Part shown: piece after piece, positions 1-64,000 of the stretch
Position numbering within the stretch: the stretch's first letter is position 1
Layout of the letters: the number at the start of each line of letters is the position of its first letter
DNA from: Chaetoderma sp. LZ-2023a
Taxonomy: Eukaryota; Mollusca; Caudofoveata; Chaetodermatida; Chaetodermatidae
Direction of reading: 5' to 3'
NCBI GenBank assembly: GCA_034401795.1
Contig: CM067365.1
Span: 10,928,145-10,992,144 of the forward strand
Length of the DNA: 64,000 nucleotides
Notes under the pieces: model-generated
What the model saw: only the letters and a program-made list of their open reading frames with translations
Database searches by the model: none
Told to the model about the DNA's origin: nothing
Program-made: the position numbers and the translations under genes

Positions 1-1420
1 CCAAATTTGTCTAACCAGAAATGTCGTCGCAATGCAACCACGAAGCTCGACTTTGCAACTTTGCAATGAACTACGAAGCTTGACTACAAACATAAAATAA
101 ACATAAATGGCTTATCAATACCCTTTTCAACAAGCGGCCCAATGGCCTGTAAAGCGCACCCGGACCATTAGTATTTGAACCATTTGCATTTAAACACCGG
201 TATTCATGATGGATAATTTTCGAAAATCCAAGATGGCCGCCAAAGAAATTGGGCTATCAAAATTCCCGTTTGACATGTTGAAGTCTACAGTGATAGGATC
301 ATTCCAACAAAGTTTCATTAAAATCGAGCTACTAATTAATGAGTAGTCCCTTGAATAATTCTGGAAAATTAAAAAAAAAACCCAAATTGCCACCAAAAAA
401 TCAACAAACTAAAATTCTGAATAGATTTTCTAGAGAGTAGTGCTATAGAATCCTTCCAGCCAAATTTGGATAAAATCCACCAAGCGGTTATGGAAGAGAA
501 GCATTTTGAAAATTTCCAGTAGATCTTTCATAATATTTATGATTTTCACCCAAAAAATTGACTTTCTGAATAGGTGTTCTAGAGCATTCTGCGATAGGGT
601 CTGTCCAGTCAAATATGGTTGAAATCTGTCAAGCGGTTAATGAGCTTTTTTTACAATTTCTGGTAGACCTTTCATAAAATCTTTTCACAAAAAAACTTAA
701 CCAATCAAAATTCTGTATAAAAGGTCTGAAGCCTAGTCCCATAGACGCCTTCCACCCAAAATAACTTGAAATTTGCCAAATGTTTAATGAGAAGTAGCGT
801 TTTGACAATTTCTGGTAAATGTTTCATAAAATCACAGATTTTCACCCGAAAAATTGACCAATCAAAATTCTGTATATAAATTCTGAATCGTACCCCAATA
901 GGATCCTTTTAGCTAAATTAGGTTGAAATCAACCAAGCGGTTCATAAGGTGTAACATTTTAAAACAAAAGTTGACAGATGGATTACAGACGGTCGGCATG
1001 CATATCGGTGATCTTGACCTTTGACCTTTTGAGCCCAACATCACTGTGTCATGCAATGCCATTATAAGGAGGCATGTGTCCAAGTTTGGCCCAGTATGAT
1101 TAACCAAACATGAGATATAAATAGAAAAGTTGAGCTAAGCGGAAAATGTTAAAGTGGAAAACCCGTTTTTTACCAAGGTCACAGTGACCGTGACAGTTGA
1201 CCGTTCCCCACCCCCTCCCCACCCAAGCTCATTGTGTCATGCTGCGCCAAATTTCGGTCCAGGATGATGAACCAAACATGAGATATAAACAGAAAAGTTG
1301 AGCTAAACGTAAATTGGACGACGATGACACGCCACCGCCACCGTCGGAAGATGTGCAAGGTATTACAATAGCTCGTTTTACGTAAAGTCGAGCTAAATAT
1401 GAACACCAGTGCATCCTTTA
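1..1420. repeat. Degenerate interspersed repeat, ~150-bp units
   Basis: No gene seen. The motif 'caagcggtt' and relatives recur near 480, 630, 775 and 932, each followed by a 'tttcataa' and 'ttttcacc' block, giving about four decayed units of roughly 150 bp. A related tract lies at 36.0-37.2 kb. The part from 1,010 to 1,400 holds a second theme, 'accaaacatgagatataaa' followed by 'agttgagctaa', which occurs twice here and in weaker form near 52,030-52,080. Such tracts are usual in introns and intergenic DNA of marine invertebrates. Short frames on the - strand are not coding. Confidence 0.55.
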
Positions 1421-1809
1421 ATTAAAATTTAAAATTATTAAAGGTACATATTCACACAAAAATGCTTGAATATAAAATTGTTAAAATTGTATACTTATAG
1501 AGGCTTAAATTGTGTGGTTAGATGTAATGAAACGAAATAAATAATAACATATGATGATTTCATTACGTATAAATTAATATAATTTTTCTAAGTTGTGAAA
1601 TTGAATTAGAGACACATGCCCCTATTTCAATTTCAGAATTAAAAAAATTATATTTAAGTTATACGGAATGAAATCATCACATGTTAGTGTTATTTCGTTT
1701 CAATAAATTGAGGTATACAAGTTAAGCTTCTAAATGTATCCAATGAAAATTTTATTTTAGAACATTCTGGTGTGAATATTCACCTTTACGATCAGAGGGG
1801 TAGTAAGAG

Positions 1810-2125
1810 TTAATAACCATTCTATTGAATATTTTGAAACTAATTTGACTGGACGCTGTTGCTACAACGACACCCAGTGAAATTAGTTTCAAAATATTCA
1901 ACAACTTACCTGACCGTATAGTTATCATGACCTTGGGATTCTGTGAGTTCAGGGTTCAACTTCTAAATCGATTCCAACGCACAAAACATGGGTGAAGCTT
2001 AGATAGACATGTGCGGAGAATGGCTAAAATGGATCTCTCTATTGCGCAAGCTGTTACGCATACATACATGCACTCACGTACGCACAAACCACATTACACG
2101 AGGCTGTTACAGGTCGTAAACAAGG
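1810..2125. repeat. MITE-A copy (partial)
   Basis: Contains the family core: 'gaatattttgaaactaat' and, after a short loop, its inverse 'attagtttcaaaatattc', then the tail with a 'gggtgaagcttagatag' variant. The tail is followed by 'catacatacatgcactca', also found after the copy at 22,800, so the flanking piece was copied with it. Confidence 0.6.
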
Positions 2126-2583
2126 TTTTAGAGACAGGCGATAAACTGATGTTATTCAACATTTCCAATCAGGTCTGATACTGGAGCCAGAGATTAACAT
2201 CATGATACGCTATAATAACATCGAAAGTGAAACTTGAAAAGGTCGCTTCAATGACAACTTAATTAATATTCGATATATTATAAATATGCCTAACTACTTG
2301 CAAAGCCATAACAAAGAACAATTTCATGATTAATTCTAGAAGGGTTTTTTAGGTTATTATTTTAATGTCGTCACAAGTGGTCGACGAACAGAAATTAACA
2401 AACTAAAAATAAAATATTTTTATCACCTCGTTTTCTGTGAGTGGCAACGAGCAAAGGCTATTGTGCTTACTTTAAGACCAGTTATCATAAGCTCATTGTT
2501 TGCTTTGTGATAGCGCTCTTCAATATAGAGCAGACGGTTTTAAGAGGAATTTATGAAGACATTTAACAAGAATTAAAACGATA

Positions 2584-3274
2584 ATGTGTCACGTCACCGC
2601 ACAACCGCAAACCACGAAATGGGAAATACTAATATCAGTTTATTCAAGCGGATCCAGTTTCAAATCTACCGACGAATCCAGATTTCTACATCCAATTCTG
2701 GGATCTGTATTCTTCTACGGTACTGTAGTGTTATTGGTGTTCGTCGCTCGGAAATTTCTTAGGTCTGTGGAACAATTCCGTCCCATCCTGGAATACTTGG
2801 AAGATGCTCTTTCCGCAATTCAAGTCTGCGCGTGCACGCTGGAAAACTCATGCGTTAGAAAACATTACGGATATATAGGATATGTCCTCGTTACAGTTCT
2901 CCTAATAATAGAGAGAAGAAAAACGTTTGGAAGTTCAAAAGGAAATCCGATGTCTACATTTGAAACGTGGACCTACACACGATTTCCATTAAGGAAGTTA
3001 GTTTTGAGATTCGTGTTTCAATGCGTGTTTGGACTTTATGGATTTCATCTGGGCCAAATGTTGTGGATGTTTGGTTTTCGACCCGAGCATATCGAGAAGT
3101 TACACAGCGGACCATGTCAGACTTACCTTAATGTTCCCGTGATTACCGGAGCGATAATCGAGGGTTCTGCCGCCCTAGTTGATACACTAACTTGGACATT
3201 TTGCTTAATAAGTTTCTCTGGAATGTTGGATCTGACCGTAAAAGCCAGCATCAGTTGCGCCATTGTTATGATAG
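2584..3274 (+). CDS. AQP11/12-like unorthodox aquaporin, exon 1
   Basis: Encodes residues 1-230 of a predicted 304-residue membrane channel of the aquaporin superfamily, subfamily AQP11/12 (superaquaporins), which act mainly in internal membranes such as the ER and carry water, glycerol or peroxide. The start ATG is the first in the frame. Hydrophobic segments lie near residues 40-57, 96-110, 143-163 and 185-213. The first pore box is Asn-Pro-Met at 121-123 in the context 'GSSKGNPMSTFE', matching the AQP11 NPC and AQP12 NPT position; 'CACTLE' at 82-87 matches the Cys-rich helix before it. The exon ends with one base of a Gly codon at donor GTGAGT (3,275). It joins in phase to 11,942. Length fits the family (about 270-295 aa). 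The family call rests on motif reading, not a search. Confidence 0.8.
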
Positions 3275-5500
3275 GTGAGTAAAAGGGTGCTATGCAGATA
3301 AAATAGAATACTGGAAATCAGAGTGAAAAGGGTTACTATTTCTTAACTTATTCATATAGTGTCCTGACTTAGCAGCAGACGATTGCGGACATATGTTGTC
3401 GCGTCTCGCCAGGACCTGATTTAGAAATGAGGGAGGTGGGGTGGGGGTGGCTATGGCAAAGAACTAGCGGGGTTCTCGCTCAGAAAATTTTGAACTCGAG
3501 ATGCTCAGTGACGATTAGATTGTGCACTTATGGGGATAAAAATGGTACCTTTAAAATTATATTCCCGATTATCATTTTCAACAAGGCCATACAGAAAATA
3601 TGTTAAATATCTCGAAAATAATTTGACTGAAAACTAGCCAATTTAATTTTAAAATCTTCAGCAGAAAATTTCTAACCTCATTAAGAATTTCTCATTTCTG
3701 TTCATCATCGTTGAAACGGTTAAGACCATTAAGTATTTAAATTTTGTTGTATATATCTTAAATCTTAATATGTCGAGATGTCGCAATCGCGGGACGATTT
3801 CTTTCCTGACCGTGACTGTGAACTTTTCTACCGCTCTTCTAGGACTTGTACTGTGCATGTTGAATCTGAAATATACACACTAATCTAGTTCTTTATTCTT
3901 TGCAGATTTCTAGACATACCGCGTTAAGTGACTTTTACTACCGCCTCCGCTCTTTAGCGGCCATTCCATCTTTTGCATTAAGGAATGCTCTAAAACGAGA
4001 TCGCCCATCTTAGCCGTAACTTGCGGATGAGGATCTCGCACTCCGCTCAACGTAAAGATATTGTACTAGCGTTTTAGCAGTGTTGCTTTTTCGAATACTC
4101 TTATTCACATTTTTGCCGCTTCTCTAAGCAGGTGACGCCCTCAACGCCAGGACATTGTGACAGTAGAGGTTCTTCCTTAATCTAACCGATCACGTCACTC
4201 TACACCGCAAAACATCTTGGATAGCTAAAACCACCACCTCGCACAGGATCCCCTCTAAATGATAAAGTTAGGCACACACAGAAGGCCCGCATCTGAACGT
4301 CTGCTGAGAACACCGCATCAACTTGGCAGCAATGACTAAACAACTTCCCCCAGCGTGTTCCTACACTACAGGACACTAGTAGAACTCTTTTCCAGCTCTG
4401 CCATAAACCTGACCGTTAGGAAATCATTAGCCTTCAGCGACAAATGACATTTTTCGACATTCTAATCTTAGATATATTGACCGACGAGATGAATAGTGAC
4501 CGCTAGCGATGTACTGACAGCCCAAGATAGATAGGCAATCTCGCTGTCTCTTCCCCCCACTCCAAAGGAATCTCCGTTCCTCCCGTCTAAGACTCTCTCA
4601 AGAGACAGCCGATTCCCTTACCGCCTCACATGCTTACCCATCTCCTGAGTGGCGCTATTTCGGATAGGGTAACAATGCTCGTCAGATGATTAGGATGCAG
4701 ATTGCTCCTATCACTTGAGATATGCGTAAATAGAGCTTGGCTCGAATGCAGGCCGGAAAGTGTATAGAGCCACCTGTGGCCCTTTTCTCCCATTTCGCAT
4801 GCACCACATCTGCACGCAGCTCCCATTCCCCACAGGATTTATCCGATCAGATCCCTGTTGTCAGAAGGAATCAGTCATTGGCTTCAGGACACGTTTTTGA
4901 CCACGTGTGCCTACGAGATTCGCCTTCCTCATCACCTAAAGTGCCACTACCAATGCTACTATCACAGAAGCTCCCCCCACCGAAACAGCCGCCAACGATT
5001 CCACCATTAGAACTCCCATCTCCGTAACATCTGCCATGGAAACCACCACTCCAGGAACCTCTCCCTCCACCTCTACAACCATGACAACTATCGCCACGTC
5101 ACCTCTGACCGCTTCTGTCACCCAGACCACTTCTGCCAGAACGAACGTACACATCTGCACGACTCTCCTCCGCTCAGACTGAAAGAAAATGAACTTAGGG
5201 AAACATTGGAAGTAGATCGCCATCGATATTGGGCGGGGCACAACTATTCCAAATCCCAACCTTCTGCCCGTGGCAGCAGGGATGAGACCAGCATACCAAC
5301 CACCGGGAAAGAATCAGCTCTCTTGCTGCATCGATCACAGGCACACGTCCTACTGCCGCAATTGGCCGAAAATAGTAACACCACCTGAGTATGATAGAGA
5401 ATTTCCATAGGAAAATTACTGTTGCCAGTTTTGCTTGATAGCGGAATGAAACGGGTGAAATGATAGGCACCCAGACCTAAAAGACCGCATCTACCATGCT
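3275..5500. other. Aquaporin intron, left part; no gene resolved
   Basis: Intronic DNA. A remnant of the MITE-A core is visible near 3,605-3,665 ('ctcgaaaataatttgac' and its partner). From about 3,900 the base composition becomes C-rich on the + strand and continues so to about 11,700, which suggests one old retroelement block. Open frames at 4,737-5,470 show no recognisable domain. I could not find long terminal repeats by eye. Confidence 0.4.
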
Positions 5501-5521
5501 GATATAGGTGACTTTAAAGGG

Positions 5522-5935
5522 TTGACTAATGGCTCGATACACATTAACAACATCTTGAATCGAGAAGCCACACAAAGAAGGATAATCCGCCTGATAGAAA
5601 ATATAGAAGAAGCCCAAGACATTGCAGATGTAGTAAACACAGTTTCCAGACTATCTGAGCCTGGTAAGAAAAAGAATAATCAGCCACACGTTGCTAATGC
5701 ATCTGCGCCTCCTGTCACTGATTCTGTCGCTCTGGCTGCTCCAACAAATACTGCCCATCTGTCTGACCCCATTTCTGCTCAGATGGACGCTTTATTGAAA
5801 GCTGTGCAAAACATCTCTACCCCACCTAAGAAATCAGACTTTGGTCGATTATCGATGGAAGAAAATCTCCATCCGATAATCACACAGATTTTCAGACCTG
5901 GAACTCCTGTGTCACTTCTATGCAAAACACTATGA
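5522..5935 (+). pseudogene. Possible gag-like remnant of a Ty3/Gypsy element
   Basis: A 137-codon frame rich in Ala, Pro, Ser and Asn, with no cysteine knuckle and no recognisable fold. It lies about 360 bp upstream of the RT remnant on the same strand and shares its C-rich composition. The gag role is inferred from position only. Confidence 0.3.
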
Positions 5936-6298
5936 TGAATTTTCTGCTTGGACACAGCAAGCCCTGTTTGGGTCTCTAGTACAGAGCTCCCTAAAGGTTC
6001 CGTCCTCCCAGTAAGTTCATCATAAAAAAATCCACTGATGCATGGAAGACTATTACTGCCTGCCTTCTCATCTGCAGGATTTGTATTCCCGCACTACGGA
6101 AAGGTTGAATGATGAGCAAAGTTGTCATGTTTTGTCATGCTCCTCGATCACTCACAAACCTTCCTTAGAGGTGATTTAGACCTTGGTGAAACTAATCTGG
6201 TAACCATAACTTCGATACCGGAGATTATTGCCCTGTGAAAGAACCCGTCTGCCGCCTGCTTATCTACAAAGAACGAAGCCAACCAGCAGGTAACAGAA

Positions 6299-6643
6299 AT
6301 GCTGCAATCTGGCGTGATTGACCCATCTACCTCGCTATTGGCAAGCCCTATCATGTTAGCCAGTAAGAAAGATGGCACTTTCCTCTGCTTTTGCATTGAC
6401 TATAGGAACATAAATGACTGCAGTGGTAAGGATGCCTACCCACTCTCTCGCATCGACCATGCCCTAGGCTCACTCGCCGGAGCTGCCTGGTTTAGCACCC
6501 TCGACCTAGCTAGCGGATACTGGCAAGTAGAAATTGATGACCGCGATAAAGAAAAGACCATTTTCATCTGTCGTGACAGCCTTTTTCAATTTCGAAAGAT
6601 GGCCTGTGGTTTCTGCAATGCCCCAGAACTTTTGAACGTTTGA
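6299..6643 (+). pseudogene. Ty3/Gypsy reverse transcriptase, N-terminal part
   Basis: Reverse transcriptase of an LTR retrotransposon. Visible landmarks in order: 'SGVIDPSTSLLASPIMLASK' followed by 'DGT' and 'IDYRNIND' (fingers), then 'YPLSRIDHALGSLAGAAWFS' with 'TLDLASGYWQVEI' (motif A with the first catalytic Asp), and 'FRKMACGFCNAPE' (motif B). The frame breaks just after motif B, near 6,628, consistent with loss of one base. Gypsy RTs are some 200-250 residues; here the N-terminal half is readable. It sits in the aquaporin intron in the sense orientation. Confidence 0.85.
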
Positions 6644-6830
6644 TGGAATGCATACTTTGTAAACTGCAGTGGAAAACCTGCCTATGTTATTTAGATGATG
6701 TGATAGTATTTGGACCCACTTTCACTGATGCGGTACATAATCTCCATGAAGTACTCGAGCGATTTGCCGCCACTAATCTTAAATTTAAAGCTAAGTAATG
6801 CCATTTATTCCATGAGGAAGTAGAAAGACC
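6640..6830 (+). pseudogene. Ty3/Gypsy reverse transcriptase, palm and thumb part
   Basis: Continues the RT in another frame after the break near 6,628. 'CYLDDVIVFG' carries the catalytic Asp pair of motif C, and 'HNLHEVLERFAATNLKFKAK' is the usual following helix. A stop codon (TAA at 6,796) interrupts it and a deletion follows, since the next readable segment is already the connection to RNase H. Too short and broken to be found as a long ORF. Confidence 0.8.
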
Positions 6831-6890
6831 GCTGCCTCACACACGGAAATTCCTGGTTTCCTTGGACTTTACCAATACTACCACACGTAT

Positions 6891-7292
6891 GTGGCAGAAT
6901 TGATCAAACTTGCCACACCCCTATTCCAACTCACAGAGAAAGATTACCTCTTTCTGTGGACACCCGAATGCGATGCCTCCTTTGGACTCCTCAAGGAAAA
7001 GCTAGTTACCACTCCAATACTAGCGCATCCAGACCCTTCATGCCCTTTCATTCTCAATACTGATGCATCAGACACCGATATGAGTGCTGCACTATCACAG
7101 ATCAACCTCGATAGACATCAACAAGTCCTTTGTTATGGATCTCACTGCCTCTCTTGCACGGAATGCCGTTATGCTACCAGTAAGTGCGTACTTCTAGCAT
7201 CAGTCACATTAGGCACTCTTGCACCTTCTGGTGTCCATTTCTCCTTGCAATGCCGTCCACCCCATCCATATATATTGTTATTGTTATTGTGA
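6891..7292 (+). pseudogene. Ty3/Gypsy RT-RNase H junction
   Basis: 'LIKLATPLFQLTEK' then 'FLWTPECDASFGLLKEKL' and 'TTPILAHPDPSCPFILNTDA' are the standard connection and start of the RNase H-like domain of Ty3/Gypsy polyproteins, with the first acidic residue in 'NTDASD'. The frame ends at about 7,292 where AT-rich sequence and the Tc1 element begin; no integrase is recognisable beyond it. Confidence 0.8.
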
Positions 7293-7307
7293 TATAATAT
7301 ATATATA

Positions 7308-8964
7308 CACCTGTGCAAAAGTTAAGCACCAGCAAAAACAATAGAACGTAGAAACATGATGGTACAACTAGGCTGCCATACTTTTTGTCCCCGCGTTAGC
7401 TGACATAATTCCAAGTACGAAATGCACATGCATGCATGACTTCACGCCGCTTGATGTCCGTGCGTGGCGGGAAACAGCACACGTGTTCAGTTATGTAAAA
7501 GTCCAGTTTGAGGTGTAGAACATTACATACAGATTTAGGCGACAAGATTAGGAATTTTGTGTTCATGACCGTGGTTTATTTGTACAGAGAGAATTAGCTC
7601 TTGATTGTGAACCGCTATGGCAAGACGAAGGTTAAGTGATCGTGTGAAATGGCAAATCATAGGCATGCATACCACTGGTATGTCATGCAGAGAGATTGGC
7701 AGACAGCTGAACATTAACCATACTGTAATCAGTCGTTTGATTGCAAAACATGGGCAAACTAACGAGGTGAAGGACAGGCCTAGATCTGGAAGACCGAAGA
7801 AGACTACTGCCCGTGATGATCGAGCCCTAGTACGCCTTGTTAGGAGATCTCCATTCACCAACAGCAGAGTGCTCAGCCAGCAATGGGAAACGCGTAATAG
7901 AGTGTCAATGTCTACCGTCAAAAGGAGACTGTATGCTGCTGGCATGAAAGCTAGGAGACCTGTCAGACGTCCTCTCCTCACTGCACACCACAAAGAGGAG
8001 CGTCTGAGGTGGTGCAACGAAAGAAGACACTGGAACATGAGATCCTGGAGACGGGTACACTGGTCCGATGAAAGTCGGTTCCTGCTTCATGCCACAGATG
8101 GTCGAACTCGTGTATGGAGGTCCAGACACACGGCGTACGACCAACGTAACATCATGGAAGAAGTTCCATTTGGTGGAGGTTCCGTTATGATATGGGGGTG
8201 CATCTCATTTGATTGTAAGCTGGATCTGTTGACTGTACCTGGAACACTAAATGGACAAAGATATCAAGATTCCATACTGGATAGAGTTGTGGTCCCTCAT
8301 TTTGTAAATCATGCACCTGGAACCCACCCTATATTCATGGATGACAACGCCCGACCACATCGTGCTAGAGCTGTGCATGAATACCTCCGCCAGAATGCCA
8401 TCGAAACCCTACCATGGCCAGCAAGGAGCCCTGACATGAACCCTATTGAGCATATCTGGGACATTCTGGGAAACATGGTGAGAAGGAGGGATCCTCCTGT
8501 GCAGAACCTACAGGAATTAACAGACGCACTCCATCTTGAATGGCAACGAATACCACAATGGCGTATCAGTCAGTTGGTGACCAGCATGAGACGTCGTGTC
8601 CAGGCCGTCATCCAGGCACAAGGTGGATATACCCGGTATTAATAATGACAGTCTCAAACTCGTGCACAGATGCTAAACTTCGTTTTCAGATACCATTAAT
8701 GACAATCTAGCCACGTGTGTCAACTGTAGGGCAATAGTTGTCAGTTGTGTCAACGTAACCATATTCAGGCCTCGTTTTCAATTTCAAACAAAAACATACA
8801 GTGTTTCCCCACCATCATAATCAGCATTCCTCTAGTTGCATTATTACCTCTTGCACTAAGATGGATGGGTACATAAATGTTTATGCTATTGCTTTCTTCA
8901 TAGCACATGAATATACCCTCGCATGTGCGTAAAAATATGGTGGTGCTTAACCTTTGCACAGGTG
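7308..8964 (+). mobile_element. Full-length Tc1-like DNA transposon
   Basis: Terminal inverted repeats of 24 bp, starting 'CACCTGTGCAAA' and ending 'GTTAAGCACCA', differ at one base between 7,308-7,331 and 8,941-8,964. They are flanked by TA on both sides, within TA-rich runs, as expected for the Tc1/mariner superfamily. The 1,657-bp element holds one unbroken transposase gene. It is inserted just after the RNase H remnant of the Gypsy element, so it is younger than that element. Confidence 0.93.
7617..8642 (+). CDS. Tc1-like transposase (DD34E), intact
   Basis: 341 codons without a break. Residues 1-110 form the paired helix-turn-helix DNA-binding region: 'MSCREIGRQLNINHTVISRL' is the first HTH and 'RSGRPKKTT' the GRPR-like hook between the two. 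The catalytic triad reads Asp in 'HWSDESRF', Asp in 'IFMDDNARPH' and Glu in 'DMNPIEHIWD'. Counting from the Asp preceding Asn to that Glu leaves 34 residues between them, the Tc1 DD34E spacing. The enzyme cuts and pastes the element at TA dinucleotides. Start chosen as the first ATG before the HTH. The length is normal for the family and no motif is lost, so it may still be functional. Confidence 0.93.
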   Translation: MARRRLSDRVKWQIIGMHTTGMSCREIGRQLNINHTVISRLIAKHGQTNEVKDRPRSGRPKKTTARDDRALVRLVRRSPFTNSRVLSQQWETRNRVSMSTVKRRLYAAGMKARRPVRRPLLTAHHKEERLRWCNERRHWNMRSWRRVHWSDESRFLLHATDGRTRVWRSRHTAYDQRNIMEEVPFGGGSVMIWGCISFDCKLDLLTVPGTLNGQRYQDSILDRVVVPHFVNHAPGTHPIFMDDNARPHRARAVHEYLRQNAIETLPWPARSPDMNPIEHIWDILGNMVRRRDPPVQNLQELTDALHLEWQRIPQWRISQLVTSMRRRVQAVIQAQGGYTRY

Positions 8965-9086
8965 TATATATATATATGAGAATTGTGATTGATGGTATAT
9001 ATATATACCCAGGAAAGGAATATTAATTACTAGCCTTCTCAGATGCCAATCAAAAGAAAAGAAAGAACTGTCGTCACCACGTAAGA

Positions 9087-9524
9087 ATGGGTAAAGTTCA
9101 CTATTGCCCGTCTTGTGAAAAGACGTTTACCCAGTCGAATGACTTATGCGTGCATGAAAACCGAGTCTACCTTAGGTTTCAGGCAGTCTGCCGCTCCTGT
9201 CCATCAGTGTTTATTCGTATTGCTGAAGGACGACATCATGCTGCCTCCAAGAAGCATGCCATCACCATCGGTACATTGACCGCTGCTGGGAGATCTCTCC
9301 CAATTCGTTCCCAGCGTTTAGCTGCGGGACTGGCCATCGAATATCCAGGACATGTCATCTCCAGTACCGTGCCTGGAGAATCACTATCCTTGCTGATAGA
9401 GCTTTTGACATCGCAAACTGAACATGATTCACCTGCGAATAGTTCTGCCACTTCAGATATGCTACGCCCCATCATACGGGACTATTCCATGATTCCCGCT
9501 GCTGCCGGACGAGCTTCCAACTGA
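9087..9524 (+). pseudogene. C2H2 zinc-finger-bearing ORF, retroelement-like
   Basis: A 145-codon frame beginning with a finger-like pattern: 'YCPSC' near the start, then 'LCVHENR', later 'CRSCPSVF' and 'HHAASKKHA'. The arrangement resembles N-terminal finger regions of retroelement proteins, but no RT is linked to it and the rest is unrecognised. It lies in the same C-rich block as the Gypsy remnants, on the other side of the Tc1 insertion. It could be part of that element or of a different one. Confidence 0.35.
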
Positions 9525-11700
9525 CCTCCTTTGAAGCGTTCTGTCCGTCTTTTAACTTCTGAGAGTATGGCTTCCGCAACAAAATGCTGATGACACACCG
9601 TTCATCTCGCCGCAGATGCGCCTCCAAAAATGAGAGGTAGTACCCTGACTACTGTCCTTTTTCCAAAGTCGCCACTCGTCTTGACTCTGCCCACTTATTC
9701 AGTCAACCAGTCAACAACCGGCGTCACCCCACTAGATCCGTTGTCTCCGGCTGACACTTGTGTCCGTACGTGGACACAACCCATATTGTTCTCCAGACAG
9801 AGAAGACCAATACTCGCTGAATTGGAGCAGGACTTGGCATTGAGCGATACCAAGCCAGCCATAGCACGGGCCCTAGAAGACACCTTAGGTGATACCATCC
9901 CTGACCTCGTCCAATGGGTCTGTAGGGACACTCAACAACTGTTCCATAGTGCCCGCGCATCAGTCTGGACTTCTACAATAGCTTCATCCTTTGCTGTCAC
10001 GATTACCACCATTAGTCCAATTCTTCTGATCACTCCTACCGCCGTCATGTCTTCTGCCGTTCTTACAACTATTGCCCAGCCAACCAGTGTAACTTGTCCA
10101 TCACAAGTCGTTGGTTGCCCTTCTGTCAGCCATCGCTTCCACGACTGCCCAAAAAAACTACCGCTGCACTGCATACTTCTATAACCGCTCCTCGAGGCCG
10201 CCGCCATAAACACCATACCAGAAGAATTGCACCTCATCACACCTAGAAAAAGGGGAGACTCGTAAGCCATTTCTACTGGTGTATTCTCACAGGGAGTCCA
10301 AACGGCCTTTACACCCAAAAACCACCTGTTGGATCAGATCCTACACCACCGTGACATCCATTCTACTTCATGCTAAGACAGCCACACCGAACCGCCCCTC
10401 ACGCACCATCGAGAAGGCGACCGCACGAGGATTCTGAGTAAAAGAAACTACCATTCTCACATTTCTTCTTTCACCCTTTCGCTGCTGGCATCCTTCTTGC
10501 TAAGATGACCTCGAACTGCACCTCTCCTTGACCAACTTCTGCGTCATCATACCTTTCATGTATACAACTTCCTCCACGCCACTTCTCTTGCGACACACCT
10601 CTCCACATCAACATCTCTGCCTTGATTCTTATCATCTTCCACGATTCATGATCTTCCTTGCTACATCTTCCACACTATAATGGGATTCAGCAACAGCAGT
10701 GATTGAGTTGCGAGAACTTTGTACATATGTAATATTAATACGAAAACCTTTATATCTATACAACCCATTCACTGTGCTATCATTGTTCATGGGCCACTCA
10801 TCCTCGGAAAAACCCCATGATGGTTGCTCACCACACAAAACAAAAGAAAATATGCAAAAACCCTGAGCCTACCCGCTCAGGCAAAAAACTAAGAGTATGC
10901 CACCCTTTCCAATCCTGCCCTTATGAAAAAGACCTGCACAACCCCCAGCTATCCTCCCAGGTATTGCCTTCAATACGGATATTGATGGCTGTGGGGGGGG
11001 GGCGTGTGGTCACCTAACAGGAAGGACTAGCCAACCTGAAACTAGTAAACCACCACCCCGGGCTATGCTATGGTTGCACTATGGATGGATATTCTCAATA
11101 CACATACAAGGAAAAAATGTTTAAGACATGATATGCTTCTGACTTAAACCGTTCAGAGTGGGACATCATTTACATAGTCGACAGCGTGACAACCTCCTTT
11201 TTGAAGGGCCATTAAGTAACAACGGCCAAATAACAGCTTAAATTCTCCCATCTTCAGAAACTTCCAGCGTTCTTGTGCTACTCAAGAAACTTCATGAACG
11301 GAATATTTGCCCCGTCTCCTGACACAAAAGAGAAGAACTCTACTCCACCGCGGCTAAACATGCTGGTTGTTCTCCTGCGCCGTACAATCATTGCCGCCAC
11401 TGCTTGCTGCGATGGAATTTAGGGAACCGTATGTTCGGTATTAGCCTCTGACCGAGTTTCACTTCTGCCACTTTGCACCATCTTATTCTGAAGGACACTT
11501 CTCCCGCAACTTAAGAACATGTCTCTGAAAGCTAACCATCTCACTGCCCTCCCTGCTCTCCTCAGATTAGGACACCTTGTGAAAACCCGACAAGTTCCCC
11601 TGTGTCATTGCCTGTGACAGCCTCTCCTTGAGGAGTCGCTTGAACTTCCATCCACATGAAGAAGAACCATCTGCCCGGCTTTTGTGATCTCTGGCCATCA
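9525..11700. other. Aquaporin intron, right part; retroelement debris
   Basis: C-rich DNA like the block before the Tc1 element. A frame at 9,630-10,184 (184 codons, Thr/Pro/Ser-rich) has no recognisable domain. A 9-bp G run occurs near 10,995. No terminal repeat, splice exon or RNA gene was recognised. Confidence 0.35.
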
Positions 11701-11714
11701 AAGATTAAGTCACT

Positions 11715-11892
11715 GAAATGGGAAGAACATGGCTAGAAATGGGTGTGGCATGGCTAGAAATTGGCGGGGCATAGCTAGAAATGGGTGTGGCATAGCAAGA
11801 AATGGTTGGGGCATAGCTAGAAATGATTGGGGCATGGCTATAAATGGGTGGGGTCATAGTGAGAAATGGGCGGGGCATAGCTAGAAATGGAT
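11715..11892. repeat. Short minisatellite of the MITE-A tail motif
   Basis: About eight or nine tandem copies of a ~21-bp unit of the type 'ggggcatagctagaaatg', the same motif that ends MITE-A copies and forms the large array at 38.4-39.6 kb. It stops about 50 bp before the acceptor of aquaporin exon 2. Confidence 0.85.
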
Positions 11893-11941
11893 CCCACAAT
11901 TGGTTGTGTTTATATTTCTTTTACAATTCTCGTTTTCACAG

Positions 11942-12165
11942 GAATGCCATATACAGGCATATACATCAGTCCTGCCATGGCAACCAGTTCTACGTACGGC
12001 TGTAGTGGTGTACCCTTCATCAACCATGTGACTGTTTACTGGGTGGGGCCACTTGTCGGATGTTACATTGCCATTAGATATATCATTCCATTTATAAAGA
12101 ACTTTGATCAGACCACGTACATCAATGATATGCGGAGAAGTATATCGTCAGACAAGAAAGGCTGA
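11942..12165 (+). CDS. AQP11/12-like aquaporin, exon 2 (terminal)
   Basis: Encodes residues 231-304 and the stop. The acceptor is 'cgttttcacag' ending at 11,941; the first two bases complete the Gly codon left open at 3,274, so the frame runs on without change. The second half-helix region reads 'GMPYTGIYISPAMA', aligning with the AQP11/12 stretch that holds the second NPA box, but here it is Ser-Pro-Ala (240-242) with Ser codon AGT. 'YWVGPLVG' at 263-270 is the conserved sixth helix, and 'TYGCSG' before it resembles AQP12. The C-terminus is short and basic. A MITE-A copy begins about 35 bp after the stop codon. A minisatellite ends about 50 bp before the acceptor. Confidence 0.82.
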
Positions 12166-12194
12166 GAGGGCAATTGACAAGAAGCTGAAAAATA

Positions 12195-12520
12195 TACCAT
12201 CAATGGATCCCATCTGCCACTCAAGTATATGACGTCATAATTAATTATGTCACATTCAGGCTGAAGTCACAATCAAAATGCATATAATGAATGACATATC
12301 TAGCTCCATCATGGACATTGAACAGTCTGTCAAGTGTATGAATTGTATGTGTTGACTATGTGATAAACAAACCGTTTAATATTTTGAAACTACTTTGACT
12401 ATTGCTGCGTGTGTAGAACAAGTTATAATGATTTTGGGATTCAGGGCATTCCGGCAAACAGTGGGCGGAGCTTAGCTCTAAGTGGGCGGGCATGGCTAGA
12501 ATAGGAGTCTCTATTGTGAA
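12195..12520. repeat. MITE-A copy
   Basis: Starts with 'ggatcccatctgccactc' and 'tatgacgtcataattaatt', continues with the 'gaattgtatgtgttgac' block and a decayed palindromic core near 12,375, and ends in the 'gtgggcggagcttagct' tail. It would form much of the 3' untranslated region of the aquaporin mRNA. Confidence 0.7.
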
Positions 12521-12639
12521 ATTAAGATATGGCGAGTGACAAAAAGCTGATGAGAAAGGAACACATGGAAGATAACTCTGCTTGAAATTAACACATTTAC
12601 CCGTCTCAGACCAGAAAAATATAAAATCTTTATGATGCA

Positions 12640-12800
12640 AGAATACCCCTCATTTATCCTCACAAATATGAGGGCTGTCAAGGAGAGGCAACACCACCCG
12701 GACCCGTGTCAGCTCTACATCTCGGCTAGAGCAGTCCTGGAGAGTGTAAAGAAGCTACTACATTTCTAAGTTTTGGAAACACTATCAAGATTCCAAGCAT
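12640..12800 (+). pseudogene. Second, broken copy of an unidentified coding fragment
   Basis: About 140 bp (12,650-12,790) is nearly the same as 14,375-14,522 and would read 'ATNMRAVKERQHHPD'-like residues followed by 'QLYISARAVLESVKKLL'. Here a 6-bp loss and changes bring a stop soon after. I do not recognise the protein. Either a duplicated exon or a retrocopy piece. Confidence 0.45.
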
Positions 12801-14110
12801 ACTGCTTAATATTTTGAAACTGATTTGACTTTAACAAATCAAATCAACGAAGCAGAGATGTTTACTGAATGGATTTTCACTGAAAGAGGTGTATTACTTT
12901 GTGTGAGCCAGAGTTATCTCCCATATTATCAATCGTTGAATAGTAATGGATTAAAGCACAGTAACTCTATCATTGTAGAATCGTAGTGTTTTAATCTTTG
13001 CTAAAATATTATAACATATAATATAAGTGACCAAGTCAGTTGACATTTTAACACAAACATGAATGACAATCTGAGATTGCTAAACGTTATGCGATATTCC
13101 ACAGCAACACAATTCTCTTAATTGGCTCAACATGACCTTTGACCATTGATCCTTAAATCAACAAGGTTCATAAAAAAATCCAATATCAACATCCCACCTA
13201 TTTTTGATGAGACTCCCTCCAGTAGAAGTTAAATGAGGGATCCATGTCTAGCTATGCCTCACCTACGTTTTACACATTTTGGTATTGATTTATATATTTT
13301 GAACCCTGAATCTCCAAAATACCAATTTCAAGGTAATTATACAGGCAAGCTGGTGAATATATTGAAACTAATATGTGATGGGGATGTTGCTGCAAAATCG
13401 CCATGTCAAATTAGTATTAAAATATTAAAAAAAATGTTTATTAAATTGTAAAAACATAAAAAAACATACAATTTATACATTTAACTGACTTTTCCTGCTT
13501 CATTGCGGAGTTATAAAAATGCGCTAATGATTGTGACTCCAGCCTATATGTGATATAATTGATTACGAAGTGACATATCAGATCTTTACATTAGATCACC
13601 ATGACATTGACCCTTTGACCCATAAATCAATAGGGTTCTTCAGACACACATGTACAACTCAAGTTTTGTGAAGACAGATTCAAAAGAACTTGAGTTATCA
13701 TTTGGAAACGCAACATTATTTGGTTAATTGCGTCATCATGACCATAAAGTTGTGACCAATGAAATAGGTTCTCTAGACCCAGAGGGCACCCTCCCACTAA
13801 AGTTTGGTTAAAATCCATTCAATAGAACCTGAACTGGAAGTGCATAAAAAAGCATCCGCTTTTGTTTCTACGAGAATTGATAATACTTACCAGATGTACT
13901 ATTATGATAATGTCTATTATCGAAAGACTAGCTCAAAATAACTAACAAAGATTAACTCTCCAGGATCCTGCTCAGCCTGTGTCCGGGAATTACCATAAAC
14001 GCCAGGTACTGAGTCAATTCCCGAGTACAGACAGATTAGTCATATGTTTGCATAGCAAAACAGCGAAAACAGTTCAGCCTCACGTCAGTGGGGAAGACTG
14101 AGGTGCGCAA

Positions 14111-14205
14111 TAGTACATCTGGTATTATCAATTCTTGTAGAAACAAAAGCGGATGCTTTTTTATTCTACTTCGAACAATACCTACCAGATGTACTATTAT
14201 AATAC
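14111..14205. repeat. DIRS internal complementary region (first element)
   Basis: Left half runs 'tagtacatctggt...' into 'aaacaaaagcggatgc', the complement of 13,844-13,905; right half 'ctacttcgaacaata' into 'ccagatgtactattat' is the complement of 20,230-20,276. In DIRS biology this segment bridges both ends during circle formation. Confidence 0.85.
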
Positions 14206-14214
14206 CAGATTTTG

Positions 14215-14594
14215 ATAGACAGGCATACCGGTGGACGGAGGTGAGGCTCAAACAGCTCTCATCTATCAACCAAAAGAAGGTTTGCGAGGAGGCTGAGACC
14301 CAAGCGCCAGTTTGGGTTCTGCCATATGACTCACAAAATGCGAAAGCACAAGGTCTAGACAACACTCCCAACCCCTCATTTGTCCGCACAAATATGAGGG
14401 CTGTCAAGGAGAGGCAACACCACCCAGACCCGTCTCAGCTCTACATATCGGCTAGAGCAGTCCTGGAGAGTGTAAAGAAGCTACTACTACTTCTAAGTTT
14501 TAGAAACACTATCAAGATTCCAACTGGAATGAGGCTTAATTCTGATATCGAGAATGGGTATACTCTTAAATCAAACAATCAACAATTAGTCTGA
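14215..14594 (+). pseudogene. Unidentified coding fragment between DIRS ICR and recombinase
   Basis: An open frame (14,088-14,594 in full; the protein-like part begins after a possible acceptor 'ttttgatag' near 14,218) encodes 'RWTEVRLKQLSSINQKKVCE', 'QAPVWVLPYDSQN' and 'QLYISARAVLESVKKLL'. I do not recognise the protein. It runs opposite to the DIRS genes and has a close partial second copy at 12,650-12,790, outside the element. It may be host coding DNA carried by the element, or part of an older duplicated gene into which the element inserted. Confidence 0.4.
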
Positions 14595-14841
14595 TATTTC
14601 GACTGCAAATGAAAAACATGGATTAGTCACTTAAACTAGAAACACTCACCACTTTTCCAGTGGAGTTGTTCTGTGGTCTTCTCAGGAGCTTGCCCATTCC
14701 GTCCAGATCCGCCAGCCATTGATTTTACAGTGCCATACCTTGTAGGAGTGCTTCTGATGTTTAGTGCTGGAGGTCTTCGTTGTAGCTTAATTTAGATTGA
14801 GTAAGTTTGTGACGGCAACTGGCTTAAGCACGCTTGCTATA

Positions 14842-15800
14842 TCACGAAGGTGGAAATTGGTGAATGATGACTCGGCATGCCATTGTGCTACAGACATCAC
14901 TTCCTATAATAAGATATCCGTATAAAGGGCTGATGATGCTGCTAGAGCCAAGATACTTTGGATCGTCTCTCCAATCCTGAGTATGTTTCATGTACATTTT
15001 CAAACAACGGACTGGACACCAATCAGAAGAGCTTGGGCCGTGTCTGATCAAACGTGGCAAATTGATCAGTTGACCTGGATATTTAAGTTCTTTTCCAAGA
15101 AGTAGTAGTCATAGACCTTTATCCGTAATGATAAAACGGTCTTGATCAGCAGAAAGCGCATGAATTTCGCTTCTCCTTGTCGCCGATGCTGCTGCAACCA
15201 AAAAACCCCTGACTTAAGTGTTAACAGTTTAATATCTATAGATCTAATAGGGTCAAAGGGAGCGTGCCCTAATACCTGAAGAACAAGAGATAACTTCCAT
15301 GTAGGAATAGGCATAGGCTGTCTAGGTCGCAGATTGCTCATCCTTTAATAACTTCACTTAATGTGTCATTCTCTGCTCCTGCATTGGCCAGGCTTGGAAC
15401 GACTGAAGCTCGTGCAGACTTATATGCTGCTAGGGTTGAAGGTACAAGTTTGTCAACGTCGTATAAAACAGAAAAAAATATGCTCCGTGTTGAACAGTTG
15501 CAGAAAAGGGATTAACACTTCTTCCTTTGCACCACTCTGAAAACTTGTTGATTCTATAATTATATGTTCTAGTGGTTGACCCCCTTCTGGCTGAAGCGAC
15601 AAATTTTGGTGCTTGCTCAGAAAAGCCACTCTCAATTGCTCGCTGCTTGACAACATCCATGCAGTCAACTTGAACATCTCCGGTCTGTTGTGGTGATACA
15701 GACCCGTGTTCTGGGATATTAAATCCCATCTGAATAGAAGAGGCACCGCATTGCAGGCTAGAAGGTCAAACGGATCCGGAACCCATGTAGTACTTGGCAT
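14842..15800 (-). pseudogene. DIRS tyrosine recombinase, broken
   Basis: Pieces in three frames. 15,430-15,729 holds the N-terminal core-binding part ('ARRGSTTRTYNYRINKFSEW'). 15,066-15,341 holds 'MSNLRPRQPMPIPTWKLSLV' and 'LVLQVLGHAPFDPI'. 14,842-15,060 holds 'SSSDWCPVRCLKMYMKHTQD'. These match the second DIRS copy in this window segment by segment (28,572-29,784). The C-terminal catalytic block with the His-x-x-Arg motif and Tyr is not readable, so the enzyme is dead. Confidence 0.75.
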
Positions 15801-16005
15801 GTCCCTTCACTTATCTTTTCCAGCACTTTTGTAATTAGAATTGTTGGAGGGTATGCGTATGTAAATACCCCTTTCCAACTGATTGCCAGTGCATTTACTG
15901 CTAATGCTAATGGGTCTGGGGTCGGAGACGCTAAGTGGCCATTTTTGCGCTTCCTTTCATCACAAATAGATCCACGTTTGGCTTTGCCCAATGATTGAAG
16001 AGGAA

Positions 16006-16550
16006 TTATGCAACTGACAGGTTGAGCTGCCATTCCGTGGGATGACAAACCATCCTTCGATTGAGTGCATCCGCTAGGATGTTGAATCTGCCCGGAATGT
16101 GCGCTATCAGAAGAATGACATTCTTCTCTTGGCACCACAACAGAAGTTTCCAAATCATCATGCATAACTCTGGTGATCTCGTCCTGACTTGGCGGTTTAA
16201 ATAAGACACCACTGTTAAGTTGTCTGCCATTATTATGACTACTTTGTCTTGGATTCTGTCATCGAACTGTCCAAGTGCTAATGCCACCGCTAATAGTTCT
16301 AAGACATATGTTTCTGCACTTTTGATCGATCCCTTTCGACAGACACCGACAGATTGTCCAGTACCGCTCTCCATCCTGTCGCAGACATGTCTGCGAAGAT
16401 GGACATCCACGGCTGAGGAGGCTGATTCTATTCTGACAGCCACCATTGAAGGTGGTATATCAATGGTTCTTCCATTGGAATCCTCAGAGACAATGGATCT
16501 GTCCTCGAAGACCAGAATGACATTAGATACACTTGAATCTGCCTGCGTCT
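16006..16550 (-). pseudogene. DIRS RNase H domain, broken
   Basis: 'IFADMSATGWRAVL' (near 16,350-16,400, in another frame) is the first RNase H strand with its Asp. 'AETYVLELLAVALAL' holds the Glu helix and 'VVIIMADNLTVVSYLNRQ' the next Asp. 'IPGRFNILADALNRRM' is the C-terminal Asp region. A frameshift lies between the first and second motifs. Confidence 0.8.
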
Positions 16551-17400
16551 GAGTGCTGCATAAGGCACTACGTTCTCCAATGATACTAGCAACCCATTAT
16601 CTTGAGAAACTGATGTGCCATCAAAAAAGCCCCTAGAGAAATAGACCCCAGTACTGCCAATAAGCTCTTGACTCTGCTTTCCGCCGGAAAAGCCACCCTG
16701 TCTCTGAGATTGAACAGTATTCCCAGGTAAACAAATTCCTGAGATGGGATCAACTCTGATTTCTCTAAATTGACAATCCAACCTAGCTCCTTTAATCGGG
16801 CTAGGGCAATTTTCAGATGGTTGCGCAGAGTGACTGTGTTCCCCGCCTTCAGCAGCCAGTCATCTGGTGAAGACCCTGGAGGCTGTTGTCCAAACGAACG
16901 GGAACGCATTCAACTCCCAGACCTTGTTCTGGAACATGAACGGCAGGTATTTCTGAAAAGGAATTGACATTGGAATATGAAAATCAGCTTCTTTCAGATC
17001 TATCGACACTCCCTACATGCCATTCCTCAGGCCTGTCATCAAATTTGCCAATGTCTCCATCTGAAATCTTGGCAACAAAATGAATTTGCTCAAAGGCCTG
17101 AGGTTGAGGATCGGCCCCCTACCTCTGGTGCATTTTGGTATGAGGAACATCATTGAATAGAAGCCCTGGGAGTCTTGGTCACAGACTAAATGAATCGCAT
17201 CCTTCTGTAGAAGGCTTTCGATTTCTAAGCGAATGACCGCTAAATGACCAGTCTCCCTTGGAGCGGGAGTTCATACTGGAGTCGTAGTTAACAGAACTGA
17301 ATTTTCTTGGACAAGCCAATCCTGTTCGTATCCATTTCTTAACCAATGGCAGACTAAAGAGTCTTGCATGACCTGTTCCCATTTGCGTGAGAACAGTTGA
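16428..17400 (-). pseudogene. DIRS reverse transcriptase, broken
   Basis: In the 16,586-16,909 frame, 'PDDWLLKAGNTVTLRNHL' holds the catalytic Asp pair, followed by 'GWIVNLEKSELIPSQEFVYL' (thumb). In the opposite direction of reading order, 17,100-17,175 holds the fingers segment that in the second DIRS copy reads 'GGWRPILNLK'. Several frameshifts and stops. Confidence 0.75.
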
Positions 17401-17589
17401 AGTCAGCCTCCAACGGTAGCAATCTGCATACAGCTCGCGATCGCTGTTGCACGAGAAGATGCTAACTCACTTTGGTGAAGATCTACGACTTCCATCTTCC
17501 CAGACGTCACCGGAACGGTTCTTGGCGGATGCCCCATCAGGACTGCACCCACCTTACGATAACTGGACCTTCCGGCACCTGGCCCCGCC

Positions 17590-17620
17590 ACCACCCCCCC
17601 ACCCCCCCCCCCCCCCCGCT
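17590..17620. repeat. Poly-C rich run
   Basis: C-rich run interrupted by a few A residues. Its frame-shifting makes open frames on both strands here that are not genes. Confidence 0.9.
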
Positions 17621-17739
17621 TCCTGTCATCATCATAAGGCCACTTATTTGGTGCCTTATATGAAGATGACAAAACCAGTCGCCTGAGATCCGGATGCCCA
17701 ATGGCCTGCAGGATGGAAGGGTGATCTCTGGCATTGGCG

Positions 17740-19384
17740 CTACAGCTCCTGCCTGTAGGACTGCTGTGGCTGAGTCCTCTTCGTCGACTTCCATGACTTT
17801 CCGATGAATCCTTGTTCCACCACCAATGACGCAACATTAGACAGTGCCTGTGTGAACAAGCCACCAAACAGACCTGGACCAATGAAGGGCGCAGAAGATA
17901 ATGCAGCCCTCATTTCAGGTCCTGGTTCTACCCAATCGAGAACCATTCTTCTGCATTAAGCCAATGTGTGAGTGACTACGCTGGCCAGGCAATCTTGGGA
18001 CAAGCGCATAGTGTCATGGAAAACTCCTGGGGTGGCTTCTGACACTGCCCCACCCTCTTCAGTGTGCAGGTTAGCATCTCCTGCAGGAAGGTACATCCAT
18101 GTGACAGGGCAGCCATGGTCGCCCGTGCCGCATCATCAATGAGCAAAAGCTCATTAAATGGATCTTTATTGGCTGCAGACGTTAGAGCCCGAAAATGGCC
18201 TGTCATATTGCCCGCCAATGCTCTATTAAGCACTTCGGGATCCTTCTTTGAAAGATGAGGAATTGGCGCATATTGGTGATAGGCCAGCTGTGGAATGCGG
18301 ATCCTGCTCCTGATGCCCTTAGCAACTTAGGCAATGAAAACTCCTACTGTACCAGTCTGTAAGCCGCGACTTCAAGCATACCTGAAGTCTGAGAATCAAG
18401 AGGAAGTATTGGAATGACAGGAAAGCCACTGGATAGAGCACTAGCCGCATGCTCTGACATCTGCTCCATTGCCAGATCGCGCTGAGATCCCTGTTCCGAT
18501 GCCAACCTGAGATGGTTAGACATCCACATCAAGACCTGCAACCATTCAGCATCTGGGCCAAATGAAGACACGGCCACAGCGCGTCCATTAATGGACTACT
18601 GTATTCATCCTCCTCAGCCTTGGATGAGGAGGTTGCTCCCAACGATCCCTGCTGAGAGCCTAGCAACCGGCTTCCAATTCGAAGTGTGTCTACAGCTCGG
18701 CTGCTGGCGACCATCTCAATGTCTAGGGAATCCACTGACATTGACTCATCATCGTGATGCGAGCTCCCATTGGGAGCCCCCATGATAGCCACTGGCATGA
18801 CGGTTTGAACGGCTCCCATGGCTGCTGTCATTACCGCACTCTCCGACAACCTGACAGGAGCCATACTAGATGATCATGGGTGGGACGGATCCCACGAGAG
18901 TCAGGATGAAAGATGCCTGACGGAACATCAATATCCCCATCCAGCTGGGACACCCGTATGAATCCTGAGTGAGACCTGAGAGCCTGCACAGGGCCCGACT
19001 CTTGAGCGGGCAAGACTAGCATTGGAATATCCTCTTCTGCTGTAGGCTCGTAAGCCATGCGATCAGAGCAGCAGGTGCCGTCTCTGCATGCTGGACTGGA
19101 CCACCGAGAGGTAGTCCTGCATCCAGCCACATCGATGGAGATCCCGTGGATGACGGAAATGACTCAAACATCGCCTTGAACTGGGCTGCCATACACCCAG
19201 CGCAGAATCCATGCACGTGTTGAGCCTCCACATCAGCTTTGGATGCCCGATCCTTTGAGATACATTCCAAATGCACACACCTATCGCCGCCAAACTCAGC
19301 CACCAAATCCGAACACCATCTAGCGCAAACATCACAAGGCACTCCTACTTTGCAATTAGCACAGCCGACAGTGATGGCCGGCAA
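17740..19384 (-). pseudogene. DIRS gag-like region, broken
   Basis: Begins with a Cys-rich head (19,016-19,384: 'GCANCKVGVPCDVCARWCSD', later 'CVHLEC' and 'HGFCAGC'), followed by acidic and Ser-rich stretches (18,529-18,864) and helical pieces (17,976-18,233). 'PFIGPGLFGG' at 17,740-17,946 has the counterpart 'TGPGLFGG' in the second DIRS copy, which supports the gag assignment. Frameshifts split it into at least four pieces. Confidence 0.65.
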
Positions 19385-20493
19385 ATTTCTGCTTCATGAA
19401 GTGGCTACACTTACTGCAGAGGGTGTCAGGCTAGACTTCGCCTGCCCCTTCGGCTTCTGCGAACACAAATTTGGAATTAAAAAGCTGAACATGTTAATGA
19501 TGATGAGCAGATAGCACAATAGCTTGATTTACATAAAGATTAATTAAAAAAACATTAACTTTCACATGAATTAACATTAATCAAGCAGAGAACAGAATGA
19601 CCAAATTTAGTATGTTTCTTTTACCAAATTATTCACTTAGATATCAACGAATCTTGAAAAATCTAAGAATAAGCTTAACCGCTGATAACTACAAATACCC
19701 TCGACAATCAAGCGAGAGCTAACAATAGCCAAGATTGAGAGACGACAGAAACACTAACCATAACAAATGCTACTATGGGCACCGCGATCTTGAATAAGGG
19801 CGCATCCACCTTGGAAGGAACCGAGTCACCAGAGAAATTAACCCATTACCCGAAAGGTGATAACAAGATAGTGAGTAAAGGGTGACACCTATTATGGCGA
19901 TTGAATGATAACAATGTGCCAATTTAAGGAAAATTCAAACAGTCATTATGGCACGATTGTATAAATTCTAGATAGATACAATCTGCACCTGAGTCGAACT
20001 TCCTCTTTCTTCCCTGGAACCACAAATCTAGTTAGCTAATAATGCGTGAAAACAAAATTAAAGCTTAATTTCAGCAGAGCAAATTAACGCGATGGTTATC
20101 TTTTCCGCAAAATAGATGAATCTGTCTGTACTCAGGAACCGACTCTTATGGTAATTCCCAGACACAGGCTGAGCAGGATTATGGAGAGTTAATCTTTGTT
20201 AGTTATTTTGAGCTAGTCTTTTGATAATAGACATTATCATAATAGTACATCTGGTAAGCATTATTCGAAGTAGAAACACTATGCCTCTAATTGGGTTACT
20301 GTAACCATGCCATTTTGATGACAAAATCAATAAGTAACGTAATACCACTTTGGGTAACATTCCAGTTGAGGTTGGTTACGATACCGCCAGTAGAGATGGG
20401 AATAGCAGCACGGACAAAGAGATATATGAATGCATGACATTATTGTATGTACACAAACTCACGCATTCATGCGTGCATCACATGCACAAAGAC

Positions 20494-20584
20494 CTGATCA
20501 TATATACATGTAGCCCTACATATGGCACTAACATGTTTATTATGCCCCGTATAAATATATAGGGCTACATGTATATATGATCAG
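20494..20584. repeat. Perfect 25-bp inverted repeat with 41-bp loop
   Basis: Arms 20,494-20,518 and 20,560-20,584 are exact inverse copies (left arm starts 'ctgatcatatatacatg' and ends 'gccct a'). It may be a very small foldback element or a hairpin. No gene nearby. Confidence 0.9.
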
Positions 20585-21004
20585 CTTTTTTGTACATGTG
20601 ATACAAGCCTGTGTACATACATGCATATATATCTTTCAGTCAAATGGTTTTCAAAATATTCAGCATATCCAGAGTTAAACCCCATGGAAAATGTAGTCTG
20701 CAGAAATTCAACATACAGACAGTTATTTTAAAATGCTGTGATAATCATTGCCATTGTTTTAGTGAACAAATTGCGATGGTGATATATTTAGCTGTCAGTT
20801 ATAATTCCTAGAATCAAAAAGCGGCTTTGAGCGACTACAATGCATATACACATGAAACATTATGCTTGCCAAATGTTGAACAATTTCATTAACCAGTCCA
20901 TTTGCAGACACTTTTTTTTTAAAAGTCACAAGTGGAATGGCTGGCTTTTCAAATATAGCTTTCTCTTGAAGTGCATCTAGTAGAAAACATTAGTATTATG
21001 GATC

Positions 21005-21115
21005 TGTGTTTGCCTGCTTGCTTGCCTGTCTATCAGTCTGTCTGCCTGCCTGCCTGCCTGCCTGCCTGTCTGTCCGCCTGTCTGTCCGCCCGCCCACCCA
21101 CCCGTCCGTCCATCT
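21005..21115. repeat. Tetranucleotide microsatellite (CTGC/CTGT/CCGT)
   Basis: Runs of 'cctgcctgcctg' grading into 'tgtccgcctgtc' and 'ccaccca'. Open frames on both strands here are repeat artefacts. Confidence 0.95.
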
Positions 21116-21319
21116 GTATCTTGGAAATTACTGATGAGATATTGTTCAAATCCAAACACAAGAAGTTGTCAAGAAGGCGGGTTCTGGTCAACAATGGATG
21201 ACCAAGGTTTATCCTGCTCATGGAAGGAATCTGGGCATTGTTTTGTAATTGGTGATGGGTTCTGTTTATATTGCCCTATTTTTGGAACATTCCCTGAATA
21301 AAAGCCACCATAGCTGACA

Positions 21320-21700
21320 AACAGCACAATAGAGGGATCCAATCTGTCATCCAAGTATATTACATTATAATCAATTACATCACATGTAGGCTGACATCAA
21401 AATCAAAATGAGTAATGAGTGATGTATCTAGCTCCGACATGAATATTGAATAGTCCGCCAAGTGCACGAATTGTATGTCTTTACTATTTAATAAACATCC
21501 TGTTGAATATTTTGAAGCAACAGCACCGTGTCAAATTAGTTTCAAGATATTCAGCAACTTACCTGTATAGTTACCTTGGAATTGGGATTCTGGGATTTCA
21601 TGATCCAAAGTATATAAATTGATTCCAACACATCGAAAAAAGTGGGTGGAGCTTATTTAGAAATGGGCGGGGCATAGCTAGAAATAGCTTGTTCAGGGAT
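21320..21700. repeat. MITE-A copy
   Basis: Left end 'aatagagggatccaatctg', then the CRE-like and 'gaattgtatgtctttac' blocks, 'gaatattttgaagc', the inverse half of the core, and the tail 'ggggcatagctagaaata'. One arm of the core palindrome is shortened. Confidence 0.8.
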
Positions 21701-22270
21701 TGGGAACCAGTATAATAGAAAGCTTTGTTAAATAAATTCTATACTCAACATTCCAGATTTATTTTAATAGTATAAATTTATAAACAGTTAACACACATAT
21801 TAATTTATTACAATAAATTGTGTTAATGAATCACAGACTTGAATAAATTACTGTTTTTAAAATTCAATTATGAAGCTGTATAAATTTAATATAATATATT
21901 TTAAAATAAAGTTCAATAATTTAATATTTGTATATAATAATGATTGAAAAATAAATAAATGTAAACAATACAGTCACGACCGTCTATGCATAGTTATTGT
22001 GTTATTCATTAACCCACGTAACCACGTAGTAACAGCCTTGAAATGAATATTTCTGTTATTTTATAAAGACTTGATCACATTGAAATCATTTAATTTAAAT
22101 TGAATTTATAGAAAGTCATTGCCTGTCTATGGCAGCACAAAATTTCAGTTAAATTATTTTCAAAGATCTTCAGCAGGTTTTACAATTAGTACATGTGTAT
22201 TTCTCAAGTCTACTTAAGCGCCCGATGTTGGACGTCTGACCATTAAATAAATATAAATATGAAAGGCTCA
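21700..22270. other. AT-rich stretch without a recognised feature
   Basis: Strongly AT-rich, with stops in all frames. A 'caaagatcttcagcagg' piece near 22,160 may be a very old MITE-A core. Nothing else seen. Confidence 0.5.
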
Positions 22271-22279
22271 ATCAATGGA

Positions 22280-22800
22280 GGGATGTGATCTGTCACTCAA
22301 GTATATGATGTCATAATCAATTACGTCACATGTAGGCTAACCTCACAATCAAAATGTATAATGAATGATGTAGCTCGGTCCTTCATGAACATATGTATGC
22401 GTTTGACGGATCCGATCTGCCACTCAAGTATAAGACGTCATAATCAATTGCGTCGCTTGTAGGTTGACATAAACAGAATATGTAATGAACGATGTATTCC
22501 GCTCTGTCATGAAGATTTAAGAGTGTCAAGTGCACAAATTGTATGTCTTTGACGGACTTACTATTTAATAAACATCCGGTTGAAAACTTTGAAACTAATT
22601 TGGCTGTAACAGCACCCAGTCAAATTAGTTTCAAAATATTCAACAGATTACTTGTATAGTAACCTTGAAAATATGATTCCAAGAGTTCAGAATTCAAAGT
22701 ATATAAATCATCCATCACATCACACAAAATATGGGTGGAGCGTAGATAGAAATGGGCGGGGCATAGCCAGAAATGGATCTCTCTATTTTCCAAGCTGTTA
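22280..22800. repeat. MITE-A copy with duplicated left part
   Basis: Two successive left-end segments ('gatctgtcactcaagtata' near 22,290 and 'gatctgccactcaagtata' near 22,409) precede one palindromic core (22,580-22,645) and the tail ending 'agaaatggatctctctatt'. The second left segment suggests one copy inserted in, or recombined with, another. Confidence 0.75.
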
Positions 22801-23359
22801 CACATACATACATGCACTCACGGATGTACAAATCACATTACATGAAGCTGATACACACCATAAACAAGCTTTTCGAGGCAGGCGATTATATGATGTTATT
22901 CAACATTTCCATCATGTCTGATCCTGGAGCCAGAGATTAACAGCATGACATTGACAGCACCCAGTCAAATTAGTTTCAATTAACAGCTAATAACATTGAA
23001 ATTGAAACTTGCTAACGTGGCAAAAAATAATTAAACACCAAAAACATTAAAGTGCCATCAACATTAATTCTGGAAAATGGTTTCTGGCTCCAATGTCAGA
23101 TCATAATGCTTATCATGGTAGGTGATATGTACTGCCAAATATAGCCACGTCAGAGAGCGGAGTAATGGTATAATGGAATGCCAACAGGTGGCTTCTTCAG
23201 AGTAGAAATTATTCATTTGCTTGGGCATCTATCGAATCCCTGATTACAAGTTCCCTTGACGCTATATCTAGGCTGGGTGTATTATTGGTAATTTCCCCAT
23301 ATTTGACCGCATACCCATTTCTATATTCCTGGGTAGAGATTGGCATCTCCCAGTAAAAT

Positions 23360-24010
23360 TAGTTTCATAATCAACTATGTGAACTAGGATGACATCATAA
23401 TCATGATGTCATGAGTGATTCAATATAGTCCATCTTTAACGGTTAATAGTCTGACACATTGTACGAATTGTATGTCTCTACCAGCTAATAAACATTTTGT
23501 TGAACATTTGAATATTCCTGGGTAGAGACAGGCATCCCCCAGTAAAATTAGTTTCAAATATTCAACAGAATGTTTATTAAATTGTAAATTTACCAAAGAC
23601 ACACAATGGACGTTTCCAAGTTTATCCATCATATGATATCATAATCAACTATGTGAAGTGTAGCATGACATCATAATCATGACATCATAATCATGACATC
23701 ATAATCAACTATGTGAAGTGTAGCATGACATCATAATCATGACGTCATGAGTGATTCAATATAGTCCATCTTTAACGCTTAATAGTCTGACACATTGTAC
23801 GAATTGTATGTCTCTACCAGCTAATAAACATTTTGTTGAACAACAGTGTCTAGTCAAATTAGTTTCGAAATATTTAATAGCTTTCCTGTAATAGTTTTCT
23901 GGAAATTGATAGTCAGGGAGTTCAGAGACCAATCTATCCCAAAATGGATGAGGTGTGGGTGGAGCTTAGAGAGAGATGGGCGGGGCATAGCTAAAACTGG
24001 AAAGACCCAT
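23360..24010. repeat. Tandem or overlapping MITE-A copies
   Basis: Two partial cores (near 23,500-23,570 and 23,835-23,880), repeated 'atcataatcatgac' segments at 23,640-23,760, and a tail 'gggcggggcatagctaaaa'. The block from 23,390 to 23,480 is repeated at 23,715-23,840. Confidence 0.7.
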
Positions 24011-24099
24011 TCATACACTGGTGACTTAGTGATTTTCCAGACAGAGTTAAATGTCATTATGATTGTGATATCAGCCAACTAGTGACACAAGGGAGGATT

Positions 24100-24450
24100 C
24101 TAGCTTATCCATCAATCATATGACGTTATAATCAACTACGTGACACGTATATGTAAGATGATGTCATAATGAATTACATCATGAATGATGTAGCTTAGTT
24201 CATCACGAATGCTTAATTTATGATGGACTAAGCGTTGTTGTCTGAATTTTATGTCTTTACTATTTAATAAACAAGTCATAGGCAGCAACAGCACCCAGTC
24301 AAATTAGTTTCAAAATGTTCAACAGCTTACCTGTATAGTTTTCTGGAAATTGAGATTCAGAGAGTGCAGGGATTGATTGATCTGAACATGGTCAAAGCGT
24401 AGGTGTAGCTTAGCTAGAGATGGGTGGGGAATAGCTAAAACTGGTTGCTC
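24100..24450. repeat. MITE-A copy
   Basis: CRE-like left part ('catatgacgttataatc'), one arm of the core near 24,290-24,330 only, then the tail. The other arm appears lost. Confidence 0.7.
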
Positions 24451-24839
24451 CATTGATTATGATGTCAGATACTTGAGTGACATATTTGATCCCTCCATTG
24501 TATGACCTTAAAGCTGCCATGGTTTAATTTTCAACCAATCAGAAAAAGCTTTCGACTGTGTGCTTTGGTACATCTAGGCCCAATAAGGGCACTTCATAGT
24601 TTAGTGGTCAGGTGTAAAATCAAGTTTAATCAACCCAACAGCTAAGCAGCTCGTGAATATTAAATATTTTGTTAATTTGACTGGAAGCTGTTACAAAATG
24701 ACATTTGTGTATCTGTTCCTATATGGCATCAGACATGTGTTTGCTTGTCTGAGCTTGAGATACGGGGAAATTATCAGTGAAAGGGTTAACAAGAGAAAGT
24801 TTGATAAATGGCAAGTCTGATTCTGTACGCGTCTTTTCT

Positions 24840-25037
24840 TCATGACAATGCATTCTGAATACTATTCCCTTCTAATGCCATTCTGCTGACAGAGCGGCTG
24901 TACTCATTGTCCATGTTTAGGGGCCTCAGGTGTGCAGGTTTGTGGAGGAGAGAGCGGAGAGGTTGACTTATCTCATCTGAGGCGATTGCCGGTTTGGTCT
25001 TCGGATCTTGACCGAGATATAGCGAAGAGAAATTCTG
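24840..25037 (-). CDS. Possible terminal exon of an unidentified gene
   Basis: A 65-codon frame ending in TGA, preceded on the - strand by a strong acceptor (pyrimidine-rich 'tttatttttacag', ending 25,038). The protein starts 'QNFSSLYLGQDPKTKPAIAS' and includes 'LRPLNMDNEYSRSVSRMALE'; it is not repetitive and has ordinary composition. I do not recognise it, and no upstream exon was identified. Joining it to the AG|GTAGGC donor-like site at the end of the ZSWIM2-like tail exon gives the wrong phase, so it is probably not part of that gene. It could also be chance. Confidence 0.3.
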   Translation of the reverse strand, partial: QNFSSLYLGQDPKTKPAIASDEISQPLRSLLHKPAHLRPLNMDNEYSRSVSRMALEGNSIQNALS

Positions 25038-25084
25038 CTGTAAAAATAAACAAGAAAAATAATCAAAATTGGTCAACAGAACCA

Positions 25085-25500
25085 CCTGTCAATGAGCCAC
25101 CTGCATTAATGGACCACCTGCCTTAAGGAACTGTCTGCATTAAAAGAACTGCCTGTATTAATGAAGCACCTTCTTTAATGACCCACCTGTCTTAATGAGC
25201 CACCTGTCTTAATGAACCAACTGTCTTAATGAGCCACCTGTCTTAATGAACCACCTGTCTTAATGAGCCACCTGTCTTAATGAGCCACCTATCTTAATGA
25301 GCCACATGTCTTAATGGACTGCCTGCATTAATGTACCAGCTCTTTTAATGAACTACCTACCTTAAAGAACCATCTACCTTAAATAACTACCTGTCTTAAT
25401 GAACTACCTACCTTAAAGAACCATCTACCTTAAATAACTACCTGTCTTAATGAACCACCTGCCTTAATGAACCACTTGTTTTAATGAACCACCCATTAAA
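25085..25500. repeat. 17-bp minisatellite
   Basis: About 24 copies of a 17-bp unit, 'ccacctgtcttaatgag', with variants such as 'aactac', 'catctacc' and 'ggactgcc'. A longer segment near 25,335-25,440 is itself repeated. Confidence 0.92.
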
Positions 25501-25765
25501 TGAGACAATTTTCAAAGCTAGTCTTCTGACGTGCAAATGGACATGTCCTCAAGAAGATGACCAATTTTGGCCATTAACTCTCATGACTAAGCCAGCTACA
25601 ACCAGCATGTGCAGTGGTCTTGAGAATTATCCATTAGTGGGACAACAGAATGCTATTTTTGAAAATTTACCACCAGAATTACTGGCTCGACAACCGAGCC
25701 AGTCATTCCAGTGGTAAATTTTCAAAAATAATATTCACTTGGCCCGCAAATGGACATTCAATAAC
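25500..25765. repeat. MITE-B hairpin copy
   Basis: Core 'gaaaatttaccaccagaat' and its inverse around 'ggctcgacaaccgagcc' (25,650-25,735). The 25,500-25,560 part repeats the 'tcttct...tgcaaatggaca' margin. Confidence 0.8.
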
Positions 25766-25918
25766 GAAATATTTTAATTTTCTGGACCAAATTCAAGCAT
25801 TAACTGGTTAAATGCAATGAACATAATTCGATGCTGTTGGTCAAGGTGTGACTTTGTGCCGCATCCGAGAAAAGATTACCTGTTTCACTGCAGTCTGCCA
25901 GAACAGTGTTAAACAAGG

Positions 25919-26190
25919 ATGCAGCTGCACAGACATTGCGTGGGCGCAGTTAATGCTTGTGTCAGTAGTCATGTCCTGACACTGGGATTTCACAAAATGG
26001 GCATTGACATGGCACACGATGGATGTATGACACCAGGCTGTAACGACGATGATGCACATGTTTTCCGTGTACTTTCATCTTGGTATCTGCGCACAGCAGA
26101 GTTGGGGACAACTATCAGCTCTCCACAGGGAGATGGCCTCTCACCGGTATCGTTTACACGCTACCTTGCCACAGCCATCATGCTTATGGG
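25919..26190 (+). pseudogene. Non-LTR-type reverse transcriptase fragment
   Basis: 'SSPQGDGLSPVSFTRYLATA' at 26,115-26,180 is RT motif B of a LINE-like element. The part before it has no firm assignment. A hAT-like element (26,191-26,630) is inserted directly after it; the sequence resumes at 26,639 with no clear RT motif. No catalytic Asp pair seen. Confidence 0.6.
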
Positions 26191-26630
26191 TAGGCTTGCA
26201 CGATTACGTGATTAAATAAAAAATCATGATTATGTTTTAAATCATGAATTTATATGATTAAAAATTAAATAATCGAATAATCGTGAATATTTTCTATTGC
26301 ATAAACTATTTCAAAACCTAACTTTCAATTACTTTTTAATACGATCGGTCATGAAAAATGACATTTTGTTTAGTGAATGTAAGCCCATTTGCAAGGGCAA
26401 GAGAAGACTATTTTTGAAAATGTATTACTGGAATGCCAGTGATACATTTTCAAAAATTGTCTTCTCTTGCCCTACAAATGGACTTTTCTAAACACAATTG
26501 CAATTTTCGTCATTGATATTCTTTTGTTGTTATGTCTTGGCAATTTGTATCCAAGCTGATTAATCGAGTAATCACAATTATTTTTTAATAATCGATCGCG
26601 ATCACTCAAGGCAATAATCGCACAAACCTA
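26191..26630. mobile_element. hAT-like non-autonomous element, 440 bp
   Basis: Termini 'TAGGCTTGCACGATTA' and, inverted at the right, 'TAGGTTTGTGCGATTA'. The flanks are 'cttatggg' (26,183-26,190) and 'cttacggg' (26,631-26,638), an 8-bp duplication with one change, as in hAT insertions. The centre holds a MITE-B type hairpin (26,395-26,480). Same family as 59,612-60,068. Confidence 0.88.
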
Positions 26631-27931
26631 CTTACGGGAGGACTCCACAAGACCAAAGCCACAATATCGACACTGGGCCTCACACTCAAGGTGGAGTACA
26701 TAGACAATGAGAAAAAGAAGCCTCTAGATGATCTTCTCCATATATACCAGCAGAACAGCTTCAAGATGAGTCTTATCATGAATGAAGCCTTTCACCTGGA
26801 TGTACACCTAACCACAACAGACGTAGTCAGCGACAAAGGTTTATCACTACGTTGCAGGGACGAATCCAGCCGCATACCTGTACATCATCACCATCGTTAA
26901 CTGATACACTACAGACTAAATACACCAGATTCCTAGAGGAGATTCTCTTAAATATTTTGAAATTAATTTGCTAGAAAATCTTTGATAACAGTACTTAACA
27001 GAATGAAATCCTCTATTATTTAACCTGCATACAATGGTACAAAAGCCAGATAACATCAACAAAGAGGCAGCAATAAGGCTAGATATGAAAATTAGTAAGC
27101 ATGGGACTGGTAGTTTATCTGTAGCAGAAGTAAAGACAAAACATAAATAGAATTTTATGCCTCCTATCTAGGGTTTCACAATATACCGATATAATATCGA
27201 ATACTGGTATCATAGCTATACCGTTAGTCATACCGATATGATTTTGCTGATACCGAAATATCGAGATATAAAATTAAACCAGTATAACATTTTGTTAGGC
27301 AGATAATCTGCTTCCCATTAGTAATATTTCAATAATATATAGCTGTCTAGCAATATAAGTTACTGCTCTTCATACGGGAAAATGATATTTCACCTGTGTT
27401 TAACGATCACGCTTTTCTTATTTATCCAGAGCTGTCAAATTGTTGTTTTGAGGCTAGTGTTAGAGTAATTGATAAATTAACGATTACGGCTACGAAAGTT
27501 GCCTGCTTATAAGAATGCACTTCTCGCAAAAAAAATGATTAAAACTTATTTTAATTACCATCATAGGACATCGGATGGTTAAAAATGTCTAAAATCTATC
27601 TTTTCCTGCGCTAATATTTTATAATTTCGCCCTGTCATTTGCTAGAAAATAAACGAAATCACGGATTTCTTTTTTCATGAGAGAGTTGATACTTACCTCC
27701 CTAACATTCTTTGATATTCCCAAATATCGACTTCCACTCCATAAACACTCAGATTAAAAACAGTTAGGTGCCCCTACTGGGCAGGTAGTCAGATGACAGT
27801 CCGGCGGATGCCAGCCACAACCTCACGCATGCGCAGACTAGCACTTCCTCTGACTAATTTATTGGCTCACACAATGCAACTTTAGAAAGCCTGAAGACCG
27901 AGCCTCTGTGGGGTGGACAGGCCGGGTCCGT

Positions 27932-28020
27932 GTTAGGGAGGTAAGTATCAACTCTCTTGAGAAAAAAGAAATCTGTGATTTCGTTTATTTCACTTCAAGA
28001 ATATACTTACCTCCCGAATA
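27932..28020. repeat. DIRS internal complementary region (second element)
   Basis: 'ttagggaggtaagtatcaac' onward is the complement of the left terminus. After 'tgatttcgttta' it switches to 'cttcaagaatatactt', the complement of the right terminus. This order is expected if the two ends are joined in a circular intermediate. Confidence 0.88.
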
Positions 28021-28571
28021 CACTGATATTGCCAGAATTCCTAAGAGAATTTGGTGGGAGGGAGGCGAGGTAAAAAGACCAGCTCTTCCCTATGCGCTTT
28101 TCTGCGATTAAGGCACTTAAACTTCTGAAAATTGTGAGAAAAACACAACCAGGAAATGATTTGAACATCGGATAACACAACTGATGGCTGAGAGAAGACA
28201 ATATGTCATATGCGCTCCACCCCTCCTTTTCTTGGGAGGGAGACAGAATGACTTCAATGTCCCATATGCTCTCTACGTACAAATGTCTTGTACTATAGGA
28301 CATTAGACGAAAAAGGCTTCGTTTTCGTATACACTCAAGAATGAACCACATAAAACACGTACCATCACCATATTAAAAACGAAGGGTCACGTGACAAAAC
28401 AATCAACAATGAAACAACACATAAACAAGACTGACCTTGTGAATTGCTTGATGCTGTCATCATCTTCCCATTGGTGAAGACTGATGCAGTCCAGACAAGT
28501 GGTTGTTTACATTGATAAATTTTGATATAGATAAAAAATGAGAGAACCTCATCAAAATATGTACACCTAAA

Positions 28572-29784
28572 TTATTTTTTCAAAATCGATAAGGCGAGAG
28601 GATTCGAGGTTTCACGGAGGAAATGGTCGGTGAAACTTGACTCACAGTGCCACTGGACTACTGACATAATGTCGTCCACAGGGACCCCATTAAACAGGGC
28701 GGTGGAAGCCACTACACCGCGAACACTGTGAGCCTTGGCAAAGTCAACTTGCTTACCTGTGGCAGATTTATGACAAAATTGAATACATTCTACAATCCAC
28801 GTGGAAATGGTGTCCTTGGAAGCCTTACAATGAGGTTCAATATACGACAACCATAACGCTGTTGGGTCCGTCCGCCATTCCCAGGTACGTTGTTTGTACC
28901 TGTTTAATGCGCGGACTGGACACCATGCCTTTGAATTAGGATCATATCTGGTCAAAGCTGGTAAAACTATGGGTTGACCTGGATATTTCAGACTGGTTTT
29001 TAGCCATGAAATTTATCCTAGGTAGAAGCCTAAGGCCTTCCCCTGTAACCACATAATGGTCCGCCTCGGCTGATAAGGCATGAATTTCGCTTCTCCGCCT
29101 TGCCGAGGCCGCAGCAATTAAAAATACAGGTTTAAGAGTCAACATTTTCATAGAAATGGAACTAAGTGGTTCAAAGGGTTTATCAGCTAATACCTGTAGC
29201 ACTAGTGATAAACTCCAAGACGAAATCACAGGGGGATTCCTTGGTCTTAGATTGCGCATGCCTTTAATTAAAGTATTTAATGTACTCACTTCATCAATTC
29301 CCCTATTAGCCAAGCAAGGGATAACTGTCATTAGTTAGGCTCGAGGCTATAGGCATCATACAGGTGACAGAGGAAATTGGCTACTATCTGAATAGATGAA
29401 TCCATTGGATCATTAACATCTTTTTGAGCACCATTCTGCACATCTGTTGATTTTATAGTTACATGCTCTGGATGTTGACCCACCTTCTGGCTTTTGCCAT
29501 GAATATGGCCGCTTGCTCAGAAAAGCCTTCCTTAATTCTAGATTCCTTGACAACATCAATGCAGTCAATCTGAACATTGACGGATTGTTGTGAAGGGCCT
29601 TGTCCTGAAAGATGTCCATCAGAGGTAGAGGAACCGGATTGCAGACCAGAAGGTCCAGCAGATCCATATACCATGATCGGTGTGGCAAATTTGGGGCGAT
29701 CAGAAGCACTTGGCACTCCTCCTGTCTGATTTTCTGAAGAATTTTTGGAATCAGGATTGCTCGAGGGAATGCGTATGCATACAT
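28572..29784 (-). pseudogene. DIRS tyrosine recombinase, catalytic Tyr replaced
   Basis: Three overlapping pieces. 29,413-29,784 is the N-terminal core-binding part ('ASRACNYKINRCAEWCSKRC'). 28,942-29,331 holds 'GMRNLRPRNPPVISSWSLSL' and 'VFLIAAASARRRSEIHALSA', where the Arg after the RR cluster is the first catalytic Arg of the family. 28,572-28,955 holds 'KAHSVRGVVASTALFNGV' with the His-x-x-Arg pair, then 'IMSVVQWHCESSFTDHFLRE'. In DIRS recombinases the last block reads with Tyr before Leu-Arg; here the codon is TTC (Phe). Frameshifts also separate the pieces. Confidence 0.82.
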
Positions 29785-30857
29785 TCCCCACCCAGCTGAT
29801 CGCTAACGCATCTGTTGCGATAGCACTCGGATCTGGAATCGGAGATGTACGTCGTCATCTTCGCATTCTTCTTCGTTGAGAAAAAATCTATGTTGGGTTT
29901 CCCCCAGTGGTTGAACAGACGATCCGCCACACATTGATTTAGTTGCCATTCCGTAGGTAAAACACTCATCCTTCGGCTCAATGAGTCTGCTAGCAGATTC
30001 AACCTTCCCAGAATATGAACTGCTCTCAAGGTGATCCTGTGATCCAGGCACCAGCAAAGCAGTTTCCATGTCATCATACAGAGACTGGGCGACTTCGTTC
30101 CGCCCTGGCGGTTTATGTAAGTCACTACTGTTGAATTGTCTGATCGAACCAGAACAATCTTGCCCTGAACGTTCCGTAAGAAATGTTCCAGGCCCAGTAC
30201 TACTGCTCGTAATTTAAGTAGATTGATATCTTCTTGTGACTGATCCAGATTCCAAAGCCCTGATACTGTGGCTTCTTCCAGGCAAGCTCCCCATCCCTCC
30301 ATTGATGCATCTGTATACATCGTTATCTGAGGGTGGGGAGGGATGAGCATCACCCCCGCCAGGTGATTCTCTCTTACCATCCACCATTGTAGGTGGTGAA
30401 TAAGAGGCTCCAATACCAGCACATTTGAGTCCAGTGATCCTGTACTCTGGGTCCACTGTGTCATGAGAAATAACTGGATAGGACGCCTGTGTAAGGCTGC
30501 CTGTGGAATGACTGGTTCCAGAGAAACCATCAACCCCAGCATTCTCAAGTAAACCCGTGCCAGGACATGATGACTGTTGCACACTGACTGTATTAATGAG
30601 ATGAGTACTTGTACCCTCTCCTGAGTAGAATAAACATATCCTATCTGTAGATCGAAGAACATTCCCAGGTAAACAAACCTCAGGGATGGAGTCAGCTCTG
30701 ATTTTTGAAAGTTGATTACCAGCCTAAGTCTGTGAGAGTTTTTAGAAATATTTCCAGATAGACTTTCTTGATTGTGTGCTTTTAACAGCCAGTCGTCTAT
30801 GTACGCATGGACTGCTATGCGGCTCCTGCAGAGGTATGCTGTTATCGCAAGGACCAC
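29751..30857 (-). pseudogene. DIRS reverse transcriptase palm and RNase H
   Basis: A 368-codon open frame. 'AVHAYIDDWLLKA' holds the RT catalytic Asp pair, 'VINFQKSELTPSLRFVYLGM' the thumb. RNase H follows: 'ITMYTDASMEGWGACL' (Asp), 'INLLKLRAVVLGLEHFL' (helix where the Glu is expected; here Leu-Arg-Ala), 'IVLVRSDNSTVVTYINRQGG' (Asp), 'LNLLADSLSRR' (Asp). It is open because the preceding finger segments are in other frames; the start ATG is only the first Met after a break, not a natural start. Confidence 0.88.
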
Positions 30858-31518
30858 CTTGGTGAAGACCCGAGGAGCTGTTGAAATTCTGAAGGGTAAA
30901 ACCCTGAATTGCCACTAATGGCCCTGGAATGCAAACCTCAGGTACCGGCGAAAACTCCTCGCCATTGGAATGTTGAACTATGCATCTTTGAAATCTATTG
31001 ACGCCGTCCACATTCCTTTCTCAAACCCTGCTAACACCGATTTTACTGTTTCCATTTTGAAACTTGGCGTGTCTATGAACTTTCAGTGGCTTGAGGTTGA
31101 GAATTGGCCTCCACCCTCCAGTGCTTTTTGTCACTAGGAAGACTGTTGAGTAGAAGCCAGGACAATTTTGAGCCAGTTGAATTGCTCCTTTTTGTATGAG
31201 GGAATTTATTTCCTCCTCTATACACAACCGTTGATCTGGATCTCTTGGATTTTGAATCCAGATCGGAACCAGAGACAGCTGCGATGGCGGGCCTTCTATC
31301 CAGTCGGGATGATACCTGACTAAAAGCCATCGTAAGACTAAGCAGTCCTGAGTCAACTGCTCCCACGCTCCTAGGGAGAGAGGTGGACATGAGCAATGCA
31401 AGAGTGGCATTGTCTCTGGATCCAAAAGCACTGGAATGGTCCTTACTGTGGCAACTGGCCCATCAGGCATGGTTACCACGACCAGATCCTCGCGCGCCAC
31501 GGCCCACACCGCGTGCAC
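30857..31518 (-). pseudogene. DIRS reverse transcriptase, fingers segment
   Basis: 'CPGFYSTVFLVTKSTGGWRP' and 'ILNLKPLKVH' are RT motifs 1-2. The next motif ('FRISTAPRVFTKVVLAIT', 30,840-30,900) is in the frame of the downstream palm segment and is preceded by an in-frame stop. At least one frameshift and one stop lie between. Confidence 0.82.
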
Positions 31519-31741
31519 CTAGGTGCGCGGGCGGCTACCTGTGCTGGATGAGCCTGTGCCCCCCTCGCTGATGGCCGGAGTGTGCGTGGCTGTGGCCAGC
31601 GCTGCACTGGTGGCTGGCCTCTGACTTGGCCACCACCACCCTGTGCAAGCAGGGGATGATATGCAGGGGGTGCTGCGCGAACGCGCTCTCTACAGAGCAT
31701 TTCAAATTGCTCGCGCAAAGCCTTCTGGTTATTGACCAGGG

Positions 31742-33344
31742 TTACGTCTCCTGGAGGTGCTTACATCCCTCACCTCCAAAGAGACCAGGCCCTGTCATAG
31801 GCGTACGCAGAAGCCTATTATACAAGTCCTGGGATGGGCACAGGTTGTCTAAGGCAAACATGTGCCATGCCCGGACACTCCTGGTTACAGACCGGGTTAG
31901 ACAGTCCAGAGCCAGGTTAATACCATCCTGGATAGCTCTCTGAACTGTCACCGGACTAGGCTGGCGCGATGCGGATGCTGTCACTATCCCCTGTAACAGC
32001 TGGAAGACATGCGAAAGCGCTGCAATAGACACTCTCGAACTCTCCTCCACATCGCGCAACGTGGTATTTGCCGAACGCAAAACATTCGTGCACAGCGCTC
32101 AGATCGGGAGCCTGGCCACGTATCTTTGCCTAGGGCAGTGCGTTCATCCGCGCCCGGCTTAGGCACCACACCACACCTCTGGTATTCACCAGGTACGATG
32201 CGGCGTCGCTTTGCCACCTTGCGAGACGTCCATTCATCTTAATGGACGTCTCTGCCGCTGTAAACATATCAACAATATGTTCCGCCAGCGGCAGAGATGG
32301 CATCACGGTAGCAGTCGGCTTACCTGCCAGCCACAGGCACTGGTCCTGCTGGCTGGCCGACTGATCCACAGCAAGATCTGACCTGACGTTTATTAGCCAA
32401 TGACAAGTGTCAGACCAGTCTTCCTCTGTGGCCACCTGTGAATGCTTGACTAGGCGCGGGCCTTCGTCATCCTCTAGAGCATTCACAGGTGATTGCGTGG
32501 CTGGAGGAACCGATACTCCTGGCAAGCCAGAGAAAGCATGCAGGCCTGACAGAGCAGGCATGCTAAACACACTGGCTTGACCAGGAGCAGGCGCCGTGGC
32601 ATTGCGTGGGGAAGGAAAACTCGCCACACCACGGTCCTGGCCAGAATCAGCTACACCATCGGCAAGCCGAGGTATGCGGTAATGCTGGCTATCGGATCCA
32701 GCCTGGGCTACCTTCTGCGTTGTGAATGCTACTCCTGCGTGAGTAGATCCATGGAAAAGGTCGCCCGTGTTCCCTGTGAGGGGTGCACATATGTAAATTT
32801 CCATGGCCATGGCGTTAGGAGAACCCAGCAGATAATCCTCTTATTCCTGGCCAGAAAGATTAGACTCCAGGTCAGCGAGAAATGCTAACTCGGACTGGCC
32901 AGGAAAGGTACCATAAGAGGTATTGGTACCTGTAGGGTGCGGATAATCCTGGGAACCAGCCTCCAGTGACACCTGTCCATGAACAACCGACGTGGCAAGC
33001 CTGCTGCCAGTGTCCTCATAGTGGACTACCCCCTCTAATGGGGCCACCTCTAAATCTTGGACGAAAACTGTTAAGTCCCTAAAGATAACCGATTCCGAGG
33101 CAGGGATTATCTGCTCCGGAGCAGTAGAAGAAGACAATACAGGATTTGGCCCAGGGAGCATGCCGCGAAGCAACTCTGGGACGAAATCTTTTATTGCCTT
33201 CTTCATCTCTCCCATCATCTCAAGACGGAAGGCTTCCATATCCATGGTGGATGAAGCCTTCCTCTTACCCTTCTTACCAAGACCTCGCTCCTTCTTCGAG
33301 CGTCTCTCCTCCTCTAAAACCTTCTCCTTGGCTTGTAATGTCAA
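31742..33344 (-). pseudogene. DIRS gag-like region, interrupted
   Basis: Begins with a basic, coiled-coil-like head ('AKEKVLEEERRSKKERGLGK', 32,841-33,344), continues in the same frame after a stop (32,130-32,810) and changes frame for the last part (31,742-32,080), which has 'SHVFQLLQGIVTAS' and 'TGPGLFGG'. The last motif is shared with the first DIRS element. No cysteine knuckle is apparent. A poly-C run (33,369-33,389) lies just upstream. Confidence 0.68.
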
Positions 33345-34617
33345 GAACTGTCATTAATTCGCCCTTCCTCCCCCCCCCCCCCCCCCCCACAATCCCCACT
33401 GTTTACATATGACACAATTTAACAATGGGCCACATGGACTACATTGAAAACACAGGTGAAGGGCGAATCTAGGTTTGAGAAACCTGCTACAAACAGAACA
33501 ACCAGGTTTCTGAAAAAGGCCATAAGACGAAGACAATGAGTATTTTAGTTAATGAATTAGTAAAACTCAAAACCAAAATAAAGAAAGCGGGCTGGTGGTC
33601 ATAAAGACCACTACACTAACAGATAAACCAGCGTTGGACAAAACTTTATGATATTAATAAAGGTGCAAGGCTGATTATGACGTCATAGCTTCAAAAATAA
33701 GACGTTAATCCGACTTGAAAACAACATCCAGGTGTAAGGATGAATTGTATTCATAATTCAGAACATACTAACTGGAAAGGATAGTGATACAAGCTTTGCA
33801 AATATCAGATAAACAATGATAAATTGGCAGCAGATTTTTAGAAAAAATTCTAAATATATTAAAGTGCCTAATATCATAACCTAGAATACCTGCGTCTTTA
33901 GCATAGACAAACAAGTTGATCTGATGAACTGGAAGCTCCACCAATCTCTATGACCTCTTAAATCTCTCCACCATTAAGGGAGGGAAGTGGACCAAGAGGG
34001 CAGCGAGATCTTCTTATGAGACCTCCAACTCACTAGGCATAGATTTTGATTAGTTCTATTCTAACATTGTTAGTAGGAAATGGAACCTTGGTGGAGAGAA
34101 AAACAAACCCTCTGAAGATGTGTTGTTACTTGTTCAATCATAGATAGATACCTGTGGACACAAACACAAAGAGCGATTAGTATTTCATAGCGCCAGAAAG
34201 AAATAAACCAGTTTTTTAGGCGCCTGACATGTCTAATCGTGAATCCCGGAAACACATTACAACGGGATTAAAACGCTAAACTAGACAAGTATGTAGTTGA
34301 ATTCACCAGATAACTTGGTCCCTGGCCATCCTCTGGAGACTTTCCATGATCAGACATTATCCTTAGGTGATATTCTTTCAGAAATTGAGAGAAACTTAGC
34401 AGAAAACCTGTATAGTAAAGAATTGCATGTGTCTCTTTAGCCAATAAATTGGAAAAGAGGAAGTGCTAGACTGAGCATCCGCAAGGTTGGGGCTGTCATA
34501 TGATTACCTGCCCAGTAGAGGCACCTAACTGTTTTTAATCTGAGTGTTTATTGAGTGAAAGTTGATATTTGGGAATATTAAAGCGTGTTAGGGATGTAAC
34601 TATACTCTTGAAGTAAA

Positions 34618-35960
34618 AATCATAATATGAAATGAATATTTTGAGCGATATTTTATATCAATTACTACAGCCTGGTTAGTTAGCGATTTCCTGGAATTGT
34701 GCGCCTTTGTAGTGACTGCCAAACAGCTCAAGTAAAGAGGAACCCGACAATATGTAAAAACTTCTCAATTTCTGTGAGCTTTATTCACTTCTTATGTTGG
34801 CGGATATTATTAGATATCGATCGATACAAGATACTCTAACAAGAGCGAGCTTAGGCCTATGTATTCACAGCATATGGTAGTCTATTTAGTATGTGTTATA
34901 ATGACTAAGTTATACCCCTGCCCAGAGATTTCCACATTTCCTGGCGGTTTCATCCCATTGCAAATTCATCTTATAAAGCACAGGCCATCGTAGAAAGTTC
35001 ATTTATTATTCTAATATATACATCAATGCAGATTGCCAGGAAAATTAGTAAAACATATGTTTACATACATATCCAACGTGTTTGACTCATAGCATTGATA
35101 TTTGTCAGTCAAATATCAACAGCCTTAGCTATTCGCAGTTTCACTGGGACAGGATGGGATGGTCACTGGTTACCGGTATCTCGTGATCTCCATGCGGAAA
35201 TAGTTGTAATTTTGTGGCAAATTCAAATCATTTGTAGGGACGATTTGGGGGAGTTTTAACCATTTTGGGATATGATTTTAGTGAAGACATTTAAAATTTA
35301 GCGTTTAATATCAGGATTCATGTAATTTCTTGGTTTTATTGTGGAAATTTGCGGCGACTATTTAAGCAGCGCAGATATAGGTTGACTATGGAATCATACT
35401 ACTCAAACCTAACCCCATTTTTCCCATCAGAATAATACCGGTATTAAAGGCATACCGGTATGAAAATTAATATCGATACAATATTCATTTTTCTAATACT
35501 GTGAAGCCCTACTCCTATCTCGTACTATTGTATGATTGCGGTGCGATCAAATTAACTCTACTTAAAGAAAGTGTGCTAAAATATGTCCAAATACTATATT
35601 TAGATGATATATTCAGCGTTATACCAGATCTTGAATATGCATTACATTTTTTATGGGTGATAACTCTGCTGAATTTGGACAGATTTTGCTGAAATGCAAT
35701 TCTGATCAATACTGACGAACTCAGGGATAGGCAGGGCCTAATTTGTATGTGAATGTATACTTATTCATGACACTGGGGAACAATTATACATCTATTGAAG
35801 ACATTCATTCCATACCTGGCGGTCATCAGATACAGCGTTCTGTGTGCCCTGTGATGCCGAACGTGTTCGTGAGCGATTTCTAACTGACAGATGTTCACTT
35901 CTGACATGTGTTCTTCCACGATTCATAAACGCTGCTAGGAAGAAATTACAAATATATTGT
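34618..35960. other. Right part of the hAT-like element and flank; no gene
   Basis: 34,618-35,511 is the right half of the hAT-like element, AT-rich and with stops in all frames. Beyond 35,520, frames at 35,501-35,709 and 35,792-36,032 have no recognisable domain. Confidence 0.5.
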
Positions 35961-35964
35961 AAAC

Positions 35965-37185
35965 AAGAGGCCAAAGGGGCCTGTGTCGCTCACCTGCAAT
36001 TACTGGCCCACTGGCACAACCAAACAAAATGATATGACCACTGGAAAATTTACCAATCTAATTTCTGTGAAGGTTTAGCCAAGTTTTATTAAAATTGACC
36101 TAGTGTTTAATAAGTAGTATTTTACATGATTTTCTCAGAAATTTTCAGAAAATCCAAGATGGTTGCCAAACACGCTAAATGTTAATTGATCAATGGTGGC
36201 CAGGTTTCTTTTACATATCAACTTCCCTTGAATAAACTTTAATGGCCCTTAGTCTCAAATCATATCTGCCAAATTTCGGCCCAAACACGTTCAGTGGTTC
36301 TGGAGTTGTTTTCACGAAAACTAGGTCATCCAAGATGGTCGCTGAACTATTTGGCCAATCAAGTTCCCTTGAACAAACTTGATTCCCCTCTTGCCCTCTA
36401 TGATATTTCATGAGTTCTGAATAGATCCCCAAGTGGTTTCGGAGAAGACTTTTAAAGACGCTTCCAAAGTTTGCCCAAATCCAGCTTCGCTTGAACAAAT
36501 TTGAATCTCTATGCGGTAAGAATTGTTCCTGCCAAATATAATTGAAATCGGCCCAGTGGTTCTCTGGAAGAAGACATTTAAAATTTCCCATTGCTTTCGT
36601 ATGAAAGCTTTTGGCAGGAAAATAATCCAAGATTGCCGTCAAACCGTGTATCCGACAATTTCGAAAATAGGAAATTTGAAATTCTGTACCTCAAAACTGA
36701 TATAAAACCAATTTCGGCTTCAAAATCCATCAAACAAAAATTTCCAATCTTTATTGGTCCACAGCGGGCATGTTTTTTTACTATCAAATTCCCTTGAACA
36801 AACTTTAATGGGTCTTAGTCCCTAATCATATCTGCCAAATTTCGGCCCAATCCATTCAGTGGTTCTGGAGAAGTCATTTTCGCGAAAACTAGGTCACCCA
36901 AGATGGCCACCGAACCATTTGGCCAATCAAGTTTCCTTGAACAAACTTGGTTCAGCTCTGGCCTTAGATGCTATTTCATGAGTTTTCAACCGATCCACCA
37001 AGCGGTTTTCGAGAAGATTTTTAAAGATGGTTGGCGGCTAAATTGGTTGATTGGCTTCATTTGAACAAACTTGAATTTCTATGCCCTAAGGATGCTTCCA
37101 GCCAAATATAAATGAAATTGGCCCAGGGGTTCTTGAGAAGACGTCGTTTAAAGGAAAAGTACTTTCAGGCCAGGTGAGCTAATAA
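35965..37185. repeat. Interspersed repeat of the 'tcgctcacctg' type
   Basis: Starts 'aacaagaggccaaagggg' and 'tgtgtcgctcacctgc', ends 'ttcaggccaggtgagcta', so the margins are inverse. Inside are repeated blocks of 'cccttgaacaaactt', 'ccaagatgg' and 'gtggttctggag' with a period near 300 bp (36,225, 36,370, 36,790, 36,935). Repeats with this head are abundant in molluscan genomes as I remember them. Open frames here are not genes. Confidence 0.65.
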
Positions 37186-37384
37186 TTTATAAACATACTT
37201 ATTCTTGTATATATAAGTGAATTTATCTCGAGGGAGACATGGCATAATCGACAGGAGTGAGACTATATTCATCGAGATTAGGGAATTTTTTTCTCTCCAT
37301 AATGGCGGGAAATGATTTGTAAATCAAATATCTGATGGTATAAATAATACTCACTCGTTAGCTGCCCTCACAAGCAAATGGACC

Positions 37385-37765
37385 TTTCCAGTTTTATCTA
37401 TGTCCCGCCAATCTCTAGCTAAGCTCCACCCACACTCCGCTCATGATGGGATTGATCGATCTCTGAACTCAATGACTATCAATTTCCAGAAAACTATACA
37501 GGTAACCTGTTAAATATTTCGAAACTAATTTGACTGGGTGCTGTTGCTGCCTATGGTTTCAAAATATTCAACAGAATGTTTACTAAATGGTAAAGACATA
37601 CAATTTGTACAATGTGTCAGACTATTAAGCATTAAAGATGGACTAAATCGAGTCATTTATGCCATAATTAATTATCACATCATCTTAGATGTCTCTTAGT
37701 TGATTATGACATCATATGATGTCCGATGATGGATGGATAAACCGGAAAGTTCCGGCTGATTTTCA
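37385..37765. repeat. MITE-A copy (inverse orientation)
   Basis: Begins 'ggacctttccagttttatc', tail motif in inverse form, core arms near 37,510-37,575 around 'gctgttgctgcc', then CRE-like blocks, ending 'aaaccggaaagttcc'. Confidence 0.82.
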
Positions 37766-38079
37766 CTGAAATATGGAAAAAAAATCTATAGCTCATACAT
37801 CACGTTCACAACCACCATGCTTCCTACCTTGTCCACCTGCTGGTTTTTCTAGTCTATGCTTGACTATGTTCTGTCTCGGCGGTCGTCCAGTCTCTAGTGG
37901 ATGTCTAACTGCATCCTGTCTCGGTAGTCGTCCAGTGCTGCTTGCTGATGATAAACGATGAATGATGTGACCAATTGGAGGAGATTGAGCATCAAGGTCC
38001 GCCGCATCTGTTGTCTCGCTATCGTGTGTTCTTCTTGCAAAACTGTGGAGATGTAAATTAGGTTAGAATCTTGAATGGA

Positions 38080-38410
38080 TGGATCAGATCTGTCACTCAA
38101 GTACATGACGTTATAATCAATTATGTCATATGTAGGCTGATGTCACAATTAAAATGGGTAATGAATGACATATCTAAGTCCGTCATGAAAATTGAATAGT
38201 CTATCAAGTGTACGATTTACATGTCTTTAATATTTAATAAATAATTTGTTGAACAATTTTAAACTAATTTTACTAGATGCTGTTGCTGCTATAGTTAAAT
38301 TAGTTTCAAAATATTTAACAGGTTAACTGTATAATTATCTTGAAAATGGGATTCTGAGAATTCACTGTTCAAAGTATATAAATCGATCACAACACAGGTA
38401 AACCATGTGC
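38080..38410. repeat. MITE-A copy leading into the tail minisatellite
   Basis: Left end 'ggatcagatctgtcactc', CRE-like block, core palindrome at 38,250-38,325, then 'cagttcaaagtatataa'-type sequence. Its tail motif passes directly into the tandem array that starts near 38,405. Confidence 0.85.
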
Positions 38411-39640
38411 GGGGCGTAGCTAGAAATGTGCGGGGCATAGCTAGAAATGTGCGGGGCATAACTAGAAATGTGCGGGGCATAGCTAGAAATGTGTGGGGCA
38501 TAGCTAGAAATGTGTGGGGCATAGCTAGAAATGTGCGGGGCATACCTAGAAATGTGTGGGGCATAGCTAGAAATGTGCGCAGCATAGCTAGAAATGTGCG
38601 CAGCATAGCTTGAAATGTGCGCGGCATAGCTAGAAATGTGCGGGGCATAGCTCGAAATGTGCGGGGCATACCTAGAAATGTGTGGGGCATAGCTAAAAAT
38701 GTGCTGGGCATAGCTAGAAATGTGGGTCATAGCTAGAAATGTGCCGGTCATAGCTAGAAATGTGCGGGCCATACCTAGACATGTGTGGGGCACAGCTAGA
38801 AATGTGCGGGGCATAGCTAGAAATGTGGGGCATAGCTAGAAATGTCCCGGGCATAGCTACAAATGTGCCAGGCATAGCTAGAAATGTGTGGGGCATATCT
38901 AGAAATGTGCGGGGCATAGCTAGAAATGTGCAGGGCATAGTTAGAAATGTGCGAGGCATAGCTAGAAATGTGAGGGGCATAGCTAGAAATGTGAGGGGCA
39001 TAGCTAGAAATGTCCCGGGCATAGCTACAAATGTGCCAGGCATAACTAGAAATGTGCGGGGCATATCTAGAAATGTGCGGGGCATAGCTAAAAATGTGCA
39101 GGGCATAGTTAGAAATGTGCGAGGCATAGCTAGAAATGTGAGGGGCATAGCTAGAAATGTGAGGGGCATAGCTAGAAATGTCCCGGGCATAGCTACAAAT
39201 GTGCCAGGCATAACTAGAAATGTGCGGGGCATATCTAGAAATGTGCGGGGCATAGCTAGAAATGTGCAGGGCATAGTTAGAAATGTGCGAGGCATAGCTA
39301 GAAATGTGAGGGGCATAGCTAGAAATGTGAGGGGCATAGCTAGAAATGTGTGGGGTACAGCTAATAATGTGTGAAACATAGCTAGAAATGTGCGGGCATA
39401 GCTAGAAATGTGCAGGGCATAGCTAGAAATGTGTGGGGCATAGCTAGAAATGTGCGGGCCATAGCTAGAAATGTGCAGGGCATAGCTAGAAATGAGCGGG
39501 TCATAGCTAGAAATGAGTGGGGCATAGCTAGAAATGGGCAGGCCTAGCTAAAAATCGACAAGGCAGTTAGAAATGAGTGGGGCATAGCTAGAAATGGGTA
39601 GGCATAGCTAAAAATGGGCAGTGTATAGCTAAAAATGCAT
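38405..39640. repeat. 21-bp minisatellite grown from the MITE-A tail
   Basis: About 58 copies of a unit near 21 bp, 'ggggcatagctagaaatgt' plus 'gc'. A higher-order block of seven to eight units (marked by 'tcccgggcatagctac') repeats three times at about 38,845, 39,010 and 39,180, roughly 168 bp apart. Because 21 is a multiple of 3 both strands show long open frames (up to 221 codons); these are artefacts. Confidence 0.95.
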
Positions 39641-40010
39641 CCCAATATTATAGAATGGGCCAAATGGATGAATCCAGTTCTAGCTATGCCCTTCCCATCT
39701 TTAGCTAAGATACACCCACACTTTGCCTGTGCTGGGATCTATCGATCCCAGAACTCCATTACTATCAATTTCCAGAAACCTATAGAGGTAAGCCATAGGC
39801 GGCAACAGCACCCAGTCAATTTAGTTTCAAAATATTCAACACCATGTTTATTAATTAGTAAAGACATACAATTTGTACAACAATACTTAGTCCATCATCA
39901 ATTAAGCGTTCGTGATGAACTTAGCTACATCATTCATGATGTAATTGATTATGATGTCAGCCTATACATCACGTAGTTGATTATGACATATGATTGACTG
40001 AGAAACTGGA
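39640..40010. repeat. MITE-A copy (inverse orientation)
   Basis: Contains inverse tail ('tttagctaagatacaccc'), 'cagtcaatttagtttc' core arm, 'acatacaatttgtac' and CRE-like blocks. The first core arm is missing. Confidence 0.78.
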
Positions 40011-40299
40011 ATCATACATTATTTGGTCAATCCATCCGACTCCATCAATCATCTGACAGTACATCTTGCCAACTGTGCGCATGTGTGTGCACATGTGCAG
40101 TTTAGTTTTCGTTGGATAACTTGGGTTCTACTTACAATATGTTGATAGAACTTCCATGGTTAGATTTGCTGTGAGATAATCATAGCAAGATTGTAACTAG
40201 CTCCGTTTGCTTATCCATTTACCCACTAGCTAGACACCAGTGTTTATGCATGTAAAATATGTCTACAGAGTACTGTCACTCATGAATAGAAAACTATAG

Positions 40300-40665
40300 T
40301 ACACTGGAGACACAATCTGTTACTCAAATATATGACAATCAGAATCAATTACGCCACCGGTAGGCTGATGTCACAATTAAAGTGAGTAATGAATGACATA
40401 TCTTGCTCCATCATGAACATTGAATAGGTCGTCATGTGTATGATTTGTATGGCTTTGATGGAGTTACTATTTAATAAACATTCAGTTGAGGATTTTGAAA
40501 CTAATTTGACCAAGTCAAATTATTAAACATCTTACCTGCATAGTTACTTTGACATTGGGATTTGGGAATTCAGGTTTCAAATCATATAAATTGACTGCAA
40601 TACGCAGGAAAAGTGGGTGGGGCTTATATCTAGAAATGGGCGTGGTATAGATAGAAATGGATCCC
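40300..40665. repeat. MITE-A copy
   Basis: CRE-like block weak ('tatatgacaatcagaatc'), then 'gatttgtatggctttgatg', a reduced core near 40,485-40,535 and the tail ending 'gaaatggatccctctatt'. Confidence 0.78.
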
Positions 40666-40840
40666 TCTATTGCTGCAATCAGATATATGACATCAGATTC
40701 TATTTCTCAGCCACAACCCTCAAGCAAGACATCAATTTTTTGACAGACAACGATGACAAGTATTTAAAGTCATACTACATGCCCCCGGATGGTTAGAATT
40801 GTCTGTGTAACATGAGAATAACAGACCATCATCCTCACAT

Positions 40841-41963
40841 GTAGGCTTGCGCGATTTCGTGATTTAATAAAAAAATCACAATCGCGATTTTCTACGATGT
40901 ACCGTAATTGAAAAAAATCGAAAAATCGTGAAAAAATTGAGCAGACTAAGATTTTAAAACTCATCATTCAGCAGTAAAAGAACACAGTTATAATTCATTG
41001 GCGCATGTATCCATCGCGTTTTTTCTTGATCGCTTCACGCATGTGTTCACTAAGTCCTAATCAAAATACACAGCTCTACGGTAAACCAGCTAACAATAAT
41101 GAGGTAACACCATTGTCATTGAGAAAACCAGCTAGTTACTCCTTCGAATCGCCATATCATTTTCTTTCTTTCGCTGCAGACCCTGAGTCTGTCGTGAAAT
41201 ACCAAGTATATACTTAATTGCCGAGTGTTAGGCAATAATCACTGAACATAATTCTTTTTAATTCTTTTAGCAATTTCAGGCTGTGTACTAATTTTTCCTT
41301 TTTGATTCGGTTGTCATGCCTAATTAAAGAAAATAACGCAACAGCATTCCCGATTGTTGTATTTTGAACTGTGCGTTCTGTTGGTTACTCTTAAATGGAA
41401 ATTGTACATTCTGAAAGCAACTATAAACCGCACTATAGGACGAGTTTACGCCGTTACTATCGTAGCTACTCAAAGCTACCGTCCTATGTATGTGAATTGC
41501 GCAGTATCTCCCCGGGTACTAATATTAGCATCTTCGCGTTACTCGGGTAATGACCTAAACTCATCCTACAAAGGGAGGCTATAAGCGGAAGCGGGATTTA
41601 TATTTTTACTCGACGATATTTTATGTCAAATTTTGATGAAATAAACGATGTTTATTAAACTATACGCAATATTTATGTGGTCCCAATTAGTAATTTCATT
41701 CCAGCGATGATGGCTATAAGGCATACATTAAGCATAGACGTAGGACGGTAGGAATTTGTCGCATGAAATTGTGTTCTAATTTCGTGCTATTTTTGTATCA
41801 TTTATTTCAACTTTTTCTAGAAATTCCAAGTCCCAGTTTTGGTAACTTGTCACGTTAACCCGGTTTATACTTTTGGGAATTTGGACCTACGATTTAATCG
41901 AAAATCACGATTTTTTTTATAAAATCGATCGCGATGTTTCAAAGCAAAAATCGCACAACCCTA
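40841..41963. mobile_element. hAT-like non-autonomous element, 1,123 bp
   Basis: Termini 'TAGGCTTGCGCGATTTCG' and inverted 'TAGGGTTGTGCGATTTTTG'. Flanks 40,833-40,840 and 41,964-41,971 are both 'ctcacatg', a perfect 8-bp duplication. Subterminal 'aaaatcgcgat' motifs occur at both ends. No transposase; the open frames inside have no domain. Related by its termini to 26,191-26,630 and 59,612-60,068 but longer. Confidence 0.92.
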
Positions 41964-41984
41964 CTCACATGTTTGTCACATTCC

Positions 41985-42300
41985 AATGTTTTTATTTTTT
42001 TGGATTTTCCAGATTTTTTGGCCATACACCCAAAGTTGTGGAATCCTAGTGTATGGTCACACCGTCTCCTGAGTTAAAATCTGAGCCAAATCGGACCAAT
42101 AATTCCCAAACTATCCACAGATCCAGAATTTGATCCAATCCAGATTGTTTTATCCAGATCACGACCAAGTCTGGACATCCTCTGGATGAAGTGAAGTTCC
42201 TTCGTTGTGTTAAATTAGAGCCAAATTAGATCAGTAGTTTTTGAGATACAGCTCCAGACACACACGCACAGACCAGATCCCTATCCCCTCACGGGATGAG
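41985..42300. repeat. Interspersed repeat, inverted partner at 56,625-56,870
   Basis: Blocks such as 'ggattttccagattttttgg' and 'tagtgtatggt' recur in inverse order and strand at 56,790-56,860, and 'tgatccaatccagat' resembles the inverse of 56,725. No gene. Confidence 0.6.
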
Positions 42301-42308
42301 AATAATAA

Positions 42309-42693
42309 TTGACCTTTCCAGAGTACCCACCCATCATATGACGTCATAATGAACTGTGTGATGTGTAGAATGACATCATAATGAATGACGTCGATAAGTA
42401 CGTCATGAACGCATATTTGAAGACGGTTTATGCATTGTTATACAAATTGTTTGCTTTTACTATTTAATAAATATACTGTTGAATATTTTGAAACTAATTT
42501 GACTGGGCGCTGTTGCTGCCATAGGCAGCAACAGCACCCAGTAAAATTAGTTACAAAATATTCAACAGCTTCCCTGTATAGTTTTCTGGAAATTGATAGC
42601 TAGGGCATTTGGGGATCGATCAATCCCAACACGGTGAAGTGTGGGTGGAGCTTAGCTAGTGATGGGCGGGGCATAGCTAAAAATGGAAAGGTC
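42309..42693. repeat. MITE-A copy next to the ZSWIM2-like stop codon
   Basis: Well preserved: begins 'gacctttccagagtaccc', ends 'aaaaatggaaaggtc'; the core around 'gctgttgctgcc' and 'ggcagcaacagc' is a near-perfect palindrome of about 45 bp per arm. It starts within 7 bp of the stop codon of the - strand gene, so it would supply the 3' untranslated region; 'ATTAAA' on the - strand near 42,467 could serve as a polyadenylation signal. Confidence 0.88.
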
Positions 42694-42699
42694 CATTGC

Positions 42700-43462
42700 C
42701 TACCTGCCATGATTCAGACCAGTCCCGGTTAGTGACAGCAGCTGCCTCTGTGAACTATGCGGTCTTGAGGATGGATGATGGTCTCTGCTTGGAATACTCG
42801 GAAGCGATGGCGAAACATTTATTCCTCGGTGATTATGAAGAGAATTAGCTGTTATCTCACTTGCATTTGGCCCCGATAAAGATTCGCTATACCTGGATCT
42901 CTGAGCGTGACTTAGTGTATGATTTTCTGTATCAATGTGTAATGGTGAGGAATTGGAAGGCAGGATTAATGCTTGGTGTGCTTCATCATGGGAGTAGTGA
43001 GCGGGACGTAAATCCCCCGAATCTTGAATAATCGTTCTATCCAAGGGATTATGTACAAATACTGCTCTGTCATTGTAACCACGATCTACAGTTCTATCAG
43101 GCTCGGTTCTGTCCACAGTCAAACCTGATATCGTCATAGCTGTAGAATTATGACCATCAGTTACCTCCCTTGTTCTGTTTCGTGGATGAGTTCTTTCCCT
43201 TGAATTCGGAAGGCTTCGTATTTCATTAATATTTCTCCGCGATGCTAAATTATGCCGATTTTGTGATAATGAATTTGTATCGGTATGGGACGAGTTCATT
43301 TGTGTAGGCGATACATGGCTAGTGGGAATTCTAGCAATACCTATTCCTGGAATTTCTAAGTGAATATCTGTGTTGCTATGATCACTAGACTGGATGCTAG
43401 CGTGCCTCCGGAGTCCATGACCTGATGACATGTTCTGATGGCCGCTTACAGAAACATTAGAT
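42700..43462 (-). CDS. ZSWIM2: ZSWIM2-like gene, exon h: Ser-rich C-terminal tail
   Basis: Residues 366-619 of the readable protein and stop TAG (42,700-42,702). The acceptor 'ttctcatctgttatag' ends at 43,463; its first base completes an Arg codon left open at 45,700, and the frame runs through the first ATG of the plain ORF, so the true exon is longer than that ORF. The tail is Ser-, His- and Arg-rich and probably disordered. 'DIHLEIPGIGIARIP' resembles the 'LFIPGTGL' element that follows the last RING in vertebrate ZSWIM2. Just before the stop, 'AG|GTAGGC' could act as a donor, so another exon is possible, but no partner was found. Confidence 0.68.
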
Positions 43463-43524
43463 CTATAACAGATGAGAAGATATTATTAGTGGTGTTGGTA
43501 GTATGAGGGAGGGGATGAGGAAGA

Positions 43525-43543
43525 GGTGGGGAGCAGCAGCAGC

Positions 43544-43587
<44 letters not shown>

Positions 43588-43598
43588 CAATAGTAGTG

Positions 43599-43653
<55 letters not shown>

Positions 43654-43655
43654 GT
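43525..43655. repeat. (TAG)n trinucleotide microsatellite
   Basis: About 40 repeats of 'tag' with a few 'cag' and 'tgg' variants, in the last intron of the ZSWIM2-like gene. Gives false frames of poly-Ser, poly-Val, poly-Leu and poly-Tyr. Confidence 0.97.
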
Positions 43656-43767
43656 TTTTATTATTGTCAAGCATTAGTTCTAGGAACCCTGTCATTGGCG
43701 ATGGACTGGCACTAGGATATAGCACAGTTGATATTGGAATGTAATTTCCACATTTTTCAATTTTCGA

Positions 43768-43858
43768 CCCGAGTGAGGTTCGAACCCAGCAAATTCTATG
43801 GTCCCAATTCGCCTAGCGTTTGGGAGACGAGTAGTCTACTGGCCCACCATCCAGAGGA
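43768..43858 (-). repeat. Possible tRNA-derived SINE remnant
   Basis: On the - strand 'gggttcgaacct' (43,785-43,796) fits a pol III B box, and 'gtgggccagtagactac' some 55 bp before it is a weak A box. No tRNA cloverleaf with a proper acceptor stem was recognised. Confidence 0.35.
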
Positions 43859-43954
43859 AAAAAAATCCTCTTTCACCGGACCAGCTTTTAACTACCCGAC
43901 TCACAACCACACAAATTGACTGTAACTGATAATGTACATTCCAGACTTGGCAGC

Positions 43955-44366
43955 ATCAGCAGCAGTAGCAACACAAGCAGAAGCAGTAGGATTAGCAGTA
44001 GCAGCAGCCACATGAGCAGCACACCAGTAGCAGCAGCAGCACCAGTAGTAGTAGCAGCACCAGTAGTAGTAGCAGTACCAGCAGCAGCAGCAGCAGCCAC
44101 AGCAACAGCAGAAGCAGCAGTAGTAGTAGTAGTAACAGCAGTAGTGGCTGCAGCAGTAGTAGTAGCAGCAGCAGTTGTAGCAGCAGCAGTAGTAGCAGTA
44201 GCAGCAGCAGTTGTAGCAGCAGCAGCAGTTGTAGCAGCAGCAGCAGTAGTAGTACCAGCAACAGCAGTAGTAGTACCAGCAACAGCAGTAGTAGTAGCAG
44301 TAGGAGCAACAGCCACATGAGCAGAAGCAGCCACATGAGCAGAAGCAGCAACATGAGTAGCAGCAT

Positions 44367-44402
<36 letters not shown>

Positions 44403-44580
44403 CAGTAGTAGTAGTTGGCAGCAGTAGTAGTAGCACAGCATCAGCCATATGAGCAGAAGCAGCCACATGAGCAGCAGGATCAGTAGTAGTAGTAGTAGTA
44501 GCAGTAGTAGTAGTTGGCAGCAGTAGTAGTAGCACAGCATCAGCCATATGAGCAGAAGCAGCCACATGAGCAGCAGGATC

Positions 44581-44651
<71 letters not shown>

Positions 44652-44670
44652 GTGGTAGTAGTAGTAGTAC

Positions 44671-44704
<34 letters not shown>

Positions 44705-44713
44705 TGTAGTAGT

Positions 44714-44754
<41 letters not shown>

Positions 44755-44841
44755 CAGTAGTAGTAGTTGGCAGCAGTAGTAGTAGCACAGCATCAGCCAT
44801 ATGAGCAGAAGCAGCCACATGAGCAGCAGGATCAGTAGTAT

Positions 44842-44910
<69 letters not shown>

Positions 44911-44929
44911 GTGGTAGTAGTAGTAGTAC

Positions 44930-44963
<34 letters not shown>

Positions 44964-45073
44964 TGTAGTAGTAGCAGCAGCAGCAGCAGCAGTAGTAGTA
45001 GCAGCAGCAGTACAAGTAGTAGCAGTACAAGTAGTAGCAGTACAAGTAGTAGCAGTACAAGTAGTAGCAGTAC

Positions 45074-45119
<46 letters not shown>

Positions 45120-45185
45120 TGGCAGCAGTAGTAGTAGCACAGCATCAGCCATATGAGCAGAAGCAGCCACATGAGCAGCAGGATC

Positions 45186-45220
<35 letters not shown>

Positions 45221-45239
45221 GTGGTAGTAGTAGTAGTAC

Positions 45240-45270
<31 letters not shown>

Positions 45271-45374
45271 TGTAGTAGTAGCAGCAGCAGCAGCAGTAGT
45301 AGTAGCAGCAGCAGCAGTAGTAGCAGTACAAGTAGTAGCAGTACAAGTAGTAGCAGTACAAGTAGTAGCAGTAC

Positions 45375-45425
<51 letters not shown>

Positions 45426-45446
45426 CAGTACAAGTAGTAGCAGTAC

Positions 45447-45512
<66 letters not shown>

Positions 45513-45557
45513 CAGTACAAGTAGTAGCAGCACAAGTAGTAGCAGCAGCAGGCATAT
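43955..45557. repeat. Trinucleotide array with a repeated spacer cassette
   Basis: GCA/GTA-type trinucleotide repeat, 1.6 kb. A non-repetitive cassette of about 65 bp, including 'agcatcagccatatgagc' and 'agccacatgagcagcagg', recurs near 44,437, 44,537, 44,788 and 45,139, with (TAG)n blocks of variable length between. Another sub-repeat, 'agtagcagtacaagt', occurs in runs at 45,000-45,080, 45,320-45,380 and 45,420-45,450. Located in the intron between exons g and h. Confidence 0.95.
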
Positions 45558-45699
45558 GAGCAACAGTTGGCCTGATAAATTATCTGTAACAGAACTAAAG
45601 TGATGGGGGATATATGGGTGAGCTAAAAGTTGATTCTGCTAATGTGAGATCTCAGGATGTTAGGGTTTAAAGGGTTAATTGTCTTCACATTTAGCTCAC

Positions 45700-45824
45700 C
45701 TGGCATTCTGGTGACCCCCATCATGATCTTCATCTAATGATGCTGGAGTGGTCACAACTTGACCACATGCTGGACATGATGACCGTGAATGTAAGAGCCA
45801 TGGGTCAATGCAGTCTTTGTGAAA
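45700..45824 (-). CDS. ZSWIM2: ZSWIM2-like gene, exon g: second half of RING-H2
   Basis: 125 bp, residues 325-365. Acceptor 'ttattag' (ends 45,825), donor AG|GTGAGC. It encodes 'FHKDCIDPWLLHSRSSCPAC' then 'GQVV', giving the last four zinc ligands of a RING-H2 finger: His326, Cys329, Cys341 and Cys344. Together with exon f the ligand pattern is C-x2-C, C-x-H-x2-H-x2-C, C-x2-C. Phase 0 on entry matches the phase-0 end of exon f; the exit phase matches exon h. The exon is too short for ordinary ORF listing and lies 5.6 kb from exon f, behind the large minisatellite. Confidence 0.88.
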
Positions 45825-45884
45825 CTAATAACATCATAAAATACATGTAATAATGTGATCAAAATGACAATATACAGTAAAACA

Positions 45885-48800
45885 ATAAAGCGCCCTAAAG
45901 GAGCACCAAAACAATGAAACAATAAAGCACCCTAAAGGAGCACAAGAAACAGTGAAACAATGAAGCCCCTAAAGGAGCACCAGAAACAGTGAAACAATAG
46001 AGCCCTAAAGGAGCACCAAAACTATGAAACAATAAAGCACCCTAAAGGAGCACAAGAAACAGTGAAACAATGACGCCCCTAAAGGAGCACCAGAAACAGT
46101 GAAACAATGAAGCCCCTAAAGGAGCACTAGAAAACAGTGAAACAATGAAGCCCCTAAAGGAGCACCAGAAACAGTGAAACAATGAAGCCCCTAAAGGAGC
46201 ACAAGAAACAGTGAAACAATAGAGCCCTAAAGGAGCACTAGAAACAGTGAAACAATGACGCCCCTAAAGGAGCACTAGAAACAGTGAAACAATAGAGCCC
46301 TTAAGGAGCACTAGAAACAGTGAAACAATAGAGCCCTAAAGGAGCACTAGAAACAGTGAAACAATCAAGAGCCCTAAAGGAGCACTAGAAACAGTGAAAC
46401 AATCAAGAGCCCTAAAGGAGTACCAGAAACAGTGAAACAATAGAGCCCTAAAGGAGCACTAGAAACAGTGAAACAATAGAGCCCTAAAGGAGCACTAGAA
46501 ACAGTAAAACAATGACGCCCCTAAAGGAGCACCAGAAACAGTGAAACAATAGAGCCCTAAAGGAGCACTAGAAACAGTGAAACAATAGAGCCCTAAAGGA
46601 GCACTAGAAACAGTGAAACAATGAAGCCCCTAAAGGAGCACCAGAAACAGTGAAACAATAGAGCCCTAAAGGAGCACTAGAAACAGTGAAACAATAGAGC
46701 CCTAAAGGAGCACTAGAAACAGTAAAACAAGAGCCCTAAAGGAGCACTAGAAACAGTAAAACAATGACGCCCCTAAAGGAGCACCAGAAACAGTGAAACA
46801 ATAGAGCCCTAAAGGAGCACTAGAAACAGTGAAACAATAGAGCCCTAAAGGAGCACTAGAAACAGTAAAACAATAGAGCCCTAAAGGAGCACTAGAAACA
46901 GTGAAACAATAGAGCCCTAAAGGAGCACTAGAAACAGTGAAACAATAGAGCCCTAAAGGAGCACTAGAAACAGTAAAACAATAGAGCCCTAAAGGAGCAC
47001 TAGAAACAGTGAAACAATAGAGCCCTAAAGGAGCATTAGAAACAGTAAAACAATGACGCCCCTAAAGGAGCACCAGAAACAGTGAAACAATAGAGCCCTA
47101 AAGGAGCACTAGAAACAGTGAAACAATAGAGCCCTAAAGGAGCACTAGAAACAGTAAAACAATAGAGCCCTAAAAGAGCACTAGAAACAGTAAAACAATA
47201 GAGCCCTAAAGGAGCACTAGAAACAGTAAAACAATGACGCCCCTAAAGGAGCACCAGAAACAGTGAAACAATAGAGCCCTAAAGGAGCACTAGAAACAGT
47301 GAAACAATAGAGCACTAAAGGAGCACTAGAAACAGTAAAACAATAGAGCCCTAAAGGAGCACTAGAAACAGTGAAACAATAGAGCCCTAAAGGAGCACTA
47401 GAAACAGTAAAACAATGACGCCCCTAAAGGAGCACCAGAAACAGTGAAACAATAGAGCCCTAAAGGAGCACTAGAAACAGTAAAACAATAGAGCCCTAAA
47501 AGAGCACTAGAAACAGTGAAACAATGAAGCCCTTAAAGGAGCACTAGAAACAGTGAAACAATAGAGCCCTAAAGGAGCACTAGAAACAGTGAAACAATGA
47601 AGCCCCTAAAGGAGCACAAAAACAGTGAAACACTAGAGCCCTAAAGGAGCACTAGAAACAGTGAAACAATAGAGCCCTAAAGGAGCACTAGAAACAGTGA
47701 AACAATAGAGGCCTAAAGGAGCACTAGAAACAGTGAAACAATCAAGAGCCCTAAAGGAGCACTAGAAACAGTGAAACAATGAAGCCTTTAAAGGAGCACC
47801 AGAAACAGTGAAACAATAGAGCCCTAAAGGAGCACTAGAACAAGTGAAACAATAGAGCCCTAAAGGAGCACTAGAAACAGTAAAACAATGACGCCCCCTA
47901 AAGGAGCACCAGAAACAGTGAAACAATAGAGCCATAAAGGAGCACTAGAAACAGTGAAACAATAGAGCCCTAAAGGAGCACTAGAAACAGTGAAACAATA
48001 GAGCCCTAAAGGAGCACTAGAAACAGTAAAACAATGACGCCCCATAAAGGAGCACTAGAAACAGTGAAACAATAGAGCCCTAAAGGAGCACTAGAAACAG
48101 TGAAACAATAGAGCCCTAAAGGAGCACTAGAAACAGTAAAACAATGAAGCCCCTAAAGCAGCACCAGAAACAGTGAAACAATGAAGCCCCTAAAGGAGCA
48201 CCAGAAACTGAAACAATGAAGCCCCTAAAGGAGCACCAGAAACAGTGAAACAATGAAGCCCCTAAAGGAGCACCAGAAACAATGCAGCCCCTAAAGGAGC
48301 ACCAGAAACAGTGAAACAATGAAGCCCCTAAAGGAGCACCAGAAACAATGAAGCCCCTAAAGGATCACCAAAACAGTGAAACACTAGAGCCCTAAAGGAG
48401 CACCAGAAACAGTGAACCAATGAAGCCCCTAAAGGAGCACCAGAAACAATGAAGCAATGAAGCCCCTAAAGGAGCACCAGAAACAGTGAAACAATGAAGC
48501 CCCTAAAGGAGCACCAGAAACAATGAGGCAATGAAGCCCTTAAAGGAGCACCAAAACAGTGAAACAATAGAGCTCTAAAGGAGCACTAGAAACAGTAAAA
48601 CAATGAAGCCCTTAAAGGAGCACCAGAAACAGTGAAACAATGAAGCCCTTAAAGGAGCACCAGAAACAATGAGGCAATGAAGCCCTTAAAGGAGCACCAA
48701 AACAGTGAAACAATAGAGCTCTAAAGGAGCACTAGAAACAGTAAAACAATGAAGCCCTTAAAGGAGCACCAGAAACAGTGAAACAATGAAGCCCCTAAAG

Positions 48801-50572
48801 GAGCACCAAAACAGTGAAACACTAGAGCCCTAAAGGAGCACCAGAAACAGTGAAGCAATGAAGCCCCTAAAGGAGCACCAGAAACAATGAAGCCCCTAAA
48901 GGAGCACCAGAAATAGTGAAACAATGAAGACCCTAAAGGAGCACCAAAAACAGTGAAACAATGAAGCCCCTAAAGGAGCACCAAAACAGTGAAACACTAG
49001 AGCCCTAAAGGAGCACCAGAAACAGTGAAGCAATGAAGCCCCTAAAGGAGCACCAGAAACAATGAAGCCCCTAAAGGAGCACCAGAAATAGTGAAACAAT
49101 GAAGACCCTAAAGGAGCACCAGAAATAGTGAAACAATGAAGACCCTAAAGGAGCACCAAAAACAGTGAAACAATGAAGCCCCTAAAGGAGCACCAGAAAC
49201 AGTGAAACAATGAAGCCCCTAAAGGAGCACCAGAAACAGTGAAACAATGAAGCCCCTAAAGGAGCACCAGAAACAATGCAGCCCCTAAAGGAGCACCAGA
49301 AACAGTGAAACAATGAAGCCCCTAAAGGAGCACCAGAAACAATGAAGCCCCTAAAGGATCACCAAAACAGTGAAACACTAGAGCCCTAAAGGAGCACCAG
49401 AAACAGTGAATCAATGAAGCCCCTAAAGGAGCACCAGAAACAATGAAGCAATGAAGCCCCTAAAGGAGCACCAGAAACAGTGAAATAATGAAGCCCTTAA
49501 AGGAGCACCAGAAACAATGAGGCAATGAAGCCCTTAAAGGAGCACCAAAAACAGTGAAACAATAGAGCTCTAAAGGAGCACTAGAAACAGTAAAACAATG
49601 AAGCCCTTAAAGGAGCACCAGAAACAGTGAAACAATGAAGCCCCTAAAGGAGCACCAAAACAGTGAAACACTAGAGCCCTAAAGGAGCACCAGAAACAGT
49701 AAAACAATGAAGCCCCTAAAGGAGCACCAGAAACAGTGAAGCAATGAAGCCCCTAAAGGAGCACCAGAAACAGTGAAACAATGAAGCCCCTAAAGGAGCA
49801 CCAGAAACAGTGAAACAATGAAGCCCCTAAAGGAGCACTAGAAACAGTGAAACAATGAAGCCTCTAAAGGAGCACCAGAACAGTGAAACAATGAAGCCTC
49901 TAAAGGAGCACCAGAAACAGTAAAACAATGAAGCCCCTAAAGGAGCACCAAAAACAGTGAAACAATGAAGCCCCTAAAGGAGCACCAGAAACAGTGAAAC
50001 AATGAAGCCCCTAAAGGAGCACCAAAAACAGTGAAACAATGAAGCCCCTAAAGGAGCACCAAAAACAGTAAAACAATGAAGCCCCTAAAGGAGCACCAGA
50101 AACAGTGAAACAATGAAGCCTCTAAAGGAGCACCAAAACAGTGAAACAATAGAGCCCTAAAGGAGCACCAAAACAGTGAAGCAATAGAGCCCTAAAGGAG
50201 CACCAGAAACAGTGAAACAATGAAGTCCCTAAAAGAGCACAAGAAACAATGAAGCCCCTAAAGGAGCACCAAAACAGTGAAACAATAAAGAGCCCTAAAG
50301 GAGCACCAAAACAGAGAAACAATAAAGAGCCCTAAAGGAGCACCAAAACAGAGAAACAATAAAGATCCCTAAAGGAACACCAAAACAGTGAAACAATAGA
50401 GCCCTAAAGGAGCACCAAGAGTGAAACAATAAAGAGCCCTAAAGGAGCACCAAGAGTGAAACAATAGAGCCCTAAAGGAGCACCAAAAAAGTGAAATAAT
50501 AAATAGCTCTAAAGGAGCATCAAAGCAGTGACACAATAAAGAGCCCTAAAGGAGCACCAAAACAATGAAACA
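45885..50572. repeat. 36/37-bp minisatellite, 4.7 kb, in the RING-splitting intron
   Basis: Some 130 copies. Two unit types: 36 bp ending 'gaaacaatagag' and 37 bp starting 'cccctaaaggagcacc' and ending 'aacaatgaag' or 'aacaatgacg'. The 36-bp type dominates 46.2-48.1 kb and the 37-bp type 48.1-50.1 kb; shorter decayed units (20-28 bp) lie at both margins. Clusters in which one 'atgacg' unit is followed by several 'atagag' units recur at 46.50, 46.76, 47.05, 47.23 and 47.41 kb. Open frames of 60-67 codons inside are repeat artefacts. Confidence 0.97.
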
Positions 50573-50684
50573 GATATATTCTGAATTCTGGTCGAGTCCA
50601 TTTATCCATGTTTGTGGATATTGAACCATTATCGGTTAGCCGTTTAGTGCCTGAATTTTCTACAGAAAATTAAAATGTGCTTAT

Positions 50685-50770
50685 TGAATATCCATTTGCA
50701 GGTCAAGAGTAGACTATTTTTGAAAATTTACCACTGGAATGACTGACTCAAGACCACTACAGAGGTCGGT
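50685..50770. repeat. MITE-B half copy
   Basis: 'tatttttgaaaatttacc' and 'actggaatgactgactc' are one arm of the MITE-B hairpin; the second arm is absent. Confidence 0.7.
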
Positions 50771-50974
50771 TTCGCCATGAAAGGGCTAAACAGAACGAAG
50801 GAGAGAATAGGCACTATTACTACATCAGGAGCATTGTGAGCGGTATGGCAGGTAGGGAACTTGCCATACCAATACTTTGCTCAAAATGAATCTTCAAATC
50901 ATGAACATACAACTATTATTTACTTGCTAGCTATTTAACCTATCAGACCAAATACAGCAAGTAACTTTTCACGA

Positions 50975-51095
50975 TGTAAAAATTAATCTGTTGAATATTT
51001 TTGAAAGAAATTTGACTGGAAGCCGCTGCTGCCTCAGGCAGCAATGGTTTCCAGTCAAATATCTTTCAAAATATTCAACAGATTAGTTTTACCAG
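50975..51095. repeat. MITE-A core palindrome
   Basis: Arms around 'gctgctgcc' and 'ggcagcaatgg' with 'aaatatctttcaaaatattc'. Only the hairpin core is left, in the intron between exons f and g. Confidence 0.8.
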
Positions 51096-51409
51096 CAAGA
51101 ATGCATGAAATGACTTCTCAGCGGATCTAATTTTCACAATTTTTCAGTGAGGAAACAGCGAAATCACTTACTTTGGGAAGAGGAAATCCCCTCTCAGACA
51201 TTGCCCTACCCAGCTCTGGTAGCTGGCGATGTCCATGTACATCCATTTAGAAGAAACATCCAAGTTAGCGAAATGTTACTAAAATGCATTATATTAGATT
51301 GTTGCTGTCAGATGTGAAGCACTATCTCCCTTAACACATGATTAAGAAATTTTAACTGTTCAAAACAAAACGAATTAAGAAAGATAACTGAAAATGTATC
51401 TTCAAATAC

Positions 51410-51578
51410 CTTATGTTGGCATGGTAGCTTCCGGACAAACTGCTGCAATTGAAACGCTCTTAAGCAGACACGACACTGCCTTCCAGGGGCCAAGAGATGA
51501 CTCGTCTCTCGTACTTTCTCAAGCGGCAAACTATTAATAGCCTCTTCAGAAAGACTGCTGGGATCAGGATTCTCATGA
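51410..51578 (-). CDS. ZSWIM2: ZSWIM2-like gene, exon f: first half of RING-H2
   Basis: 169 bp. The first base completes a Ser codon begun in exon e; the last codon is Lys324 at donor AAG|GTATTT. It encodes residues 268-324, with 'GRQCRVCLRAFQLQQFVRKL' and 'PCQHK': ligands Cys303, Cys306, Cys321 and His323 of the RING-H2 finger. This corresponds to the third zinc domain of vertebrate ZSWIM2 ('CRLCLKSF...LPC.H'). Reading on past the donor, as in the uninterrupted 93-codon frame, loses the remaining ligands, so the exon must be spliced to 45,824. Confidence 0.9.
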
Positions 51579-51599
51579 CTACAACACACAAAAGCAAGG

Positions 51600-52355
51600 A
51601 GATTTATGCAGTTGTATATTAGGCATTGTTACATTGAGCTAGACATGGTGGATCCAAGAGATTAATGGAGTTGTACACTACGTGGAGCTCGATACTGGTG
51701 GATGCAGAAATATTGAATAGAGAGGGTTACAGGTGCTTCTGAGGACACACATCGATATTGGAACTCACCATTCTGTAGTGTTACACTGACAGGATACTGG
51801 TGAAAATTGTGGCACTTTATTATGGCCATTGCATCGTGCTGTACTATTGCAGTGTCTCAGATTAGTTCCAGTAAGCTTGATCGTACAAAAATGCAGGGCA
51901 GATTGCGGACTTTGGTGTAATGTAAAAACCGTGGTTTATATAATAACCATAACATTTGACCTTATGAGCTTGATATTATTGTGATGCATCCACTTGATAT
52001 AAGCCAGCGTGTGTCTAAGTTTAATCCATGGAGTGAACCAACCCTCAGATATATTATACAATAAATTGAGCTAAACCAAAAACTTTATACAAATTTTACG
52101 CAGACAGGGAAACAGACAGACAAACAGATTAATTGAGCCAAATGATATATTGGTAGATATTCTAATTTTACCAACAACAAGTGATGATAAATACATTGTG
52201 GACAGAAATACCATTGGAGGAATTCTATGTGCAAGTTTATTGAAGAAAAATCTCCACTAGGGTTCATAGCTACATGTAACAATAACAAACGTCAGAGAGT
52301 ACATAAAACTATAAAACTAAAGTTCAGATTTCCTAAATGGCCACCTACCTGATCA
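51600..52355. other. Intron between exons e and f; no gene
   Basis: Holds the 'gagctaaacc' repeat theme seen at 1.1-1.4 kb (near 52,030-52,080), otherwise nothing recognised. Confidence 0.5.
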
Positions 52356-52359
52356 GTAT

Positions 52360-52685
52360 CTAAATGGACCTTTCCAGTTTTACCTACGCCATGCCCATCT
52401 CTATCTAAGCTCCACTCACACCTTGTCGGTATTGGGATTGATCGATCTTTAAACTCCCTGACAGTAAGCTGTTACATATTTTGAAACAACGCAGCAACAG
52501 CGTCCAGTTAAATTAGTTTCAAAATATTCAACAGAATGTTTATTAAATGGTAAAGACACACAATTCGTACAACGTGTCAGACTATTAAGTGTTAAAGATG
52601 GATTATATCGAATCATTCATCACGTCATCCTACACATCGCGTAGTTGATTATGATGGATGGATAAACTTGAAAATGTCCATTAGA
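52360..52685. repeat. MITE-A copy (inverse orientation)
   Basis: 'ggacctttccagttttacc' at the left and 'aacttgaaaatgtcc' at the right, single core arm near 52,505-52,535 and CRE-like blocks. Confidence 0.78.
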
Positions 52686-52731
52686 TTATGTATTCAGCAA
52701 GACTGGCACCTTCCCCTCGTAATGACCATAC

Positions 52732-52859
52732 CTGTCAAGCTGTAGAAGCAGATCATAATCATTGTCCGAGATGTCTCTGTTTAACAGATCACTGACCACA
52801 GCACTGGGCAATGTCCAGCCTGTCTGTCGCTGTGCTGGACGCCAGCGCTGATTACGCTT
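52732..52859 (-). CDS. ZSWIM2: ZSWIM2-like gene, exon e: linker after the ZZ finger
   Basis: 128 bp, residues 226-267. Acceptor 'gtttttttag', donor AG|GTATGG. It encodes 'KRNQRWRPAQRQTGWTLPSA' and an acidic part 'DISDNDYDLLLQLD'. The start 'KRNQRW' corresponds to 'KRNQKW' directly after the ZZ finger of vertebrate ZSWIM2. Phases fit exons d and f. Too short to appear as a long frame. Confidence 0.88.
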
Positions 52860-53185
52860 CTAAAAAAACAACATAGATTAGAAAATACGCTAACCACGAG
52901 ATGCAAGAGAAACATGGAATGTTTGTGTATACTTCACAGACTTCATGCTGAAATTATACAGACTACATCACATACATTCATGCATGTACACACATGCATG
53001 AACACTCACGAACCCAGAAATACATGCACATATAACTGTATACATGGATGGATGACGTTACACAAATTTGTTTGAAAGCTGTTGTCGTCACAAAATTTTA
53101 ATCAAATTGTACTCAGATATTCCGCATCAGCTAGGCGAGCAATGTTGAGGGGAAAGAATTTGAAGAAAACAAAGAGTTACTGTAC

Positions 53186-53270
53186 CTGCCTAAACTGGAA
53201 TGCATGGTCTGTGTGTATTGGTGTATTGAAGCAGGACTGACACAGGTAATATTCAGCGCACACTGTACAC
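53186..53270 (-). CDS. ZSWIM2: ZSWIM2-like gene, exon d: ZZ finger, second half
   Basis: 85 bp, 28 full codons (residues 198-225). Acceptor 'tatttttcag', donor CAG|GTACAG. It encodes 'CTVCAEYYLCQSCFNTPIHT' and 'DHAFQFRQ', the core of a ZZ-type zinc finger: the Cys pairs C-x2-C and C-x2-C and the closing His residues. The vertebrate counterpart reads 'CTECIEYHLCQECF' here. ZZ fingers bind zinc and usually peptide termini. The uninterrupted frame to the left of the donor has no similarity. Confidence 0.9.
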
Positions 53271-53334
53271 CTGAAAAATAACATTTACTGCTACATGTAT
53301 ATAGAGAGTTTATACAGGTATTCATCGACATTAT

Positions 53335-53515
53335 GGTATAAATAGCATCGACAATAGGATCGAACCCACAACTTGCAAAAGTGCCTAGCTTCATTGCCCA
53401 CTAACATTACCACCAAACCAACGCTGAATGCATCGGCCTGGTGGTAATGTTTGTGGGCTATGATGCTAGGTGCTGTCACCAGTTGTGGGTATGATTTTCT
53501 GTAGCTGCTAGATAG
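53335..53515. repeat. Inverted tRNA-like or SINE-like repeat
   Basis: 'gatcgaacccacaactt' with 'cctagcttcattgcccac' is followed by inverse 'gtgggctatgatgctagg' and 'ccagttgtgggtatgat'. Arms of roughly 70 bp face each other around 'gaatgcatcggcc'. The 'gatcgaaccc' part resembles a B box. Intronic. Confidence 0.5.
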
Positions 53516-53674
53516 GTGTATCTGAGAGTAGGTGTGTTCAAAGCTTACTCATCTACATGTACATCAGCACACAATGAACATAACTCAACCATCCCGCCAG
53601 CATCTGATGAATCTAGATTCTCACTCATCTACAGCATAATCTGTGCAATATAAAACTAAGTCATACACAGACAG

Positions 53675-53729
53675 AGACAGACAGATAGCTAGACAGACAC
53701 ACACAAACATGCACATGCACGCGAGCACG

Positions 53730-53770
<41 letters not shown>
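53675..53770. repeat. (CA)n microsatellite
   Basis: Starts in 'agacagacag' repeats, then 'cacacacacaca' for about 45 bp. Confidence 0.97.
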
Positions 53771-53772
<2 letters not shown>

Positions 53773-53919
53773 GCAATACTTTGTGACGCGAGAAATAAAT
53801 CTCTCAGGGAAGAGAGAGTCACCGTACCCATGCTAGTTAGGTAATCATGGTAACAGGCAGGTTTTAACAGTTTAACCTCATAGACCAGGATTGACAGTTT
53901 TATTATGCTGTAAGGAATA

Positions 53920-54045
53920 TTCTTTTGAATATTTTAAAACTAATTTGACTGAGAGCTGTTGCTGCCTATAGCAACAGCTTCCAGTGAAATAAGTTTTAAA
54001 CTAGTCAACAGCTTTCTTGTATAGTTGTTTTGAAATTGAGACATC
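53920..54045. repeat. MITE-A core palindrome
   Basis: 'gaatattttaaaactaat' and an inverse arm 'gaaataagttttaaac' around 'gctgttgctgcc'. Tail and left part lost. Confidence 0.75.
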
Positions 54046-54206
54046 AGAATTTCAAGTGGTAAAACGCTAATACATTACTTGACTCCTGACATGATTTCAA
54101 ATATAAATGTGTTTCATCACCTGAAGAAGCAGACACCAACATATGTGCGCGACAGTATAACATTAGTCAGAGAGTGGAACAAGCTTTGAATCAACAATAT
54201 ATATAC

Positions 54207-54455
54207 CTGTAACATTTCCCTTCAATAGGACGGACATGACAGCTGCTACACGTGGTACCGAGGTGTCGATCAAGTCTCAATGCCTGGTTCCTTGTGCCTG
54301 GATTTGATGAATTGCGGCTCTCTTGCTTAAGAAGTTCAAAAGGGCCAAAGTCCTCACGGCAAAATGGACACTTAATAGCAGTCTCTCCTTGTGATTTCTG
54401 ATGTTCAGCCCAGACAGTCATACACTTTATGTGAACACTGTTACCACAACCAAAT
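54207..54455 (-). CDS. ZSWIM2: ZSWIM2-like gene, exon c: end of RING1, start of ZZ
   Basis: 249 bp. The acceptor 'atttatctttag' ends at 54,456; the exon begins one codon-phase before the 'FGCGNSVHIKC' segment, which lies upstream of the first ATG of the plain ORF. It encodes the second half of the first RING ('FGCGNSVHIKC' then 'IKCPFCREDF') and, after a linker, 'HLGTTCSSCHVRPIEGKCYR', the first half of the ZZ finger. Vertebrate ZSWIM2 has the same order and nearly the same spacing. Donor AG|GTATAT; the split Arg codon is completed by the first base of exon d. Confidence 0.92.
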
Positions 54456-54539
54456 CTAAAGATAAATATAATTTAACATAACCTAGCTATGAAGAAATTA
54501 CGGTACACATGATCAAGCTTTCAACAAGTCTTCTAAATT

Positions 54540-54915
54540 TACCATTAATAGATCTTTCCAGTTTATCCATCGAACATATGATGTCATAATCAACTAGGTC
54601 CTACGTGACTTGTTTGATGTCATAGTCAATTATAACATGGATGACGTAGATAACTTCTTCATGAATGCTTAATTGATGATGGACTAAGAATTGCTGTACA
54701 AATTGTATGTCTTTACTATTTAATAAACATGCTGTTGAATATTATGAAACTAATTTGACTAGGCAGCAACAGCACCCAGTCAAATTAGTTTCAAAATATT
54801 CAACAATCTACCAGTATAGTTTTCTGGAAACTGATAGTCAGGGATTGATCGATCCCAACATGGGCAAACTGTGGCTGGAGATTAGCTAAAACTTGATTCC
54901 ACCATTAGAGCATTA
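54540..54915. repeat. MITE-A copy
   Basis: CRE-like left part, 'aattgtatgtctttact', complete core (54,735-54,805) and tail. Lies in the intron between exons b and c. Confidence 0.85.
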
Positions 54916-55023
54916 TCTTGAGGAATGTTAGCTCAATAAACAGCCATATACCGTATAGTCCGTTAGTCCCTTAGTCAGTCACAAAAGCTTATTCTGGGCT
55001 ATATCTAAGAACCTACTGATACG

Positions 55024-56618
55024 CAGGGTGGGAAAAAATCAGATTTTTTCGATTTAATCAGATTTGACCAATTGTTTTTTTTTTACTTCGATAGCAAAAT
55101 CATTGATTTTTACATGCACTCATACTTTTAGGTTACTTCTAGGTGTTGAGTGGTCACAAGAGTAGTCTTCTGTAACCGCGTCCTCTTTATCTGACTCCCT
55201 AACAACAATGTGACTTCCGGTAGATAGGGGTGCTTCATAATCAAATAAAACATCTTGGTTATTCCATGATTTATCTAATCTATTTTTAAACACATTTAGA
55301 CTTGGTGCTGTTACTACATTTGTAGGTAAGCTATTGCAGATATTTACAATTCTCGATAGGAATGCCTTGTGTCTTATGTTTTTATTTGCCCTTTGTTTAC
55401 TTAAGTTGTAATTGTGTCGTCTCAGGCAGCGTGATGTTTCACTTGATAGTTTTAACTTTGGTGCTATCCATGGATCATAAATATCATTCAGTAATTTGTA
55501 TACTTCAATCATATCTGCTCAATGTCTTCTGTATGTTAATGTTGGTAAATTTAATTTCCTAATTCTGTTTTCATACGACAATTCTCTCAGGCCTGGTAAT
55601 TGTTTTGTTGCTCGCTGCTGGATGTTTTCTACTGCATCAATGTGTTTCTGTTTGTATGGGCACCAGACTGGGGTTGCATAATCAAAATGTACCAGGACAA
55701 GCGATTTGTACAGTGGAGTGAAGGTTTCGATATCCAGATATTTGTGTACCATTCTGATCCATCCTGCCATTACATTGGTTATTTTTAATCTTTGTATTAA
55801 CATATGTTCTTCAAAGCTAAGCTTTTTAAGCTAAGCTAAGCTCATGTTCTGAACTCAATAGAATCTAATGTCTAGGAGGTATAAACAATGTTGACCTTAT
55901 TTATACTATAATTATTTTATTAAAAATTAAAATGTACTATGACAATAAGCATCTCAGAATTTGTTCTTGTTGTTCTTAAGACATTCTAAAATTTGTTATC
56001 ACATTTTGAAATAACTGCTGTTCTACTGGATGGGTCATGACCAAACATCAAATAAAAATGACTACACTACCGTAACCATTTTAACGATCTTATTATTTTG
56101 TGGATACAATTTTCCAGGCAGTATAACTCTGGACATGGCATAAAATATTTTGAAAACAATTTAACTGAATGTAGTCAGCAATTACTGCCAGTCAAATTAG
56201 TTTCAAAATATTCAGCTGGTCTGAAGTTGTTATTGTCTATTGAAATTATTGTCTAGTGGCTGCCAGCAGACAACGGCCAGTCAGTTAAAAATAATGTCCA
56301 CAGAACTGTTATAAATATTATTGATCTGGGCTGTTTACAGGTCAAATAACAACTAAGGAGTTTCCACTAACTGTAGTACTGTACTGATAGAAATAAAGCT
56401 TCTTAGTTCTTATATTAGCATAATGTTGTATAACCATGCCTATTAACTAGCTGAAACAATAGCTACAATAACTTTTAACAACAAAATCTTTATAAATTTT
56501 ATAGTGCAAATGAGGAGGACAAAATCAAAAGAATAAAAAAAGTTGATTTTTTCAGCTTGATTTAATAGTTGATTTAATCATATGATTTAATCAATTTGAT
56601 TAAATCAAAACAAACCTG
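55024..56618. mobile_element. hAT-like element, 1.6 kb, with captured LINE fragment
   Basis: Termini 'CAGGGTGGGAAAAAATCAG' and inverted 'CAGGTTTGTTTTGATTTAAT' share the tip and the subterminal 'gatttaatca' motif repeated at both ends. Flanks 'ctgatacg' (55,016-55,023) and 'ctgatagg' (56,619-56,626) form an 8-bp duplication with one change. No transposase. Contains a LINE 3' part and, near 56,145-56,215, a MITE-A core. Confidence 0.82.
55120..55803 (-). pseudogene. LINE ORF2 C-terminal region
   Basis: The end of a non-LTR retrotransposon polyprotein, after the RT palm: 'FTPLYKSLVLVHFDYATPVW' with 'CPYKQKHIDAVENIQQRATK', 'LPGLRELSYENRIRKLNLPT', then 'DMIEVYKLLNDIYDPWIAP'. One in-frame TGA (55,516-55,518) divides it; the two halves are otherwise in the same frame, so this is a nonsense change and not a shift. 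RT catalytic motifs and endonuclease are absent (5' truncated). Confidence 0.88.
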
Positions 56619-56944
56619 CTGATAGGATTTGGTTCAAATTTTAACACAATGAAGGAACTTAATGTGCAAGAGGATTCCAAGACATTGGCCGTGATCTGGA
56701 CAAAAGAACTCAGATCCAGATAGGATCAAATTCTGAATCTGGATATTTCAGAAACTACACGTACTGGTCCGATTAGGCTCAAATTTGAACATGTAACCAT
56801 ACACTAGATCCCTCAACTTTGCGGCTGATAAAAAAAAATCTGGAAAATCCGAAGAAATCCTGAACACGCAGTTACCAATATTCTATAAATCCTGTTAACC
56901 CTTTAACCTCCCAAGTCAGCCAAAAACAGCTTCTGTAGCGGTAT

Positions 56945-57090
56945 TGAGAAATATCAATTTGCAGACCAAGATAAGACTATTTTTTGAAAATTTACCACTG
57001 GAATGACTGGCTCGATAATAGAGCCAGTCATTCTAGTGGTAAATTTTCAAAAATAGTCTTATCTTGGTCTGCAAATTTAAATTTTCTATG
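56945..57090. repeat. MITE-B hairpin copy
   Basis: Nearly perfect inverted arms of about 60 bp: 'aatttaccactggaatgac' and its inverse around 'ggctcgataatagagcc'. Confidence 0.92.
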
Positions 57091-57254
57091 AAAAAAATTT
57101 AAATTTTGTTAAAAAAATTAAAGTGTTAAAGGGTTAAACCAATCGTTAACCAGAGCAATACAACCCCCTCCACCCCCCCACCCCCCCCCACACACACACA
57201 CCCTCACTATAGCTGCTAACTATGAGTCTTAAAACATCACATTTTATATTATCC

Positions 57255-57662
57255 TTAATTATCAATTGTCCTTTCCATTTTTAGTTATGCCCCGCCCATC
57301 ACTAGCTAAGCTCCACCCACACCTCGCCGTGTTGGGATTGATCGATCCCCAAATGCCCTAGCTATCGATTTCCAGAAAACTATACAGGGAAGCTGTTGAA
57401 TATTTTGTAACTAATTTGACTGGGTGCTGTTGCTGCCTATGGCAGCAACAGCGCCCAGTCAAATTAGTTTCAAAATATTCAACAGAGTATTTATTAAATA
57501 GTAAAAGCAAACAATTTGTACAACAATGCATAGACCGTCTTCAAATATGCGTTCGTGACGTACTTATCGACGTCATTCATGACATCATTCATTATGATGT
57601 CATTCTACACTCACAGAGTTCATTATGACGTCTTATGATGGGTGGGTACTCTGGAAAGGTGA
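57255..57662. repeat. MITE-A copy (inverse), closely matching 42,309-42,693
   Basis: By eye the two copies differ at roughly one base in 25. Begins 'cctttccatttttag', ends 'tactctggaaagg'; flanks share 'aattgt'. Full core palindrome at 57,385-57,485. Confidence 0.9.
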
Positions 57663-57779
57663 ATTGTCATGACTCTCACATGTACATTTATATTATTTCT
57701 AACAAAACTTTCAAAGAAACGTGAATTAATAACGGCACCTGATTCATGAGATTAAGATAAGCAGCAATGGCTTCCACTG

Positions 57780-58055
57780 AAATGGATGGGTCCGATTTGT
57801 CACTCAAGTATATGTCATCATAATCAATTGCGTCACATGGAGGCTGACATCACAATCAAAATGCATCATAATGAATGATGTATTAAATTAACTCATTGAA
57901 ATTGCCAATTTGCAGACCAAGAGACTATTTATTTAAAAAATGTATCACTGGAATGAATGGCTCGATCCAGTCACTTCATTGGTAAATTTTCAAAAATACA
58001 CTTCTCTTTGTCTTCAAATGAACATTTCTCAAGACCCCTGCAGAAGCCATTTTTG
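57780..58055. repeat. MITE-A left end followed by a MITE-B copy
   Basis: 57,785-57,885 is the CRE-like left portion of MITE-A without a core. 57,905-58,025 is a MITE-B hairpin with diverged arms. Confidence 0.7.
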
Positions 58056-58119
58056 GCTGGCTTGAGTATTAACGGTTAACATGGTTAATGGTGAACCCCG
58101 CAAAAAAAGCATTCTGGCC

Positions 58120-58255
58120 TGGAGAAGTGTCCATTTGGGGGCCAGCAAAGAATATCTTTAAAAATGTATTACTGGAACGACTGACTCGATAACTGAACTA
58201 GTTATTACAGGATTTAATTACAAAAAATAGTCTTCTCTTTGCCTGAAAAGAGAGA
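58120..58255. repeat. MITE-B hairpin copy, diverged
   Basis: 'aaaatgtattactggaac' and the decayed inverse arm 'tattacaggatttaatt'. Lies about 100 bp beyond the donor of exon b. Confidence 0.65.
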
Positions 58256-58357
58256 TTTAATTTGCAAAAAGATAAAAAATTTATTTTCTTGAATCTCCAA
58301 ATCTTGATTGAAGGCGTAACAATGCCCATAGTACCACATGTAAGTTAAGTTCCATAC

Positions 58358-58580
58358 TTGCAATATGTGACTGGAAGTTTCTTCTCCAGCAGTCCATCTT
58401 GACATATGGGACAAACATCATTCTCTGATATGCCTCTTTGCTCGTGAACATCTCGGCCATCAGATGCGGATTCCAAGAGCTTCTGGTGTAATGGAATAGC
58501 TTTCTTAGCGGGCTGCTGTACATGCAGGCCTTGTAGTATCTCATTGATTTCCCGTTCAACCAAACCAAGCTGCCATGTTA
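58358..58580 (-). CDS. ZSWIM2: ZSWIM2-like gene, exon b: linker and start of RING1
   Basis: 223 bp, residues 40-113. Acceptor 'catctgtctgcag' ends at 58,581; donor AA|GTATGG. It encodes 'WQLGLVEREINEILQGLH' and 'DVCPICQDGLLEKKLPVTYC'. The first block matches the segment after the SWIM finger in vertebrate ZSWIM2 ('LQLGLGEREI'), the second the first RING ('CSICQELLLEKKLPVTFC'). Cys96 and Cys99 are the first zinc pair. The exon enters with two bases that complete the Val codon begun in exon a. The in-frame stop past the donor shows the splice is needed. Confidence 0.92.
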
Positions 58581-58614
58581 CTGCAGACAGATGACAAGGA
58601 ATAATCAAAGAACA

Positions 58615-59014
58615 CAGGGTTCATACACCTTTCTATGTTTGAAATTCCATGACTTTTCCTGACCAAAGTTAACAAATTCCATGACTTTCAAGAATTATTA
58701 TCTAATAGATTTGTGTTATGATGTAGCTACATAAATTACGATCCGAGTTATTCCGCAAATGTGTGAATATTGCGTCTTGCAACAAGCAAGCCAAAGCCTT
58801 GTTTTGATAAGCTGTTGCCATAATTTTTATTGCACAGAGGTGATGGCAGTAATTTATACTAATAGATTTCTTTTCCTTTTCATGATTACCATTTTCCATG
58901 ACTTTTCCATGACCTATGATTAAAAATATTGATTTTACATGACTTTCCAGGCCTGGAATTTAAATTTTCAAATTCCATGACTTTCCTGGATTTCAATGAC
59001 CAGTACTAAACCTG
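58615..59014. mobile_element. Probable hAT-like non-autonomous element, 400 bp
   Basis: Ends 'CAGGGTTCATACACC' and inverted 'CAGGTTTAGTACTGG'. 'agaaca' occurs on both sides, but a clean 8-bp duplication cannot be fixed by eye. Internal 'attccatgacttt' motifs repeat at both ends. In the intron between exons a and b. Confidence 0.45.
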
Positions 59015-59104
59015 AGAACAGTTAAATATGACGATATTTAAAACGTGCAATTAATTTCTATTTTAGCTGTTAGTAGCAGCTCCAAGAAACAGTTTCCATG
59101 TTCC

Positions 59105-59126
59105 TTAGTTAGTCAGTCAGTCAGTC

Positions 59127-59166
<40 letters not shown>

Positions 59167-59258
59167 GGTTGGTTGGTTGGTTGGTTGGTTGGTTGGTTGG
59201 TTGGTTGGTTGGATGGCTAGTTAGTTAGTCAGTCAGTCAGTCAGTCAGTCAGTCAGTC

Positions 59259-59294
<36 letters not shown>

Positions 59295-59369
59295 GGTTGG
59301 TTGGTTGGATGGCTAGTTAGTTAGTTAGTCAGTCAGTCAGTTAGTTGGTTGGTTGGTTGGTTGGTTGGC

Positions 59370-59401
<32 letters not shown>

Positions 59402-59402
59402 C

Positions 59403-59461
<59 letters not shown>

Positions 59462-59467
59462 CAGTAA
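59105..59467. repeat. Tetranucleotide array (AGTT/AGTC/GGTT)
   Basis: About 90 repeats in alternating blocks of 'agttagtt', 'agtcagtc' and 'ggttggtt', with 'ggatggctagtt' as a repeated block border (twice), which points to duplication of larger blocks. Confidence 0.97.
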
Positions 59468-59611
59468 CAAAAGCTTATTCCAGGCAGTAGCTTCCAGAGT
59501 TTTTCGTATACACTAATCAAACTTGACCAGTGTATGCATGCACTGTCGGCTTAAGGTGTGTACAGTAACAAAAGTAGGCCAGTGTGACCTGAGTGTGACC
59601 TAACTTTCACA

Positions 59612-60068
59612 TAGGCTTGTGAGATTATTGCGTTGAGTGATTGCGATCGACTATTGAAAAATAATTGTGATTACTCGATTAATCAGCTTGGATACAAATT
59701 ATCAAGACATAATAACAAAAGAATATCAATGACGAAAACTGCAATGGTGTTTAAGAAAAGTCCATTTGAAGGGTGAGAGATTATTTTGGAAAATGTATCA
59801 CTGGAACGCCTGGCTCGATCAGGCATTCCAGTAAAACATTTTCAAAAATAGTCTTCTCTTGCCCTGCAAATGGACATACATTCACTAAGTAAAATATAAT
59901 TTTTCATGACCGATCGCATTAAAAAATAATTGAAAGTTAGGTTTTGAAATATTTTATGCAGTAGAAAATATTCACGACTAATCGATTATTTAATTTTCAA
60001 TCAAATAAATTCACGATTTAAAACATAATCGCGATTTTCGATTTTAATCAAGTAATCATGTAAGCCTA
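59612..60068. mobile_element. hAT-like non-autonomous element, 457 bp
   Basis: Starts 'TAGGCTTGTGAGATTATTG', ends with the inverse of 'TAGGCTTACATGATTACT'. Flanks 59,604-59,611 and 60,069-60,076 are both 'ctttcaca', a perfect 8-bp duplication. Contains a MITE-B-type hairpin at the same relative place as 26,191-26,630, in reverse orientation, so both descend from one composite. Confidence 0.92.
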
Positions 60069-60189
60069 CTTTCACACTTCACTAAACATCATAGAAAATT
60101 CCTGTCAAGGCTGTAAATGTAGTTTCCAGAGTTATTTGTATACACTAATTAACCTTGCTGTATGCATGCATTGTAGTGTGTACCGTCAA

Positions 60190-60560
60190 AAGACTGGTCA
60201 TGTATCTGACATCATAATCAAAGACATCACATGTTAGCTGATGCCACAATTAAAATGATATATAGATCTGTCACGAAAAATCGAGGGCTGTAACTATAGT
60301 GTACGAATTGTATGTCTTTGATGCATTTACAACTTAATACACATTCTGTTGAATATTTTGAAACTAATTTGACTGGCACAAACGGCCCCAGTCAACTTAG
60401 TTTCAAAATATTCAACAGCCTACCTGTATCTATAGTTACCGGTATCTTGAAATTTAAAGCCTGGGAATTTTAGTTTCAACATTTTAATTCAATTCCAACG
60501 CATTTAAATAGTGGGCAGAGTTTAGTTAAAAATGAGTGGAATATAGCCAGAAATAATCCT
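60190..60560. repeat. MITE-A copy
   Basis: Left CRE-like part weak, 'gaattgtatgtctttgatg', full core (60,350-60,420) around 'ggcacaaacggcccc', decayed tail. Confidence 0.8.
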
Positions 60561-60904
60561 TAATAATAGGTAAGAATGCTAATCAGTTGATATTTACAAG
60601 CTAGCCGTTGATGTCTATCGGTTGCTAGGTTAAGTTTTTGACAGTATTCTTTAACAAATTTTAATCTGCATCTACATTTTGATTATAATAGATACGCAAT
60701 TGTCTTCATGCAAGCATATGTTTACAGCTCGGCTGCTACATAGGATGAATAAATGTACCAAGATTTCACAGTTTATCATTGGTAATAGCAGGCTGTTATA
60801 TCTGCTTAATATTGGCATATATCTTAGGAAGTCAATGACCCATATTTATATTGTATTACCTACCAGACTAGGATTGTCTCGGTGAATGCAGCTGTATTAC
60901 CTAC

Positions 60905-61022
60905 CGGGATTGTCTCTGGGAATACGGAACCTCTTCAGCAGCAGCCAGCAGATATGCTTACACACACCTTTCTCTTTTGCAAACACAGCACAGGTGCAAT
61001 GATGAGGGTCACCCAGGTAGAC
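60905..61022 (-). CDS. ZSWIM2: ZSWIM2-like gene, exon a: SWIM zinc finger
   Basis: 118 bp, residues 1-39 of the readable part; earlier exons lie beyond 64,000. Acceptor 'ctactgtgttag' ends at 61,023, donor G|GTAGGT. It encodes 'VYLGDPHHCTCAVFAKEKGV' and 'CKHICWLLLKRFRIPRDNP'. The SWIM signature is C9-x-C11, then C21-x-H23. Vertebrate ZSWIM2 reads 'VFLGNPHVCNCSTF' and 'LCKHICWVLLKKF' here. ZSWIM2 is an E3 ubiquitin ligase of testis in mammals, so a role in germ cells is possible here but only by analogy. This exon has no long ORF around it. Confidence 0.92.
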
Positions 61023-61174
61023 CTAACACAGTAGAATACCAATAAATACAGACAATAGTGATTATATTACTGAATCCTCTAATTAATAACTCACGAGTGT
61101 AATTTTCACAATATTTTGGCAGTCAAAGTTAACCTTTTAAGCATTGAATTTGTTCAAGAGAATGTGAATTTTTT

Positions 61175-61345
61175 CCATGAAATGTAAATTTGCCGACCAA
61201 GAGAATAGTTTTGAAAATTTACCACTGGAATGACTGGCTCGGTTATCGAGCCAGTCATTCCAGTGGTAAATTTTCAAAAATACTCTTCTCTTGGTCTGCA
61301 AATTTACATTTCTCAAGACCACTGTAGAAGCCGTTTTTGGCTGAT
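61175..61345. repeat. MITE-B hairpin copy
   Basis: Near-perfect arms of about 60 bp around 'ggctcggttatcgagcc', with 'ggtctgcaaatttacattt' at the right margin. About 150 bp upstream of the acceptor of exon a. Confidence 0.92.
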
Positions 61346-61574
61346 ATAAGTGTTAAAGGGTTAAATCTCTTGACCAAAAGAATTGACTGCTAAAACATTC
61401 TGACACATAAGCAGCATCTAGTTTTAGGATTAGAGTTAGCTTTAGGGCCACGGTTAGGCTTGCAAAGGTTAGCACATGATTTGACTACTGTCCATCAATT
61501 TTCATATTTGGAAATGAAATGACTTGAATTTTACCATGCTTAATCATTGGCAGTGGTAAATTCTAGAAGAGTTC

Positions 61575-61973
61575 CTACACCGCTAAATTTATTCCTATCG
61601 GTTCCATAGTGTGGAGTTGGTGGATCCAGTGACATTCCTTTTGCCTCCTCCAAACCGTTGAGTTTGGATCTGTCGGATCCGATGATAGGACTTGTATGAT
61701 CCTGTATTGCATGTCATTTCTGTGATGCACGGGTCTGTTGAAATGGCGTGATACTGGTGTGTCGTATCTTTCATGTTTGTAGAGGTTTGTAATGGAGCAT
61801 AGGTGCTCTTGGATCCTGATCTTGAAAGGTCTCAGGGTTTCTCCTACATATTGTTTGCCACACTGATTACAGCTCAGGAGGTAAACTACATTGTGTGTTC
61901 TGCAGTTTCCTATAATTTTGTCTCTGTAGGAGAGGCCTGTGTGCTTACTGGAGAAAAATCTTGACTTAACCAT
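61575..61973 (-). pseudogene. GIY-YIG endonuclease domain of the Penelope-like element
   Basis: 'CRTHNVVYLLSCNQCGKQYV' then 'GETLRPFKIRIQEHL' is the GIY-YIG core with its catalytic Arg region; 'WRRQKECHWIHQLHTMEPIG' with 'INLAV' holds the conserved Glu and the usual C-terminal end. Upstream, 'LPCETKNCNICKIW' (62,000-62,040, overlapping frame) resembles the Cys pair of the CCHH motif. The domain is intact to the stop codon but has no RT attached in frame. Confidence 0.85.
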
Positions 61974-62179
61974 ATTTTACAGATGTTGCAATTCTTGGTT
62001 TCACATGGGAGGAGGGGGTTGTGGTGGATGTCTGTGTTGTTGTGGTCTGGATCTGGTAATTTCACCCTGACTATGGTGTCTTTTATTCGTTTTTTTCTTT
62101 TTGAAGCCAAACAATGGTGTGTCTGGGAAGGCCAGTCTGCAGCGGTCAGTGCCCTGTAGAATTGGACAATGTTTGACAA
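61910..62179 (-). pseudogene. Penelope-like linker region
   Basis: 'LASKRKKRIKDTIVRVKLPD' is the basic block that links RT and endonuclease in Penelope-like elements, followed by the Cys-rich segment. It is in a different frame from the GIY-YIG part, so a frameshift lies near 61,975-62,010. Confidence 0.75.
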
Positions 62180-62734
62180 TTGTGTCTTTTAACATCATCC
62201 CTGTGTGGTTGAATTCACAAACGAAGATTTGTCTCTGATTTCTTTTGGTAGTTACTGGCTTGGGAGCGGGCGGGGTTAATTAGGGAATGTCGCTCCTTCA
62301 AGCGGGCCGTTTGGTGAGCATTTTGTAGGATCATTAGTGGGTAACCTCTGGCGGTATAGTGGTTTTGCATTGTGAGGCTGTTTTTCTCGAAATCTTCTGT
62401 TGATGAGCATATTCTCCTTAATCTAAGGAACTGTCCATATGGGATGATTAAACCAGTAACATGTAAACCACAGTTCAGTTGGTCAGATTAAACTTCTTAA
62501 GGGCAGTGACTTCAAGCTAGATATACAGTTAATTTGTATATATGCATTTATAAGGCAATGAAATGGGAAAACTGTTGGTTTAAACAGAATTTATTTTTAG
62601 TCTAAGTGGGAGCACGATAAGACATACGTTTATTCCCCGGCCGCATCTCCCACATAATATACAATTATGATACATGGAGTATAATAACAAGTGATGGATG
62701 CATACTATAGCCGTAATATTACTAATGTAGTAAC

Positions 62735-62857
62735 AAATTTGTTGAGACACTGAGGGAGAGGGGGTGAGAGAGAGAGGGAGAGGGGGTGAGAGAGAGAGTG
62801 AGTGAGTGAGTGAGTGAGTGAGTGAGTGAGTGAGTGAGTGAGTGAGTGAGTGTGTGT

Positions 62858-62916
<59 letters not shown>

Positions 62917-62950
62917 AGGGGTGTGCGGGTGTGGGAGAAAGAGAGAGAGA
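62735..62950. repeat. (GAGT)n and (GA)n microsatellite
   Basis: 'gagtgagtgagt' for about 55 bp, then 'gagagagagaga' for about 80 bp with interruptions. Gives a false Ser/Leu/His-rich frame on the - strand. Confidence 0.97.
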
Positions 62951-63049
62951 ACTTGGTGCTGTTTACTCACATGCGTGTATAATTTCAGTATAGTACAGCT
63001 CATAAACAAGTGAATACTCCCCCGAAAACAAAACCAGGACATGATAGTT

Positions 63050-63155
63050 AGTACGAAATGATTGAAATGATTTGTTTAACATTTTGAATGCAACTGGACT
63101 GGACGACATCAATGTCTTAGGTAGCAATGTCTTCCAATTATATTGAATACTTTGA
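63050..63155. repeat. Decayed MITE-A core at a DIRS insertion edge
   Basis: 'tttaacattttgaatgca' and 'ttatattgaatactttg' around 'gtcttaggtagcaatgtc'. The DIRS terminus begins at the end of the right arm. Confidence 0.5.
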
Positions 63156-64000
63156 AATAAACGAAATCTAGGATTTCTTTTTTCACGAGAGAGTTGATAC
63201 TTACCTCCCTAATACTTTTGATATTGCTAAATATCGGCTTTCACTCAATAAAACACTCAGATTAAAAACAGTTAGGTGCCCCTACTGGGCAGGGAGTCAG
63301 AGGTAGTCCGGCGGATGCTCGCCCCACCACCGCGCATGCGCCGACTACTACTTCCTCTGGCTCATTTATTGGCTAACACATGCAACTACCAAGAGCCTGA
63401 AGACCGAGCCTCTGTGGGGCGGAGAGGCCGGGTCCGTATCTAGGGAGGTAAGTATCAACTCTCTCGTGAAAAAAGAAATCCTAGATTTCGTTTATTTCAC
63501 ATCAAGAGTATACTTACCTCCCTAATACTTTTGATATTGCCAGAATTCGAAAGTGAATCTGGCGGGAGGGAGGCGAGGTCAAAAGACCAGCTCTTCCCTA
63601 TACGCTTTCAAGCGTTTAAGGCACTTATGACGTCTGAAACTGTGTGAAAACACAGTCAGGATTTGATAAACCATCGGATAACACAACCGATGTCTGAGAG
63701 ATGACCGATTTGTCATATGCGCTCCCCCCCCCCCCCCTTGGGAGGAAGATTAAATGACCTCAATGTCCTACACGCTCTCTTCGTACTAGTGCCAAGTACT
63801 ATAGGACAGAGACGAAAAGGCTCCATTTTCGCATACTCTCTCTAAAGAACCACAACCCACATAAACCATCACCATATTAATAACACTGGGTAACGTGACA
63901 ATACAACACAATGAACAACACATGAACAAGACTGACCTTGTTGTACTAGGAAACTGTCATCACGATTCCAGTAGAGAAGGATGATACAGTCCCGACAAGT
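63155..64000 (-). mobile_element. DIRS-type element, 3' end, running off the window
   Basis: Same family as 27,647-34,617. The left terminus 'aaataaacgaaatc' and 'gagagttgatacttacctcc', 'ctcagattaaaaacagttag' and an ICR at about 63,438-63,535 ('gggaggtaagtatcaactct', then 'catcaagagtatacttacc') line up with the second element. Only the 3' part before the recombinase gene is in the window. Confidence 0.9.

Follow-up and report, generated by a model that had tools for sequence, protein, structure and literature searches.

The window, that is, the whole 64,000-nucleotide stretch of the Chaetoderma sp. LZ-2023a genome that was analysed, encompasses eight of the nine coding exons of a predicted gene on the minus strand that spans about 27 kb and encodes a protein of 671 residues. 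The first coding exon lies outside the window, 5.7 kb past its end, and is numbered in coordinates extended beyond it. The exons, the evidence for each, and the tandem arrays that flank exon 8 are as follows.

69690-69845 (extended coordinates; G000:C7:10997834-10997989), minus strand: coding exon 1, outside the window
60905-61022, minus strand: coding exon 2, SWIM finger (CxC-x9-CxH); open frame, AG/GT, Pfam SWIM
58358-58580, minus strand: coding exon 3, linker plus the beginning of the first RING; open frame, AG/GT, both junctions the best locally
54207-54455, minus strand: coding exon 4, remainder of the first RING (C4HC3 spacing) and start of the ZZ finger; PF13639 and ligand pattern
53186-53270, minus strand: coding exon 5, remainder of the ZZ finger; PF00569 and an ungapped alignment to PDB 2dip over both junctions
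52732-52859, minus strand: coding exon 6, last part of the 2dip-like region plus linker; acceptor from 2dip, donor from consensus and frame
51410-51578, minus strand: coding exon 7, linker plus the N-terminal part of the RING-H2 finger; donor from PDB 7bvw, acceptor from consensus and frame
45700-45824, minus strand: coding exon 8, remainder of the RING-H2 finger; PF13639 match crossing the junction
42700-43462, minus strand: coding exon 9, tail of 254 residues with the stop at 42700-42702; open frame, no Pfam family
45874-50572, no strand: 37-bp minisatellite of about 130 copies, found by TRF; non-coding
43544-45551, no strand: AGT and GCA triplet arrays (TRF rows 43544-43653 and 43950-45551); non-coding

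The original prediction, made from the sequence of the window, described an eight-exon gene. All eight exons are present on the minus strand, with AG preceding each of them, GT following the first seven and, when they are joined, a single open frame in which the sole stop is terminal; their lengths (118, 223, 249, 85, 128, 169, 125 and 763 nt) sum to 1,860 nt, or 619 amino acids plus the stop. The exon total has to be corrected: the first exon of the series starts at an acceptor and the product of the joined exons lacks an initial methionine, so that the list was incomplete, and the gene should have nine coding exons. The remark that four of the exons are not evident from long open reading frames is right in kind but too low in number. 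At a threshold of 100 amino acids or more, which may differ from the one originally applied, the open reading frames cover 51410-51578 and 42700-43462 only, leaving six of the eight exons hidden. The two other frames of the nine-exon coding sequence contain 26 and 62 stops, and of 5,000 first-order Markov sequences matched in composition to the last exon, none remained open in its frame; openness of this extent exceeds the expectation by chance. Downstream, a polyadenylation site could not be assigned, the nearest ATTAAA lying 232 nt and the first AATAAA 704 nt past the exon end.

The missing exon was sought in 39.7 kb upstream of the window with a motif for the ZSWIM2 N-terminus. A stricter version of this motif matched two stretches. 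The one at 69726-69761 resembles the N-terminus more fully; a second, near 103304, does not and was dropped by eye. The predicted start codon is the ATG at 69845 in extended coordinates, which in-frame stops immediately precede, and the donor, AAG/GTATTA, is at 69690. Exon 1 joins exon 2 in phase 0, with 8,667 nt of intron between them, and this junction admits one in-frame GT/AG pair, without a competitor. With exon 1 included, the protein aligns to the SWIM-RING region of MEKK1 (PDB 9p40) over residues 28-202 (E 1.5e-22), with a best stretch of 82.9 bits as against 55.9 bits without exon 1, the latter value coming from a longer query, such that the two query lengths differ. The alignment is ungapped at the exon 1/2 junction, and the first gap follows a few residues later.

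The order of domains proposed for the protein, SWIM, RING, ZZ and RING-H2, was recovered by Pfam and matches the layout of ZSWIM2 (PMC4878042, the part available). Three families score over the cut-off: SWIM (PF04434), ZZ (PF00569) and RING (PF13639), the last in two stretches. The SWIM finger reaches 27.4 bits (cut-off 19.6) as a 39-residue piece alone, and the first RING, as a 70-residue piece alone, 30.6 bits (cut-off 27.3). The RING-H2 match to PF13639 (zf-RING_2; E 4.4e-14) extends over residues 302-344 of the 619-residue protein, which correspond to 354-396 of the 671-residue protein, and spans the junction at residue 324 of the shorter one. In the 671-residue numbering, the zinc ligands are complete in all four fingers, namely, SWIM (61-75), C4HC3 RING (148-198), ZZ (235-271) and C3H2C3 RING-H2 (355-396). 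A search of the protein against NCBIfam found no family, as expected because these models are meant for prokaryotes.

From the eight-exon protein of 619 residues, the N-terminal 390 were compared with 177,635 distinct PDB sequences. The best of the 68 matches is 2dip (E 6.9e-25), a ZZ domain entered as "Zinc finger SWIM domain-containing protein 2", so that, among the PDB chains compared, the ZZ region is closest to ZSWIM2. The alignment to 2dip is ungapped, with 40 of 81 residues identical, and runs across two exon junctions; the next ZZ chain, that of HERC2, scores 31.6 bits compared to 91.4 for 2dip. Second among all matches ranks the SWIM-RING region of MEKK1 (9p40). The ZSWIM2-like identity originally proposed is thus supported by the best match, by the order of the fingers and by the longer MEKK1 alignment obtained with exon 1.

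The splice sites could be compared with their competitors where a solved relative spans the join. At each such junction, all in-frame GT/AG pairs within 45 nt were scored against that relative, and at all five of the seven originally proposed junctions that are covered in this manner, the proposed sites score highest, among 6, 7, 12, 12 and 4 pairs tried. At the two remaining junctions, several in-frame alternatives stay open within 60 nt, the proposed pair included in each case (13 of 15 pairs at the exon 6/7 junction, 52732/51578, and 6 of 7 at the exon 8/9 junction, 45700/43462). For this reason, the sites at these two junctions are considered likely, not proven, on the basis of splice consensus, site strength and frame. 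Ranked with a generic textbook matrix, not one derived from this organism, the exon 6/7 donor and acceptor fall in the top 0.7% and 5.9% of the sites on the strand, and those of exon 8/9 in the top 0.2% and 0.8%. Lower ranks on the same matrix go to the exon 1 donor (top 11.4%) and to four acceptors, those of exons 2, 4, 5 and 8 (top 26.7, 18.9, 16.8 and 27.5% of AG sites, respectively).

The 254-residue tail encoded by the last exon belongs to no Pfam family. Its GC content at codon positions 1-3 is 0.486, 0.498 and 0.324, compared to core values of 0.547, 0.427 and 0.444. Between the core and the tail, codon usage correlates at r = 0.47 over 51 codons. The lower third-position GC and the low correlation speak against the tail being a normal part of the gene. 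We take 42700-43462 as the true last exon given its long open frame, strong splice sites and fit of phase.

The introns on both sides of exon 8 consist mostly of tandem repeats. Intron 7, before exon 8, is 5,585 nt long, and the minisatellite takes up 4,699 nt of it; intron 8, after exon 8, is 2,237 nt long, with about 1,712 nt occupied by the triplet arrays. The AT skew is 0.655 in the minisatellite, 0.233 in the triplets and 0.041 in the intervening and following stretches, so that the strong skew at 44-52 kb is due to the two tandem arrays. When the minisatellite unit was compared with the genome, all 50 of the matches listed fell in this array (one place scored), a search without other matches that does not show the unit to be rare. 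It is conceivable, and in our estimate very improbable, that the arrays flanking exon 8 (1.7 and 4.7 kb) vary among individuals and make the splicing of this exon variable, in which case alleles would differ in the amount of ZSWIM2 that lacks a working RING-H2 finger.

Elsewhere, the window contains the remains of several transposons, and intron 1 of the gene contains an open reading frame with a GIY-YIG domain, which we take to be Penelope-like. The open reading frame at 2557-3282 was considered as a candidate channel of the aquaporin-11/12 type, and searches of Pfam and PDB gave no match.

Within the genome (2.44 Gb in 2,753 contigs), all three matches to the SWIM-RING query and three of the four matches to the RING-ZZ query, among the best candidates scored, fall in this locus. 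The fourth RING-ZZ match, on another contig, was rejected as a paralogue, being the ZZ finger of sequestosome-1 (PDB E 4.9e-20, compared to 1.5e-05 for 2dip). The RING-H2 query produced 15 matches among the best candidates scored, 2 here and 13 elsewhere at 36-61% identity, the latter because this finger is common. No second ZSWIM2 was found with the SWIM-RING and RING-ZZ queries among the best candidates scored in the genome. In the same genome, the haemocyanin family PF14830 has 44 matches, all over the cut-off, and none in 14 control genomes. One of the haemocyanin copies matches haemocyanins in PDB, KLH1 among them; these we presume to be molluscan, and the haemocyanin genes accordingly mark the genome as that of a mollusc.

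Taken together, these observations lead us to predict that the gene is the mollusc orthologue of ZSWIM2 (MEX) and a single, intact-looking protein-coding gene, with a probability of about 95%. The predicted orthology is based on the ZZ match of 81 residues, on the architecture and on the finding of no other copy, the comparison being with PDB fragments. The locus might instead be a decayed ZSWIM2, either a pseudogene or a gene disrupted by the large repeat arrays in its introns, with exons that persist and no full transcript; this would fit with introns 7 and 8 being mostly tandem repeats and with the GIY-YIG open reading frame inside intron 1. Such decay is, however, highly unlikely given nine exons without a frameshift or an inner stop, the GT and AG retained at all eight introns, the full set of zinc ligands, and the fact that no other SWIM-RING copy was found among the best candidates scored in the genome. 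Even less probable is a different SWIM-RING protein, for example, one resembling MEKK1, or a lineage-specific paralogue: the SWIM-RING half does align to MEKK1 (E 1.5e-22), but it is followed by ZZ and RING-H2 fingers, Pfam detects no kinase domain, and the ZZ region favours ZSWIM2 by 91.4 bits to 31.6 for the next ZZ chain.

As the predicted orthologue of ZSWIM2, the locus is a further member of a known family, that is, an already known gene. What it adds is a complete, predicted gene model of ZSWIM2, with the start corrected, in a large mollusc genome, along with the indication that the four-finger layout SWIM-RING-ZZ-RING-H2 is kept outside vertebrates. Apart from its interest for the germ-cell question discussed below, it is an ordinary known gene, and its description is routine annotation.

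By analogy with the family, the predicted product of 671 residues, in which four fingers (SWIM, RING, ZZ and RING-H2) are followed by a tail that contains no known domain, would be an E3 ubiquitin ligase. It would bind an E2 enzyme through one of its RINGs, most likely the C-terminal RING-H2, would ubiquitinate itself along with putative substrates, and may act in germ cells, perhaps those of both sexes. Ubiquitin-ligase activity has been reported for Zswim2 (PMC4878042, the part available). The accessible portion of PMC9277888 describes ZSWIM2 as testis-specific in mouse and human and Zswim2 knockout male mice as fertile, so that a needed role in spermatogenesis is doubtful.

Among the papers listed as matches to zswim2, the only evident one on a mollusc is that on the pearl oyster Pinctada margaritifera (PMC4082630); a Mytilus paper from a separate listing uses the broader "zinc finger SWIM domain-containing" and not zswim2. 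In the available text of the oyster study, the zswim2 contig belongs to clusters 1 and 2, found in the gonads of both sexes, and is one of the gonad contigs whose levels increase in the course of gametogenesis, in females as in males (PMC4082630). A male bias of this contig is not borne out by the same text, where it is absent from the male-specific clusters (PMC4082630). Given its presence in the gonads of both sexes, male-specific expression is not to be assumed for the gene described here, and the oyster data would speak against testis-specificity as a defining trait of ZSWIM2 in molluscs. The original suggestion to map RNA reads from testis or gonad first is reasonable for mammals as far as testis is concerned, but the one mollusc with data considered here shows the transcript in the gonads of both sexes. 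With fertile knockouts in the mouse and an oyster transcript in both sexes, molluscs may be better suited for addressing a role of ZSWIM2 in germ cells.

Among the systems with which the gene can be compared, ZSWIM2, also called MEKK1-related protein X, consists of a SWIM finger followed by two RINGs with a ZZ finger between them (PMC4878042, the part available). The Pinctada margaritifera contig is likewise from a mollusc, and the two are likened by the name zswim2 that its authors gave it (PMC4082630, the part available). With ZSWIM2, the gene has in common the order of the fingers and the 40 of 81 residues identical to 2dip; the mollusc gene has, in addition, a last exon encoding 254 residues without a known domain. 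The likeness to MEKK1, a kinase, extends over query residues 28-202, that is, the SWIM finger and the C4HC3 RING of 9p40; in contrast to MEKK1, the gene contains no kinase domain detectable by Pfam and adds a ZZ finger and a RING-H2 finger.

The introns on either side of exon 8 of the ZSWIM2 gene (45700-45824, minus strand) consist mostly of tandem repeats, and a further array is present in the window:

43544-45551: AGT/GCA triplet arrays, about 1.7 kb, intron 8 (after exon 8)
45874-50572: minisatellite of 37-bp units, 4.7 kb, intron 7 (before exon 8)
38405-39637: tandem array of a 21-bp unit, about 59 copies

The near end of the minisatellite lies 49 bp from the exon 8 acceptor, and a 109-bp unit is an alternative reading of the same 37-bp repeat. 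When the genome was searched with the minisatellite unit, all 50 matches listed fell inside this array, a single candidate place having been scored. Several reading frames, on both strands, run open through the 21-bp array; the long ORFs that it contains are therefore unlikely to be genes.

Other frames in the window include remains of several transposons:

2557-3282: open frame of 241 residues
6239-7292 (plus): retrotransposon pieces, with reverse transcriptase at 6239-6643 and RNase H at 6816-7292
7611-8642: open 343-residue frame, Tc1/mariner-type transposase
16006-16596 and 29751-30914 (minus): frames that match reverse transcriptase or RNase H weakly
61575-61976 (minus): ORF with a GIY-YIG domain (Pfam), within intron 1 of the ZSWIM2 gene

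The 241-residue frame, membrane-protein-like in appearance, has no matches in Pfam or PDB. Both domains of the retrotransposon pieces score above the cut-off (the Pfam family threshold), as do the HTH_Tnp_Tc3_2 and DDE_3 domains of the transposase. All matches of the two weakly matching minus-strand regions, which we take to be DIRS-like retroelements, fall under it. The GIY-YIG match in intron 1 is barely above its cut-off (22.8 versus 22.6 bits); this domain is typical of Penelope-like retroelements.
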